DNA of 64,000 nt from Opisthocomus hoazin (taxonomy: Eukaryota; Chordata; Aves; Opisthocomiformes; Opisthocomidae): NCBI RefSeq assembly GCF_030867145.1, contig NC_134443.1, positions 2,356,001-2,420,000 of the forward strand. The letters run 5' to 3'. Positions within the stretch are counted from its first letter, which is position 1, and each line of letters opens with the position of its first letter. This document shows positions 1-64,000 of this stretch, piece by piece. The translations under genes were made by a program, and so were the position numbers. A model generated the notes under the pieces. It did not search any database. It saw nothing but the letters and a program-made list of their open reading frames with translations, and had not been told where the DNA came from.

Positions 1-2700
1 CTGGCATTTGCCACTTCGTGAGGAAGAGGGGAGGTTGGACCTCTGGAGATCAGGCTGCTGTGCATCTGCTGCCCAAATACCACTGGCAGATTATTTCTTT
101 CTTTTTTTTTTCCTGTGTTTTAAGGTTATTTTTCGTACTTGAGGAAGGGTTCCACACCAAGACGTGCCCGTTTCAGCCACCGTCCCTGTTCCTGTTCCTT
201 CCTGGTGACGCTGCTCGAGGCGTTGGCCGTTGCGAACACGAGGAAGCCGAATCTGACCCTGACCTTTGTGGAGGAAGCTCACACCTTGGCCTTAGCGTCT
301 TGCTAACAAATGCCGGAGTCTGGCAGGAAACGCGCTGAGGAAAGCCGCGCACTCGGGTGGTTTTTAACCCAGCGCTGCTGTTTTGGAGACCTGCTGCTGC
401 TTCAGACAGCTCTGCTTTGCCGGGGAGAGCCTTGGCAGCTCAGCTCACGCCGCTGTGTGCCCACACTGCCACAGCGGGAGCTGGCAAACCTGGCCACGGG
501 GATGCAGCTGTGGCTACCGCACCTCGTGCCCCAGGGCCTTGGCATTTCTCTTAGCTGCTAGAGATCGGAGTGAGACGGTGTGAAGCGGAGCAGGTTGTCC
601 CAGACTTCTGACACCTTCCCGCGAGACCCGGTGCTGGCTGCCATTGACAACCGCCTACCAGGGCAGGCAAACCCCAGGTCTGATCCAGCCTGGGAATTCC
701 CTTGCTCCAGCTGCCCAGGTTGGGCATCTGGATGCAGAGTGGCCCAAACTGGGCTCGCTTTTGGAAATGCTGCCTGGTGTTGCCGTGGTCTTTTTTAGCA
801 GGTGACATATGCTAGGAAATTTAAGGGCTCGATCCAAAGCCTACTGACGTCAATGGAAATAGGTTTGTTGACATCAGAGGGCTTGGATCTGTGCCTACGT
901 TCCATTTCTTTATTTCAGATGGCAATCTGTCAGGGGTGGAAAGGTCTCTTTTCTACTTACAGACTTCAGCACGCCTTTGAAAGGTCTTGCTTCCCCTGCA
1001 ATCGTTCAGTGGAGGATGCAGAGTACAGAACGATCTGGAGAACAGGCGCAAACCCATTCAACGCTGCGGCCGTCCCTTCCGTGTTGCTGGGCCCCAGCCA
1101 GGCTGCAGCTCAGGTTCAGGCATCGTAAGAGCGGTGGTGGCCTTGTGACGTGCTGCGGCTCCCCACTGCCTGCTCCAATTGGAGCCAGAGCTTCAGGCCT
1201 TCGTGAGCTGCTCGGGGCGGTCCAGCTCACCTTATCTGGAGAGCATTGGTCAAAGTCCTCTCTACGAGGAGCATCTGGAAGATGCTCTCAGTCATATGGT
1301 TTAGTTTTAGGTTGTCCTGTGAGGAGCAGGGAGTTGGACTCCATGGTCCTTGCAGGTTCCTTCCAGCTTGAGATACTCAATGATTCTCATGGGCTTTGGG
1401 GTTTGTCGAGTGCATGATGTGAGGGGTCTTGAATCCAAAGTTCATGGGCAGACCCAGGAAACTGCTTTCCTTTTCAATGGGAACAAAGCCCTCGGAGCCC
1501 AGTTCGTTGCCTCCTTCCCAGCTGGGACGTTCGTGAGCGGGCTGGGAAGAGTGGGTTGGAATGACAGCCCTCCTGCAAAGGAGGCTGGGCACTCGCCGCA
1601 CTCCTCGGGAGGGACAGAGATGGCATGATGCTGTGGGACACGTGGTGGGCCAGGCTCTGCTGCACTGCTTCTCTGCTGTGCCCCTCCACCGCCTTCACAT
1701 TGCCGGTGGATCCTGGGGACTCTTCTGTCCCCACTTTACGACTGTGGAGGTACCAAGAGACTGGGTCTGGGGAGAGAATGTGGCCCCCCTCGCCTGCAAG
1801 GGTGGTCAGCCAGCGAGATCCCCATCTCTCCATTAAGAAACCCCCCTTTCCCCATGGTGTTCTTGTTGATTGGCTCCGTTGGCCGAAATCTAAAGGATGA
1901 TTATATTCTACATCATAAAACCTGTGCCTGCGGCGTGACCGTGACGCTGTTTCTGGCAGTTGCGTAGCTGTGTGCTGTTAGAGAGCTGCTGTTTCACGCC
2001 CTGGAAGTGGCTGCCGTCTATTATTGGATCGAGCTGATCCTGCTTCCGTCAGGAGCTCCGGCAGCGCCAGCCCTGCGGCCTCTTCAGGGCTCCGGAGGAT
2101 TTTGTCCCCGCGGGGAACGTTGCTCCCTCGGGGACCTGCAGCCTCCTGCAAAGCGGCGGAGCGTAGCGGCAAGGCTGGCTTCCTCCCCTCGTTCCGCGCG
2201 TGTATATATAGACCACAAAGTGCTCCAGAGTGAAAGGAGCAGTGGGTGGGAGGCGAGATATTATTATCTTCACCTGCTGCTGCCGACCAAAGAAATAAAG
2301 AGACAGATGACAGGAAATGAGGACTTCAAAAATAGACACCTTTAATGTCAGAACCTTCAGGGATTAGCAAGAGCACCATATAAGAAACAGAGAAACTCTC
2401 ACGCTAGTCACCGTGTGCTTTGAGTGTGTGTCAGAGGAGGAAAAACGCTGAGATGTCTAAGAAACATTTCTGCATTCACTCTTTGTGCCCTCAGCAGAAG
2501 AACCAGAGACAGGAAAAACTGACCACAGACACTGCAGACAAACGTGACGTGTCAAACCTCGCTCTGCAGCTCGGCAGATCCTCTGTGCCTGGGTGAGCTG
2601 CAGTTCTCCCTCCCCAGGCTGCACGCCCAAATCCTGCCCGGGTCTGCCAGCTCACTGCTCTGCCTCCGCCAGGCTTCGCAAAGCGCTGCTTACGGCTCCA
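1..2700. other. Left flank, no recognised gene
   Basis: I recognise no coding exon here on either strand; the open frames are short, have no family resemblance and lack convincing splice sites. The only identifiable element is a CR1 3' end near 1195-1393. A TATATATA stretch at about 2202-2209 and a plus-strand AATAAA near 2293 are seen but belong to no transcript I can support. In human the gene beside HJV on this side is TXNIP; nothing like it is visible. Confidence 0.5.
1195..1393 (+). mobile_element. CR1-like LINE 3' end fragment
   Basis: A diverged sequence in which a stretch reading GAGGAGCAGGGAGTTGGACT leads to a CCTTCCAGCTTGAGATA-like segment and ends in TCAATGATTCTCATG. This is the usual order at a CR1 3' terminus (GGTTGGACT, then TTCCAAC, then octamers like ATTCTATG). 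Orientation is plus. The left border is approximate because 5' truncation is usual for CR1. The degraded octamers suggest an old copy. Confidence 0.6.
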
Positions 2701-2719
2701 CGGGGCAGAAATGGCAAAG

Positions 2720-3873
2720 GTTTTAGTGTGAGCCCTCTTTATTGAAAAAAAAAAAAGTCTTTGCATATGGAAAATATTTCTTATCATATAGAACTCTATC
2801 TGCTTTACTTAAAACCTCTGGAATATATTAAACATCTCATTTGGCCTCACCTCTGTACTTCTGTACATCTGCTAGAGGTTCCCCTGCCCACCCAGACAGT
2901 CAGATGGCCGTTCACCAGCTCCGCGTCTTCGTTATTAGTTCAACCCTTAGTTATTAGGGCGACCCGCAGCCTGGGTTGGATTTGGAGGGGGTTGTGACAG
3001 TGACAGAGGAAGCTGGGCCCAAGGGAGAGGAATGCCAAGGGGTACTTTTCCTCACTGAAACTCAATGCTGGTCCGAAGTCCAGAACTGGCTATATTGAGT
3101 CCCAGACAGGTGCCAAGACACCAAGGAGAAATAGCGACGGTCGCCTGAAATGCCAGCGGCCTGACGCCCTGCAGCTCCCGGCGCTGGAAGTTCGCGCGTT
3201 GCTAATCCAGAGAGGGGAGAACACGGTGCGAAATGGTTGATTTCCGCCTCGAAAATCCCAAACCTGGGTCACAACACTCTGACAGCCGACTTATTGCCTT
3301 GCTCCACTCCTGCATCGCTTTGGTAGCAGCTGGGCCAAGGGGGCTCAAATCCACCAAACAACATTTTTTGACTGCTGAAAACTGGGATCTGGGCTTGGAG
3401 CCCGCTATTCTTAATTTGTAAGGCTCCTGAGTAGAAGTCTGCTGCAGCAGCACAGGAGGAAAGGTGTAAAGCAAGTTTATGGAAAGGCTTTGAGGGGCAG
3501 AGGGGTTTTCTAAACATATCTGCACTCCGCGTGTTTCTTTTTCTTTGATACGGCTGCAACGTCCTCGTCTTTAGAAAAAAGCAATCCCGCAGAATCCAAC
3601 AGAAAAAGATCATGATTTGCCTTCGGGAGAGGAATCGGGTTCAGTCGGCGCCGTACGTGGGAGAGCAGTGGGTGCAAACCAGCGCCTCGCCGGCGCTCGT
3701 CTCTCCCAAGGTCTGGGTCTCTGGTTCCTCACTGCCGCAGGGACACTTGATCCCCGCTCAGGCATCGCTCTTTCTCTGCAGGGCACGGCTCTCGAGTCAG
3801 TGCTCGCTTACCGCTGTGGGCTGCCTGGATCTGTCCCCCGTGCTGCATGCAATGCCAGCGAGAGGTAAAAGTG
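2720..3873 (-). other. HJV: Probable HJV 3' UTR
   Basis: The stretch between the HJV stop codon and the AATAAA at 2738-2743 on the minus strand. It has no conserved open frame. Its extent is inferred only from the poly(A) signal. Confidence 0.4.
2738..2743 (-). terminator. HJV: Candidate poly(A) signal of HJV
   Basis: The minus strand reads AATAAA here, about 1.1 kb past the HJV stop codon. It is the best-placed canonical signal downstream of the gene and sits beside an A-run on the plus strand. The cleavage site would fall near 2715-2725. No transcript evidence can be seen from sequence. Confidence 0.45.
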
Positions 3874-4491
3874 CTACGAAACAGCCCAAAGACCAGAGGT
3901 GAGGAGGAGGAGGAGGAGGACGAAGGAAGAAGAGAGGCGCGGGCAGCCTGCCCCAGCCTGGAAGATGTGCAGTTTCTCAGCGTTGGGAAGGAAGACCCTG
4001 GCATCCTCCAGAGCCCCGTGAGCCGCCATGGTGAAGTTGGCGTCCCCCGAGGTCACCACGTCGAAGACACACGACTGGAAGTAGACGTCCTCCACAGGCA
4101 GCATCTCCTTGCAGAGCGCCCGGGCCGTCTCGGCGGCCACACGACCGGGGCAGCACTGGCTGCGGGAGATGCGCTGGCTGCGGGGACAGCCGCCCACGCA
4201 GAGCTGCAGGTCTTGCTCCTCTGTGAAGGCGCGTGCCACCTTCTCGGCTGCCCGGATGGAGAAGGAGAGCTGGCGGCCGGCCTGACGGACGGCGATGGTG
4301 GTGCCGATGTACTCCGCGCGGATCTCCACGTGCCGCCCGGGGCTGCGCTCCCGGATAGCCAAGCTGCTGCCGCCCGGCCTCTCGCCGCCGTTCACCGAGC
4401 CGTCCTCGAAGGCCGCCGGGAGGTTGTCGATCTCAGCCTGGTAGACCTTCTGGTCGATGCATTCCTTCATGTTCTTGAAGATGATGGTGAG
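3874..4491 (-). CDS. HJV: HJV last coding exon (C-domain, GPI signal)
   Basis: The exon opens after a CTCCCTGCAG acceptor with [20 protein letters not shown] and continues through the conserved cysteines to LHIFQAG and a hydrophobic C-terminus. TAG is at 3874-3876. The Leu run of the GPI signal is written by a CTC trinucleotide run, seen as GAG repeats on the plus strand at about 3902-3920. The omega site cannot be fixed by eye. Confidence 0.95.
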
Positions 4492-6609
4492 CTGCAGGGA
4501 GTGGATCGGGGGGGGTTTGGTCTGCCTTGCCGGGTAGCGGCTGTGTCCCCACCCCGGGAACCAGCTACCCCGGGACTGCGCACGTCTGCCTCACCGACGC
4601 GTCCGCCCCCGCCCCAAACCACCCCTCCCACGTTGCTGCAGTCCTCTGGGAAAACAGCAACCTTTCCTTCTTCCCTTCCTTTGCTTCCTTCTTTCTTTAA
4701 CATCATTTAAGCAGCTGAGAACTGAGACGGGGCCAAGCCTGCCTGCACGTGACCCACGGACCACAGAGCAACCCATCCCCAGGCAGCAATGGGAGCGCTT
4801 GCAGGTCTCTGGTCCCCTCAGGGACCTTCATCCCACTTGTTCCTGGTCCCAGGTGGGTTTCACTGAAGCTATTGCTGCCCTCCCCAGCCATCTTAGGGAG
4901 CGCAGCCGTTGCTGCATCCCGGAGGTGAACGGATTTGCTGCCGAACCCCGCGCCCGAGCGTTACCTTGCTGGTGACCGTAGCGTTGGAGCCCTTCGCCAC
5001 CGGAGAGCTGGTTGCTTGCACGAACAAGTAGTCATTGTCCAAGAGAGGCCAGGAGCCCTCCACTCGGCAGGTGTGGAAGTCGTCATGGAAGGTGCGGATG
5101 TGGGGGTCCCCGAAAGCCGCGCAGTGCTGGTAGCTGGGGGGCTGGCCGTACTTGTAGAGAAAACTCTTCTCGTAGTTGCAGATGTCGAGAGACGCGAAGC
5201 CCTGATGGTTGGGGGCCGGGGGCCGGGGGCGGGGAGGTGACGTGGGACCCTCCTTGGAGCAGTTGTTCTGGATCATGAGGTCCTCGATGCCGTGGACGGC
5301 GGAGTGGTAGGCCAGGTCGCCCCGGCACGTGCGAGCCGTCTTGCGGGTGCAGTGGGAGTAGGAGCGGAGGGCGTTGCAGTACGCCGCGTGCCTGCTGGAG
5401 CCGCGCAGGTTGAGCGTGGCAGCCACGTACTCCGAGTTGCAGCGCAGGATCTTGCACTGGGAAGAAACTGGGAGAGACGGGACGGCCCGGGGCATCCTGG
5501 TAGAGCTGTAGGAGCGGGGAAGGGCAGCCCCTGCTCCTCCCACCACCTCCCACCATCTGGCCCACTGCAGATCTCACCGTGGAGACACTTTCTGGAAGCA
5601 CTCATCTCCCTGTGTTAATGAACGCAGCGGCCAGTTTAAACGACCTGCTGCTTACGTGCCCCAGGGGAGCAGCCCCAGGGGAGCAGCCCCAGGGTTGCCT
5701 GCTGTGGAAACAGGCTGAAGCCTGGTGCGGGGGGCAGTCACGGGGCCGAAGGGGTGTCCTGAAGCAACTGGGATGTGGGATGGTACCTGGGGCACGAGCA
5801 CGGCCGAGAGCCAGGGCAGCAGTTGTGACTGTGGCCCTGGGACGTGGCTCGGGGACTCTTTGCCCCGGGGCTTGCCAGGGGACAAACGGGAATTTCTGAG
5901 CTGGGAAACCCCTGCTTTCCGTTTCAACCTTGGCCAGGCCGTGCAATCGCTCTTTTGTGATAGCTTTGACCGCACCAAGGACGTCCTGTCCCTCAGACGG
6001 GTTTTTTCCCATGTGCCACTGCTCCAGGAGAGCTAACGAGCTCGCCCCAGCAGGGCTCATTTAGCTCATTAAGCAGAGGGGTTATAAGGGACAGCTGCAC
6101 TTACAGGCTGGGCAGGGTGAGGTGCTGGGAAGTGGGTTTAGGTTTTGCAGGATGCAGGTCTTGGCTCTCCTAGCAGAGTGTTTGGGATGTGGGAAGGGAA
6201 GCGAGGGACTGAGTGGTGGATGCAGCTGGTGCCTTTTGCTGGAAGAGCTTGGACTTTGTGCCCTGCTGTCCCTGTCTTCTCTTGGGGGATGACAGAGCCT
6301 GGGAGGGCTCTCCCAGGGAAAGTGCCTGCTGTGGGAGAGCTGGGGGGTGCTCTCGGGGAGGCTGCCCTGGTGGGAATGCTGCCTGAGCCTCATGGCTGCG
6401 ATGAGGGGATCTTCTCCTTGCTCCAGTCACCTGCTGGGAGCTCTGCCATGGTGGTACCCTCCCTGCACCCCGGGGCTGCAGCTCCCGTGGGCATCCTTGC
6501 CATGTGGTTCCTTACCATGCCTGCAGCAGAGGAGGAGGAAGAGAGCTCGGAGGAAGAAGCCGGGGTTTTCCAGCTGCCCTGGGCTCTTACTGGGGGCAGG
6601 TTTCCCCAT
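3874..6609 (-). CDS. HJV: Hemojuvelin (RGMC), BMP co-receptor, complete
   Basis: Hemojuvelin is a GPI-anchored BMP co-receptor that raises hepcidin transcription and so controls iron balance. Three coding exons join in frame: 6516-6609, 4965-5467 and 3874-4491 (1,215 nt, about 404 aa; human about 426). The product has an N-terminal signal peptide with a Leu-rich core (residues about 18-29), the RGM cysteine region starting at CKILRC (36-41), an RGD at 80-82 within [11 protein letters not shown], an NCS sequon at 100, and the FGDPH autocleavage motif of the partial von Willebrand D domain at 150-154. The C-terminal half contains [18 protein letters not shown] and [13 protein letters not shown], which match HJV and not RGMA or RGMB, and ends in a hydrophobic tail fitting GPI attachment. 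Splice sites are GT/AG and no frame is broken. The glycine-rich insert of mammalian HJV is absent. A 5' UTR exon was not found. Orthology is by remembered human sequence, supported by SV2A, BOLA1 and SF3B4 nearby. Confidence 0.95.
4965..5467 (-). CDS. HJV: HJV coding exon 2 (RGM N-domain, cleavage site)
   Basis: The acceptor is a TCTCTCCCAG tract ending at 5468; an alternative AG eleven bases further in would break the frame with the signal-peptide exon. The donor is GTAACG at 4959-4964, so AGC-AAG joins CTC-ACC of the last exon and rebuilds TSK-LTIIFKN. The exon encodes the cysteine-rich region, the RGD, the NCS sequon and FGDPH. A proline-rich linker follows GPTS. Confidence 0.93.
6516..6609 (-). 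CDS. HJV: HJV coding exon 1 (signal peptide)
   Basis: The start at 6609 opens [10 protein letters not shown], comparable to MGEPGQSPSP in human HJV, and leads to the hydrophobic run [10 protein letters not shown]. The exon ends in phase 1 at a GTAAGG donor (6511-6515 carries GTAAG). The next exon completes the codon and gives VSSQCKIL across the junction, equivalent to HSQCKIL in human. A possible upstream acceptor (CCCCCAG) ends at 6627, which would leave only a short 5' UTR in this exon. Confidence 0.85.
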
Positions 6610-9600
6610 TCCAATCCATGCAGAGCCTGGGGGATCTCAGCTGCGGGCTTGTCTGGGCTTCATGCAGCAGGTCCCCTGGAAGCAAAGCGGAGGAGGGATG
6701 TGAGAGGTGCTGGCGGCCGGGAGCTGTGGCAGGTACCGAGCTGCCAAACGCGGCCCCGCGGGGGAGGCAAGCTTTTGAGCAAAATCCTGGAGGGTTTGGG
6801 CTTTTTTAAGTGCTTTCAGCCACTGCAGCTCTCAGCTTCCACCCCGAGGTGGCTGCGATGCGTAGTTCAGCGTGTCAAACAGTTCAAGCTTCCAGCTGCC
6901 CTTGGAGGGGACCGGTGAGGATTCACAGCAGGGATGTGAGCAGCCGGTGACTGCGGAGGGGACCCAGCCTGGGTCACGCGTTGGGTGCAGGGTGGCTGCT
7001 GCCCACACCACGACGCAGGTTTGGAGCACAGCATCCGAGGGGACAGGGGTTGAAAAGCCACATTATAACTGCGACTGCTGCGGGGTTCAGAGCCAGCACC
7101 GCCGGGTGACGCCAGCGCCTCCTGCTCTGCCGAAAACCTGCGTCCAGGTTCCCTCAAAGCTGGGAGACGGGCTCTGAGCCACGCTCCGCCTCTGCCCCTT
7201 GCTGTGCTGGCTCTGGGTGCTGCCTGGGTGCTGGGGGGCTGGAGCTGGCTGGGAGGGGGGTGCATGAAGCTGCACGCACCCAGACCATGGGCCGTGGCAG
7301 CAGGAGCTGCAGCCACGGAAAAAAATTGACTTCCCTTGTGCTTCAGCAGGACTGGGGATTTGAGTCCTTGGTGGCTTATTTGAACAGCTGGTTATTGGTC
7401 ACTTGGTGGTCAAAAGGCCTTTTGCAAAGGTCCTTTTGAAAGTGCTGTATGTGAAAGCAGTATTTTGGGGTTTTTCCTCCCTTTTAGCTTGTGTGAGATG
7501 CGGGAGCCAGAGGCTGATGCTCGGGGCGATGTGCCTGTGCCCGGTACCCTGGGCAGCCCAAGGAGCCGGCATCGCTGGCTCTGCGATTGCTGGTACGTGT
7601 AAGCTGCGGGGGAGAGGAGACTGATTTCTCATCTTGTTCTCAGAAAGGGAGAAGCCACAGCCCTACCAGCTCCGTCTCGCACCTTTCAGCTCCCTTTGCT
7701 GTGGCTGCGGCCGTTAAACGACCGCCGTTAGTTGTACTGGCTGGCACGGTGACGTGGCTGAGTGCTGGCGGCCCCCCGCGTCCCTCTGCCAGCTGGTTGA
7801 ATGGCCAACGGGGCAGATGTCTGGAGCAAAAACATGCTTCAGAGCTGCTGGCGATGCTCTGGCTGCCAGCCGCTCTTGGCAGTGAGGACAAGCTGAGCCA
7901 ACCATGGTAGAGGGGAGGGAAAAGTGGTCTCTGGTGGCTCTGGGGCATGGGGACACGAGACCCAGTACTGGGCACTGGGACTAGGCTGTGGTGAGCGAGG
8001 TGCAAGCAGGCTGTGTGCTCTGATCCTTCGCCAACGCCTGGCGCTTGCTCTGCCACGTCCCACCCGACCTGGCTGAGCATCTTTCTGGGGGCTCACAGGA
8101 GCTGGTGACCCCTCGGCGCTACCTCCCGAGGTGGTGACATGGAGGGGACCTGGCACAGCGCTTGGCAGATCAAGAGCTGGTTAATGCGTAGCCGAGAACG
8201 GTGCCGCTGGCCGGGGAAGGAGAGGCCCTGCCGTGGGTCCTGCGGGCAGCAGGACGTTCTCTGGGACGTCCCCACCCCAGTGGCATTAGGAGAGAGGCAG
8301 CAGGGGCAGTTGGAGATGCCCCACAAGCCCGAGGCGATGCTGCCTGTGAGGGGAGAGGGGTGGCTCCTCGCTGTGCCAGGCAGGGCAGCGAGGGGGGCTC
8401 GGACACCGCAGCCCTCCCTCTGTTTGTGGCCCCCTGCGCGTCGGACCAGACCTGGGGCACCCCTGGGTGCCAGCGCCGACGTCCTACCCCTCAGACCCTC
8501 GTCCCTGCCCTTGCTTTGCTGCAGCCCCACTCACCTGCAGCAGCCTCCTCCAGGGAGCGGGGGCTCCTTCCCTGGTGGGCACGCAGGCTGGCTTGTCCTT
8601 GTCACCCGGCTCTACCCCAAGTGACAGCCAGAGAGATCCGTGGCACGACAGCTGGGAAAATGCCAGCCTTCGTCCTGGGCACCTCCATGGCCTCGCAGCT
8701 GGGTAAAATCCAGGGTGCTGATGGGGAAAGCCCGGCCGGGGCGCGGGGAGCAGACCCCACTGCAGGGCACCGCGGTCCCTGCTCTTCCTCCCCAGCTACC
8801 TTTGCTCCGTCCTCTTCCCCCCCAGCAGGGCAGAGGATGGGTGTTGAAATAGATCCGCCTAAATTTACACAGGCTCAAACCCAGCCAAGAACAACACGCG
8901 GAGGGGGCAGAGGGAGACGGTGTGCGGCGAGGGGGGAGAGGAGCCCGAGGAGGAGGTGGGAGCCCCCAGACCCCCCAGCTGGGTGATGCCGCTCGGTGGC
9001 GTGGGGCTGTGTCACTCGTGGGGCGCAGCGCGGGCTGCGGGAGCTGGCTCTCTTGGAGCTGCCTGGCTTTCCTTCCTCGGGCGGCATCGCAGCCCCCTGC
9101 CTGCATCCCTGCGGAGGGGGTCTCTGGGGCAAAGCGCAGTGCTTCCCACAGGGAATGCTCCTCCAGCCTGTCCCCTCCCGGGGCACAGCCGGGCCCTGAG
9201 CACAAACACGGCACGGGCCAAAGGTGGCCGGTGTCCCCGGGGTCGGTGAACGCCCGGCTGCGTTCCCGCCAGCTCACCGGCGCGGGCTTGGGCGCAGAGG
9301 GCGGCTGCACCAGCCCTGTCCCTGCAGGGAGCAGAACCGGGGGGCAATGGCCGCGTCGGGCTCTTTCAGGCGTGGCTCGTCCTTTGGGGGTCCCTCGCAG
9401 TCTTGGCTGGAGGGCGGGGGGGGGAAAGTAGGGCCCTCGGTGTCCCTGGCTCCCACAAAGCCCTTTGGGAACCCGTTCAGAAAAGCCTCCTAACCCAAAT
9501 TCCTGCTGATTTCCAGGTTCTCCTCTTCGCGGCAGAGAGCGAAGCCTCGCGGAGCCGCAGCACCCGCGACGCCTTCGCACCGGGAGCCTCGTGCCAGCCT

Positions 9601-12600
9601 GAGCCCGGGAGAGCGGACAGAGCTTAACCACCCCCCCAGGTACTGCCCTGCCCCCCCCGGGGGAATCGCTCCCCATTTCGGCAGTGCACCTCGGGACCAG
9701 ATGGGGTTCTTGGGGTTTCCCCTCCGACCCTTTCCACTCCTGCCCTGACCCCGGTGTCAGCTCTGCTGCTGCACCACCCACGCAGCCAGTGCTGGGGTGG
9801 GTGCTGGCAGCTCCTGAACTGCTCCTCACCCGGGGAACTGGGGAGAAGAGGGGGGACAGTGGCTGCTTGCTGCAGAGCAAGCTTAAATCTACAGCCAGAC
9901 TCTGTGTAAAAGCACATCTTCCTTGGGGGCAACGGATGGAAGAAAGGAAAACAAAGGATGAATACCAGCTTAGGTTCAAATCCCAGCTGGGATTTACATC
10001 AGCAGCCACTGGAGGAGGAAGGTTTTAGATGCCCTTTTTTTTTTGGCTCCCGGGGTGCGTGGAGGCTTTGCAGCTCTCTTCCCTGCCCGGTATTTGTGCT
10101 GTGGGTCTCTGTTACCTGGTAACAAGGGATAACCAGGCAGTGGAAAAAATGTTGTTTAAAAAATAAGACCTGTATCCTAGTGTAGCCTCGCTGGCCGTGC
10201 CTGGGGTGCCTGGTATCCTCCCCATCTGCTGCCGCAGGCTTCCCCGCCGCGAGCCCCCGGCGCGGGGTGGCTCAGACACCCACCGAGGGAATCGGTTACA
10301 CGCGGGGCGGGAGCAGGGGCGGGCAGGTGGGAATTCCTCTGGCACAGCAGACGCTACCATCTGGGCTCGGCGAGAGCGCAGGCCTCCCGGCATCCCACCC
10401 ACCCGCTTCGTCTGGACAAGGGAGGGGAAACTCCGAATGGAGAAACCAAGCAGGATTACCCAGGTTGTGGGACCCTCCTCGCAGCCCCGAGGCTCAGAGC
10501 TACGGGTGCCCGTCCCTGGCGATGTGCCGGATCCTGGCCATGCTGTGAAACGGAGCCATCGATGCTTTAACGGCGTCAGCACTCAGCAGCTCTCCGAGCT
10601 GGGGGCTGCAGGCATATGTTGGGCTGAGGAGGCTGGGAATCTCTCCCGAGCTGGCAGAGAGTCACGGTACCAAGACAAAAGCATCTGTGATCAAACTGCT
10701 TCCGAAAGCCAACTCCCCCCCTTCCCACCAGCAATATCAGCTGGGGGTTTAGGAGGCACAAAGCGCCGGCTCCCGCCAGCTGGGTCACCGAATCCCGCTG
10801 CGGAGGGGGCTGCGGAGCAGCTGGCCTCGCCCGGACCCTCCTGCCCCAAAAGACGAGGCTTTCCCAGGCACGGCAGTGCCCCAGGAGGGAGGAGGAGGAG
10901 ACCCTGATCGTGGCATTTTCGGTGCAAAGCAGGTAATGTGCAGCTCTGCCTGTGAACATCACCCACCTGGATTGTCACCTGGAGCAGTGCCGTCCCTCCA
11001 AAGGCTGGGCCAGCGCGGTCGCAGCTCCGCTCCAGCCCCTGCCTAGCCCCATCGCTCATGCAACGGGCTTGGTGAGGGTTTGGGTTTAACCCGAGTGCTC
11101 TGGAGATGGAAGCTGCTCGGGGAGACCAGCCCCAGCTTGGCTCTGAGCCGGCACCAGCCCTGTCTGCAAGCCCACTGCTCTGGGAGCCCCGGGCCCAGTC
11201 CAGGCGGGTTTGCCCCCGGAATGGCCTGCGTGGCTGGGGAGATGTGGCAAAACACACCTGAAGAGGCCCCAGGTCTCAAAGGAGCTCGCTGGCCTCCGTC
11301 GGAGCCGTGGGCATGAGCAAACCCTTCTGCTACCCCTCGGCATCGCTCGCAAGGCATTGAGCCCCTGTCGGGAGAGCTCCACCAGCCTTTCCCGAGCATC
11401 CCTGGGCAAGCGGGATCTGCCAGGCTCCTGAGGCTGAAGGCAGGGGATGAGCCAAGCTGCCAGTGTCATCCCCGCACTCCCCGGATCAGGGCATGGCAGC
11501 CGGCATCCCCTGGGATCTGCGGGGTTGCGATCGGAGTCGGAAGAGGGGCCTGGGGAAGGCAGGATTTGCCGGAGAGCTGGAGGAAAGGGTTTTGCTTCTC
11601 CCCAGGTACGGCCGCGGCCACGGCTGGGCCGTTTGCACGGTGCCTGCTCAAACCCAGAGCATCACCGTCTCTCCGCGCCGCGCTCGGCGTGAAGCCCCCA
11701 TCCCTCCCTCCCTCCCCAAGCCTCCGCCGAGGGTCCCAGCGCTCCACTTACCCCAGCGAATGCCGCTCCGAGCAGCCACAGGACGGGCCACCGAGTGCCC
11801 CCAGACCCTCCGGCCGCGAATCCCGGTCCCCGGCGCGGGTTTGGCTCCGGGTAGGAGCGAGGAGGGAATCACGGCTGTTAACGCCCCGGGCTCGGTGCGC
11901 GGGGAGCAGAAAACAGCTGAACTTTACGACAGCCCGATCCGTCACCGCGAGCTGGAGGAGAGGGGGCTAAGTTGACGCTTTAAAAATAGCCAGTAGTATT
12001 TTTGATCCCGAAAGCCGGATTCCAGTGGGGAGGGGAAGGGAAAAGGGACAGGGAGCCGAAGGCTTCCCAACTGCACGCCTCAAATCTGTGGGCAGAGCGA
12101 ACTGGGTGTGAGATGGACACAGGGTCCTGGCCGGACAGCTCGGAGCTGCTGAGCTTGGGGTTTTCTCCAGGCTCTGCGAAAAACGAGCAGGACGGGAATG
12201 CAGAGCACTGCTGGAAATTCAAGGCAAGCTCTGCTTTCAGCAGCACCTTCCTCCTCGGGCACGGGAGCTCTCGGCCTGGGCACCTTCCCCTGGCACAGCA
12301 AAGGGCCCGTGCCTGCAGGCAGCTGCTCTTCTCCCAGCTCTGCGAGGAGGGAGGTGGAAAAAACGATGAAGATAGGAGTCTGGAGTCATGCTAAACTCTT
12401 CCTCCAGGTTTCTCCAGCCCGGAGCTTTCCCTCTCCCCTGCCTGGAGAGTGCAGGAGGTCCCGGAGAAGAGCAGGTGCTGGGAGGACCAGAAGTCTTGTG
12501 CTACATCTGGAGAGGGAAGATCTCGAGAAGGTCAGGGAAGAATTGGGGAGCTGCATCCTTCATCTGCCCCGCTTGAAGGTGTGACCCGAGTCCCCCGGCC

Positions 12601-13029
12601 CTCTCCAGCCATGGGATGGCATGTCCCCGCGGGGCTGGCATCCCTCGTCTGCCTCCGGAGGAAAACCACCCATCCCGCTGCCCTGCCCTTGCCTGGGCAC
12701 TGCTCGGGGACCCTCCTGGGGTGCTGACGTGTGGACAAATCCCCAGCCCCAAGCAGCTGCGGGCAGGGAAGTGCTGGGGCTAAAAAAAGATGGGAGCAGA
12801 TGGGGCTGGACACGGCCGCTGCTTTTTGGAGGGTCCAGGAGGTCTCCGCCGAACGCCGACCCCCTGCATGGTGGTGGGATGCTGGGGACCACCCCGGGCC
12901 TCAGTTTCCCCATCAGTGAAAAGGCAGCATCGCTGTGTCCACGCAGTGTGGTGGGAGAGCGAGATGTGGGGTCTGCGTGGGTTTGGTGAGACGGGGGTCC
13001 CTGGGGGCGTGTGGACCCACTGGGCACGG

Positions 13030-13210
13030 GTGGGACCCCAGCCCCATCACCGGACCCCCTGGGTGCCAGTGGGACCCGGTAGGACTCCATCACTGGACCC
13101 CCCCCAGGAGCTGGTGGGGCCCCATCACTGGACCCTCTGGGCATGGGTGGGACCCCAGCCCCATCACCGGACCCCCCGGGGCACGGGTGGACCCCCAGCC
13201 CCGAACCCCG
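13030..13210. repeat. Short irregular minisatellite
   Basis: About four imperfect units built on CCCATCACCGGACCCCCTGG and GGGTGGGACCCCAG alternate over about 180 bp. Unit length varies between roughly 40 and 60 bp. Confidence 0.6.
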
Positions 13211-14559
13211 GGCGCAGGATGGGGCCGTGGGACGCGGGGACAGCAGCCGAGGGGGACGCGACACCACGAGGTGGCAGCAGCACTTCGCGAGTGGCCGGGG
13301 GGTGCCAGCCCCGCCCGGGAGCAGACCCCTATCCCATCCCCCCCCCCCCCGGGCAGGGCCATCCCTGCCGGCCCCCGCTCCTGGGGGGAAGAGGGGTGGG
13401 GGGAGAGATCCCGGCTCAGCATCGCGACAGTCCCGGGAGCCAGCGGGTTTGGTGACCCAAAGGACTCCAAAGGACCCTCGGTGTCCACTCCCTGCCTCAG
13501 TTTCCCCACTCCTGCTTCCACGTCACCCAAGGTTGAGCTCGCTCCGTCACACCGCGGTGACGAGAGCAAGCGACTTGGAAACCCCAACGCCGTGCCCGTG
13601 GAGAGGCTCCCACGCTCCCCAAACCCGGGGGCACCCGTGCTGTCCCTGGGCTCCCCCGAGCTCCCGCGTGCCCTCGGACTGGGGAGCGTTGCTGCTGTGG
13701 CTCGGCACGGGTGGGTCGGCGAGGAGCTGGGGAATTGCTTCCGTGGGTTTGCTCCCATAAACGGGAATAACGGGAATAACGCCCTTTCCCTGCCCATCTC
13801 CAGGTCTCCAGAACGCCCCGGCGAGGGATTTGAAATGACCGTTCGGTTGCCTTCGGCAGAGGTGTGGGGAGAAGAGAAGGTGGGCTGGAGGGGACGACCT
13901 TCAGGGAATGGTTTTGCCTTGCTCCCGACCAGGAGAAGGAGGCGAGCTCCCAGCTGAGCCCCCGGCAGAGCCAGCTCAGCCCAGGAATACCTGGGAATGG
14001 CTGGGTTCGGAAGGGGAAAAAGCAATCTTCAATTAATGGGCTTGTTTAGGAGGGGAAATAGAGAAACGTCCCCCCCAACACGTGGGGGATCAGAAACTGC
14101 AGTAAATCAGCCAGAGAATTTTGAAGTCTGGTGTAATTGTGTGGCGGTGACACAGGATTCGAGGGGGCTTCCTCTCCGAGGAGGGGGCACGGGGGCTTGG
14201 CTGGGAGGGGAGGAAGAAATCGGGGGGTGCCCGGTGCCCCCACTGACCTGCCGAACTGCACTTCACACACCAGGTTCCTGCCACGGCGACCGAAACCCTG
14301 GGCCGGGCTCACCGGCAGGCGCGATCCGGCACGGCTGCCTCGCCGGGAGATGCTCCCGCAGCCTTCGCCGCCTCCTCTCCCCTCCCAGGTAACCGGGGAC
14401 CGGAGCAAAGCCCGGGGGGGGGGAAAACACGGCCCCACACGCGTGCGTGGTGCCTGTGGTCTGTGCGTGGCGTGACCTTTCCTCACCGTGCAGCTGCCTG
14501 CGTGAGGTTACACGTAAAGCTCTGTACGGAAGCATCGGTGTTTTGGAAACACCCAGCGT

Positions 14560-14645
14560 GAGCGGTGTGCGAAGCGCCCGGCTCGCTGGCGTGTGTAAGC
14601 GTGGGCATGGCGTGTGTAAGCGTGGGCATGGCGTGTTTGTGTGGG
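14560..14645 (+). repeat. GCGTGTGTAAGCGTGGGCATG tandem, 2-3 copies
   Basis: Two near-perfect units and a partial third of GCGTGTGTAAGCGTGGGCAT in direct repeat. Confidence 0.6.
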
Positions 14646-14884
14646 CTGGTGTGGAGGCAGGCATGTGCCGCGATGCGTGCGGCAGTGGAGGAGCGGGAGG
14701 GCACGCGTGGGCTCTGCCGATGCTGGCGGCACAGGGCTGGCTCCTGCCAAGGTGCTGATAGCAAACTGCAGTACCGGTAGGGTTAAAAAAAAAAAAAATT
14801 GGGGAAGACTTCCTAGGTCTACTCAAAATTTTTTCAGAAGGCACAACTGACATTTTAGGAAGAAAAAAAATTAGAATTTCAAAC

Positions 14885-15065
14885 TCTGGCCCCGTCCTCC
14901 TGACCCCCTCCTGCAGATATTGATCGGCATTTCTAAGGTCCCCTCTCAGCCTTCTCTTCTCCAGGCTGAACAAGCCCAGCTCCCTCAGCCTCTCCTCATA
15001 GGAGAGATGCTCCAGTCCCCTCCTCATCCTCGTAGCCCGCATCGCAGCGCCCGTCCCCAGCATTT
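14885..15065 (-). mobile_element. CR1 LINE fragment, internal 3' UTR part
   Basis: The plus strand carries CAGCCTTCTCTTCTCCAGGC, then CCAGCTCCCTCAGCCTCTCC and TCGTAGCCCGCATCGCAGCG. This is the reverse complement of the CR1 segment near its 3' end. The terminal octamers are missing, so this copy is cut at both ends. A short A-rich stretch lies at its left side. Confidence 0.8.
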
Positions 15066-15549
15066 TGCGGGGGGGGAGGGTGTGTCCCCCCCCGAACTCC
15101 TCGAGGTTTCTGTTCCATGTTAGGGGATGAAAACCCCCGTCTCTGTCGCGGCCGCATCCGAAGGGGAAAATCTTGCAGGGCTGAACCTGCTTCACCCTTG
15201 CAGAGGTTTGTGATTCGCCCTAAAACCGGGCAGGGCATCTCGGGCGGCTGCCTTCGCCGTGCCGGAGCTCGCCAGCAGCAAACGGGGCTCCGAATCCATC
15301 CCGTAGCACCGAAAGGCGTGAATCCCCGGGGATTAGAGGGTTGGGTTTGGGGCCTGTGTGGTTTTTGTTTCCTTTCCACAATGCCATTCGGGGCCTGGAA
15401 GGGCTGTCCCCGTCCCCTCGACCCGGGCCAGCTCTGCAGCACGGCTGTGCGGGTTGGGCAGGGCTCTTGCAGGCAGCGTTAGGACTCGGATGAGCAGGAG
15501 CTCGCCGGGGTAAGGCACTGCGGGGGGCTCCAGGGCTGTTTTAAGCAAG

Positions 15550-15760
15550 GTAGAACGAGGGACAGATGGTTAATTGATTTCCTTGATTAACTAAGACTTT
15601 GTCAGCGCCGTATTCTCGGGTTTACTCTCCTTGGCTTTTGCAGTCAGGAATTATTTATTTTTAAACAGCGGTTTGGGGGGGGGAATGTTTCTTTTTCTGT
15701 CCCTGAAAATTTCTAGCGAGAAAGTCGTTAATCTTCAGCTGATATTTAGCATGGGGAGGG
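15550..15760. promoter_or_regulatory. AT-rich island with inverted TTAAT motifs
   Basis: In otherwise GC-rich DNA, 15569-15592 contains GTTAAT and, 11 bases later, ATTAAC, an inverted pair like a widely spaced HNF1 or homeodomain target. TTATTTATTTTT follows. A regulatory role is inferred only from composition and motif. Confidence 0.25.
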
Positions 15761-16400
15761 GAACGAGCGCGTCCAGCCGCGTGGGAATGAGAAGCTCCAA
15801 GTGCTGTTGCGTTGGCTGGCAGGCGAAACCGTGCCGCTCCGGTGGGAGAGGCAGCGCGCGGCGGCTTTGCTGTCATGGAGAAATCCTCACGGGATCCTAC
15901 CAGCAGCTACCTGCGCCCAGCAGCTAATTCGGTGCCGGCGGCAAATCGCCGTCCCGGCCGACAGCTCAGCCGGCGCGGCGGTGCGAAGCGGCTGTCGCGT
16001 CTTTGTGCTGGCCACGACTGCCCGGCTGCCTTGGGAACTTCTGATCCGTCCCCTTGGTGGAAATCCTCAGCCACGATTTCCTGGTGTCTCTCAGCATCAA
16101 GAAGGGGGGAAATCGTGGCAGTTGATTGTTAAATCAATTATTGGTAACTCCTCTTGGGTTTCCAGGCGCGGGGTGGGGGGAGCGTCCCCGCACGAGGACG
16201 CGTCTCCTTTGTACTTCCCTAAGGCGGGTGGGCGAGGGGTTCATCTGGAAAAGACGGACTAGACGTGGTCCATCCATCCGGATCCGCCCTGAGGGACCTG
16301 GGGCTGGTCGGTGGTTTTAAATTTCGTAGACTTGCCAATCCTGCCAGCCTCCCCTCTCGCTTCGGCCGGGGCTGGGGCATCAGCCCAGAAAGTCCTGGTG

Positions 16401-16424
16401 ATAATAATAATAATAATAATAATA
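16401..16424 (+). repeat. (ATA)n microsatellite
   Basis: Eight ATA-type triplets in a row. Confidence 0.9.
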
Positions 16425-17499
16425 TCATCACTGGTGGGGCAGAGGCGGGGACAGCACGACAGCCCCTCGGTTTGCATCCTCTGTTGTCTTTCCTGTGCCT
16501 TGTGTTTGCTGTGGCTTCTCCTAAACAGAGGGGGAAATAAAATAGTGGTTTAAGGGATGTTGAAGTCAGCTCTTGAGAGGCTGGAGGAGGCTGTGTTGAC
16601 ACCCCCCCCCCAAAGGAAAACAAGTGAAAGAGAGACAAAAAAAAGAACCGTGTGGGTCTTTGTGAAAAGAATTAAAATGGGTCCCGGAGGCTGGCAGCGC
16701 TGGGATGGGGACGGGAGCCCTCGGGAGGAGGACTCTCAGAAACGAGAGCTGTGGACACAAAAGCACCAGGCCGGGGACGGGAGACGCGCTGGGAGGGTGC
16801 CAGCCGGAGCTGCCTGCGGGCAGGGACCGGGCAGGGTCCCGACTGTCCCCCAGCACCGCTGCGATGCTCCCGGGGGCGGCGGTTGGGGCGTGGGGTGGGG
16901 ATGCCGGGCAGCGTGGGGTGCGCGTAGGGCAACCCGATCAGTCCTGCTCTGTGCCTGGCACCGGCCTGCCCTTCCGACGCATCCCGTCAGCGGGTCTGCG
17001 CGGGTCTGGAGGAGGAATTCAAACCGTGAATGAATGGCCGGAGAGGCCTGGGAGCTGTCTTTCGGGTGCTTGGTTTTTCCCCCCGAGACGCTCTAGGCAA
17101 ACCCCAAGGGTGACCCCCGCCACGGTGCAGGGGATCGGGACCCTCGTGAGTCCTGGGGGCTTCATCCTCTGCTGGAGTCACGGCCTCGGCACGTCCTGGG
17201 GGCTCCCCAGCCGTGCAGCCGCACCGAAGCCGGGCTGAACCCTCCGGCATCGAAGGAGCCGCCCCAGATTTACGCTGCTCAGCTGAGCTTTTCGGCTAGC
17301 GTTTTCCCTCTGTCTTTGGGAAACAGGGAATAACGTGGCAGAGGGGCAAAGAGCGAGGGCAACCCCGTGCCCGTGAGCACGCTGCTTCGCTGCTGCACCC
17401 GGCGCTCGCCGCGGCAGGTTGGGCAACCAGCCTGGAGAGCATCCTCCCCTTCCGCCACCGCTTCTCTTCCCTCTCCCGCATCCATCGCTGTTGCTGACC

Positions 17500-20480
17500 T
17501 TGGGGTTAGAACCTGTTGGCTTTTCATGTCTACAGCAGGGGGAATAAATTAAGTAAATAAATTCAATTTTGCAGCGCTCTGTAGTGTCCTTAGCCGTGGG
17601 TTTCAACCAGCTTTGCTGTGCAGCAGCGGCTCCGCGCCGAGGTACCGCGTAAGAGAAACACCCCTGACGAGGTTGCGCTGGGTTTGAATTCATCATCTGC
17701 TCGGTTTTGTTCTTTGTGAGAGATTTTTAATGCAATCAGGCCTTCCCGAAAATGGACGGGAACGAAGCGCCGTAAATACGTTGTCTGATGACCACAGAAC
17801 AAATCCTGTCAGGAAAACGGAACGAAGGCTTGAAAAATGGGATTTCGGAAGGGAAGCTTGAGCTGGCGTCAAACCCGGCGCTGTTTTCGCGGAGCGAGGG
17901 AAGCGAAGCTTGCTTAGGACTGCTTGGGGGCAGGGGAAAAGTTCCCCAGACCCTGGAGCAGTTTGGATTCGGGCTGACTTTGCTGGCTGGAGCTTCTGCC
18001 GCTGAAAATATTTGGGGATTTCTAAAAGAAACCAAATAATGGAGTCCCAACCCCCTGTGAAGAGACACAAAGGGGGTTTATTGAATCTTTCTTTGGGGGG
18101 GAAGGTGAATATACCTGCATTGCCCCCCAGAATGTATTGCGAAATACGTTTGCCATCCTCTGACGCTGCCGTGTGCGTTTGTAATCCCTCGGCGTCTGGT
18201 CCCTTGGCTGCTCTTCCCGGGAGAGGCCCCGCCGTCCCCGGGGAGCCCCGCGTCCCGCTGCCTGCCCCACGCAGGGCCCGCTCCCTCCGGGGGTGGTGGC
18301 TGCTCTCCGGTAGCATCGCTCGCTTGCCCTTCCCGGGAGCTGTTTTACACCCCCCGACACCCTCCCTCAGCTTCCAATTCTTTTTTTAACAGCTCATTTT
18401 GCATCGCCTTCCCGGGGACCTGAATTAAATCCCGTGTTTAGCAAATGGGGCGACGGGACTGAGTGTTCCACGGCCACAACATCGCTCGTGCAGGTGCTGT
18501 GGGCACAGAACACCCTTATTCCAGGGAGACGTTAGCAAAAAATACCCACTTGAAATGTCCTTTACACTGGTTATATCCAGAAGCTTTCTGGTTTTTTAAC
18601 TAAATTGATTTGCAGCACTACTGCTCCATTGCTTGCGTAGGATCCGGGGAAGTTTCAGAAGCGATAATAAAAAATTATAAAAGCCGCAGCCTTTTACTGG
18701 AGGGAAAATAGCTGCATTTTTAAAGACACTTGAAAACTGAGTGAGCGTGTTCCTGTTAGGAAAATCACCCTGGCTGCTCGGTGAGCATGAAATCCACCTC
18801 CATCCCCTTCCCACCCCCCAGTCCCCATCCCTGCGGGCGGAGGAGACGCGACAGCGGGTCGCGGGGGGCGAATTTACGCCAGATCTGAGCCCGATGCGAG
18901 ACCCGAGCGCCGCGGGGGAGCTCGCCCCAAACCCGCGCTGGGCTGGCTGGCGGCTCCTTTTCGAGGGTGTTCTCCGGGTGCTGCGCTGGGTCGCACCCTG
19001 TGTGGCCGTTTCTGTCCCCTGCGCAGCCAGGGGCGGTGGGTCTCGCACTGCTGCCTGCTCCTCAGGTGGCACCGAGTGCGCACAGAGTCCTGAAGTGCCA
19101 TTTCAATACGGAGCTTTCAGCTTCGTCAAAGAGACGCTAAATACCCCTGGGCACACAAGGACCTGCCGGGTGCTGGAGAATAGGGCTGGTTTGTTCTGGA
19201 GGGTATTATCCCACCTCAATCGCTGTTATTTTTTTTAAATCCTCCTTAATGGTATTAATCTGCAAGTGTCTTTTCTGCTTTTTTCTGAGATAGCCGCACA
19301 GGCGCGCCGGGTGGGAGGACTCGCTGCTTTTTTCTGGCAAGGAACAGGCAAAGCTGCCTCGACGTTTGCAGAAAAATGCTGCTGACTATTGCAGAGGGAA
19401 AAGTTCGAGGCTGGGAGCGGCGGAGGGAGCAGGGAGCGTCCGGAGAGCGAACGCGCAGCCTGCAGAGCTTCGGCCGCTGCTGGAGACGGTGAGCTATAAA
19501 GCCATAACCCAGCTCCGTTAGCACTAGCCCATCCCATGCCCTGCGTTCTGGGCAAAAAACAAGCAGAAAAAGTCCAAGCCAACCCTCCGCTTATTTTTTT
19601 TAGAAATATGTTTGATGTTAAAAGCAACGAGCGGTGATATAATTTTTTTTATTATTATTATTTTAAGGCATCGCTGTATTTGTTCAGTCCACATTTGCTT
19701 TCAGCTTGTGCCGGAGCAACACAGAGGAAAAATAAATTCCTCGGGATAAAAGCAGCTCTCCGCCGTGGAGTGGGAAGCACAAAGGTGTCGGCAAGACGGC
19801 AGAGATGAGGTTTGTTCAGCGCTCCTCTGAGCCTTTTAAACTGCAAATTAATGACCTCGAGACGGACGCAACACAGACGGTAATCTTTCCTTTGGAATTC
19901 GCTTCCTTCTTCCTTCGTTCTCCCGCTCGGTGCTTGCCGGGGCTGCCAAGGGCTCCGCGCTCTGCGCCGCCTCGGAGGGGAAAGGTCCAGCCAGGTGGCT
20001 TTGGGATCGTTTCTTCCCAACGCAGCATTTTGCTGGGAAAAATGTGTTGGCATTGGCGGGGAGAGCCGGGGAGGGAGCTGCTCCTCTGGGGGCTTTCCGG
20101 GGGGGAGGAAAGAAGGACGCGTTCCCATTGCTGGGGGGGATTATCGGGCTGAATTCCTTTTTCCCCTCTCCCTGCTTTTGCTCTTGGAAGAGTAGGGGCG
20201 AACCAGCAGTCCCGCAGCTCGGGGGCTGTCCAGGGGGGTGCGCAAGCTCCAGAGAAATGTCTGAATATTTTTTTGCATCCATTCTAATCTCAGAATACCT
20301 GGAAAGAGCCACGACTTAAAGCTGGTGGCATCCTCCAGCAGCCCGCTCTAAGCCGCCGCTCCTCTTTGTGAATTCAGAGTCCGTCCCTCCGAGCCCGAAG
20401 AAGTGACGTATTCCTGTCCTTGTTTTATAGAAATTTTATAGATTTCCTATAACCAACTTCTCTGGCTTTTGCTAAAGGTT
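17500..20480. other. Mixed interval with AT-rich islands, no gene
   Basis: No exon recognised. Blocks near 17515-17580, 18400-18440, 18530-18740, 19600-19720 and 20395-20480 are much richer in A/T than their surroundings and hold TAAT, AATAAA-like and CRE-like (TGACGTA at about 20404) motifs. They stand out as candidates for conserved non-coding elements of the HJV-NR2F5 interval. Alignment to other birds would be needed to say more. Confidence 0.25.
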
Positions 20481-20596
20481 ATGTCTTGATTTTTAAACAG
20501 AAGAAAGAATTGGATTTAGCCCTCCTGGATTGAAATAAGAGGTGTCAGGATTTTTGGGGCACAAAACAGGAGAATGAGAAGGCGGGTTTGCAGCCG

Positions 20597-20642
20597 CAAT
20601 TATCTGAATTATCTGAATTACCTGAATTATCTGAATTATCCT
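20597..20642 (+). repeat. 10-bp tandem, CTGAATTATC-like
   Basis: About four to five copies of a 10-bp unit (CTGAATTATC, one with CTGAATTACC) in direct tandem. Confidence 0.85.
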
Positions 20643-22079
20643 TCTGCCTCCCATAGGATGAGACCCCCGGCTGGAAAGGCTGAGCTGGGGCCACCAAAAC
20701 AGCACTAGGAGGGGAGAGAAAACCCAAGCGATGGGAAGAACGGGGTAAGGGCTCAGTGACGGGAAAGAGGGGTGCTCCCGATCGCTGGTTTAATGCCGCT
20801 CCGGGGCTGTGGTACCCGACGGGCGCCCGGGGATGGAGTTACCTCTCCGTCTCCTGGATCCGGCTGCGTGTCCGGCCAGAGGAGGGTCTCAGCCTCTCCC
20901 TGCCCCAACGCCTGCGCTGGGGACGCGGCCGGGAGCTGCCGGGGAACGGTATTCCCACAGCGCCGCTTAAAATCCCTCTTTATCCCCGTCCATCTTGAGC
21001 CTAACCACCCTGAGCCTCGTCCTGCAGGTGTTACTGCTGTTAATTATCCCACATACGGAAACTTTTGAGGGCCGTCCTCATCCTCGTGGAAAGATTCATG
21101 GTTTGCTTCACACAGGCAGGGCTGGAGCCTGCACTGGCAAAGCAAAATGGGAAATTTCTTGCTTGATAATCAAATCCCCCTTTTTTAATATAAATAACAG
21201 TCCTGGGGAGCCGAGCGGATTTGCAGAGTGCAGTTTTATGGAGGAAACGCATCTTAGAGGGAGTCAAAATTTTATTTTATGGTGCAGAGAAGGCAAACGG
21301 GGTTTGCAGGAGAGGCGGCAGCGATGCTGGCCCAGACCTGTGGCCAGTGTCCATGGAAAACTTTTCCCAGTGCCAGTGGGAAAGGTCGGTGCCAGCCGTG
21401 CCCTCGCCCCGGCGTTGGCAGCAGGGGGGATGCTCCCATCCCCATCTCTGCTGGGGGCTGAAGCTTCCCCCTCTCTTTTTTTGGGGTGCCGGGGCTTGGA
21501 GCAGGCGGGATTTCTCCCCAAAGTGCTGCTGAGGAGCGAGTGAAGAGCTGGAAAACAGGCAGGGAAATCTCTGGCTGGAGAAGGGACTGCTTAAAAAACA
21601 AATCAGCCCCCGTATCCGTCGTGCTCTAACAGGTCCCCCCAAAAAATCTGGGGGTAAAGCCCCTCCCTTCAAACCACGGGGATCCCGGCTCCTGGCGCTG
21701 CCTGTAGCTCGCTGCAGGATCTTGAGGGGCTTATGAGGACTTTTGCCCAGGAACAGAGCCGCTTGCACAGCGGGGGAAACTGAGGCACAGAGCGAGGCAA
21801 AGCAGACCACCTCCAGGCGGGGACACCCAAGGACGTTGGGGACACCCAAGGTCATGGCCCTGATGCCTCCAGAGCACCCCAGACCGTCCCCATCGCCCCG
21901 GGGTGGTCTCCATCCACCCCAGGGCCCCCGGCGGTTGGGACGCGGCGGCCGTGGCACCCCGGGAGGCGGAGGGGAGCCCCCACGCAGCCGCCGCGGGGCC
22001 GCGCCGTGTGAATTAACCAACTTTGTTTTCCACCAAGGCTTTTCCCTTAATAGCCGTCCCCCTCCCCCTCGCTTTTGCC

Positions 22080-22200
22080 GGCGTTTGAGGAGAAGTGAGG
22101 CGTGAGAGATCCTTTGGAATAATGAGGTGTAATTAGCCCTGGCAGCTCTTATCTTCCACCCCCCCCTTCAATTAGATTGAAATAAAAAAAAAAAAAAGGC
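22080..22200. promoter_or_regulatory. Candidate non-coding element with TAATTAG and GATA-type sites
   Basis: Contains GGAATAATGAGGTGTAATTA, CTTATC (a GATA factor site) and CAATTAG within about 100 bp, ending in an A-run. Only the motif cluster is seen; function is inferred. Confidence 0.25.
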
Positions 22201-22924
22201 AAGAAAAAGCTGGGGGGGCGCGAAATAAAAAGGGAGGAAAAGGAAGGTGGGGAGGGAGAGGGTGAGAAAAAGTTGGATGCCTTGTCTGGCTCCATCCTTC
22301 TGGGCCGGGTCCCGGTCCCCATGGCTGGGGGATGCCGGCTCCGTCCCACATTGTGTGGCTGCTGCTGGGGGAAGGTTGCTCCGTGCCTCAGTTTCCCTCC
22401 ACGCTGCCGAAGGTGTGAATCGTGGCGGCGTGCCCCGCGGCGGTGGCTGCCTCGGCGGGGTACCCAGACCAACCCTGCGGCAGAGCTGACGTGTCGCTGG
22501 GTCCGTCGTGGGTGTAGGCAGAGCCCTGAGCCCCCAGCACCCCCTTGGAGCTCTCCTTTCCCACCCAGACTCCGGTTTCTGACCCCGGCTTCGATCCCCC
22601 GGTGCCACATCGGGTTCCCGGCACACAGGGGAGGTGGGAAGAGCCGCCGGGAGCCGGACCTGGGTGCAGCGGGGCTGCTTTGGGGCTGCTCCATCCCTCC
22701 CCGCTCATCGCCGACATCTCCCGGCCTCCGACGCTGTCCGTCCACCCCGCTGCCATTCCCGCTCGGTCCCTTGGTCTTTCGTACCCGTGACCCTGGTCTT
22801 CAGGCTGACAGGCTGACGGATGGGCAGCGCCCCGGTGATTTACGACGTCCTTTAATATTTGGCAAAGCGGCCGAAGGCCCCGGGCAGCCGGCGGAGCTGG
22901 GCAGGGGGGAGACGGCCCGGAGAT

Positions 22925-23085
22925 TTGTCAACCTTTGAGCCGGGGAGGCGGGGAGGGAGGAAAGTGCCCTGTCTGTCCGCAGTGATTTATACACAATCGC
23001 CGTGATTAAATTGGCCTTAGCTAATGATAACTAACTAGTCAGGGGCTGACCTTTCTCTGACAATGGAAGGGTGCTGCGGGGTGTC
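22925..23085. promoter_or_regulatory. Candidate conserved non-coding element
   Basis: An AT-rich, non-repetitive block in GC-rich surroundings with GTGATTTATACACAATCG, GTGATTAAATTGGCC, GCTAATGATAACTAACTAG and GACAATGG (a SOX-like site). The texture resembles developmental enhancers found around other COUP-TF genes. Conservation is not testable here. Confidence 0.3.
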
Positions 23086-23334
23086 GAACGGGGATGTTGC
23101 TTCAGCCAAGACATCACTGTTTTTTTAACATCCCTCTCTTCTTGCCCTTAGCCATGGTTTCCCAGCTGGCCCCGCGTCCGGAAGATGCAGGACGCCGCGT
23201 CTCGCCGCACCCCGGGGCTCACCCCGCCGCACGTCGTCTCTCCGGGCTGCGCCGGCACGGCCACGGCCGGGTACCACGGCCCCGGCTGCCTGCGCCCGTG
23301 GGGCCGGCCGAAGCAAGTGGGTCTGATGGTTTCA

Positions 23335-23712
23335 CAGAATCACAGAATCACAGAATAGTAGGGGTTGGAAGGGACCTCTGTGGGTCATCTAGTCCAACCC
23401 CCCCGCCAAAGCAGGGTCACCCAGAGCAGGCTGCACAGGACCTTGTCCAGGCGGGTCTTGAATATCTCCAGAGAAGGAGACTCCACAACCTCCCTGGGCA
23501 GCCTGTTCCAGTGCTCTGTCACCCTCAGAGAGAAGAAGTTCCTCCTCATGTTCAGACGGAACTTCCTGTGCCTCAGTTTGTGCCTATTACCCCTTGTCCT
23601 GTCACTGGGCACCACTGAAAAGAGCTTGGCCCCATCCTCCTGACACCCACCCTTCAGATATTTGTAGGCATTTATAAGGTCCCCTCGCAGCCTTCTCTTC
23701 TTCAGGCAGTTT
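23335..23712 (-). mobile_element. CR1 LINE 3' portion, well preserved
   Basis: The plus strand begins with three CACAGAAT octamers followed by GGTTGGAAGGGACCTCTGTG, GTCATCTAGTCCAACC and the rest of the CR1 3' untranslated segment up to CAGCCTTCTCTTCTTCAGGC. The element is therefore in minus orientation, 5'-truncated, with its 3' end at 23335. It is the cleanest CR1 copy in the window, so probably among the younger ones. Confidence 0.95.
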
Positions 23713-25074
23713 CTATCTGGGCAGGACTTCAAATGTGTTTCCAGTGGGAAATCCCACCCGCAGCCGAGCCCAACGGGGTCCTGGGGGGCTGCGCAGGCAC
23801 CCGCAGGCCTGGGATGCCCTGCTTTTCCAGGGATGCCTTGTTCTCCATCCCCCCTCCTTGCCCAGATCCATCCCTCCATCCCTCCCTCCCTCTCCCTTCT
23901 CCGCCAGCTCCTGCACCCTTTATCCCCGTCTCTGCCCCGTGCTGCGGAGAGGCTGCCTCCCTGCCGAGCTATGATGGAGTATTTGAGATGGTCAAAAATG
24001 AGCTTTTCCTGCCTTAAAACACCTTTTGCCTCCTCTGCTCGCCCCAAAATGAAATCCCACCCCCAGTGAAACGGCCCCTGACCCCCTCCAGGCTGAGGTT
24101 TCGCCGCTCAGCCCAGATTTTTCCCACTGCGACTCTTCACACAGGTTTGGGATTTGGGTCCTGTTTCAGACACGTGTCACCGCATCCGAGATTTTCCCCG
24201 GCTGGGAAGGACATCGCTGGCTCGCCGCGCCCTGGAGACGCACCGGAGAGACGTGCTGCGTGAAGGGTAAAAGGGAGTAAAACCCTTGGGAGCGGGCTCG
24301 GGGGTGGACGTCTCGGTGCGTGCCGCGCCGTCGTGACACGCGGATAAAAGCCGGGCTGAAGGGACGATTTCACGGAGATTAACCTCGCGCGCTGCGCTGG
24401 GGCCGCCGCCGCCCTCGACACCGGGGCCGCGTGTCGCGACGGCGGATTACGGAGATGTTGACCCCGCCACCGGTTTTATCGGCAGCGGTTTGTCGCACCG
24501 AGGGGGCACGGCCGAGGGCAGGGGACGGAGGCGCTGGGCCGTCCTCCAGGAACCCGGAGCATCTCCACGGAGGCTTTAATTGGATTTTTGGGGAGGGGAC
24601 CCCGGCTGGGGTCAGCGTTTGCTGCCTGGCCCCGGTGCAGCCCGGCTCCCCAAGATGTCTGGTGCTGATGGGCGATGCGTGCGGTGCCCGTGGCGAGGGA
24701 AAGGGGAAGCCTTCGGCCTCGCCGCGGGCAGGGCTGCCCCTCCGCACCACCACGGGCTGGGTTAGAGAGGTTTGATTAAAAAAAAAATGAAATCCCCTTT
24801 GGGAGGCACTCGGGTGGCTTCTGCAGGGATGGGGACGCCGGTCGCGTCGTGACGGGGCGCGTCGCTCCCCACCCTGCACCAGATCTCCCCCGGGCTGGCG
24901 GAATTCGCCTCCTCGGAGCCCAGCCCGCGCCTTCGGACCCCGAGCAGCGCCGGGGTGCCCGACCTGGCGGGGGCTCGGGCGGGTGCCGGCATCGATGCAA
25001 CGAGGCACGTCGGCGGGGACTCGAGCCTGAAAGAGGTTAAAGCGGGGCGAAGCGGGGGGGAAGAGAAACCTCCC

Positions 25075-25240
25075 CAACGGGGCGTTTTAATGACATTCCA
25101 TTAAAGCTCCCTTTGGGACTGGCGCGGCCGCCATGTGCTCCACATTCTCATGGTAATTATGAGACATCTGTATAGAGGCTCTTTTCTCATCAAAGATGGC
25201 TCTCTTCAAAGGCGCTCCTGGGAAACCCTTCACCTCTGAC
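25075..25240. promoter_or_regulatory. Candidate conserved non-coding element
   Basis: Contains TTTTAATGACATTCCATTAA, then TTCTCATGGTAATTATGAGA (an imperfect palindrome around TAATTA), TCAAAGATGG and CTTCAAAGG (TCF/LEF-like). The block is unique and not repeat-derived. Function is inferred from motif density only. Confidence 0.3.
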
Positions 25241-25939
25241 CCGGGGGGTCACTGCCGAAACACTGGCTCTATAGTGCGCCGTACTGTAAAGCCCGGGGTC
25301 CTTTTTCCTCCCCGAACCTGACCAGCTCCCGGCTTTTCAGGCGGGATTCGTTGAGCTGGGAGGGTGAGGGGGGCACTGGTTTTGGGGAAGGTCCCCCCCC
25401 CCGCCGCCGGTGCTGGGCCTGGGCGCTGTCGTTGCCTGCGCTGACCCCGGCCGTGGCTGCGAGATCAAAGCGGGATGGAAAGGGCTTTGATGAGAGGGGA
25501 CGGGGTGGAGGGGGTCCCCCCATGGCACCCATCGCCGGGGCGAAACCCACCCCAGTCCCTGCCCGGGTACCGCCGAGTCCCGGGGAGGGATTTTTGGTGA
25601 CTGCCACAAAAAACCCCACCGGCCTCAATACCGGCGAGGTGACAGGGACGTCGCTGAGGTCCCCTCAGCCAGGACACACGAGCGCTTCGTCGCGGCGAGG
25701 ACGCTCGATGTCCCCGCGTCCCCCGGGGATGCAGACCGCCGGCTCTCACGGGGCACAACCAGCATCGCCGTCCCGTCCGCGGCACCGGCATCCGCGTCCC
25801 TGGTGTCCCCGGTGTCCCCCCTCCCCGGCTGCAGAGCGGTGGCCTCGGGACGGAGGGGACGGAGGCCGGGCAGGGTCGGGAGCGTGTGGCTCCATCCCTC
25901 CGGCACGCCGGCCCGGCACCGCCGAACGCTCCCCGCGGC

Positions 25940-26070
25940 CCCTTCCAATAAGCGGCAAATGATTCTTGGCCCTGTCGCTCCGCGGCGGCAATAAAACCTG
26001 AATCACAATGAAGTCATTTGGTTTCCACGTCCTGTAATCGCGCCGCGATTTGGCGTTAATTAACGAGCGC
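25940..26070. promoter_or_regulatory. Candidate conserved non-coding element
   Basis: CCAATAAGCGGCAAATGATT, GCAATAAAACC, CACAATGAAGTCATTTGG and GGCGTTAATTAACG occur within 130 bp. CCAATAA and TTAATTAA are homeodomain-type sites. No coding potential is seen. Confidence 0.25.
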
Positions 26071-26154
26071 TTACGGGAAGGGCCGGCTGCAGGAGTTAGC
26101 GCTGCGCTTTTCCGGAAGATGGATTACCTCCGGAGCATCCGCGGGGACGCGCCG

Positions 26155-26270
26155 GTGCTGGGCCAGGGACATCCCGTCCTGTGCTGGGGACATCCCGTCC
26201 CGTGTCGGGGGACATCCCGTCCTGTGCTGGGGACATCCCGTCCCGTGTCAGGGGACATCCCGTGCCAGGA
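26155..26270 (+). repeat. About 20-bp tandem, GGACATCCCGTCC
   Basis: Five units of GGGGACATCCCGTCC plus CTGTGCTG or CGTGTC variants in direct tandem. Confidence 0.8.
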
Positions 26271-26989
26271 GCGGGGTCCCACGGGGACAACGGGCATCAA
26301 GAAGCGCCCAGCGGGTGTGGGAGGGGACACGGGTGCCGCGGGACCCCTCATTTCCACTCCCACCCCACTTTCCCCTCCCAATATGGGTGCTCTCCTGGGC
26401 AGGGCTGGTGGGGAAACTGAGGCACGGAGGGGGGTGGGCCCCGGAAGGGCCAGGCCCGGGGCACCCGGGGCTGGGGGTGCTGGACCGTGGTGTTGACTCA
26501 ACAGGGAATTAAGCTCGTTAGAAGCGGCGCGGGGTCTGCGGGGGCAGAGACCCCGGGGCAGGAGGTCCCAGGGGGGCTCCCCCGGTGTGTGGGGGGGCAG
26601 CAGCCATGGGATTATCGCCCCGGGGGTTGTTTGGTGGCGATGGGGCTGTGTCTGAGGGGATTCTCTGCTGTCTAGTACAGGGGTTGAGCCCGGGACTGTT
26701 GCCTTTGTGCTGGCGTCTCCCTCCCTTGCAGCTTGGCGTCGAACCCTCGTTATTCCCTCGTCACTTGGATTTTTTTCCCAAAGTGGTCACATCTGGCAGT
26801 GGGTGGTCTCCTGGGGACCCCTCCCCTGTGGTTACAGCACCCGATCCCCCACAGCACCCGAGCCCATCACCAAACCCCTGCGCCATCGGTTTGTAGCTGT
26901 CGCCTTCCCGCCCCGGGCAGGCTCGGAGCCGCTGGTGATTTACCAGGGCTGAGTGCGGTGCGTGCCTCAGTTTCCCCAGTGGGGCAGGA

Positions 26990-27420
26990 CGGGGAGCCCC
27001 TCTCTTGCACCCTGAGAGTGGAGAGAGGGACAGGAAAAGGGACAGGAGTGGGATGGGGACAGAGCTCAGGACAGGGGTGAGAATGAGGATGGAGATGGGA
27101 GAAGGGACAGGGATGGGGGTGGGGGTGGAACGGGAGTGGGGCAGCGCTGAGGGCAGGGATGGGGGGATGGTGAGGACAGGGGTGAGGATGAGGATGGAGA
27201 CGGGAGGGAGATGGTGGGGATAAGGGTGGGGAAGGGAAAATGGCTGGGAATGGGGATGGGATTGGGATGAGGATAGAGATGGGGACAGGGACAGCGACAG
27301 GGGTGGAGTTGAGAGCAAGGCTGAAGGTGGAGCTGGGATGGGGATAAGGATGAGGATGAAGGCAGGAACCGGGATGGGCAAGTGCCGAGGATGAGGATGG
27401 GGACGGGGACGGCACTGGGG
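26990..27420 (+). repeat. Degenerate GGATGAGGATGGAGA minisatellite
   Basis: Purine-rich variants of GGGACAGGG, GGATGAGGATGG and GATGGGGATGG follow each other for about 430 bp without a fixed period. Long open frames over it on the minus strand (Ser/Pro/His/Ile repeats) are repeat artefacts. Confidence 0.8.
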
Positions 27421-27639
27421 ACGGGAGCAGCCTGCCTGGGCAGCCCACGCGGCGGCCGCCTCCGCAGCAGCTCTCGGGCGAGATGGCTCCCAGCGCCTGG
27501 CGAGAGCCCGGGGGGGCCCGGGGAGACCCCGGAGGATCTTGGCCCCCTCCCAGACCCCAGCGGGGAGCAGAGCGGGGGGCTCCGGCGAGGGGTGCGGGTG
27601 CCCCGGGCGATGCTCGGGCTGGCGCTGCCGGCCCCGGCG

Positions 27640-27745
27640 AGCACGAATAAATCCTGCGGCCGTATATAAGCCACCCCAGCGCCGCGTTGCCAGATTTTGT
27701 CTGGTGCCTTAATGTCAGGGCTGTAAATTAGCTCCCGGCACCCAG
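27640..27745. promoter_or_regulatory. Small AT-richer block with TATATAAG
   Basis: CACGAATAAATCCTGC, CGTATATAAGCC and TGCCTTAATGTCAGGGCTGT, then AAATTAG, form a unique block between two low-complexity segments. It could be an enhancer or an unrecognised promoter; no transcript can be supported. Confidence 0.2.
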
Positions 27746-28604
27746 GCGACCTTGGCGAGTTCTCTGCGGGGCTTAGCGCCGGGGGGGGGGAGTGGAGCTG
27801 GCCCTGGCCGTGCCTCAGTTTCCCCACTGCGGGGAGGGATGCTGCTGTGCTGGCAGCGGTGATTGCACGCTGAATTTGAACCCGTGGGATGCCGCTGCCC
27901 CGGGTCCCGTGGAGCCCCTGTCACCACTGCCACCCCCAAACCCTTGGGGACGGCATCGCCGCGGCGGCAGCGACAGCTCTGGGAGCCGGTGCGGCCGTCA
28001 CCAGCCCTCGGGTCCCCGGAAGAGCCCCGACCCCAGCACCCCCCGAGCATCCCTTGGGATCCCAAGGAGCATGCACGTGTGTGCACACGCATGTGCACGC
28101 AGACGCTGCGCTGGGTGCAAATCGAGCAGCGTGAGCACGCCGGTGGGTGCTGGGTGGCTGTGGCGGGGCCACATCCTGAGCACCCCTTCCCCTTTCCCAC
28201 CTCGTTCCAGGTTCTCCTTGCCCTTCCCCAGGAGCGACCGGCCCCGGGCTGGGGGCAAGGACCCCCGCCCCTCCATCCCAATGCACCCCAGGGCCGTGAT
28301 GTTCGGCCACCGCTCGACTGACTGCTGGACGCTGAGCTCGTGGCCACCAAACAGCGACTTCATCGATCGATGGGGACATTTATCTGCCTCCAGCCCGCCA
28401 GCGCCGCTGGATCGCCTCCAGCTCGCTAAAATTAGAAGCCGTTAGAGCGGCCGCGCCGCGAGCACGGTGGGAAGGGGAGGTGGGTGCCGGCGTTTGTGCG
28501 AGGGGCATCAAGGCTGGCGACGTGGGGTGGGGGGATCGGGGCTGGAGGGCGCTGCTCGACGTTAGGTTTGTGCACAGGGATGGAGGAGAGAAGGGGTCAG
28601 CAGG

Positions 28605-29095
28605 AGCTGCGCCAGGGGTGGGGTTGGAGGCTCCAGGGATGGGGTTGGAGGCACCAGAAGCAGAGTCAGATGGACCAGGGATGGGTTGGAGGCACCAGGG
28701 ATGGGTTGGAGGCACCAGGGATGAGTTGGAGGCACCAGGGATGGGCTGGAGGGACCAGGGGTGGGGATGGAGGTACCAGAAGCAGCTTCAGACGGACCAG
28801 ATGGGGATGGAGGCACCAGGGATGGGTTGGGGGCACCAGAAGCAGTGTCAGATGCACTGGGGATGGGTTGGAGGGACTGGATGGGGATGGAGGCACCAGA
28901 AGCAGCGTCAGATGGACCAGGGATGGGTTAGAGGGACCGAATGAGGATGAAGGCACCAGGGGTGGGGATGGAGGCACCAGAAGCAGCGTCAGATGCACCG
29001 GGGATGGGTTGGAGGGACCGGATGGGGATGGAGGCACCAGAAGCAGCATCAGATGCACTGGGGACGGGGTCGGATGGACCAGAAGCAGCGGTGGC
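28605..29095 (+). repeat. Minisatellite, GGATGGGTTGGAGGCACCAG family
   Basis: Units of about 20-60 bp combine three modules: GGATGGGTTGGAGGCACCAG, AAGCAGCGTCAGATG and GACCAGGGATGGG. About 15 modules follow in direct tandem. The modular make-up suggests repeated unequal exchange. Confidence 0.85.
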
Positions 29096-29679
29096 ACCGC
29101 GGGGGTCCCTGCGAGCTCCCGGGGGGGGGGGTTAATGTCCCTTTCCCCTCGTTTCTTTGCCCCTTGAAGCCAAACCAAGGCTTCTGAAGTCCCTCGAATG
29201 CCGCGTTTTAACTCTCCAGCCCCGAGTGACCCCCGAAGGTGACAGCCCCGGGCCGGAGGGACCCAGCGTGCCCCGGGCTGACACGGAGGGGTCGGGCTCC
29301 CGGCTTTTAGCTGCAGCGCGGCGGGGAAAAGGGAACCGAACCGGGAACCGAGGCAGCGGTTCCGTTTTCCCTGGATGTGCTCTCCACTATTGAGGAAAAA
29401 AAAAATAAGGAAAGAATAAAATAAAAGAGAAAAGCTGCAGCTCGCCGGCTGCGCCGACCCCCCCGCTGCTCCGACAGCGCTCGAAGGCTGAAAAATGGCT
29501 TTTAAAAAACATTTTTTTGGTTATTCTTTTGATCCCCCCCCCCCCAAGCTTGGCTCCCCGGCTCCGGCTGCCCGGGACTGGGGGCTCTGCCGCTCCCGCT
29601 CGCTTGGTCGGCAGGGGGGTGGGGGGGTTAAGCCCCCCACGGGGGTCCCTTCCCCCCCTCCCAGGACAATAACTTTTCC

Positions 29680-29835
29680 CCGTGGCCTTTTCCAGCGCGT
29701 CCTCGCGTCGCGGCTCCGCGCGTGGTTATTTATGGGGGGGTGAGATGGGGCCGGGCCGGGGCCGCCGGCTGGAAAAGGCCATTGCTGACTTTTCGCTAAT
29801 GGGGCCGTTAAAAATCTGCAATAAAACAGCCCCCC
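29680..29835. promoter_or_regulatory. Unique block before the NR2F5 3' end
   Basis: Contains GTGGTTATTTATGGGGG, CCATTGCTGACTTTTCGCTA, ATGGGGCCGTTAAAAA and TGCAATAAAAC. It is unlike the flanking minisatellites. A candidate non-coding element only. Confidence 0.2.
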
Positions 29836-29879
29836 CCCTCCCTGCCCCCCCCCCCCCTCTGGGAGCTGCCGAGGGCCCA

Positions 29880-30365
29880 GCCCCTGGGCCATACTGGGAA
29901 CTGACTGGGACCATACTGGGGTGAGACTGGGGGCGTACTGCAATGAGTCTGGGACCATTATCAAGATCAGATTGGGGGGGGGCATAATGGGATGAGACTG
30001 GGACCATACTGGGATGAGACTGGGGGGCATACTGGGATGAGACTGGGACCATTACTGAGATCAGACTGGGGGGTCTACTGGGATGAGACTGGGGAGCATA
30101 ATGGGATGAGACTAGGACCATACTGGGATGAGACTGGGGGGCATACTGGGATGAGACTGGGACCATACTGGAATCAGACTGGGAGAGCATCGAGGGATGA
30201 GACTGGAGCTGCACGCTGGGATAAACCTGGGGGCCATACTGGGATCCAACTGGGGCTGCACTGGGACCTCATACTGGTGGGACCATACTGGGAGCAGAAG
30301 ATGTCATACTGGGAGTGCACAGGGACCACACTGGGGGTGGATGGGGCTAAACTGGGCTGAGCCTG
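29880..30365 (+). repeat. Minisatellite, TACTGGGATGAGACTGGG unit
   Basis: About 20 copies of an 18- to 24-bp unit TACTGGGATGAGACTGGG with GACCA or GGGGCA linkers, degenerating to the right. It lies just downstream of the predicted NR2F5 poly(A) site. Confidence 0.9.
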
Positions 30366-30594
30366 GGCCCACCCACGCCCATACTGGGAGGGGACGGCGC
30401 CCACAGGGCTCAGCCGCCGTCGCTTTTCCTTCCAACCCCGATTCCAGCCAGAAAAGATAAAAAAATATAAAAAAAGCGTTGCATTTGTCGAATTCTGTGT
30501 TTTTAACGAGATAAATAAAGAATTAAAAATGCCCCACGAGCCGCGGGGGAGGAGCACACAGGTCATAAGGGGAAAAAATTCCCCAGATTAACAA

Positions 30595-30635
30595 TAACAA
30601 TAGCAATAATAATAATAAATAATAATAATAATCAA
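30595..30635 (+). repeat. (AAT)n-like microsatellite
   Basis: Interrupted AATAAT runs within an A-rich segment. Confidence 0.8.
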
Positions 30636-30680
30636 CCTTTTCCCGGCCCCCGGGGAGGGAGGGAGGATATAATATAGGCT

Positions 30681-30686
30681 TTTATT
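30681..30686 (-). terminator. NR2F5: Candidate poly(A) signal of NR2F5
   Basis: The minus strand reads AATAAA about 860 bp beyond the NR2F5 stop codon, the first canonical signal I can find there. Cleavage would be near 30660. Confidence 0.45.
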
Positions 30687-30839
30687 TTACTTTCTCTTTA
30701 TAAATACCCCCCTTCCCCTTGCCCCACGGCGGGAGGTGCCGGCTGGGGGCCGCTCCCCCCACCGGCACTCGTGGTTTAGCCCCCCCAAACCTGGCTTTTC
30801 TCCCTTAAAAAGGGGGAACCCCCCCCCCCGAAGAATCCC

Positions 30840-31545
30840 TGTCCCCCATCCTTGGGGGTCCCGTCCTTGGGGTCCATTGTTGGTGTCTTCATTATTGGGG
30901 TCCTCTGCTTGGGGTCCCCTACCAAACTATGGGGTCCCATCGTTGGGGTCCCCATCTTTGGGGGTCCCATCCTCAGAGTCCCCAGCCATGGGGTCCCATC
31001 TTTGGGGTCCCATCACTGGGGCTCCCTCTTTAGGGTCCATCATTGGGATCCCTCATCCCTGGGGTCCCATCTGTGTGGTCCTCGACCTTTGGGTTCCAAC
31101 TTTGGTGTCCCCCATCCTTGGTGTCTCCATCTTTGGGGTCCCCTCCTTGGAATCACATCCTTGTGGTGGGGTTCCATCTTTGGACTCCCATCGTTAGGAT
31201 CCCATCTTTGGTGCCCCTGTCCTTGGGGTCCCCATCCTTCAGATCCCCATCCTTGGAGTCCCATCTTTGGAGTCCCATCCTTGGGGGTCCCATCCTTGGT
31301 GTCCCCATCTTTTGGATCCCAATCCTTGGTGGCCGCATCCTTGGAGTCCCATCCTTGGGGTCCCCTCCTTTGGGTCCCATCCTTGGTGCCCTCATCCTTG
31401 GAGTCCCATTCTTGGAGTCCCATCCTTGGGGTCCCATCCTTGGGGTCCCATCCTTGGTTCCCTCATCCTTGGAGTCCCATCCTTGGAGTGCCCTTCTTAG
31501 GGTCCCCAGCCTTGGGGTCCCCTCCCTGGGGTCCCCATCCCGGGG
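30840..31545 (+). repeat. 15-bp minisatellite in NR2F5 3' UTR
   Basis: About 45 tandem variants of TCCTTGGGGTCCCA (15 bp, some 12 or 18) fill the space directly after the NR2F5 stop codon. Because 15 is divisible by 3, all frames stay open for long distances; the resulting Trp/Gly/Pro-rich frames are not proteins. If the poly(A) site at about 30660 is used, the array is transcribed in the 3' UTR as a GGACCCCAAGGAT repeat. Confidence 0.9.
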
Positions 31546-31548
31546 CTG

Positions 31549-31823
31549 TCACTGCATGGGGCCGTAGGGCCAGTTGAGGGTGGCCCCGGCCAACAGCATG
31601 TCGCGGATGAGGGTCTCGATGGGGGTCTTGCCGACCAGGCGGCTGAAGAAGAGCTGCTGGATGCCGGGGGCGGAGACGCTGCGCAGGGCGGGCAGGCGCA
31701 GGAGCAGGCGCCCGAAGCGGCTGGGCTGGCTCGGGTGCTGCCGCCGCACGTGCTCCTCCAGCGCGCACTGCGACTTCTCCTGCAGCCCGGCCACCTGCCC
31801 CGGGTCCGACAGCCCCACCGCGT
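31549..31823 (-). CDS. NR2F5: NR2F5 exon 3 (helices 9-12, stop)
   Basis: The acceptor GCCCCGCAG ends at 31824. The exon reads [20 protein letters not shown] through [15 protein letters not shown] and [20 protein letters not shown] to NWPYGPMQ and TGA at 31549-31551. The activation helix is intact, so ligand-independent co-regulator binding is likely kept. Confidence 0.95.
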
Positions 31824-32549
31824 CTGCGGGGCGGGGAAACTGAGGCACAGCCCCGCCCCTCCAGCTCTGCCCGCTCCGCCCCCACCCATTCATTCCCTCT
31901 ACAGCCAGCCCCGCCCCATCACCCCCACTTTAGCCTCACCCCATTGGAGCCCCACCCCACTAAGTCCCGCCCTAAGACCCACCCTACTAAGCTCCACGCC
32001 AAGCCCCCCCCATTAATCTCCTTCCCAAGCCCCACCCAGTCATCCCGAGCCCATTCATTCCCTGCCCACCCATCGACACCTGCCCTCTTTCAACCCCACC
32101 CCATTAAGCCCTTCCCCAAGCCCCACCCCATTATGCCCCACCCCCTTTAGTCCCACCCATAAAGCCCCACCCCATTATGCCCCACCCCATTTAGTCCCGC
32201 ACCATTTAGCCCCTCCCAGTCATCCCCCGCCCATTCACTCCCTGCACACCCATTAATGCTCACCCACTTGGGACCCCACCCCATTAAGCCCCACCCCCTT
32301 GGGACCGCACCTCGTTAAGCCACGCCCCATTTAGCCACACCCATTTATCCACCCCCTATTTAACCACACCCCATTTAGCCCGCCCCACCCCCAGCCCATT
32401 CATTCCTTGCCCATTCATCAACACCAACCCCACCCCCTCGGGACCCCCACCCCCTCAAGCCCCTCCCCTCTCGGCCCCGCCCCCCTAAGCCCCGCCCCCT
32501 CACCGGGGGAGAAGAGGGCGACAGCCTTGAGGCAGGCGTACTCTGCAGC

Positions 32550-32591
<42 letters not shown>

Positions 32592-35500
32592 GAGGCGGAT
32601 GTGGTCCATGAAGGCCACCACGCGGTCGGCGGCCATGGGCGCGGCGTGGAGCCCGGCGGCCGCCAGCAAGGGCGCGGCGTGCAACGGCAGCGCCGACTGC
32701 GCCGCGTTCAGCACGAAGAGCTCGCTCCAGCCCAAGCGGAGCAGAGCCACTTGATCCGAAAGCTGCAAGTCCGGGAAGAAGGGGATGCCCTTGGCCCACT
32801 CGACGGCGCTGAAGAGGAGCCGAGCGGCCAGCTCGCAGATGCCCTCGATGCCCACCACGCCGCCGGGCTGCAGGCACTGGGTGCCGTAGCGTGCCGGCGG
32901 GTACGGTTCGGCGCGGAGCAGCAGTGAGATGAAGCCGCTCAAGTAGCCGTGGCTGCCGTAGGGGTCCCCGGGGACCATGGGGTACTGGCCGGGGCTGCTC
33001 GGGGCGTGAGCCACGCGGCCCCGCTGCACGGCTGCGGAGGGGAGCAGGCGGTCAGCGCCCCGAAGCCCCCATCGCCGCCCTGCGTCCCCCCTACGCCCCA
33101 GGGATCAAACACACCAGGCTGGGGTGTACCCAGGGGTGCGGGGTGGGTGCTGGAGGGTCCCCAGGGCATGCCCTCACCCGTGTTAGAGGGGGACGTGGCA
33201 CCGAGGCTGGGGACAATCCCCCCCCCCCCAGTGACCCCCTCAGGGCTCGGCGTCCGACAGCTCCCACCCGGCTCTTCAGCCAGGATGGACATAAAATACG
33301 GCACACGGGATTTGGGGGGTCCCACACGCAAGCACCCCCTTCCTGCAAGGGGATGGTGCTAACGAAGGGCCCTGAGGAGATGCTATGGGTGCCCCCCCCC
33401 CCCCCCCAAAGTGCCAGCACCCGGGGGAGGGGGTCAGAAGCACCCCTCTGGGTCCCACCCCTTGCGTTTTTTTCATTTGGGGCTTAAAAAACTCCAAACT
33501 GGGGTTGTTTTCTCTCCCGTGGCGATGCCGTGAGCAGGGGTCCAGCCTCCTCCTCCTCCGCCCGGTGCCCCCTGCTCGCCCCCCGGCATCGCCGTCCCCC
33601 GCGGCGGGGGCAGGCTCCGAGCCCGCTTCAGCCTAATGCGGCGTGACAGCCCCAGGTGTCAGCCAGCGGTCGGGATCGGGGGGCCACGGGGACAGGGGGT
33701 CCCCAGGATCAGGGCACTGGGGGTCTCCTCCCGCTCCCCCCTGAGCCCTCAGGGTGCAGCGTGCAGCTCCCGCTCCCCCCAAACGCTCCCTCTGCTCAGC
33801 ATCGCCCCGGCGGCATTTGTGGGGTGCAGTCCCCTCCTCGCTGCCCGTGCAAGACCATGAGACCCCCCCCAAAAGCCCCTTTGCATCACCATGAACCCCA
33901 AATCCCTCTTGGAGCACCACGAACCCCAAGCCCCTTTGCTCTTCCATGAACCCCAAACCCCTTCTGCATCACCCCAAAACCCCTCTGAACCACCCTGAAC
34001 CCCTTTGCATCCCCCCTCACCTCCCCTTGAACCACCCCAAACCCCTTCACATCCCCCCAAACCCCTTCACATCCCCCCAAACCCCCTGTGCACTGCCCCA
34101 AACCCCTCTGTGTCACCCCAAAGCCCCTTTGAATGCCCTCCAAACCCCTTTGCACCACCCCAAACCCCTTCACATCCCCCCAAACCCCCTGTGCACGACC
34201 CCAAACCCCTTCACATCCCCCCAAGCCCCTTTGCACCACCCCAAACCCCTTCATATCCCCCCAAACCCCCTGTGCACCACCCCAAACCCCTTCACATCCC
34301 CCCAAGCCCCTTTGCACCACCCCAAACCCCTTCACATCCCCCCAAACCCCCTGTGCACCACCCCAAACCACTCTGCGTCACCCCAAAACCCCTTTGAATG
34401 CCCCTCAAACCCCTTTGCGCCACCTCAAACCCCTTTTGCATCCCCCACCAAACCCCCTTTGCATACCCCCCCCACCCCCTTTGCATCACCCCAAACCCCC
34501 AACCGCTTTTTTCCCCCTTTTTGGGCAAAACAATCCCTTCAAACCATTGAAGGGTGTGTCCTGGAAAAAAAACGTGGGTTTCAGCCCAAAAAAGCCACGG
34601 GAGCCGCCATGGAGGGCTTCCTCCCCCGGCTCCATCCACCCCGGCTCACCCGTCCTCCGGCAGCGCCGATGACCCCAAACCCGGCCGCCGGGTCGGGCCT
34701 CCCGGTCCCCGTGCCTCATCCCAGCTGATTTTCGGGAAGCCAAAATTTAATCCACCTTTCCCAGCTCAATCCTACTCCTGGGGCTGGCACCCCGGCACCC
34801 TCAGGGAATCAATCCAGCCTGGAGCTGCGCTCGGCTCCCAAAATGCCGGTTTTGGCACTGGATTCGGTGCCGGAACCGGTGCTGGATTGGGTGCCAGCTC
34901 CCAGCCCGGAACGCTGGGATAAGGGGCATCACGGGGAGCACAAGGCGGTGGGTTTGGGGCACCCCAACTCGAGCTGGTGTGGCCAGCGATGCCGCGATCG
35001 GATGGGGAAACTGAGGCACAGAGTAGCCGCACCCAGTAAATGAAATCCCCGGGAAGGTTTCACCCCCGGACGCTTTTCCGTCGGCATCCACGGCGTTTCC
35101 CGGTGCCTGGGGGTGCCGCATCCCTTGGCGGTTTCATGCCCATCTCAGGGCAACTGGGAGCCCCCCAAAAATCAGAGCTAAGAGGGGGTGCAGGGGGGGA
35201 GATGGGGGGCTCTGCCTGGGGAACAACGCCGTGCCGGGAGAGCCGCCGCGGCAGCGCCCATCGCGCCGGATCTCGGCATTCACCAGCGCCGGCAGCTTGC
35301 GGGAATTCCCAATTAAAACAAAGAGAAGAAAGACAAAAACAGCCCCAAACCCCAAAAGCCGGGATCTGACCCCAGACGACCCCGCTCCGCCTGGCTTCTC
35401 CAGCGCCGGGCACTCGGCTGGATTGATTTCTTCTCCCTCCCCAGGGATTTAATCCCCAGCTCCGGCCGTGCGAAGCCGGCAGAGGTTTGCGACGAGGGTG

Positions 35501-38500
35501 TCTCGCTGCACCCAGGACCGCCGCAAAAATCCCCCCCTCCCCCTGCCCCGGACACCCAATCGGCCTTTTTGGGGAAGAAAAAGGCAAACTGGGGGTTGGG
35601 CCGGGGCCGGTTTTGGCCCTGACCTTGCTCCCACCGAATTCCCATTGCTTTGTGCAAGCCGGGGGTGCGACGCCGCGGCCGTGCTGGGACGCTGGAAGGA
35701 TCACTTCCCCCCCCCCAGCCACAATCTTCCACCTTCTCTGAAATGCTGTGATTTCTTTTTTTACGCTAGAAAAGGCGACTTTGGAATTTGCGGGGTTTTT
35801 TTAAGGCTGGAAAAGGTGACTTCCCGCACGGGAGCGTCGCTGCCATCGCTGCTGCCGAAGGACCAAACCCACCGGCACCGGCTCGAGGTCTTGCGGAATA
35901 AATCCCGAGGAAAAGACAGAGCGGGGGGGGTCGAGCAGCTGGGCCCTCACTAGAATTATTTAATAATACTCAATTTATAAATAAGGACCTTGAAGATGAA
36001 TGAGGACCCCTCCAGCCCTTACTCCAGCAGGGAGGACGCCGCGCGGCAGAGCTTCAGAGCCGAGCTTTCGGCACGGCAGCGAAGCCGATGCCCCAACGCA
36101 CCGTTTCGGGCTTGAAAACCCCAAAAATCTGCTTTAAAGCTATTGTTTTTTAGGGAAAAAAAAAAAAATCAGCTGAAACTGTGCCGCTGGGGGTGGCTGG
36201 CGGCAGAGGGACCGATCCGCGGCGCATCGCCGCGAGCTTGGAACGCGATTTCAATGCCGGTCACGCGAAGTGTTCAGAGTAATTCACTTCGGCTTTACTG
36301 GACGCTCGTCCCAAAACGCCGAGTTCTCGAGCTTTTAGAGAATCTCTGTGTCGTTGCCCGCCAGCCCCCGGGTTTTTGAACAGCCCCGTCCCTGCGCTGA
36401 ATCTAACGGAGAGGAGCAGGGAAGCGTCCCCACCTCGGCGCGGCCCCGGACACCGAGCCCGAGAGCAACGCCGAGCTGGGGAGGTTACGCGACGATGTAA
36501 TTAAGTGGAATAAGAAATACGTTCCCTCACGGAGCCTTTCCCGTGGGAAAAGCCCCCCCAAAATAACATTATGGGGGGATTTGTCCCCTGGAAGGCAGAG
36601 CCAGGGGGAGGAGGGAGCCCCGAGCTCGCTGCTGGGGGGTGACGCCGCGTTTGGGGGTCACAACGCAGCCGCAGCCCTGGGGAGGACGGAGAGGGGCTCG
36701 GGGGGCTCGGCGGCGCCGGGGGCTGGGGCTCTCCCTGGTCTGGGGGGGCTCGCCCTGGGTGGCCGGCGCTGAGGGAGGGTAAAGAGCGAAGGAAAAACGA
36801 AAGGGAAGAGGGAGAGGAGTTTTCTCTTTCTCTTTTCCCCCTTTTTCTTTCCCTTTCCTTCCCCGCCAACCCTTTCTCAGCTGCTTTCGCTTTCTTTCTT
36901 TTACTTTCTCCTTCTTCAGGCGCTCCTTTCTCTTTCCCTCCCTTCCCTTTCTCTTTCTCTTTTTGGTTTCTCTTTTTTGCTCTCTCCCGTCCTCACCTTG
37001 CGCTTTCTCTTTCTCTTTTGTCTTCACCGTTCGGGCTCACTCGCTCCCTTCCTCCTTTCCCCTCTCCTCTCCTTTCCCCCCGTTCTCTTTTTTGTTCCGG
37101 CATTTTTTCCCCTTTCGCCCTTTTTTCCTCCCTTTCCCCCTTTTCTTTCATTTGATTTTTTTGCTCCCTCTCGCTCTTTTCCACGTTTCCCCCTCCCTTT
37201 CCTTTCTGCCTTCACTCTGGCTCTTCCTGGCTCTCGCAGCTCTCATTTCGTGCCCGCTCCCCGTTTGCGCCCCGGCCCCTGCCACCCTCTCGCCTTCTCT
37301 TGCCTCCCCTCTCCCTTTGCACGCTCTCTTCTTCATTTCCACCCTCTCTCCTTTTCCAGCCTCCATCCCCCTTCGGCATCCCCTCTCCTTTTCCCTCCTT
37401 TCTCCCTCTTTTTGAGCCTCTCTCGCATCCCCTCTCCTTTTCCAGCCTCTTTACCTTTTTGCATCCTCTCTCCCGCTGTTCCACCCTCTCCTGCTGTCAC
37501 ACCCTCTCTCCTTTTGCATCCCCTCTCCCTCTTTTCCATCCCCTTGCCTTCTTTTCCTACCTCTGTCCTTCTTTTCCATCCCCTTTCCTCCTTTCCCATC
37601 ACCTCTCCTCGTTTTCCATCCCCTCTCCCTTTCCGTCCCCTCTCGCCTTCTTCTCCGTCCCTTCTCCTTTCACCTCCCTTCTCCCACTTTTCCATCCACT
37701 CTCCGTCTTTTCCATCTTCTCGTCCTCTTTTCCACCCTCTCCCCTTCTTTTACATCCCCTCTCCCTTTTTTGCATACCCCCTCCTTTTCCATCCTCTCTC
37801 CTCTTCCAACCCCTCTCCCACTCTCCCGCACTCTGCCTTTCTCGTGCACCCTCTCCTTTCGCATCCCCTCTCCTTTCTCTCCTTTTCCATCCCTTCTCCT
37901 TTTGCACCCTCTCTCCCTCTTTTCCATCCTCTCTCCCACTTTTCTACGCTCTGTCCTTCTTCTGCATCCCCTCTCCTTTTCCATCCCCTCTCCCACTTTT
38001 CCACCTTCTGTCCTTCTTTTCCATCCCCTCTCCTTTTCCATCCCCTCTCCCACTTGTCCACCTTCTGTCCTGCTTTTCCATCCCCTCTTCTCTCCCATCC
38101 CTTCTCCCACTTTCCCACACTCTGCCTTTCTCCTACATCCCCTCTCCTTTTCCATCCCCTCTCCCACTTTTCCACGCTCTGTCCTTCTTCTGCATCCCTT
38201 CTCCTTTTCCATCCCCTCTCCCACTTTTCCACCTTCTGTCCTTCTTTTCCATCCCCTCTCCTTTTCCATCCCCTCTCCCACTTTTCCACGCTCTGCCCTT
38301 CTTCTGCATCCCTTCTCCTCTTCCATCCCCTCTCCTTTTCCGCCCTCTCTCCCACTTTTCCACCTTCTGTCCTTCTTTTCCATCCCCTCTCCCGCTTTCC
38401 CACCCCCTTGCACCCTCTCTCCTTTCCCACCCCTTCTCCCTCTCCCCCCCCCTCGCCCCTTCCGCCCCCTCGCCGGCCCTTCCCCGCGCCCCCTCCCCAC

Positions 38501-38817
38501 CTTCCCGCCGCATCCCCACGCGGAGGCACTTGCGGAGCCGGCAGTACTGGCACTGGGTTGCGGTGGTGCTGGTCCACGGGGCAGTCGCGGCCCCCCCGGC
38601 AGCTGTAGGCCAGGTTGCGCCGCACCGAGCGCTTGAAGAAGCTCTTGCAGCCCTCGCAGGTGAGCTGCCCGTAGTGCTTCCCGCTCGCCCTGTCCCCGCA
38701 CACCAGGCAGTCCCCCGCAGCCTTCCCCGCAGCCTCCGGGCCGCCGGCAGCGCGGGGGGGGGGAGCAGGAGGAGGGGGGGGAGGAGGCTCCGGCCACGGC
38801 CCCGCCGCCAGGGCCAT
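31549..38817 (-). CDS. NR2F5: COUP-TF family nuclear receptor, NR2F5
   Basis: An orphan nuclear receptor that binds direct repeats of AGGTCA. Coding exons are 38501-38817, 32504-33031 and 31549-31823 (1,119 nt once one surplus base is disregarded, about 372 aa; NR2F2 is 414). The N-terminus is short and Pro/Ala-rich. The DNA-binding domain (about 37-102) has Cys pairs 37/40, 54/57, 73/79 and 89/92 and P-box CEGCK. The ligand-binding domain contains [36 protein letters not shown] and [20 protein letters not shown], and ends with helix 12 [11 protein letters not shown] then [27 protein letters not shown] and [10 protein letters not shown] agree with NR2F1/2/5 and differ from NR2F6 (FFKRTIRRNL, CQIDQHHRN, VDKLGRLQVD), while some Ala-rich changes resemble NR2F6. 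NR2F1 and NR2F2 are much closer to each other than to this protein, and the setting between HJV and SV2A fits NR2F5. Splice phases match the COUP-TF pattern. A diverged NR2F6 is the main alternative. Confidence 0.85.
31885..32490 (+). repeat. Degenerate CCCACCCCATTAAGCCC repeat, NR2F5 intron 2
   Basis: The intron (31824-32503) is filled with about 35 variants of CCCACCCCATTTAGCC and CATTAAGCCCCACCCC, period around 16-18 bp. Confidence 0.85.
32504..33031 (-). CDS. NR2F5: NR2F5 exon 2 (most of the ligand-binding domain)
   Basis: The acceptor CCCCTCCGCAG ends at 33032 and the exon opens AVQRGR, the conserved junction of COUP-TFs. It runs unbroken through the linker and helices 1-8 to LKAVALFSP and ends in phase 1 at GTGAGG (32498-32503). 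Confidence 0.95.
33870..34500 (+). repeat. CAAACCCCTTTGCA repeat, NR2F5 intron 1
   Basis: Units such as CACCCCAAACCCCTTCACAT and CCCCCAAACCCCCTGTGCA alternate, about 18-22 bp each, with a higher-order block of roughly 78 bp repeated near 34150-34360. C-rich on the plus strand, G-rich in the transcript. Confidence 0.9.
34505..36790. other. Unique part of NR2F5 intron 1
   Basis: No exon is seen. AT-richer unique blocks at 35945-36010 (AATTATTTAATAATACTC and AATTTATAAATAAGG) and 36220-36390 may be regulatory; introns and alternative first exons of other COUP-TF genes carry such elements. One copy of the dispersed 16-mer lies at 35004-35019. Confidence 0.3.
36800..38475 (+). repeat. 1.7-kb polypyrimidine array (CCCCTCTCCTTTTCCAT)
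   Basis: Almost pure C/T on the plus strand. The left part is irregular; from about 37490 it becomes a minisatellite of CCATCCCCTCTCC and CACTTTTCCACCTTCTGTCC modules, with a roughly 60-bp higher-order unit. It abuts NR2F5 exon 1 on its 3' side, so the nascent RNA is a G/A-rich repeat. Open frames of many hundred codons over it are artefacts. Confidence 0.95.
38501..38817 (-). CDS. NR2F5: NR2F5 exon 1 (start, DNA-binding domain)
   Basis: The ATG at 38815-38817 starts [14 protein letters not shown]; the frame stays open upstream through repeats, so the start rests on resemblance to MAMVV... starts of other COUP-TFs and on length. Both zinc fingers are intact except that the run at 38555-38557 carries one base too many, shifting the frame inside HHRN-QCQYC. 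With the run read one base shorter the finger is perfect and the exon ends RREG in phase 1 at GTGGGG (38495-38500). I treat this as a base-calling error because the selected motif is complete on both sides. Confidence 0.85.
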
Positions 38818-38869
38818 GCTGGGGGGGGGGGGGGGGGCAGGGGGGGAGCCCCCCCGGGGAAGGGGGTGT

Positions 38870-39545
38870 TCGGGGCGGGGGTGGAGGAGAAGGGGAGCCG
38901 GGGAAGGGGGAGCCCCGGGATGGAGAGGGGGGACCGGGGATGGAGGAGCGGAATCCGGAATGGAGAGGGGGGGTCCCGGGGTGGAGAAGAAGAGTCCGGG
39001 ATGGAGAGGGGGGACCGGGGATGGAGGAGCGGAATCCGCAATGGAGAGGGGGGGTCCCGGGATGGAGAAGAAGAGTCCGGGATGGAGAGGGGAGCGCCGG
39101 GATGGAGGAGCGGGAAAGGAGGGCAGGGAAGGAGGAGCGGAATCCGGAATGGAGGGGGGGGGGTCCCGGGATGGAGGGGGGAGACCGGGGATGGAGAAGG
39201 GGGTCCGGGATGGAGGGAAGAGTCCGGGATGGAGAGGGGAGACCTGGGATGGAGGAGCGCAAAAGGAGCGCCGGGATGGAGAAGAGGAAACCGGAATGGA
39301 GAGGAGGGGTCCCGGGATGGAGCGGGGGAGACCGGGGATGGAGGCGGGAGACCGGGATGGAGGGGGGAGACCGGGGATGGGGAGAGGAATCGGGGATGGA
39401 GAAGGGGGTCCGGGATGGAGCAGGGGGTCCGGGATCCAGGGACGAGTCCGGGATGGAGGGGGAGCCCCGGGATGGAGCAGGGGTCCGGGATGGAGCAGGG
39501 GGTCCGGGATGGAGGGGCCGGAAAGGAGCCCCGGGCCGGGGAGCG
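38870..39545 (+). repeat. Purine minisatellite GGGATGGAGAGGGGAGACCGG
   Basis: About 35 variants of CCGGGATGGAG plus AGGGGGGA or GAGCGGAAT tails follow in tandem upstream of the NR2F5 ATG. Purine-rich on the plus strand, the opposite strand bias to the array on the other side of exon 1. It would lie in the NR2F5 5' UTR or proximal promoter. Confidence 0.9.
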
Positions 39546-39792
39546 GATTCTGGGCTGAGCGGGGCTCCGGGACGGAGCGACGGGGACCGGAGACCCGGAG
39601 CTGGGCGCGCCCGGGACGCGGGAAGGGGGCTCCGGGACGGCGAGGGGACCCCGGGCTGGAGGAAAGGACCCCCCCCCCCGCCCCGGGAGGGGACCCCCGG
39701 GCTGGAGCGACCCCGGGGCGGCGGCTCCGGGAGAGGGCCGGGGAGGGCCCGGCGGGGCCGGCGGGCCGGGGAAGGACTGGCGGCGGCGGGGG

Positions 39793-39832
39793 GAGGAGGA
39801 GGAGGAGGAGGAGGAGGAGGAGGAGGAAGAGC
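39793..39832 (+). repeat. (GGA)n microsatellite
   Basis: About 12 GAG triplets, directly followed by AGAGCAAAG. Pure except at the right end. Confidence 0.9.
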
Positions 39833-40049
39833 AAAGTTGTTTCTCCTCCCTGCGGGCGCTGCCCGGCGCCGGGGGGGGCTCTGGGGGGGCCGGGCTGGGG
39901 GGGGGGGGGAGCGGGTGGAGGATGGGGGGGGGGGCTGTGCGCGTGGATCTGAGCGTGCAAACGGGGGCGCGCGCACCCGGCCCCACGCGCGCAACGTGCG
40001 CGCAGGGACCCGGGGGGGGGGGTGCCGCCACCACCCACCTCCCTGCCCC

Positions 40050-40294
40050 GCAGCCAATCAGGGTAGCGAGGGGCGGGGATAAGGGGCGGGGCCAAGACAG
40101 GCTCGATGGGGCGTGGTCTTCGGGGTAGGGGGCGTGGCTTGGGTGGTCCGCAGGTTTAGGGAGCGGTGAGACCGGGGGGCCGCGGGGCCTTCTGGGAGTT
40201 GTAGTTCTGGCGGGCGGGGCGGTGACGTGACTGGGCGGAAGGACTCCATCTCCCGGCGTGCTCAGCGGCGGAGCGGGGCAGGAGCGGAGATCGG
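40050..40294. promoter_or_regulatory. CpG-rich bidirectional promoter, NR2F5 / BOLA1
   Basis: A TATA-less block between the two divergent genes. It holds a CCAAT box at 40054-40058, GC/KLF boxes (GGGGCGGGGC near 40084, GGGGCGTGG, GGGCGTGGC), a ZNF143/THAP11-type element at 40186-40205 (plus strand CTGGGAGTTGTAGT, the reverse of ACTACAACTCCCAG), a CRE-like TGACGTGA at 40223-40230, an ETS-like CGGAAG, and a second ZNF143-like element ACTCCATCTCCCGGCGTGC at 40243-40261. A GTGAGG donor at 40295-40300 would end a short BOLA1 5' UTR exon (about 40240-40294). Transcription start sites are inferred. Confidence 0.65.
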
Positions 40295-40479
40295 GTGAGG
40301 GGCGGGGGGGGACGGGACGGGACCCCAGTATTGGGGGGGGGACCCCGGCATTGCACGGGGGGGGGTGTGGGGATCAGGCCCTTCTGTCCCTGCTCCCCCT
40401 CTGCGGTCTGGGGGGGCTGAGGGTGGACGGGGCTCCCCCACCCCCCCAAAAGCCGGAGCTCACCTTAACCCCGCTCTCC

Positions 40480-41345
40480 ATGCAGCCCCATACCCCCCCC
40501 TCCTGCCAACCCCCACTTAGGGGTCCGATCCTGCAGAGCCCCCCCCAAACTCACCCCCATCCCCCCCTCCTCGTGCCACCCTCATAAGCGGGGTCTGGTC
40601 GTGCAGAACCCCCCCCCCCCCCCCCCAGTCACCATCCTTAACCACACCGCCCCCCCCAGAACCCCCTCTGTCCCCCCTTCCCATCACCCCCACTTACAGG
40701 GCCTGGTCCTGCAGAGCCCCCCCACCAACTCACCCCCCCATGCAACCCCATGCCCCCCCCTTCTGCCCCCTACATAAACGGGGCCTGATCCCGCAGACCC
40801 CAAAACTCCCCCCCCCAGAACCCCCCTAACCCCCCTTCCCATCACCCCCATTTACAGGGTCTAATCCTGCAGAGCCCCCCCCCCCCAAATGACCCCCCCA
40901 TGCATCACCCCACCCAGAAACCCCCAACCCTCCCTTCCTATCACCCCCATTTATAGGGTCTGATCCTGCAGAGCCCCCCCAAACTCAGCCCCCGGCTCCC
41001 CCTAACCCCCCTTCCGAGCCCCCCCAAACTCAGCCCCCGGCTCCCCCCTAACCCCCCTTCCCATCACCTCCATTTACAGGATCTGATCCTGCAGAGCCCC
41101 CCCCTCAAACTCACCCCCCATACACCCCCCCCTTGAACACCGCTTCCTGCTACCCCCCCATTAACGGGGCCTGATCCTGCAGAGCCCCCCAAAACTCCCC
41201 CCCCGCAACCCCTTGCCCCCTCTCTTCTTCCCCCCCATAAACGAGGCCTGATCCTGCAGAGCCCCGCTAAACTCACCCCCCCATGCAACCCCATGCCCCC
41301 CCCATCACCTGCATAAACGGGGCCTGACCCTGCAGACCCCCCCAA
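40480..41345 (+). repeat. BOLA1: C-rich repeat in BOLA1 intron 1
   Basis: About ten irregular units of 65-120 bp, each with TTACAGGGTCTGATCCTGCA or CATAAACGGGGCCTGATCCT followed by a long C-run. Some units resemble a splice acceptor (CCTGCAG), but none leads to a recognisable exon. Confidence 0.85.
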
Positions 41346-41993
41346 CCTCCCCCCCCCCCCCCCCCCGTTGCAACCTCGCCCCCCCACAGCCCCCCCAACC
41401 CCCTTTCTCTCCCCGCAGCCCCTCGCCGAGGAGGGGGGGGCTCAGCACCCATGGGCCCCCTGGCCCGCGCCATCCGCGCCAAGCTGACGGCGGCCCTGCA
41501 GCCCACCCACCTGCAGCTCCGGGACGAGAGTGGGCGCCACGGGGGCCCCCCCCGGCGCCGAGACCCACTTCGCCGTGCTGGTGGTGAGCCCCCTCTTCGC
41601 CGGGGTGCCCCCCCCTCCAGCGGCACCGCCTGGTCCACGCCGCCCTCCGCGCCGAGCTCGCCGGCCCCCTGCACGCCCTCGCCATCGTCGCCAGGACCCC
41701 CCAGCAATGGGCCAGCGACCCCCGCATGCCCCCCGCCACCCCCCTGTCTGGGGGGGTCCAAGCACGAGCGGCGGGGGGCCGGGGAGTCGCCCAGCGACGG
41801 GTGACGGCCGCGACCCCCCCCCTCAGCCCTGGTGACACCGCGGCGGGGGGCACGCACACCCCAAATTTCGGCTAAAATATGGGGGTGACCCCCACCCCGC
41901 GTCACCCCCGGCTGCCCTGTGGGTCCCGCCCTGGGCGCAGCCCCTCCCCCGCCGCCCGCTCCCACCCCGGGGGGGATTTTGGTGCCTCCCCCA
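40731..41993 (+). repeat. Left copy of the 1.26-kb duplicated segment
   Basis: From about 40731 to the gap the sequence is repeated almost base for base at 42194-43503. The two copies differ mostly in C or G run lengths. It contains half of the intron repeat and the BOLA1 coding exon. Confidence 0.9.
41451..41804 (+). CDS. BOLA1: BolA family member 1, left copy, with frame errors
   Basis: BOLA1 is a mitochondrial BolA protein that works with GLRX5 in Fe-S cluster and thiol redox homeostasis. The exon opens after a CCCCGCAG acceptor (ends 41418). The ATG at 41451 gives MGPLARAIRAKLTAALQPTH, then LQLRDESG; later pieces PPGAETHFAVLVVSPLFAGV, LQRHRLVHAALRAELAGPLH, ALAIVARTPQQW and CLGGSKHERRG lie in successive frames, and TGA is at 41802-41804. 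Three single-base shifts separate them, at C or G runs. The conserved His of the BolA fold (LHALAI) is present. Human BOLA1 has about 30 further N-terminal residues with the mitochondrial signal, and the frame here is open upstream (GGSAP before M), so the true start may lie in an earlier exon that I did not find. About 117 aa are covered. Confidence 0.85.
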   Translation: MGPLARAIRAKLTAALQPTHLQLRDESGRHGGPPRRRDPLRRAGGEPPLRRGAPPSSGTAWSTPPSAPSSPAPCTPSPSSPGPPSNGPATPACPPPPPCLGGSKHERRGAGESPSDG

Positions 41994-42193
41994 NNNNNNN
42001 NNNNNNNNNNNNNNNNNNNNNNNNNNNNNNNNNNNNNNNNNNNNNNNNNNNNNNNNNNNNNNNNNNNNNNNNNNNNNNNNNNNNNNNNNNNNNNNNNNNN
42101 NNNNNNNNNNNNNNNNNNNNNNNNNNNNNNNNNNNNNNNNNNNNNNNNNNNNNNNNNNNNNNNNNNNNNNNNNNNNNNNNNNNNNNNNNNNNN
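41994..42193. other. Assembly gap of 200 N
   Basis: Exactly 200 N, a conventional unknown-size gap. The sequence after it restarts about 1.26 kb back relative to the sequence before it. Confidence 0.98.
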
Positions 42194-43503
42194 TCCCATG
42201 CAACCCCCATGCCCCCCCCCTTTCTGCCCCCCTACAATAAACGGGGGCCTGATCCCGCAGACCCCCAAAACTCCCCCCCCCCAGAACCCCCCCTAACCCC
42301 CCTTCCCATCACCCCCATTTACAGGGTCTAATCCTGCAGAGCCCCCCCCCCCCCCAAATGACCCCCCCCATGCATCACCCCCACCCAGAAACCCCCAACC
42401 CCTCCCTTCCTATCACCCCCCATTTTATAGGGTCTGATCCTGCAGAGCCCCCCCAAACTCAGCCCCCCGGCTCCCCCCCTAACCCCCCCTTCCGAGCCCC
42501 CCCCAAACTCAGCCCCCGGCTCCCCCCTAACCCCCCTTCCCATCACCTCCATTTACAGGATCTGATCCTGCAGAGCCCCCCCCCCCCTCAAACTCAACCC
42601 CCCCCATCATTACACCCCCCCCTTGAACACCGCTTCCTGCTACCCCCCCCCATTAACGGGGCCTGATCCTGCAGAGCCCCCCCAAAAACTCCCCCCCCCG
42701 CAACCCCTTGCCCCCCTCTCTTCTTCCCCCCCATAAACGAGGCCTGATCCTGCAGAGCCCCCGCTAAACTCACCCCCCCCATGCAACCCCATGCCCCCCC
42801 CCATCACCTGCATAAACGGGGCCTGACCCTGCAGACCCCCCCCAACCTCCCCCCCCCCCCCCCCCCCACCCCGTTGCAACCTCGCCCCCCCACAGCCCCC
42901 CAACCCCCTTTCTCTCCCCGCAGCCCCTCGCCGAGGAGGGGGGGGGCTCAGCACCCATGGGCCCCCTGGCCCGCGCCATCCGCGCCAAGCTGACGGCGGC
43001 CCCTGCAGCCCCACCCACCTGCAGCTCCGGGACGAGAGTGGGCGCCACGGGGGCCCCCCCCGGCGCCGAGACCCCACTTCGCCGTGCTGGTGGTGAGCCC
43101 CCCTCTTCGCCGGGGTGCCCCCCCTCCAGCGGCACCGCCTGGGTCCACGCCGCCCTCGCGCCTCGCCGAAGCTCGCCGGCCCCCTGCACGCCCTCGCCAT
43201 CGTCGCCAGGACCCCCCAGCAATGGGCCAGCGACCCCCGCATGCCCCCCGCCACCACCCTGTCTGGGGGGGTCCAAGCACGAGCGGCGGGGGGCCGGGGA
43301 GTCGCCCAGCGACGGGTGACGGCCGCGACCCCCCCCCCTCAGCCCTGGTGACACCGCGGCGGGGGGCACGCACACCCCAAATTTCGGCTAAAATATGGGG
43401 GTGACCCCCACCCCGCGTCACCCCCGGCTGCCCTGTGGGTCCGCCCTGGGCGCAGCCCCTCCCCCGCCGCCCGCTCCCACCCCGGGGGGGATTTTGGTGC
43501 CTC
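42194..43503 (+). repeat. Right copy of the duplicated segment
   Basis: Starts right after the gap at the point matching about 40735 and continues past the end of the left copy into unique sequence with the BOLA1 poly(A) signal. It is about 45 bp longer than the left copy because its C-runs are longer. Confidence 0.9.
42957..43319 (+). CDS. BOLA1: BOLA1, right copy, with more frame errors
   Basis: The same exon as at 41451, from MGPLARAIRAKLTAA to TGA at 43317-43319. It has additional one-base insertions in C-runs that the left copy lacks (for example just after KLTAA), so its frame is lost earlier. This copy is continuous with the 3' UTR and poly(A) signal. I regard both as one gene represented twice; a real tandem pair is possible but less likely. 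Confidence 0.75.
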   Translation: MGPLARAIRAKLTAAPAAPPTCSSGTRVGATGAPPGAETPLRRAGGEPPSSPGCPPSSGTAWVHAALAPRRSSPAPCTPSPSSPGPPSNGPATPACPPPPPCLGGSKHERRGAGESPSDG

Positions 43504-43585
43504 CCCCCCCCCCCCCCCCAGTTTTAATTTTTAGACAGATTCACCATCTGGGGCGCAGCCCCCCACCATCCCGCACCCCCCCAAA

Positions 43586-43591
43586 AATAAA
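43586..43591 (+). terminator. BOLA1: BOLA1 poly(A) signal
   Basis: AATAAA about 270 bp after the right-copy stop codon, followed by a G/T-bearing stretch from about 43617. Cleavage is expected near 43605-43615. Confidence 0.65.
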
Positions 43592-43738
43592 CGCTCCCTC
43601 GGGAGCAGCTCGGCAGCGGTGCCTGGGTGATCCTTCTCTGGGGGGGGGGAAGGATTTGGGTCATTTTGGGCGAGTTTTTTCACTTTTTCCAGGTTTTTTC
43701 TTTTTTTTTGGGGGGGGGGTTGTGGTTGTCGTCGTCGT

Positions 43739-43744
43739 TTTAAT
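43739..43744 (-). terminator. SV2A: Candidate SV2A poly(A) signal (ATTAAA)
   Basis: The minus strand reads ATTAAA, the common variant, at the far end of the SV2A 3' flank. It is the only plausible signal I see there. If used, SV2A and BOLA1 transcripts end about 100 bp apart in convergent orientation. Confidence 0.35.
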
Positions 43745-45392
43745 TAATTTACAAACATCTAAAAACTACAGCACGGCACGACTGCGCACGGACAGCGGCG
43801 GGGGGGGTCCCCGCAGGACCAGCGACACCGAGGGGGGGGCGAGGAGGAGGAGGAGGAGGAGGAGGAGGAGAGGAAGCACACGCTGCTCGATCGCTTGGGG
43901 GGGGCTGCCCGAAATATTGGGGGAGCTGCCTTCAATCCTGGGGGGCTGCTGGGGGCCTCCCGAAGCGCTTTTGCATAGACCAACGCTTCCCATCCCTTGC
44001 GAGGGGCTGACCCGGGGGGGGGCACAGCCCCAGGACCCCCCCTGTACCCCGCTTTTTTTTTGGGGGGGGGGGGGTCCCGGCGCTGCGTCCGGGTGCTGCT
44101 TTGTGCTTTGCGAACCGCTGGTGGTTTTGTGCTCTGGGCTGGGGGGAGGGGGGAAAGGGGGTGCAGGGGGGAAAATGGGGGTGCAGGGAGCACCTTGCCC
44201 CCCCCCCGCACCCCTAAAAAAGAAAATCCTTTAAAAACGAGTTAAAAAAATAATAAAAATGGCAGTTTTAGGAGTCCCCCAGCCCACTGCACCCCAAAAC
44301 GCAGCCGTGGCCCCCCCCCCAAGTGTAAGGGGGGGGGTCTGGGGCAGCCCTTGCCCCCCCCACCGCGCACCCAAAACGTCACACGGGTGATGCCAGGGGG
44401 GGGGGACCCTGCAGCACCCCGAAATTAGACGAAGGGCTGGGGCTGTGGCCGGGGGGGGTGCGGTGCTCAGTGGAGGGGGGGGGGGGGGGGTCTGCGCCCC
44501 AAAGTGCAGGCACCCCCGAGGCATCGGGCACCCCAAAACGCCGCACAGAGGCATCACGCACCCCCAGAGTGCTGTGCCCCCCCCGCCCCAAAAGGCTGTG
44601 CACCCCGATGTAGTGAGCACCCCCAAAGGGCTGAGCCCCCCAAAGGGCCGAGCACCCCAAAGTGCTGTGCCCCCCCCCAGGGGTCCTGCACCCCAAGGCA
44701 TGCACCCCCAAGGGCTGAGCACCCCAAAGGGCTCAGCACCCCAATGTCCCGTGCCCCCCCCCCAGGGGTTCCTGCACCCCAAAAGGCCGTGCACCCCGGG
44801 GTGCCCCCCCAAATCCTCCCTGGGGGGGGGGGGTGCAGCTGGGACCCCCTTCGCCCACCGTGTGGCAGTGGCCTCAAGGATGGGGAAACTGAGTCACAGC
44901 GCTGCCACCTCCCCCCCCCCCATGCTGAGGATGGAGCCTTCATCATCCTCCTCCTCCTCCCCACTCCTCAGCCCAGCAGGGGTGCTGGGGGGGGGGGGGG
45001 GGCACAGGGCCTGTCCTGCACCCCCACAAGGCCGAGGGACCCCCTCCAACCCGCAGCCCCCCAGGAGCGAGCAGCTATTCACAGAGCGGACGACACCGAG
45101 AAAAGAAATGGGGGGATTTGGGGGGGGGGGGGGGGGGGACACGGGGACGGGGACGGGGGGGACGGGGACGGGTTTGGGAGGGGAACGGGGGGGGGCGGGG
45201 GGGGGGGAGGGTTTGGGGGGGGGCCCAAGTGCAAATGAAGAAGCCCCCCAATGCTCCAAGAAGACGTTTCACAGTGTCTAACGCGACTGACCCCCCGGGG
45301 GGGCAGGGAGGGGAGCTGGGGTTTGGGGACAAGGGGGGGTGGCACAGGGCTTTGAGGGGGGGGGGGGGTCCCTCTCCCCCGGCTCCCCCCAA
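43745..45392 (-). other. SV2A: Probable SV2A 3' UTR with C/G runs and repeats
   Basis: It runs from the SV2A stop codon to the ATTAAA. It contains a (GGA)n tract at about 43843-43872, a GCACCCCAAAGGGCTGAGC-type minisatellite at about 44500-44800, and many G-runs of 8-20 on the plus strand at 44980-45370. No conserved frame is seen. Confidence 0.4.
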
Positions 45393-45576
45393 TCACTGCA
45401 GGACCTGGCCCCGCGTCTCGGGCAGTTTGAGGGCGAGGGAGCTGCCGAGGGCGAGCGCGGCGGAGGCCAGGAGGATGGGCACGGCCTTGGTGATGCCCAC
45501 GAAGGAGGTGAAGATGCTGATGCCCAGCACGGCCGCCAGCTTGCAGAGGGCGTTGAGGAAGCCGAAGGCCGTCGTC
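45393..45576 (-). CDS. SV2A: SV2A last exon (TM 11-12, stop)
   Basis: Opens after CGCCCGCAG with RTTAFGFLNALCKLAAVLGI and ends ALKLPETRGQVLQ, TGA at 45393-45395. Undamaged. Confidence 0.97.
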
Positions 45577-48500
45577 CTGCGGGCGCGGGGACAGCGGGGT
45601 GGCAGCGGCGCCGGACGGGACCCCCAGGCTGGCCGCCCACGGCCCCGCAACCGGCGCCCGACAGGCCGCAGCTGGCACCCCTCAACTGGCACCCAACACC
45701 CCACATCTGGCACCCAACACCCCACAGCTGGCACCAAGCACCCCTCAACTGGCACCCAACACCCCAGATCTGGAACCCAACACTCCACATCTGGCACCCA
45801 GCAGCCCAGACCTGGTACCCAGCAGCCCAGACCTGGTACCCAGCACCCCTCAACTGGCACCCAACACCCCACAGCTGGCACCAAGCACCCCTCAACTGGC
45901 ACCCAACACTCCACATCTGGCACCCAACACCCCACATCTGGCACCCAGCACTCCAGATGTGGAACCCAGCACCCCTCAACTGGCACCCAACACTCCACAT
46001 CTGGCACCCAGCACCTCAGATCTGGCACCCAGCACCCCTCAGCTGGCACCCAACACTCCACATCTGGCACCCAGCACCCCAGATCTGGAACCCAGCACCC
46101 CTCAACTGTCACCCAGCACCCCAGATCTGGCACCCAACACCCCAGATCTGGCACCCAACACCCCACATCTGGCACCCAGCACTCCACATCTGGCATCCAG
46201 CACCCCAGATCTGGCACCCAGCACACCTCAACTGGCACCCAACACTCCACATCTGGCACCCAACACCCCACATCTGGCACCCAGCACCCCAGATCTGGCA
46301 CCCAGCACCCCTCAACTGGTACCAAACACCCCACATCTGGCACCCAGCACCCCTCAACTGGCACCCAACACTCCACAGCTGGCACCCAGCACCCCAGATC
46401 TGGAACACAGCACCCCACAGCTGGCACCCAACACTCCACATCTGGCACCCAACACTCCACATCTGGCATCCAGCAGCCCAGACCTGGTACCCAGCACACC
46501 AAATCTGTCTCCGAACACCCCTCGACTGGCTCCCAACACCCCACATCTAGCACCCAGCAGCCCACATCTGGCACCCAACACCCCACAGCTGGCACCAAGC
46601 ACCCCTCAACTGGCACCCAGCACCCCAGATCTGGAACCCAACACTCCACATCTGGCACCCAGCAGCCCAGACCTGGTACCCAGCACCCCTCAACTGGCAC
46701 CCAACACCCCAGATCTGGCACCCAACACCCCACATCTGGCACCCAGCACTCCAGATGTGGAACCCAGCACCCCTCAACTGGCACCCAACACTCCACATCT
46801 GGCACCACACTCAGCACCTCAGATCTGGCACCCAGCACCCCTCAACTGGCACCCAACACCACATCTGGCATCCAGCAACCCCAGATCTGGCACCCAGCAC
46901 ACCTCAACTGGCACCCAACACTCCACATCTGGCACCCAACACCCCACATCTGGCACCCAGCACCCCAGATCTGGCACCCAGCACCCCTCAACTGGTACCA
47001 AACACCCCACATCTGGCACCCAGCACCCCTCAACTGGCACCCAACACTCCACAGCTGGCATCCAGCACCCCAGATCTGGAACCCAGCACCACACAGCTGG
47101 CACCCAACACTCCACATCTGGCACCCAACACTCCACATCTGGCACCCAGCAGCCCAGACCTGGTACCCAGCACACCAAATCTGTCTCCGAACACCCCTCA
47201 ACTGGCTCCCAACACCCCACATCTAGCACCCAGCAGCCCACATCTGGCACCCAACACCCCAGATGTGGCACCCAGCACCCCTCAGCTGGCACCCAGCACC
47301 CTACAATCAGCACCTGACACTCCACATCTGGCATCCAGCACCCAGATCTGGAACCCAGCACACCTCAACTGGCACCAAACACCCAGAACTTCAGATCTGG
47401 CACCCAAAACCTCACCCCCAGCACCCCACCTCTGGCACCCAACACCCAAAACCTCAGACCTGGCACCCAGAACCTCACCCCCCAGCACCCCATATCTGGC
47501 ACCCAGCACCCAAAACCTCAGACCTGGCACCCAAAACCTCACCCCCAGCATCCCACCTCTGGCACCCAACACCCAAAACCTCCGATCTGGCACCCAAAAC
47601 CTCTCACCGGGCACCATACATCTGGCACTCAGCACCTGAAACCTCACCCCCAGCACCCAAAACCAGAGACGTGGCACCCAAAACCTCACCCCAAGCACCC
47701 CATATCTGGCACCCAGCACCCGAAACCTCAGACCCGGCACCCATCCCCTCCCACCAGGCCCCCCACCTCCAACACCCCACGGCCACGGGGCCGCCCGCAC
47801 CTCTTGTCGGAGGGATAGAGCTCGACGGTGAGCACGTCGAGGGGCGTTCCAGGAGGCGATGCTGACGCCGCCGAAGAGGCAGAGCAGGGCTATCATGGCC
47901 GACTCGCTGTTGCCGAAGGAGAGGAAGAAGCAGCTGACGCAGGACATGACGCTGGAGCCGGCTGCGGGGGGACATGGGGACACGTCAGGGCTGGGGGAGG
48001 GGACCAACGGTCGGGGGGGGGGGGAACTCAGGCAGGAGATCACGGCGTCACGGGAGGGTTTGGGTGGAAGGGCCCTTCCGAGCCCACCCAGCCATGGGCA
48101 ACGGCCAACTTCTCATGGAATCACGAAGGCTGGAAGAGACCTCGGAGGTCACCAAGTCCAACCACGGAATCACGAAGGCTGGAAGAGACCTCGGAGGTCA
48201 CCAAGTCCAACCACGGAATCACGAAGGTTGGAAGAGACCTCGGAGGTCACCAAGTCCAACCACGGAATCACGAAGATTGGAAGAGACCTCGGAGGTCACC
48301 AAGTCCAACCACGGACTCACGAAGGTTGGAAGAGACCTCGGAGGTCACCAAGTCCAACCACGGACTCACGAAGGTTGGAAGAGACCTCGGAGGTCACCAA
48401 GTCCAACCACAGACTCACGAAGGTTGGAAGAGACCTCGGAGGTCACCAAGTCCAACCACGGACTCACGAAGGTTGGAAGAGACCTCGGAGGTCACCAAGT

Positions 48501-51500
48501 CCAACCACGGACTCACGAAGGTTGGAAGAGACCTCGGAGGTCACCAAGTCCAACCACGGACTCACGAAGGTTGGAAGAGACCTCGGAGGTCACCAAGTCC
48601 AACCACGGAATCACAAAGGTTGGAAGAGACCTCGGAGGTCACCAAGTCCAACCACGGACCTCACGAAGGTTGGAAGAGACCTCGGAGGTCACCAAGTCCA
48701 ACCACGGACTCACGAAGGTTGGAAGAGACCTCGGAGGTCACCAAGTCCAACCACGGACTCACGAAGGTTGGAAGAGACCTCGGAGGTCACCAAGTCCAAC
48801 CACGGACTCACGAAGGTTGGAAGAGACCTCGGAGGTCACCAAGTCCAACCACGGACTCACGAAGGTTGGAAGAGACCTCGGAGGTCACCAAGTCCAACCA
48901 CGGACTCACGAAGGTTGGAAGAGACCTCGGAGGTCACCAAGTCCAACCACGGACTCACGAAGGTTGGAAGAGACCTCGGAGGTCACCAAGTCCAACCACG
49001 GAATCACAAAGGTTGGAAGAGACCTTGGAGGTCACCAAGTCCAACTGTCAACCCAACATCCCCACGCCTGCTAAACCATGTCCCCAAGTGCCACGTCCAC
49101 ACGGTTTTGAACCCCTCCAGGGATGGGGACTCCACCACACCACCCTGGGCAGCCTGGGCCAACGCTTGACCACTCTCTCAGTGAAGATTTTATTTTTTCC
49201 CGATCTCCAACCTGAACCTCCCCTGAGACAACTTAAGGCCGTTGCCTCTCGTCTTGGTGCCCAGCGACAGGACAAGGGGCAATGGGCACAAACTGGAGCA
49301 GAGGAAGCTCCAGCTGAACCCGAGGAAGAACTTCTTCACTCTGAGGGTGACGGAGCCCTGGCCCAGGCTGCCCAGGGAGGCTGTGGAGTCTCCTTCTCTG
49401 GAGATATTCCAACACCCCTGGACGCGTGCTGTGCCCCCTGCTCTGGGTGACCCTGCTTGGGCAGGGGGTTGGGCTGGGGGACCCACAGAGGGCCCTGCCA
49501 ACCCCCCCATGCTGGGATTCTGTGATTCTGTCCTGTCGCTGGTGACCGGGGAGCAGAGCCCAGCCCCCCCTCGCTCCCCCCTCCTGTCAGGGAGCTGCAG
49601 AGAGCGATGAGGTCCCCCCTCAGCCTCCTCTTCTCCAGGCTGAGCAGCCCCAGCTCCCTCAGCCGCTCCCCATGGGCCTTGATCTCCTCCAGCCCCTCCC
49701 CAGCCTGGCTGCCCCGCTCTGGCCACGCTCCAGCCCCTCCAGGTCCTTCTCGGAGTGAGGGGCCCGGAGCTGAGCGCAGCCCTCGAGGGGCGGCCTCGCC
49801 ACGGTCCCTGCCCTGCTCCCGCTGCCCACCCCGTTGCTGATCCAAGCCCGGATGGTGCTGGCCGCCTTGGCCACCCGGGCACGCTGCTGGCTCCTGCTCA
49901 GCCCCGCCAGGTCCTGTTCCACGGGGCAGCTCTCCAGCCGCTCCTCCCCAAGCCTGGAGGGCTCTGTGGGGTTGGTGGGACCCATGGGCAGGATCTGGCC
50001 CGTGGCCCTATTGGACCTCAAGCCGTTGGCCTCGACCCATGGACCCAGCCCCCTCCGTGGAGGACAGGCTCGGGCTGCGCAGAGCCCCGTCCAGCTTGAC
50101 CTCGAGCATCTCCAGGGATGGACCATCTCCCACCCCTCTGGGCACCCCCTGCCAGGGTCCCCCCACCCCCAGCGCGACCGGTTCCTCCCCCCGCGCCCAC
50201 CCAGCATGCGAGGCGGCCGATCTTGTCCATGAGCAGGGCCGAGACGATGTTCCCGGGGAGCACGGCCAGGGTGCCCAGGAAGCTGACGAAGTAGACCATG
50301 TAGGCGTTGTTGTCGTCGCTGAAGTCCAGCTGGCAGCCCTCCTTGTTGTGCAGGAAGGTGCTGTTCACCACCCGGCCTGTCGATGAACTTGTACTCAAAG
50401 AGATCTGTCGGGAGGGAGACGGGGTTCGGTGGGGTCTCCCCCCATCCCCAACCCCACCCGGGACCACCCTGACCCCCCCCACCCTACCCGTGTTGTAGAA
50501 GACGGTGGAGATGAAGGTGCAGTTCTTGAAGAAGGTGTTGCTGGAGGTGATGTCCTCGAAGTAGCACTCCTCGAAGAGCGAGTCCTCGAACGTCACCGAC
50601 TTCATCTTCAGGCCGATGAACCTGGTGGCAGCGGCGGGGGGAGAGCCCAGCTCAGCACCTCCACTGGTGCAACGAGCGGGCCCGGCCTCGGCCCCCCACG
50701 CACTTGTCGTTGAAGTACTCCCCGCCCTGGTGGATCTGGTTCTCCAGGGTGAAGTTGAAGGTGAAGTGCCGGACCTTCTCGCGGGTGAAGAGCTTGGTGC
50801 GCGAGGCGTACTCGATGTTCTGCAGGTGCTTGATCATGTCCGGGAACCAGACCGTCAGCCCGTAGTAGCTGCGGGGAGAGGGGGCTGGGCGCGGGCACCG
50901 CCACACCAGTCCCATCCCAGTGCTGCCAGTCCCGGCCCCAGTCCGAGCCCAGTGCTGCCAGTCCCATCCCCAGTCCTGTCCCAGTGCTGCCAGTCCCATC
51001 CCCAGTCCTGTCCCAGTGCTGCCAGTCCCGTCTCCAGTCTCGTCCCAGTGCTGCCAGTCCCATCCCCGTGCTGTCCATCCCATCCCCAGTCCCGTCCCAG
51101 TGCTGCCAGTCCCATCCCCAGTCTCGTCCCAGTGCTGCCAGTCCCATCCCAGTGCTGTCCATCCCATCCCCAGTCCCGGCCCAGTGCTGCCAGTCCCGTC
51201 CCAGTGCTGCCAGTCCCGGCCCCAGTCCCAGCCCAGTGCTGCCAGTCCCATCCCCAGTCCTGTCCCAGTGCTGTCCATCCCATCCCCAGTCCCGTCCCAG
51301 TGCTGCCAGTCCCATCCCCAGTCTCGTCCCAGTGCTGCCAGTCCCATCCCAGTGCTGTCCATCCCATCCCCAGTCCCAGCCCAGTGCTGCCCCAGTCCCA
51401 TCCCCAGTCCCGTCCCAGTGCTGTCCATCCCATCCCCAGTCCCGTCCCAGTGCTGCCAGTCCCATCCCCAGTCTCGTCCCAGTGCTGCCAGTCCCATCCC

Positions 51501-54500
51501 AGTGCTGTCCATCCCATCCCCAGTCCCGGCCCAGTGCTGCCAGTCCCGGCCCCAGTCCCATCCCAGTGCTGCCAGTCCCATCCCCAGTCCTGTCCCAGTG
51601 CTGCCAGTCCCATCCCCAGTCCTGTCCCAGTGCTGTCCATCCCATCCCCAGTATCGTCCCAGTGCTGCCAGTCCCATCCCAGTGCTGTCCCAGTGCTGCC
51701 AGTCCCGTCCCAGTGCTGTCCATCCCATCCCCAGTCCTGTCCCAGTGCTGCCAGTCCCGTCCCAGTGCTGTCCATCCCATCCCCAGTCCCATCCCAGTGC
51801 TGTCCATCCCATCCCAATGCTGCCCATCTTGTCCCAGTGCTGCCCATCCCGTCCCAGTTCCATCCCAGCGCTGCCAGTCCCATCCCAGTGCTGCCCATCC
51901 CATCCCAGTCCCATCCCAGTGCTGTCCATCCCATCCCAGTTTCATCCCAGTGCTGCCTGTCCCATCCTGGTTCTGTCCCAGGGCTGCCCATCCCATCCCA
52001 GTCCCATGCCAGTGCTGTCCATCCCATCCCAGTTTCATCCCAGTGCTGCCTGTCCCATCCTGGTTCTGTCCCAGGGCTGCCCATCCCATCCCAGTCCCAT
52101 TCCAGTGCCGCCCATCCTGTCCCAGTCCCATCCCAGTGCCACCCATCCCGTCCCAGTCCCGTCCCAGTGCTGCCCACCCCGTCCCAGTCCTATCCCAGTG
52201 CCACCCATCCCGTCCCAGCACTGCCAGGCTCCGGCCGTGCTGCAGGGTGACAGCACCCCTGGGTGCCCCCCGGCCCCACCTGAAGGACATGGTGAACCAC
52301 ACGGCCATCATCATCAGTGTCACCCGCCGGTACTCGGGCGCGAAGCACTGCTGGAAATTGCTCCAAACCTGCGGGGGGGAGGCCAGAGGTGACGCGGGGA
52401 CACAGGGGGGTTCGGGGACACCGGGGGGGGGTGCGGGGCCACCCGGGGTGGTGGGACCCCGCCTCACCTGCTGCGAGAGGTTGAGGAACCGCACGAGCCA
52501 GCGCCGGTACCACGTCCCGGTGTCCGACTGGATCTCGATGAGCTCGTCCTCCCGCTTGATGGTCTTGATGTGAGTGACCTGAGGGGTCCGGGGGGGTCAC
52601 AGTCTGGGGACACTCGGGACCACCAGCCTCGGCCGAGGCTCCCAGGTGAGACCCGTCCCCACCTCGTGCCTCAGTTTCCCCACTTGTTACAGCTGGGCTG
52701 ACCCCTCCTGGGGGTGCTTTTCCTGGGGGTGGGAATTTGCAGCCCCCCCGCCCCTCCAGGACCCCACCCCCATGCTGCTGGGTGCCCCGGGGTGGGGGGG
52801 GTCCTTACCGAGAAGACCCTCTCAGGGTGGCCCTTGGCCCTCATGTTGGTGTCGTGGACCTGCTTCAGCACCATCCAGGCCTCGTCGTGCTTCCCGTTCT
52901 GCAAGGCAGCGCCAGGCTCACCCCAGGGCCAAGCCCACCCCCGTCCCACCACCCACCCGGGGTCCCTGGCAGGGACCCCCATCTCTGCCACCAGCTCAGG
53001 GTCCTTGCCTGGGTCCCACCACTCATCAGGGGGGGGTCCCTGTGTCGGTTCCCCCATCTCTATCACCCACTCGGGGTCCCTGACGGGGTCCCCCCACCTC
53101 TACCACCTGCTCAGGGTCCTTGCCTGGGTCCCACCACCCACTGGGGGGTCCCTGCATCGGTTCCCCCATCTCCATCACCCACCCGGGGTCCCCTGCCTGG
53201 GTCCCCCCATCTCTGCCACCCACTCAGGGTCCCTCCTTGGGTCCCACCACTCACTCAGGGTCCCTGCACCGGTTCCTCCATCTCCATCACCCACCCGGGG
53301 TCCCCTGCCTGGGTCTCCCCATCTCTGCCACCCACTCAGTGTCCCTGCTTGGGTCCCACCACCCACTCAGGGTCCCTGCATCGGTTCCCCCATCTCCATC
53401 ACCCACCCGGGGTCCCCTGCCTGGGTCCCCCCATCTCTGCCACCCACTCAGGGTCCCTCCTTGGGTCCCACCACTCACTCAGGGTCCCTGCACCGGTTCC
53501 TCCATCTCCATCACCCACCCGGGGTCCCCTGCCTGGGTCTCCCCATCTCTGCCACCCACTCAGTGTCCCTGCTTGGGTCCCACCACCCACTCAGGGTCCC
53601 TGCATCGGTTCCCCCATCTCCATCACCCACCCGGGGTCCTCTGCCTGGGTACCCCCATGCCTGCCACCCGCTCAGTGTCCCTGCTTGGGTCCCACCACCC
53701 ACTCAGGGTCCCTGCACCGGTTCCCCCATCTCCATCACCCACCCGGGGTCCTCTGCCTGGGTACCCCCATGCCTGCCACCCACTCAGTGTCCCTGCTTGG
53801 GTCCCACCACCCACTCAGGGTCCCTGCCCACCACCCCACCACCCACTCCAGGTCCCTGCTTGCACCCCCAACCCCCGCACCCCCCCAGTAGGGTCCGGCC
53901 CCACGCCCCCCCCCTCCCCCGGCCCCGCTCACCTCCAGGAAGAAGCGGGGGCTCTCGGGCATGGTGGTGAGCGCCCCGATGGCGAAGACCGAGGGGAAGG
54001 CGCAGACCAGGACGAAGACCCTCCAGCTGTGGAACTGGTACGCCGAGCCCATCTGGAAGCTCCAGCCTACGGGGACGGGCCAGGGCATGGTGGTGCTGCT
54101 GAGACCCACCAAGCTCGCCGCGCGCTCCGGCCCCGGGGGTCTCTTACCGTAGTGGGGGATGATGGCCCAAGCCATGGCGGAGGCGTAGATGCCCCCGATC
54201 ATCCAGAACATGCAGAGCCAGCTCAGGTGCTCCCCGCGCTTCTCCTGCGCCAGGAACTCCGAGAAGTAGGAGAAGACGATGGGGATGGAGCCGCCGATGC
54301 TGGGGGGGGGGTGGAGGGCAGAACGGTGTCACCGCTCGCCCCGCTGTCCCCACCGCCACGGAAAACGGGGGGCTCTCGGCACGGCGAGGGAGCGGGAGGG
54401 AGCTGAGCCCCCCCCACCCGCCTGGGACCCCCCGCTGGGTGCCGTGCCCCCTTACCCCACGCCCGAGAGCAGGCGGCAGAAGAGGAAGGTGCCGTAGCCT

Positions 54501-56229
54501 TGGACGAAGGAGGAGAAGAAGGCGAAGACGCTGTTGACGGAGAGGGAGATGAGGAGGCACTGCCTTCGGCCCAGGCGGTCGGCCAGCCCGCCCCACAGGA
54601 AGGCGCCCACCATCATGCCCAGGTACACGATGAGCCCTGGGGGGGGGACACGGAGCTGTCAGTCCGGGGGACGCGGGGACCCGCACCCCGAGGCGCCCGG
54701 TGCAGGGCGACGGCGGTTGGGGCAGGGGCTGGCTGCTGGGGGGACATGAGGGTGGCGGTGACCCCCCCCCCCAGCAGCCAGGACCCCTCACAGGGAGGGG
54801 GGACCGACCTCCAGGTACAGATCAGGGGGTGCAGGGCAGATGCTGGGGTTTCCCCCCCTGCTCTGCTTGGGGACCCCACCAGCTCCCCAGGAACCCCCAC
54901 ACCCTCCGCATCCAGCCCCCCCACTCCTGCCCCGAGTTTGCCAGGTCTCAGGGAGAGGGGGGGAACCTGGATGTGGGGCGCTTGGGCTGCAATGGGCACC
55001 ATGGAGAAGGGGGGGAACACCCCCAGCCCCCCTCTCCCCATTGCTCAGGCAGGGACCGGTGTGGGACTGGGAGGAGGAGGATGGTGGGAGCCCTGCGCAC
55101 GTGGGGGGTCCCATCACCACCCCCCTGTCCCTCCTTGTCCCCACATCTCCCAGACCCCCACATCTCACTCTGCATCTCCATGCCCCCCCATGTCCTCATG
55201 GCCCCCCCATATCTTCTTGTGGTGTCCCACCCTACCCTGTGTCCCTCCGTTCCCCCCAGATCGTGCCCCACGTGTCCTCCCACATCCCCATGAACCCCTG
55301 CACCCCCATATCTCCTCGTGTCCCTCCACAGCTGTGCCCCCTCTTATCCCCTATGTCCTCTTCCACGTCCCCATCTGCTCGTCCCCCCATATCCCTGATG
55401 TCCTTGCATGTCCCCAGCCACTTGTGTCCCCCCCCAAGTCCCCATGTCCCACCATAGCCTCTCCACATCCCCCCACCTGCCCATGTCCCCCCCAGGGATG
55501 TCCCCGTATCTCTCCATATCCCCCATCTCCCAGTGCCCCTCCATGTCCCCCAGTGTCCCCCTGTCCCTCACGTCCCCTCGTCTCCCACGAGTCCCTCCAT
55601 ACCCCTCGATCTCCTCCTGTCCCCCCCACTCCCCCCATCCCCTCCTCACCCAGCATGCCCTTGTTGGAGTCAGAGAGGCACATGTCCTTCTCGGCGCTGG
55701 GCAGGACGAAGCCCACCACGAAGACCTCGACGCCGTCGGCCATGAGGGCCAGTCCCAGGACGAAGTAGAGGGTCCACTGGAAGCGGCCGTGGCCGCACTC
55801 CTGCAGGATGAGCTCGTACTGCTGCGCCAGCTCCTCCTTGTCCTTCCGCCGCTGCCCCTCGCTGTCGTCGAAGGCGCCGACGGCCGCCTCGGCCCCCAGC
55901 CGCTCCCCGCTTTTCAGCGACTCGTGCCGGGGGATGCCCTGGTACTCGCCCTCGTAGATCTCGTCCTCCTCGTCGTGACCCTCGGTGGCATCGCTGGAAG
56001 CCCCTTCCTCTTCGTTGGCCCCCTCGCCCCCCCGGTAGTAGCCGTCCTGGGGCGCGTAATCTTCATCATCCTCCTCTTCCTCGAAGCGGGAGTAGGAGCG
56101 CTTGGTGTACTCGTCCTGCATGCGGTCCATGCCCTTGCTCACCTTCTTGGCCGCGTGTTTCTTCACCTCCTTGGCGATGTCCTTGGCGCCCCGGATGAAC
56201 GCCGTCCGGTCTCGGAAGCTCTCATCCAT
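45393..56229 (-). CDS. SV2A: Synaptic vesicle glycoprotein 2A, 12 coding exons
   Basis: SV2A is a 12-TM major-facilitator-like glycoprotein of synaptic vesicles that tunes release and binds levetiracetam. Coding exons: 55650-56229, 54456-54636, 54148-54299, 53933-54066, 52809-52898, 52468-52578, 52280-52368, 50704-50868, 50488-50621, 50201-50404, 47801-47961 and 45393-45576. All have GT/AG ends and phases that join (2,184 nt after correcting exon 12; about 727 aa; human 742). The start gives MDESFRDRTAFIRGAKDIAK, closely like human SV2A. Next come an acidic cytosolic tail with DGYYRG and EIYEGEYQGIPR, the first TM helices (WTLYFVLGLALMADGVEVFV), the MFS loop motif GLADRLGRRQ, GWSFQMGSAYQFHSWRVFV, the luminal domain with pentapeptide-like repeats (FEDSLFEECYFEDITSSNTF), then FVSFLGTLAVLPGNIVSALL and the end LPETRGQVLQ. 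Sequons NFT and NST in the luminal loop are kept. Three one-base differences in exons 11 and 12 disturb the frame. Nearly every larger intron holds a minisatellite. Confidence 0.97.
45665..47770 (+). repeat. 21-bp minisatellite filling SV2A intron 12
   Basis: About 100 tandem units of ACATCTGGCACCCAACACCCC (21 bp). A few unit types recur: ACATCTGG, TCAACTGG, AGATCTGG and ACAGCTGG heads with CCAACAC, CCAGCAC or CCAAGCAC tails. A larger block of about 676 bp is repeated: the variant AAATCTGTCTCCGAACACCC occurs at about 46501 and again at about 47177 with matching neighbours. From about 47380 the units become longer and degenerate (CCCAAAACCTCACCCCCAGC). Because 21 is a multiple of 3 and the unit lacks stops, several frames on both strands stay open for up to about 700 codons; these are not genes. 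Confidence 0.97.
47801..47961 (-). CDS. SV2A: SV2A exon 12 with one surplus base
   Basis: Encodes AGSSVMSCVSCFFLSFGNSE and MIALLCLFGGVSIASWNA, then LDVLTVELYPSDKR. The G-run at 47841-47844 (plus strand) is one base too long and shifts the frame at WNA-LDV. Splice sites (acceptor ending 47962, donor GTGCGG) are intact. Most likely a homopolymer error. Confidence 0.93.
48110..49045 (+). repeat. 49-bp tandem array derived from a CR1 3' end
   Basis: About 19 copies of a 49-bp unit with GAAGGTTGGAAGAGACCTCG and GAGGTCACCAAGTCCAACCA. The unit corresponds to the last part of a CR1 in minus orientation (compare GGTTGGAAGGGACCTCTG and TCTAGTCCAACC at 23360-23400). Copies are nearly identical; differences are GGAATCAC versus GGACTCAC and a few point changes. 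The array passes directly into the remaining CR1 sequence at 49046. Confidence 0.95.
49046..49247 (-). mobile_element. CR1 LINE (host copy), left part
   Basis: Contains CCTGCTAAACCATGTCCCCA, GAACCCCTCCAGGGATGGGG and GACAACTTAAGGCCGTTGCC, the inner 3' region of CR1 in minus orientation. It breaks off at CTCTCGTC, and the same element resumes at about 49535. Its own 3' end is the seed of the 49-bp array. Confidence 0.9.
49248..49534 (+). mobile_element. CR1 LINE inserted into another CR1
   Basis: In plus orientation: GTGCCCAGCGACAGGACAAG through TCTCCTTCTCTGGAGATATT to the 3' terminus ATTCTGTGATTCTGT (about 49519-49534). It separates two parts of a minus-oriented CR1, so it is the younger insertion. 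5'-truncated, about 290 bp. Confidence 0.9.
49535..50130 (-). mobile_element. CR1 LINE (host copy), right part
   Basis: Continues the minus-oriented CR1: CCTGTCGCTGGTGACCGGGG, AGCCTCCTCTTCTCCAGGCT, CAGCCGCTCCCCATGGGCCT, then further inward to CATCTCCAGGGATGG near 50115. With the left part this host copy is about 0.8 kb without the array and the insert. It ends just before SV2A exon 11 (50404-50201). Confidence 0.88.
50201..50404 (-). CDS. SV2A: SV2A exon 11 with two compensating frame errors
   Basis: Encodes the end of the luminal domain (DLFEYKFID, VVNSTFLHNKEGCQLDFSDD) and TM 7 (YMVYFVSFLGTLAVLPGNIV). One surplus base lies within 50374-50377 (expected FIDSRVVNS) and one base is missing at about 50210/50211 (expected GRLRMLAG). 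Together they restore the frame, which argues that neither is a real disabling change. Confidence 0.93.
50905..52225 (+). repeat. 32-bp minisatellite filling SV2A intron 8
   Basis: About 40 units built from CCCAGTGCTGCCAGTCCC and ATCCCCAGTCCTGTCCC (together about 32 bp), with shorter 16- to 24-bp forms to the right. CCAGTGCTGTCCATCCCATC is a common variant. Open frames of 400-600 codons on both strands are artefacts. Confidence 0.95.
52925..53870 (+). repeat. 56/112-bp minisatellite in SV2A intron 5
   Basis: Tandem units of about 56 bp (CCACCCACTCAGGGTCCCTG, GGTTCCCCCATCTCCATCAC) arranged as pairs, giving a clear 112-bp higher-order period from about 53180 to 53820 (five to six near-identical copies). 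Open frames repeat with the same 112-bp step. Confidence 0.95.
54700..55640 (+). repeat. Low-complexity SV2A intron 2, CCCATGTCC-type repeat
   Basis: From about 55110 onward the intron consists of variants of CCCCCATGTCCC, CCCATATC and CTCCTCGTGTCCC without strict period. The part at 54700-55100 is GC-rich and unique, with no exon seen. Confidence 0.75.
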
Positions 56230-56307
56230 GGTGCCGGTGGGATCGACCGGGACACCGGGACCGGGGGGGGGTCTCTGTGTCAGGGGCTGCGCCCTCACGC
56301 CCGGGGG
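55650..56307 (-). CDS. SV2A: SV2A first coding exon
   Basis: The ATG at 56227-56229 is preceded by GGCACC (good Kozak context). A likely acceptor, TCTCCCCGCATCCCACCGCAG read in two parts (tract then CAG at 56308-56310), would give 78 nt of 5' UTR in this exon. Coding continues to SNKGMLG and the GTGAGG donor (55644-55649). It encodes the cytosolic N-tail and TM 1. The tail is shorter and less Gly-rich than in mammals. Confidence 0.92.
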
Positions 56308-59300
56308 CTGCGGTGGGATGCGGGGAGACGGGCAACGGCACTACCCATCCGCCTGGCACCAGCTGGGAGGGGACACGGGTGGACCCCGGCCCGGACCTGA
56401 GGAGCCCAGACACAAGCAGGGGCCGTTTTAGAGTGGGAACGGCCCCGTGCCCCACCTCACCCCGGGGCTGGATCCGCTCCGAGCTCCCCCCACCAGCACC
56501 CAGGGCACTTTTCTCCCATCTCAGATGGAAACAGGAGGATCTGGGGCTCCCTCGCCCCACGGCGAGAGGCAGGGGGGTCACCCCAGGGCAGGCACCCAGG
56601 CGCAGCGAGCCCAGCTCGGGGCCAGGCACCCAGGGGACGGGTTGGGGACAGCTCTGGGGGACACTGGGTCCGCGCCAGCCTCTCTGTGCCCAGGTGCCCT
56701 CTCCCCTCGCTGGGAGGATCAAAGCTTTCATGGGTGCCCACAGTTCCGCAGGATTTAGCCACCCGTTGAGCTGAGGGTGGGAGCCAAGGTGGATTCTCCA
56801 ATGTCTAATAACACGGCTGAGCCCAGGCTACAGGGCTTGTTTGCCTTGCTCTGTCTCTTTTCCGCAGCTCCCCACCGGCATCTCCGAAGTAAATAAACCC
56901 GGGGGAGCAGGGAGCGCGGCACCCATGGGTTCGACGCGGTGCGAGGGAGGACGGATCCGCATGGACCAACAAGACGAGCTGAAAGACGACGGGGTCGCCC
57001 CCATCTCCCCCGCCATTGCAAGGCCACCCGCTCCATCCGCCCACCCAGGGATCCCGGTGCCCCTCGGGGACAGGGGTCTGAGCCCAGAGCTCTGCAGGGC
57101 CCTCAGCATGGACCCCAGCAGTGATGGATCCCAGCAGGGAGCAGGAGGGTCCCACAGCCCCTCCGTCCCGCCCCGGGCAGGCCAGGGCCCCCCAGGCCAT
57201 GGGGACCCCCCTGTCCCTACTGATGCCCCCCACCAGCCCACCCAACCCATTGAGGGAAATGTCCCCACCATCCTCTCAATGAGGCTGGGAAGGTGTGGCC
57301 GGGCCAAGGACCAATGAGCTCCAGGGGGTGTGGCCACCCCACCGGCATCAATGGGGCCACAGAGGCACAGCCCAGCCGCTCAGCCAATGAGCTTCAGGGG
57401 GTGTGGCCACGCAGCTGCATCCCCCAGCTCAGGGCACCCTTGGGTGGGGGGGATCACGGTGCTGGGGTAGGACCCTGGGGATGGGGACCCCGGGGACCCT
57501 GCTGGGGTGGCTCAGCTGACCCCAGCGGGGCACAGGGTGACCCCAAGGGTGGGGGGTTCCCAGTGACAGCATGGGCCGGGGGACACCCCTGCCCTTCTCC
57601 AGCGGGAGGGGAACCCAGCACAGCCCCCCCGGGCTGGGCTGCATCCGGATCCGGCTCTTCCGTGCCCGTCCCTGCAAGGGACAGAGGACGAGGGAGCTGG
57701 GGGGACATCAGGGACCGCGCTGCTCCCCGAGCCACCCACTCAGGACTGCAAGTCACCACCAAAAACTGGGCCAGCAGCAGGCCTGGACCGAACCCCCCCC
57801 ATTTTCAGAGGAATTCTGGGACGAAGAGGCACCAGTGGGACAGGGAGGGGACCAACCTCCCCCGGGCCCACAGCCCTCAAGGCCTTCCAGGGCAGCCCCG
57901 GCGCCCGTGTCAGGGGGCTCAGGGGGGGAGGTTTGGGACGGGGGTCCCTCGGAGGGGTCTCGGCCACGTCCCCGGCGCCGACCCAGCTCCCAAGCCTGGC
58001 TGCAGCGGCAGAGCGGGCTCCAGGGACCACGTGTGCCGGGCCACGCTCCCCAGGGAGGCTTCCAGAAGGGATCTGGCTACGGGTGAGAGACGCTGGCGTC
58101 GGCAGAAGCTGAACCGGCCACCGGGAGAGCCTGGGGCAGAGCTGGTGGGTGCTGGGTGCACCCTGAGCACCCCTGGGGTCTGGCTTTCATCTCCCGGGTG
58201 GCATCGCCCTGTCCCCACGCATCCCGAGCACCCTGCAGCCCCTTCCCCAGCCCCGCGTCCCCCCCACTCCCACAGGCTGCGAAGGCCAAGGGCAAGGCAG
58301 AGCCCAAAGCAGCTCGTGACAGGGATGCACCCGCAGACCCCCCCAGCCCAGGCAGCGGGCACAGGCGCTGCTGACCCAGCCGTGGGGGCCGCTGTGACCC
58401 CCCCCAAAAAGGCTATTTTTAACCCCGGCAGCAGCCAGGCGTGGACAGCGAGGCAGGAGCCGAGCCGCAGGGCGGGGGACGCAGCCGGCACCGCGTCCCC
58501 CCTCCCCGAGCGAGGGGACAGGGCGCGGCGGGGAAGCTAAAATTCGCCCTGCTGAAATGGCTGGGGCTGGGGGCAGCCCCCCAGGGTGGGAGCCCACACC
58601 GGTGCTGCGCAGCCGGCAGTGACCCGGGGACGGTGCTGCGGCGCGGTGTGGCCCCCCAGTTCCTGAATGAAGCCGGGCAGGTGCTGCTAAGCAGAGTAAA
58701 ATGGCCAATGCCCCCACTGCCCTCGCCCTCCAGCCGACTCGGAGCAACCCCGGCCCCCTGCCCGGCCCGGGGAGCCCCCGCTCCCCTCCTCGGCTTAACC
58801 CCGCTGGCACCCGAGGGCCCTGGAAGGAGCCGACTCACGGCCAAGGTCATTCTGCTCCGGCCAGGCTGGCGGCTCCCCGTGGTGCCTCCCAATGCGGCCG
58901 TGCCACCGGACGCCGTGACAGGGACCGTGACGTACGGTGAACGGGCGAAAGGACGAGGGGAGTGGGGAGAGGCCGAATAGCTGCCGGGGCAGAGGATGGG
59001 CCGGGGAGCAAGGTCACAGCTCGGCTCCGTGACGGAGGGGCTGCTCTGCGCGAGCCGGGGGGCCGGGAGCGGCCGAGCCAACGCTGCGTGTCGGCGACGG
59101 ACGCTTTGGAGACCAAGGGTTGGATTCCACAAGGAAGCCAGAAATCGCACAGACCGCAGGCACCCCACGCATGAGCTGGGGTGGGGGGGGTGGGGGGTGT
59201 CCCCGAAATGCTCTGCTGCTCACGGAAACGTGCCGCTGGCCCCGCCAGCCCCGTCCTGGCGTTGGCCGGAGCAGCCGCCAGCCCTGGACAAGGTTATCGG

Positions 59301-59861
59301 GCTCTGGATCCGCTTCCTGCTGCCACGCGTCCGACCGGAGCCGGCGATCGACACAGCCCGGCCTCACCACGCGCCCCGAAACCCCCCGGGAGGTCCCACG
59401 CTGGGGCTCCTCTGGGTCCATCCCCTGCCCCGCAGCCCCCAGCCTTTTTCACGTTATGACAAGAACATGGCGACAAGGGAGAAGAGTTTGAAATCGCCCG
59501 TGCCCAAGGTCATCTCCCAACACCCCCCCCTTGCCACCCCCCGAGAGCTGCGGCGCTCCCCCTCCCCGAAACCCGCCGGTAGCACCGCGACAAACCCCCA
59601 TCCCCGCGCCGAAACCCCCGTCGCCATCGGCAGGGACTCCCCGGCCCCACGGCAGCGCGGCTGGGATGGCGAGCGGCTGCGAACACGCACGTCAAAAACC
59701 CGAGCCAGGCTCGAGGCAAGGTTTTCCAGGACAAAATGGCCACACCAAGTGGCAAGGAGAAGCCGAACCCCTAATCCGTCAGCCGGCGGCTCCGAGGATG
59801 CTAATTAAAAGGAGAGGAGGGGGGGATCTGCTTTAGAAAAGGCATTTCTTTCTCTCCTTAC
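56308..59861. other. SV2A: SV2A intron 1 (inferred), no gene seen
   Basis: GC-rich unique sequence without a recognisable exon. A short direct duplication occurs: CCAATGAGCTCCAGGGGGTG near 57311 and CCAATGAGCTTCAGGGGGTG near 57386, spacing about 75 bp. The many open frames show no family resemblance. Confidence 0.45.
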
Positions 59862-60170
59862 CTGTCTCAGCCCTCGCTCCGCTCCAGCCCTCGCCTCGGC
59901 GTCTGCCTCCTGCGCGGCGAGGAAGGATGCTCCGGCAGGGATACGGCGAGCGAACGGCGCCCGGGTACCGGAGCCAGCGCTAACGCCGCAGCCTCCGACA
60001 CAGAGACTGAGCATTGGGAGAGTCCATTGCAACAGCCCGGGGAAGGGAGGGAGGCGGCGGGGGGGGCTGTGCGACAGCCAGCGAGGAGCTGGGGGCGGGG
60101 GGGGACACCGGCAGCAGGGTGGGGGGCTCGCCCCTCGCCTCGTTAGCGAAGGCGAAGGGAAGGCGATGGC
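59862..60170 (-). promoter_or_regulatory. SV2A: Probable SV2A non-coding exon 1 and promoter
   Basis: On the minus strand a strong donor CAG-GTAAGGAGAG lies at 59856-59861, preceded by a CpG-rich stretch without ATG-led coding potential up to about 60030-60170. Human SV2A also has a non-coding first exon followed by a multi-kb intron, and position and strand fit. The transcription start is not fixed; no TATA box was seen. Confidence 0.5.
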
Positions 60171-60566
60171 TCCCCAGGGCTCCCCGGGAGCTCCCTCGGG
60201 AGCGGGGTTCCCACGTCGGAGCTGCTCCGGTGAGTGCGGGGGTGACGGTGGCTAATGGGGGTGTGTGTGGGGGGGGGGACACGAGCTGCCGGCCCCCCGT
60301 CCCCCTCCCCGGGGTTCTGCGGCGACGTCAAGGCGAAGCGGCGAGGATCTGGCGTCGCTCAGACCCTCTCTGGCAGCCTCCCCTCCCGCCGCCCACCGCA
60401 GCCGCAGGCAGCAGCGCGGCGGAGGGGAACGCAGCCCGGCAAATCTGAGTCACGGCCTCCCCGGGGCCAAATTCTGATTCCTTTGGATCAAATCATCTCC
60501 GCCTGGGCTGCCCAGAGCCGGGCCCTCCGCTGCGAAGGGGCACAGACGCCTCCGACATCTTATTTT

Positions 60567-60568
<2 letters not shown>

Positions 60569-60597
<29 letters not shown>
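60569..60597 (+). repeat. G29 homopolymer
   Basis: Twenty-nine consecutive G on the plus strand, just upstream of the SV2A promoter region. Length is likely uncertain in the assembly. Confidence 0.9.
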
Positions 60598-60599
60598 AG

Positions 60600-62020
60600 G
60601 CGTGAGGAAGAACGCGGCTGGGCAGGGAGGCAAACCGTGGTGGGGGGTACCCGAACCGACCCCGCGTCGCCCCGGTCGCTCGCCAACGGCGGGGAATCGG
60701 GACCTCGGGTGCTCCGGGCCGGGGGGTCCCCACGCTGAGCAGGGCTGGGGGCACTCGCACAAAGCAGGACCCTTGCCGAGCCCCCCCTCCTCCTGCATCC
60801 CCCGTGCAATGAGTTGAGGCGGGCTCAGCCCCAGCACCACACGGCCCATCGCAGAGCCGGGTACGGGGCCAGGCTTCCCCCCCGAGTGGGAGCTCGGGCA
60901 CGACGCAGACCCCAGCGGGAGCCCGTCCTTAACGAGAGGAGGAGGAGGAAAGCGTGCTCGAGGCCGAACTGAGCGCGGCGAGGGCAGGAACCGGCGCCCG
61001 GACTGGCGCGTTAGCAGCCACGCAGCGCGAGTCCAGCTCGCAGAGCTGGCAAACAGGGTCGGGGACCAGTCCACACCAGTGGTACCAGCACATGGCAGGA
61101 GTTAGGAAACTGGAAATGGAGAAATAACTGAGATCCTGTCGGAAATAACCCCAAAGGGGGAACGCAGCTGGGCTGCCGGGGTCTCTAACCCAACCTAGGA
61201 GGTGAAGTCAACCCCATCTCCCCTCCACGTGGGCAGCTGCGCCCAGGTCCAGGTGCCCACCCCAACAGCGTCGCAGCGGGCTGCAGGGCTCATCCCGCAC
61301 CCCACGAGCCCAGTGCCGAGCCTCACTGGCAAGCACCACTCCCCCAGGGCTACCGAGCCCCGTCGAGCTATGACTCACGTGCCGCGTTGTCACCAGCAAA
61401 GCTCCGCGTCCCCCTCCTCTTCTGCCTCCGGCTCCGAGCATCCGCGAGCGAACTCAGCCCTAAGGCTTCAGTGCCCATCACCGGCAGCCAGCGCATCGTG
61501 GGCAGGGACAGGGCAACGGCGTTTCCTGTCCCGACGGCCTCGGATCACGTCGCGTTTGCCAGGGCCCAAAAACCAGGGGCGACGGGGACCAAACCAGGGG
61601 CGACTGGGACCAAACCAGGGGCGACTGGGACCAAACCAGGGGCGACTGGGACCAAACCAGGGGGGTTCCGCCGGCGGCAGGGAGGTCGTCTGCCCTGGGA
61701 GGGTCCCGGTGGCTCCCTCGAGCGCCGGGCACAGAAATGCCACCCCCGGGGCTCACCGGCCACGTGTGGGAGGCACCGGTTTCCTCGGGCGCTCGCGATC
61801 CCGGAGCGTCTCGGATCTCGGTGTCACGAGCTGCGGATAAACTCCGTTCCCAGCAGCACACGGTCGGCCCCTCCTGCACCTGCACCCCCCCACTCCGAGC
61901 TGGACTCTCCCCTGATTTCTGACTGCAGACGATGGGGAGGGGGCTACAGATCTTGTCACCCCCTCCCCAGCCAGTCCGGCCCACGGCTACTCCCCACTCT
62001 GACAGCCCACCGGAGGGAGA
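60600..62020. other. Interval between SV2A promoter and CR1, no gene
   Basis: GC-rich and unique apart from a 21-bp tandem near 61565. No exon recognised on either strand. Confidence 0.45.
61565..61670 (+). repeat. 21-bp tandem, five copies
   Basis: GGCGACTGGGACCAAACCAGG repeated five times, nearly perfect. Confidence 0.95.
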
Positions 62021-62150
62021 ATCACAGAATCCCAGCATGGTGGGGGCTGGCAGGGCCCTCTGTGGGTCACCCAGCCCAACCCCCTGCCGCAGCAGGGTCA
62101 CCCAGAGCACGCTGCAGAAGACCTTGTCCAGGGGGGTCTTGAATAATGTC
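62021..62150 (-). mobile_element. CR1 LINE 3' end
   Basis: Starts AATCACAGAATCCCAGCATG, then GGCTGGCAGGGCCCTCTGTG, CACCCAGCCCAACCC and GCAGGGTCACCCAGAGCA, in minus orientation with its 3' end at 62021. The element stops near 62150 (TTGAATAATGTCC), so only about 130 bp remain. Confidence 0.92.
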
Positions 62151-63580
62151 CGTCCGAGGAGCAGCACGAGACCCCACAGCAGCTGCGGACAGCCCGGCCG
62201 TCCCTTCCGCTCCAGCCCCTGGCAGAGCACAGCCACAGCGCAGCCGAAGCGAGCGCAGAGCTCTTCCAGCTCGTCTCGCAGATCCTTCCACCGCCGCTCA
62301 CGCGCCACAGGCAACCAGAGCAGAGGAGAAACAACGCTCCTAGGTCAGCCCTGCCGCTTCCCCAGCCTCCCACAAGCACGCTCCACGCTTCTCCGGACAT
62401 CACGGGCGCGTACAAACCCCCCCGCGACGGCAGGAGGGAGACCACGGCACCGTCCCTTCTCTCTGGCCCGCAAGGGTGAGCGGAGATTGGAGCTAAAGGT
62501 CAGTTTTAGCCCTAGGATGTTAAAATAAAGCAGAAATAAACCAGCGAAGAGTAAGATGGAGGCCGAAGGCAAGGCGGCTTCTCCTCCGCCGAGCGCTGCA
62601 GAGCCGCAGCAGCCTGCCGAGAGGAGCCGCAGCACCGCGGTCCCCGACAGAGCCACGAAACAACTCCAGGTCGCCAAGCACCTGGAAGCACTGGGATTTT
62701 TCGCCTTCAGATCACCTGGATGTAAAGCCTCACACGCAGCAAGCCGCCCCCTCCCTCGCCATCCCCGCCGCAGGCTCTGCGGCCGTCCCGTCCGGAGCCC
62801 CCCGCTCCTCCCCAGCTGCCGGGGAAGGTGTGACCCCCCCCGCCCCCAGACCCCGCGCTCACACCTCCCCAGTTATCGCTCTCACCGGCGTGGAGACGCT
62901 GAATTCGTTAGGAGAGGCAGGACTGTTTGGGCGACTCGGCCCCAGGCAGCGTGGAGACAGCACGTGGACCGCTCCCCCTCCTCTCCTCAACACACCGCTT
63001 CACCCAAATTCGACTGCCCCCCCCCCAGTTAACAACACCCCCAGAACCACAGCTACAACGGCTCCCTGCGGCCGTGGGCAACGTCAGCGTGAGACCCCAT
63101 CTGTACAGAAGACCCTTCCCTGCGAGGAGAGGGACGAGGCAGCGACTTGGGAGAGCGGGTTTCATCGCCAAAACACCCCTCCAAACGTCCTTGCGCTCTC
63201 TGGGACAGCGGTGTCCATGGATGTGGTGGATTTTCAGGCCCCATCGTCCATTTTTCAGGCCCCATCGTCCATTTTCCAGGCCCCATCGTCCATTTTCCAG
63301 GCCCCATCGTCCATTTTCTTCACCGCAGGTGCACCAGATGACCCAGAGCCTGCCAGCCACCAAGGAACAGCCTGGATAAAGCAAGAGATCGAGGGCACCA
63401 ACCCTAACTCCGCACCTCACCGAGACGGATACGCGGCGCCGGCATCAGCAGACTCAGAGCTTTCCCGTGCCGGTGACCTCCATGGCAGGCGTCCTCGCAG
63501 CGGCGCGCAAGGCGAGAGCAGTCGGCAGCTGGTCAGCAGCTGGGTGACAAACAGGCAGAGCCTTGTCCCTGAGGGACGAC
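62150..63580. other. Interval downstream of SF3B4, no supported gene
   Basis: An open frame starting MEAEGKAASPPPS at 62556 is noted but has no recognisable domain, no splice support and lies close to the SF3B4 3' end; not called as a gene. A five-copy 21-bp repeat lies at 63225-63320. Confidence 0.4.
63225..63320 (+). repeat. 21-bp tandem, CAGGCCCCATCGTCCATTTT
   Basis: Four to five nearly identical copies of a 21-bp unit. Confidence 0.95.
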
Positions 63581-63598
63581 CCCCGGTTCTTAAAATGC

Positions 63599-63604
63599 TT
63601 TATT
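63599..63604 (-). terminator. SF3B4: SF3B4 poly(A) signal
   Basis: AATAAA on the minus strand about 300 bp after the SF3B4 stop codon. The stretch 63605-63900 is then its 3' UTR. Confidence 0.6.
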
Positions 63605-63900
63605 TGTAAACGGGCGATCGCTGCTTTACATAGAAAAAAAAAAAATCCTGTTAAAAGTACCTTGAAATATCTTCAGGGCTGAGATAAACGGAAGGAGGAG
63701 GGGAAAAGCAACCAAAACAAACACTATAAAAAGAAATGGGGAAAAAGATGGGGAGAGGGCAAGATAGAGGGGGGAGCTGCGACAGGGGTGCACCCAGCAG
63801 CCCCTCCTGGGCGCGGGTCTGTTAGTCCAAGGGGAGACGGAAGGCTGAGGACAGAGAGGGAGGGATCCCCAGCGGGGAGGGGGGTTTGCCACGACCGCAT

Positions 63901-64000
63901 TTAGGGCAGGGGACCCCTCAGGGGGCCACGCGGTGGCACCCCGGGGGGCCTCTGCGCAGGCCGGGGGGGCAGGGGGACTCTCTGGTAGCCGTAGGGCGGG
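63901..64000 (-). CDS. SF3B4: SF3B4 C-terminus, partial
   Basis: SF3B4 (SAP49) is an RRM protein of the SF3b complex in the U2 snRNP that helps tether it near the branch site. Only the last 32 codons lie in the window: [14 protein letters not shown], then [12 protein letters not shown] and TAA at 63901-63903. Human SF3B4 ends PPYGYQRGPLPPPRP ... [13 protein letters not shown], so the match is close and the last Gln is missing here. The RRMs lie beyond the right edge. In human SF3B4 also follows SV2A in the same orientation. Confidence 0.9.

Follow-up and report, generated by a model that had tools for sequence, protein, structure and literature searches.

A probable NR2F5 gene at the ancestral vertebrate locus in the bird Opisthocomus hoazin

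Between HJV and BOLA1 on contig NC_134443.1 of the Opisthocomus hoazin assembly (GCF_030867145.1) lies a three-exon gene of the NR2F (COUP-TF) family, here called NR2F5. It runs on the minus strand from 38817 to 31549 of the window, by which we mean the whole 64,000-nt stretch analysed (contig positions 2,356,001 to 2,420,000), with its start codon at 38817 and its stop codon ending at 31549 (Table 1). An earlier note had called a fourth COUP-TF between HJV and BOLA1 at 31549..38817; its coordinates proved exact, and domains, introns and neighbours bear out the call. The gene order is RBM8A-TXNIP-HJV-NR2F5-BOLA1-SV2A-SF3B4, on one contig and within about 91 kb. Two long nuclear mitochondrial inserts, one of them reversed, were also seen; their order, ND5-CYTB-tRNA-tRNA-Pro-ND6-12S-16S, is the avian one, which rejects a crocodile, turtle or lizard as the source. 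The assembly totals 1.48 Gb in 415 contigs, those examined ranging from 157 Mb to 6.8 Mb with NR2F1 on one of 91 Mb, and this too speaks against such a reptile.

Table 1. Features of the NR2F5 locus, in window positions unless marked as contig positions
Feature	Position	Strand	Details
RBM8A	contig 2332472-2332861		same contig as NR2F5
TXNIP	within contig 2350001-2356000		PDB TXNIP match, E 1.9e-35
HJV	3877..5573	-	RGM_N 100.6 bits; RGM_C 103 and 223.7 bits
AATAAA	30681..30686	-	sole one from NR2F5 stop codon to 27000; possible poly(A) signal
NR2F5 exon 3	31549..31823	-	275 nt; remaining ligand-binding domain, including a 10-residue motif, to C-terminus
NR2F5 intron 2	31824..32503	-	680 nt, phase 1
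NR2F5 exon 2	32504..33031	-	528 nt; hinge (AVQRGR...SSPGQY...DPY...YLSGFIS) and first part of ligand-binding domain
NR2F5 intron 1	33032..38500	-	5469 nt, phase 1; minisatellites 33950-34499 and 37426-38408
NR2F5 exon 1	38501..38817	-	317 nt; start codon, short Ala/Pro/Gly-rich N-terminus, C4 DNA-binding domain
NR2F5 frame break	38555..38557	-	three C, against two C in the aligned stretch of the same bird's NR2F1
BOLA1	41451..41760	+	BolA 36.2 bits (longer piece); two frame breaks at or near C runs
Assembly gap	41994..42193		200 N
Second copy, from double assembly, of 40737-41992 (with BOLA1)	42195..43507		41 indel events, 3 mismatches
SV2A exons	45396..56229	-	frame breaks at about 47843 and about 50395
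SF3B4	within contig 2420001-2426000		PDB SF3B4 match, E 1.2e-111

Gene structure and domains can be read directly. Both introns start with GT and end with AG (the exon 1 donor GT is 38500-38499), one at the end of the DNA-binding domain (DBD) and the other inside the ligand-binding domain (LBD), and the zinc fingers contain no intron. Both introns are phase 1 if exon 1 is read on in its second frame. Both are introns of the COUP-TF family, which rules out a processed pseudogene, and there is no internal stop across 371 codons. Pfam scores are far beyond chance, at 76.3 bits for zf-C4 (E 2.5e-21), from the piece that precedes the frame break, and 109.5 bits for Hormone_recep (E 2.1e-31). The closest solved structure is COUP-TF2/NR2F2 (3cjw, E 1.2e-125), with NR2F6 next among PDB chains. 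The CEGCKS recognition box is unchanged, and the first 11 residues resemble the starts of the same bird's NR2F1 (MAMVVSSWRDP) and NR2F6 (MAMVAGGWAEP). Codon bias is gene-like, with GC3 of 0.90, 0.93 and 1.00 in the exon pieces versus GC of 0.64 and 0.60 in the introns. The gene is single-copy in the assembly: a protein search with exon 2 gave seven matches, one of 100% at this locus and the next of 76%, and a DNA search with exon 1 gave 16, one of 100% here and the next of 77%. Viral contigs scanned for stray vertebrate relatives yielded three pattern-matching stretches, none encoding a relative.

The protein retains 212 of the 241 columns that are invariant in the NR2F1, NR2F2 and NR2F6 rows, a set whose DBD part is based on two rows only (the bird's own NR2F1 and NR2F6), and changes the other 29. 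GC-driven changes to Ala, Gly, Arg and Pro had been noted earlier, and this holds in part: 14 of the 29 changed columns did become Ala, Gly or Arg, and none became Pro. Changed DBD positions that are otherwise invariant include the residue immediately preceding the recognition box (Phe to Leu) and one within the second finger (Asn to Gly).

A single frame break splits the second zinc finger between DQHHRN and CQYC, and exon 1, at 317 nt, departs from the 3n+1 that phase 1 demands, so that the gene in its assembled form cannot yield a whole receptor. The domains had been described as whole but for a single base within a run, and we do find one break, in a run of only three C, and no other defect. 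The same assembly breaks the frame of NR2F1 exon 1, the NR2F2 DBD, BOLA1 (twice) and SV2A (twice). The NR2F2 break falls where no base run exists, and the SV2A break near 47843 is a single additional C within a short run, directly after 40 residues identical to SV2A in 9okf. Further, the local indel error rate is high: one stretch of about 1.25 kb beside the gap, 2-5 kb from NR2F5 exon 1, was assembled twice, with 41 indels to 3 mismatches between the copies, a ratio that makes a genuine tandem duplication of BOLA1 unlikely compared with double assembly. The shortness of the NR2F5 run counts against an error there: 4 of 30 one-base events in the doubly assembled stretch lie in runs of 2-3. Because four other genes are broken too and indels so outnumber mismatches nearby, the NR2F5 break is, judged from sequence, probably an assembly error, and the gene is therefore probably hidden, not lost.

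The alternative, an NR2F5 orthologue with a real break that is very recently inactivated or polymorphic in this bird lineage, we consider unlikely. It would explain a frame shift within the second finger at so short a run, and it agrees with the intact NR2F6 of the same assembly (frame breaks were found neither in that gene nor in the matched HJV stretches), with the changes at otherwise invariant positions and with the repeated vertebrate losses of Nr2f5 described in the available text of PMC8608329. However, it would leave the breaks in NR2F1, NR2F2, BOLA1 and SV2A to be explained, genes whose loss is not credible, including one break outside any run; it also sits poorly with the indel excess in the doubly assembled stretch and with 371 codons free of further defects. 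An ancient pseudogene is rejected by a frame with no stop and one break: the chance of these codons staying this whole through 50 My without selection is 2.3e-4, assuming neutral change at 2e-9 per site and year, an indel for every ten substitutions, and leaving CpG hypermutability aside.

Several lines of evidence support the identification of the gene as NR2F5, namely synteny, an intron code, and a tree together with AU tests ruling out NR2F1, NR2F2 and NR2F6. First, the gene forms a separate lineage within the family. In a five-row tree it falls outside NR2F1 plus NR2F2 (99/97) and outside NR2F6 (100/100), and AU tests reject its pairing with NR2F1 (p=0.0085), NR2F2 (p=0.0096) and the bird's own NR2F6 (p=0.00016). 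The protein is 75.4% identical to the bird's NR2F1 (254/337), 72.9% to its NR2F6 (245/336) and 75.9% to the NR2F2 LBD of 3cjw (183/241); the bird's NR2F1 is 96.7% identical to that same LBD. The gene is thus clearly diverged from NR2F1 and NR2F2, as the earlier note had claimed, and the two groupings that note had weighed against its own call, with NR2F6 or as a recent duplicate of NR2F1 or NR2F2, are both excluded, the latter by identity as well as by the AU tests. Seven- and eight-row trees with outgroups (RXR-gamma and NR2E3 in the former) gave NR2F5 no settled place, and neither did a tree that included an approximate zebrafish Nr2f5 sequence. To that approximate sequence the bird protein is 76.3% identical, scarcely more than to NR2F1, and the approximate sequence is itself 86.4% identical to the bird's NR2F1. 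We take svp46 to be zebrafish Nr2f5, and presumably the zebrafish and bird proteins have in common CRGxRDCP, DPY, YLSGFIS, EWAK and the Pro of NWPYxP. One frame of a newt NR2F5 primer given in PMC3628982 translates to LTGFIS, and its Phe matches that of YLSGFIS, at a position where NR2F1 and NR2F2 have Tyr.

Second, this bird's NR2F6 has an intron in its second zinc finger that NR2F5 lacks, which with the AU test rejects NR2F6 membership; in section 6 of the available text of PMC8608329, this intron code separates Nr2f5, with no zinc-finger intron, from NR2F6, there the sister group of Nr2f5. NR2F1 and NR2F2 (COUP-TF I/II) resemble NR2F5 in fold family, intron positions, recognition box and a 10-residue motif but differ in sequence, and all three paralogues lie on other contigs; NR2F2 exon 1 was recovered by DNA search, with a 200-N gap beyond it, and the NR2F2 LBD exons were not found in the assembly.

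Third, the gene order fits the Nr2f5 locus. Section 7 of PMC8608329, in the text available, gives Rbm8a and Txnip as the gnathostome neighbours of Nr2f5 and, in a lamprey, places Bola1 next to an Nr2f gene; the passage makes no mention of HJV, SV2A or SF3B4. That the gene is instead a diverged duplicate, specific to this lineage, of NR2F6, NR2F1 or NR2F2 is highly improbable, given this block, the missing finger intron and the three rejected pairings, even though identity to every paralogue is about 73-76% and 18 residues are common only to NR2F5 and NR2F6 (4 only to NR2F5 and NR2F1, and 7 only to NR2F5 and the approximate zebrafish sequence). The Ala, Pro, Ser and Gly residues common to NR2F5 and NR2F6 can be GC-driven convergence or can reflect shared NR2F5/6 ancestry.

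We therefore think it likely that the gene is a protein-coding NR2F5 at its ancestral vertebrate locus, its sole defect an assembly indel. In the animal the reading frame would then be whole and the gene presumably expressed. COUP-TFs bind direct repeats of AGGTCA, dimerize with themselves or RXR and recruit corepressors or coactivators. By analogy, NR2F5 is predicted to be an orphan nuclear receptor whose two C4 zinc fingers, with the unchanged recognition box, would bind AGGTCA direct repeats and whose COUP-type LBD would form dimers with itself or RXR and recruit corepressors or coactivators, tuning retinoid-responsive genes.

Nr2f5 of fish, amphibians and some reptiles is the same two-domain COUP-TF, with the same two phase-1 introns, fingers free of introns and a locus with Rbm8a and Txnip. 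Compared with these, the bird gene has very GC-rich codons, the changed NR2F-invariant positions, Leu for Phe before the recognition box and, in this assembly, the frame break. According to the available text of PMC8608329, Nr2f5 is present in alligator, gecko and green turtle, the 'Nr2f4' of Xenopus laevis ought to be named Nr2f5, and the gene is absent from birds, with chickens having lost it while largely keeping the flanking loci. We found no report of NR2F5 in a bird in the literature naming nr2f5 that we searched, which, within that literature, supports the earlier suggestion that an avian copy was little described or undescribed. NR2F5 is likely to be one more 'hidden' gene of GC-rich avian regions (PMC8449477): like those genes it is high in GC and was reported missing, it has changed towards Ala, Gly and Arg, and it lies near an assembly gap. 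The one difference seen is that its name does not occur in the main texts searched.

With odds we would put at well under even, birds in general may have kept a working NR2F5 hidden by its extreme GC content, as a distinctly avian, fast-evolving fourth COUP-TF whose targets the DBD changes and the 29 changed columns as a whole could have altered. A role in beak or retina patterning would then be conceivable, since in zebrafish nr2f5 functions in the upper jaw and the ventral retina expresses it. Finally, in this bird NR2F5 still stands at its locus, marred by a single break that is probably an assembly error, and at least this lineage therefore retained the gene past the avian ancestor. The COUP-TF count of this bird would rise from three to four, and its NR2F5 cautions against inferring gene loss from GC-rich bird chromosomes.

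The window sequence holds a three-exon gene on the minus strand, running from 38817 to 31549, with GT...AG boundaries at both introns (see table). Pfam recovers zf-C4 (76.3 bits, on the piece upstream of a frame break) and Hormone_recep (109.5 bits), and the closest solved structures are NR2F2 (3cjw, E 1.2e-125), then NR2F6 (8c5l, E 1.1e-91). If the one ambiguous residue at the frame break is included, eight cysteines occupy the zinc-binding positions in the alignment with the bird's own NR2F1 and NR2F6, and CEGCKS and the C-terminal motif are unaltered relative to the NR2F rows. As the earlier note had described, the DNA-binding and ligand-binding domains (DBD and LBD) are intact but for one base in a run: exon 1 shifts frame between HHRN and CQYC, with CCC here and CC in the bird's NR2F1. 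GC3 of the exon pieces is 0.90, 0.93 and 1.00, and intron GC is 0.64 and 0.60.

A tree, the intron code and the locus order make us nearly certain that this gene is NR2F5, the fourth COUP-TF proposed in that note. First, the exon-2 protein had seven matches in the genome (1.48 Gb, 415 contigs; the window is C30:2356001-2420000): itself, NR2F1 on contig C41 (76%), NR2F6 on contig C27 (70%), these two paralogues being identified by inspecting their sequences, and four weak matches in other receptors or fragments. In a tree of five rows (the window gene, the bird's NR2F1 and NR2F6, and the PDB NR2F2 and NR2F6), NR2F1 joined NR2F2 (support 99/97) and the NR2F6 sequences paired (100/100), with the window gene outside both groups. 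Pairing it with NR2F1 (p 0.0085), NR2F2 (p 0.0096) or the bird's NR2F6 (p 0.00016) was rejected, so we see neither an NR2F6 grouping nor a recent duplicate of NR2F1 or NR2F2. A tree with RXR-gamma and NR2E3 as outgroups gave no firm placement of the window gene, nor did adding a provisional zebrafish Nr2f5 sequence. The window gene has 18 residues in common only with the bird's NR2F6, 7 only with that provisional Nr2f5 and 4 only with the bird's NR2F1; those 18 may reflect GC-driven convergence or common NR2F5/6 ancestry.

Second, the portion of PMC8608329 available describes two phase-1 introns across all extant Nr2f subfamilies and, restricted to Nr2f6, an additional phase-2 intron that interrupts the second zinc finger. 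The bird's own NR2F6 has this intron (one exon ends ...LSYTCR and the next starts SNRDCQIDQHHRN); the window gene has none of this type, which counts decisively against NR2F6. Third, the gene does lie between HJV and BOLA1, as had been claimed, and the surrounding gene order fits the Nr2f5 locus.

Window NR2F5 and its neighbours (window coordinates unless contig C30 is named)
Feature	Location	Strand	Content or evidence
NR2F5 exon 1	38817-38501	-	C4 DNA-binding domain
NR2F5 exon 2	33031-32504	-	hinge and start of ligand-binding domain
NR2F5 exon 3	31823-31549	-	remainder of ligand-binding domain; C-terminus NWPYGPMQ
HJV	3877-5573		RGM domains
BOLA1	41451-41760		BolA, 36.2 bits on longer piece
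SV2A	56229-45396		
RBM8A	C30 2332472-2332861, outside window		100% and 95% to two stretches of a provisional human probe
TXNIP	within C30 2350001-2356000, outside window		best PDB chain TXNIP, E 1.9e-35
SF3B4	within C30 2420001-2426000, outside window		best PDB chain SF3B4, E 1.2e-111

Taken literally, the frame shift ruins the receptor from within the second zinc finger onward. The break is probably a fault of the assembly, because other genes are broken too and because indels far exceed mismatches in a stretch assembled twice. NR2F1 exon 1 (5450-5905 of stretch L023, on the 91-Mb contig C41, probably Z by analogy with chicken) loses frame after the start and ahead of the DBD; a run of eleven C there is the likeliest site. 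NR2F2 exon 1 (L036, G000:C10:27322001-27331000) is broken within the DBD, with no run there; a 200-N gap occupies 2288-2487 of that stretch, and no NR2F2 LBD exons were found in the assembly. BOLA1 has two breaks, at or near C runs. SV2A has one at a C in a short run, after 40 residues identical to SV2A structure 9okf, and another at ~50395 (minus strand) between LFEYKFID and GRVVNSTFLHNKEGC. Positions 40737-41992, including BOLA1, are assembled again at 42195-43507, across a 200-N gap (41994-42193); over 1253 aligned pairs the two copies differ by 3 mismatches and 41 indel events; single bases account for 30 of the indels, and 25 of those 30 are C. Since divergence should yield more mismatches than indels, this is probably a false duplication, doubling as a gauge of assembly indel error. 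NR2F5 exon 1 may be hard to assemble because of the minisatellites flanking it (37426-38408, unit ~57 bases; 38915-39523, unit ~41 or 81).

Against an assembly fault, only 4 of the 30 one-base indels lie in runs of 2-3 bases, assembly quality may be poorer at contig ends than inside contigs, the bird's NR2F6 is unbroken across four exons, and the matched HJV stretches contain no break. The gene may instead have been lost within the last few million years. Loss in the avian ancestor is very unlikely for this lineage, since 371 codons followed through both frames contain no stop and the probability of staying this whole after release from selection, on assumed mutation rates, is 0.059 at 20 My, 2.3e-4 at 50 My and 1.2e-8 at 100 My. 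That the gene is NR2F5 and also a working gene we consider likely.

Window NR2F5 retains 212 of the 241 columns invariant in other NR2F rows. GC-driven change to Ala, Gly, Arg and Pro had been suggested; the first three account for 14 of the 29 altered positions, and the proline part falls away (0/29). This partly fits the avian genes that PMC8449477, in the part available, describes as concealed in very GC-rich regions and ties to GARP content and faster protein change.

Repeats and insertions were also seen. A minisatellite between two SV2A exons (45675-47574) repeats a 21-base unit about 90 times, and fragments at 14263-15219 (minus strand) and in stretch L030 probably represent the end of a CR1-type LINE reverse transcriptase. 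On contig C15, two long nuclear mitochondrial copies (L021 and L022, ~6.49 and ~6.58 Mb) lie ~80 kb apart in opposite orientation. Within the stretches examined, ND4 to ND1, both read ND4, ND5, CYTB, a forward tRNA (Thr by position), tRNA-Pro (reverse), ND6 (reverse), control-region position, small and large rRNA, and ND1, with protein genes named from translations and no tRNA-Glu detected. This corresponds to the avian order and marks the genome as a bird's. Compared with those of other vertebrates, bird mitogenomes have a different arrangement in the interval from ND5 to tRNA-Phe (PMC7720580, portion available).

By analogy with the family, the zinc fingers would recognise AGGTCA repeats, with the receptor either homodimerised or paired with RXR. 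In the LBD, the W and F residues of WSELFVLN are conserved, as is the C-terminal activation motif, and this domain is predicted to recruit corepressors or coactivators. Available parts of PMC4546582 and PMC12045641 describe zebrafish nr2f5 as retinoic acid-responsive, expressed in the ventral retina and an essential upper-jaw factor.

The available part of PMC8608329 places Nr2f5 in alligator, gecko and green turtle, and has it missing from the turtle Pelodiscus, birds and mammals, with flanking loci retained in chickens. That of PMC4339804 credits chicken and mallard with three receptors additional to those of humans; none of the three is NR2F5, which it does record in the frog. Main texts on avian missing genes (PMC12954441, PMC8449477, PMC6321700) do not mention NR2F. 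Literature on nr2f5 and its synonyms (including PMC7827873, PMC4546582, PMC12045641 and PMC3628982), in the main-text portions available, held no bird report, in keeping with the suspicion that an avian NR2F5 is little described or undescribed. An ordinary kind of gene thus stands at a site where the literature has it missing, correcting a published gene loss.
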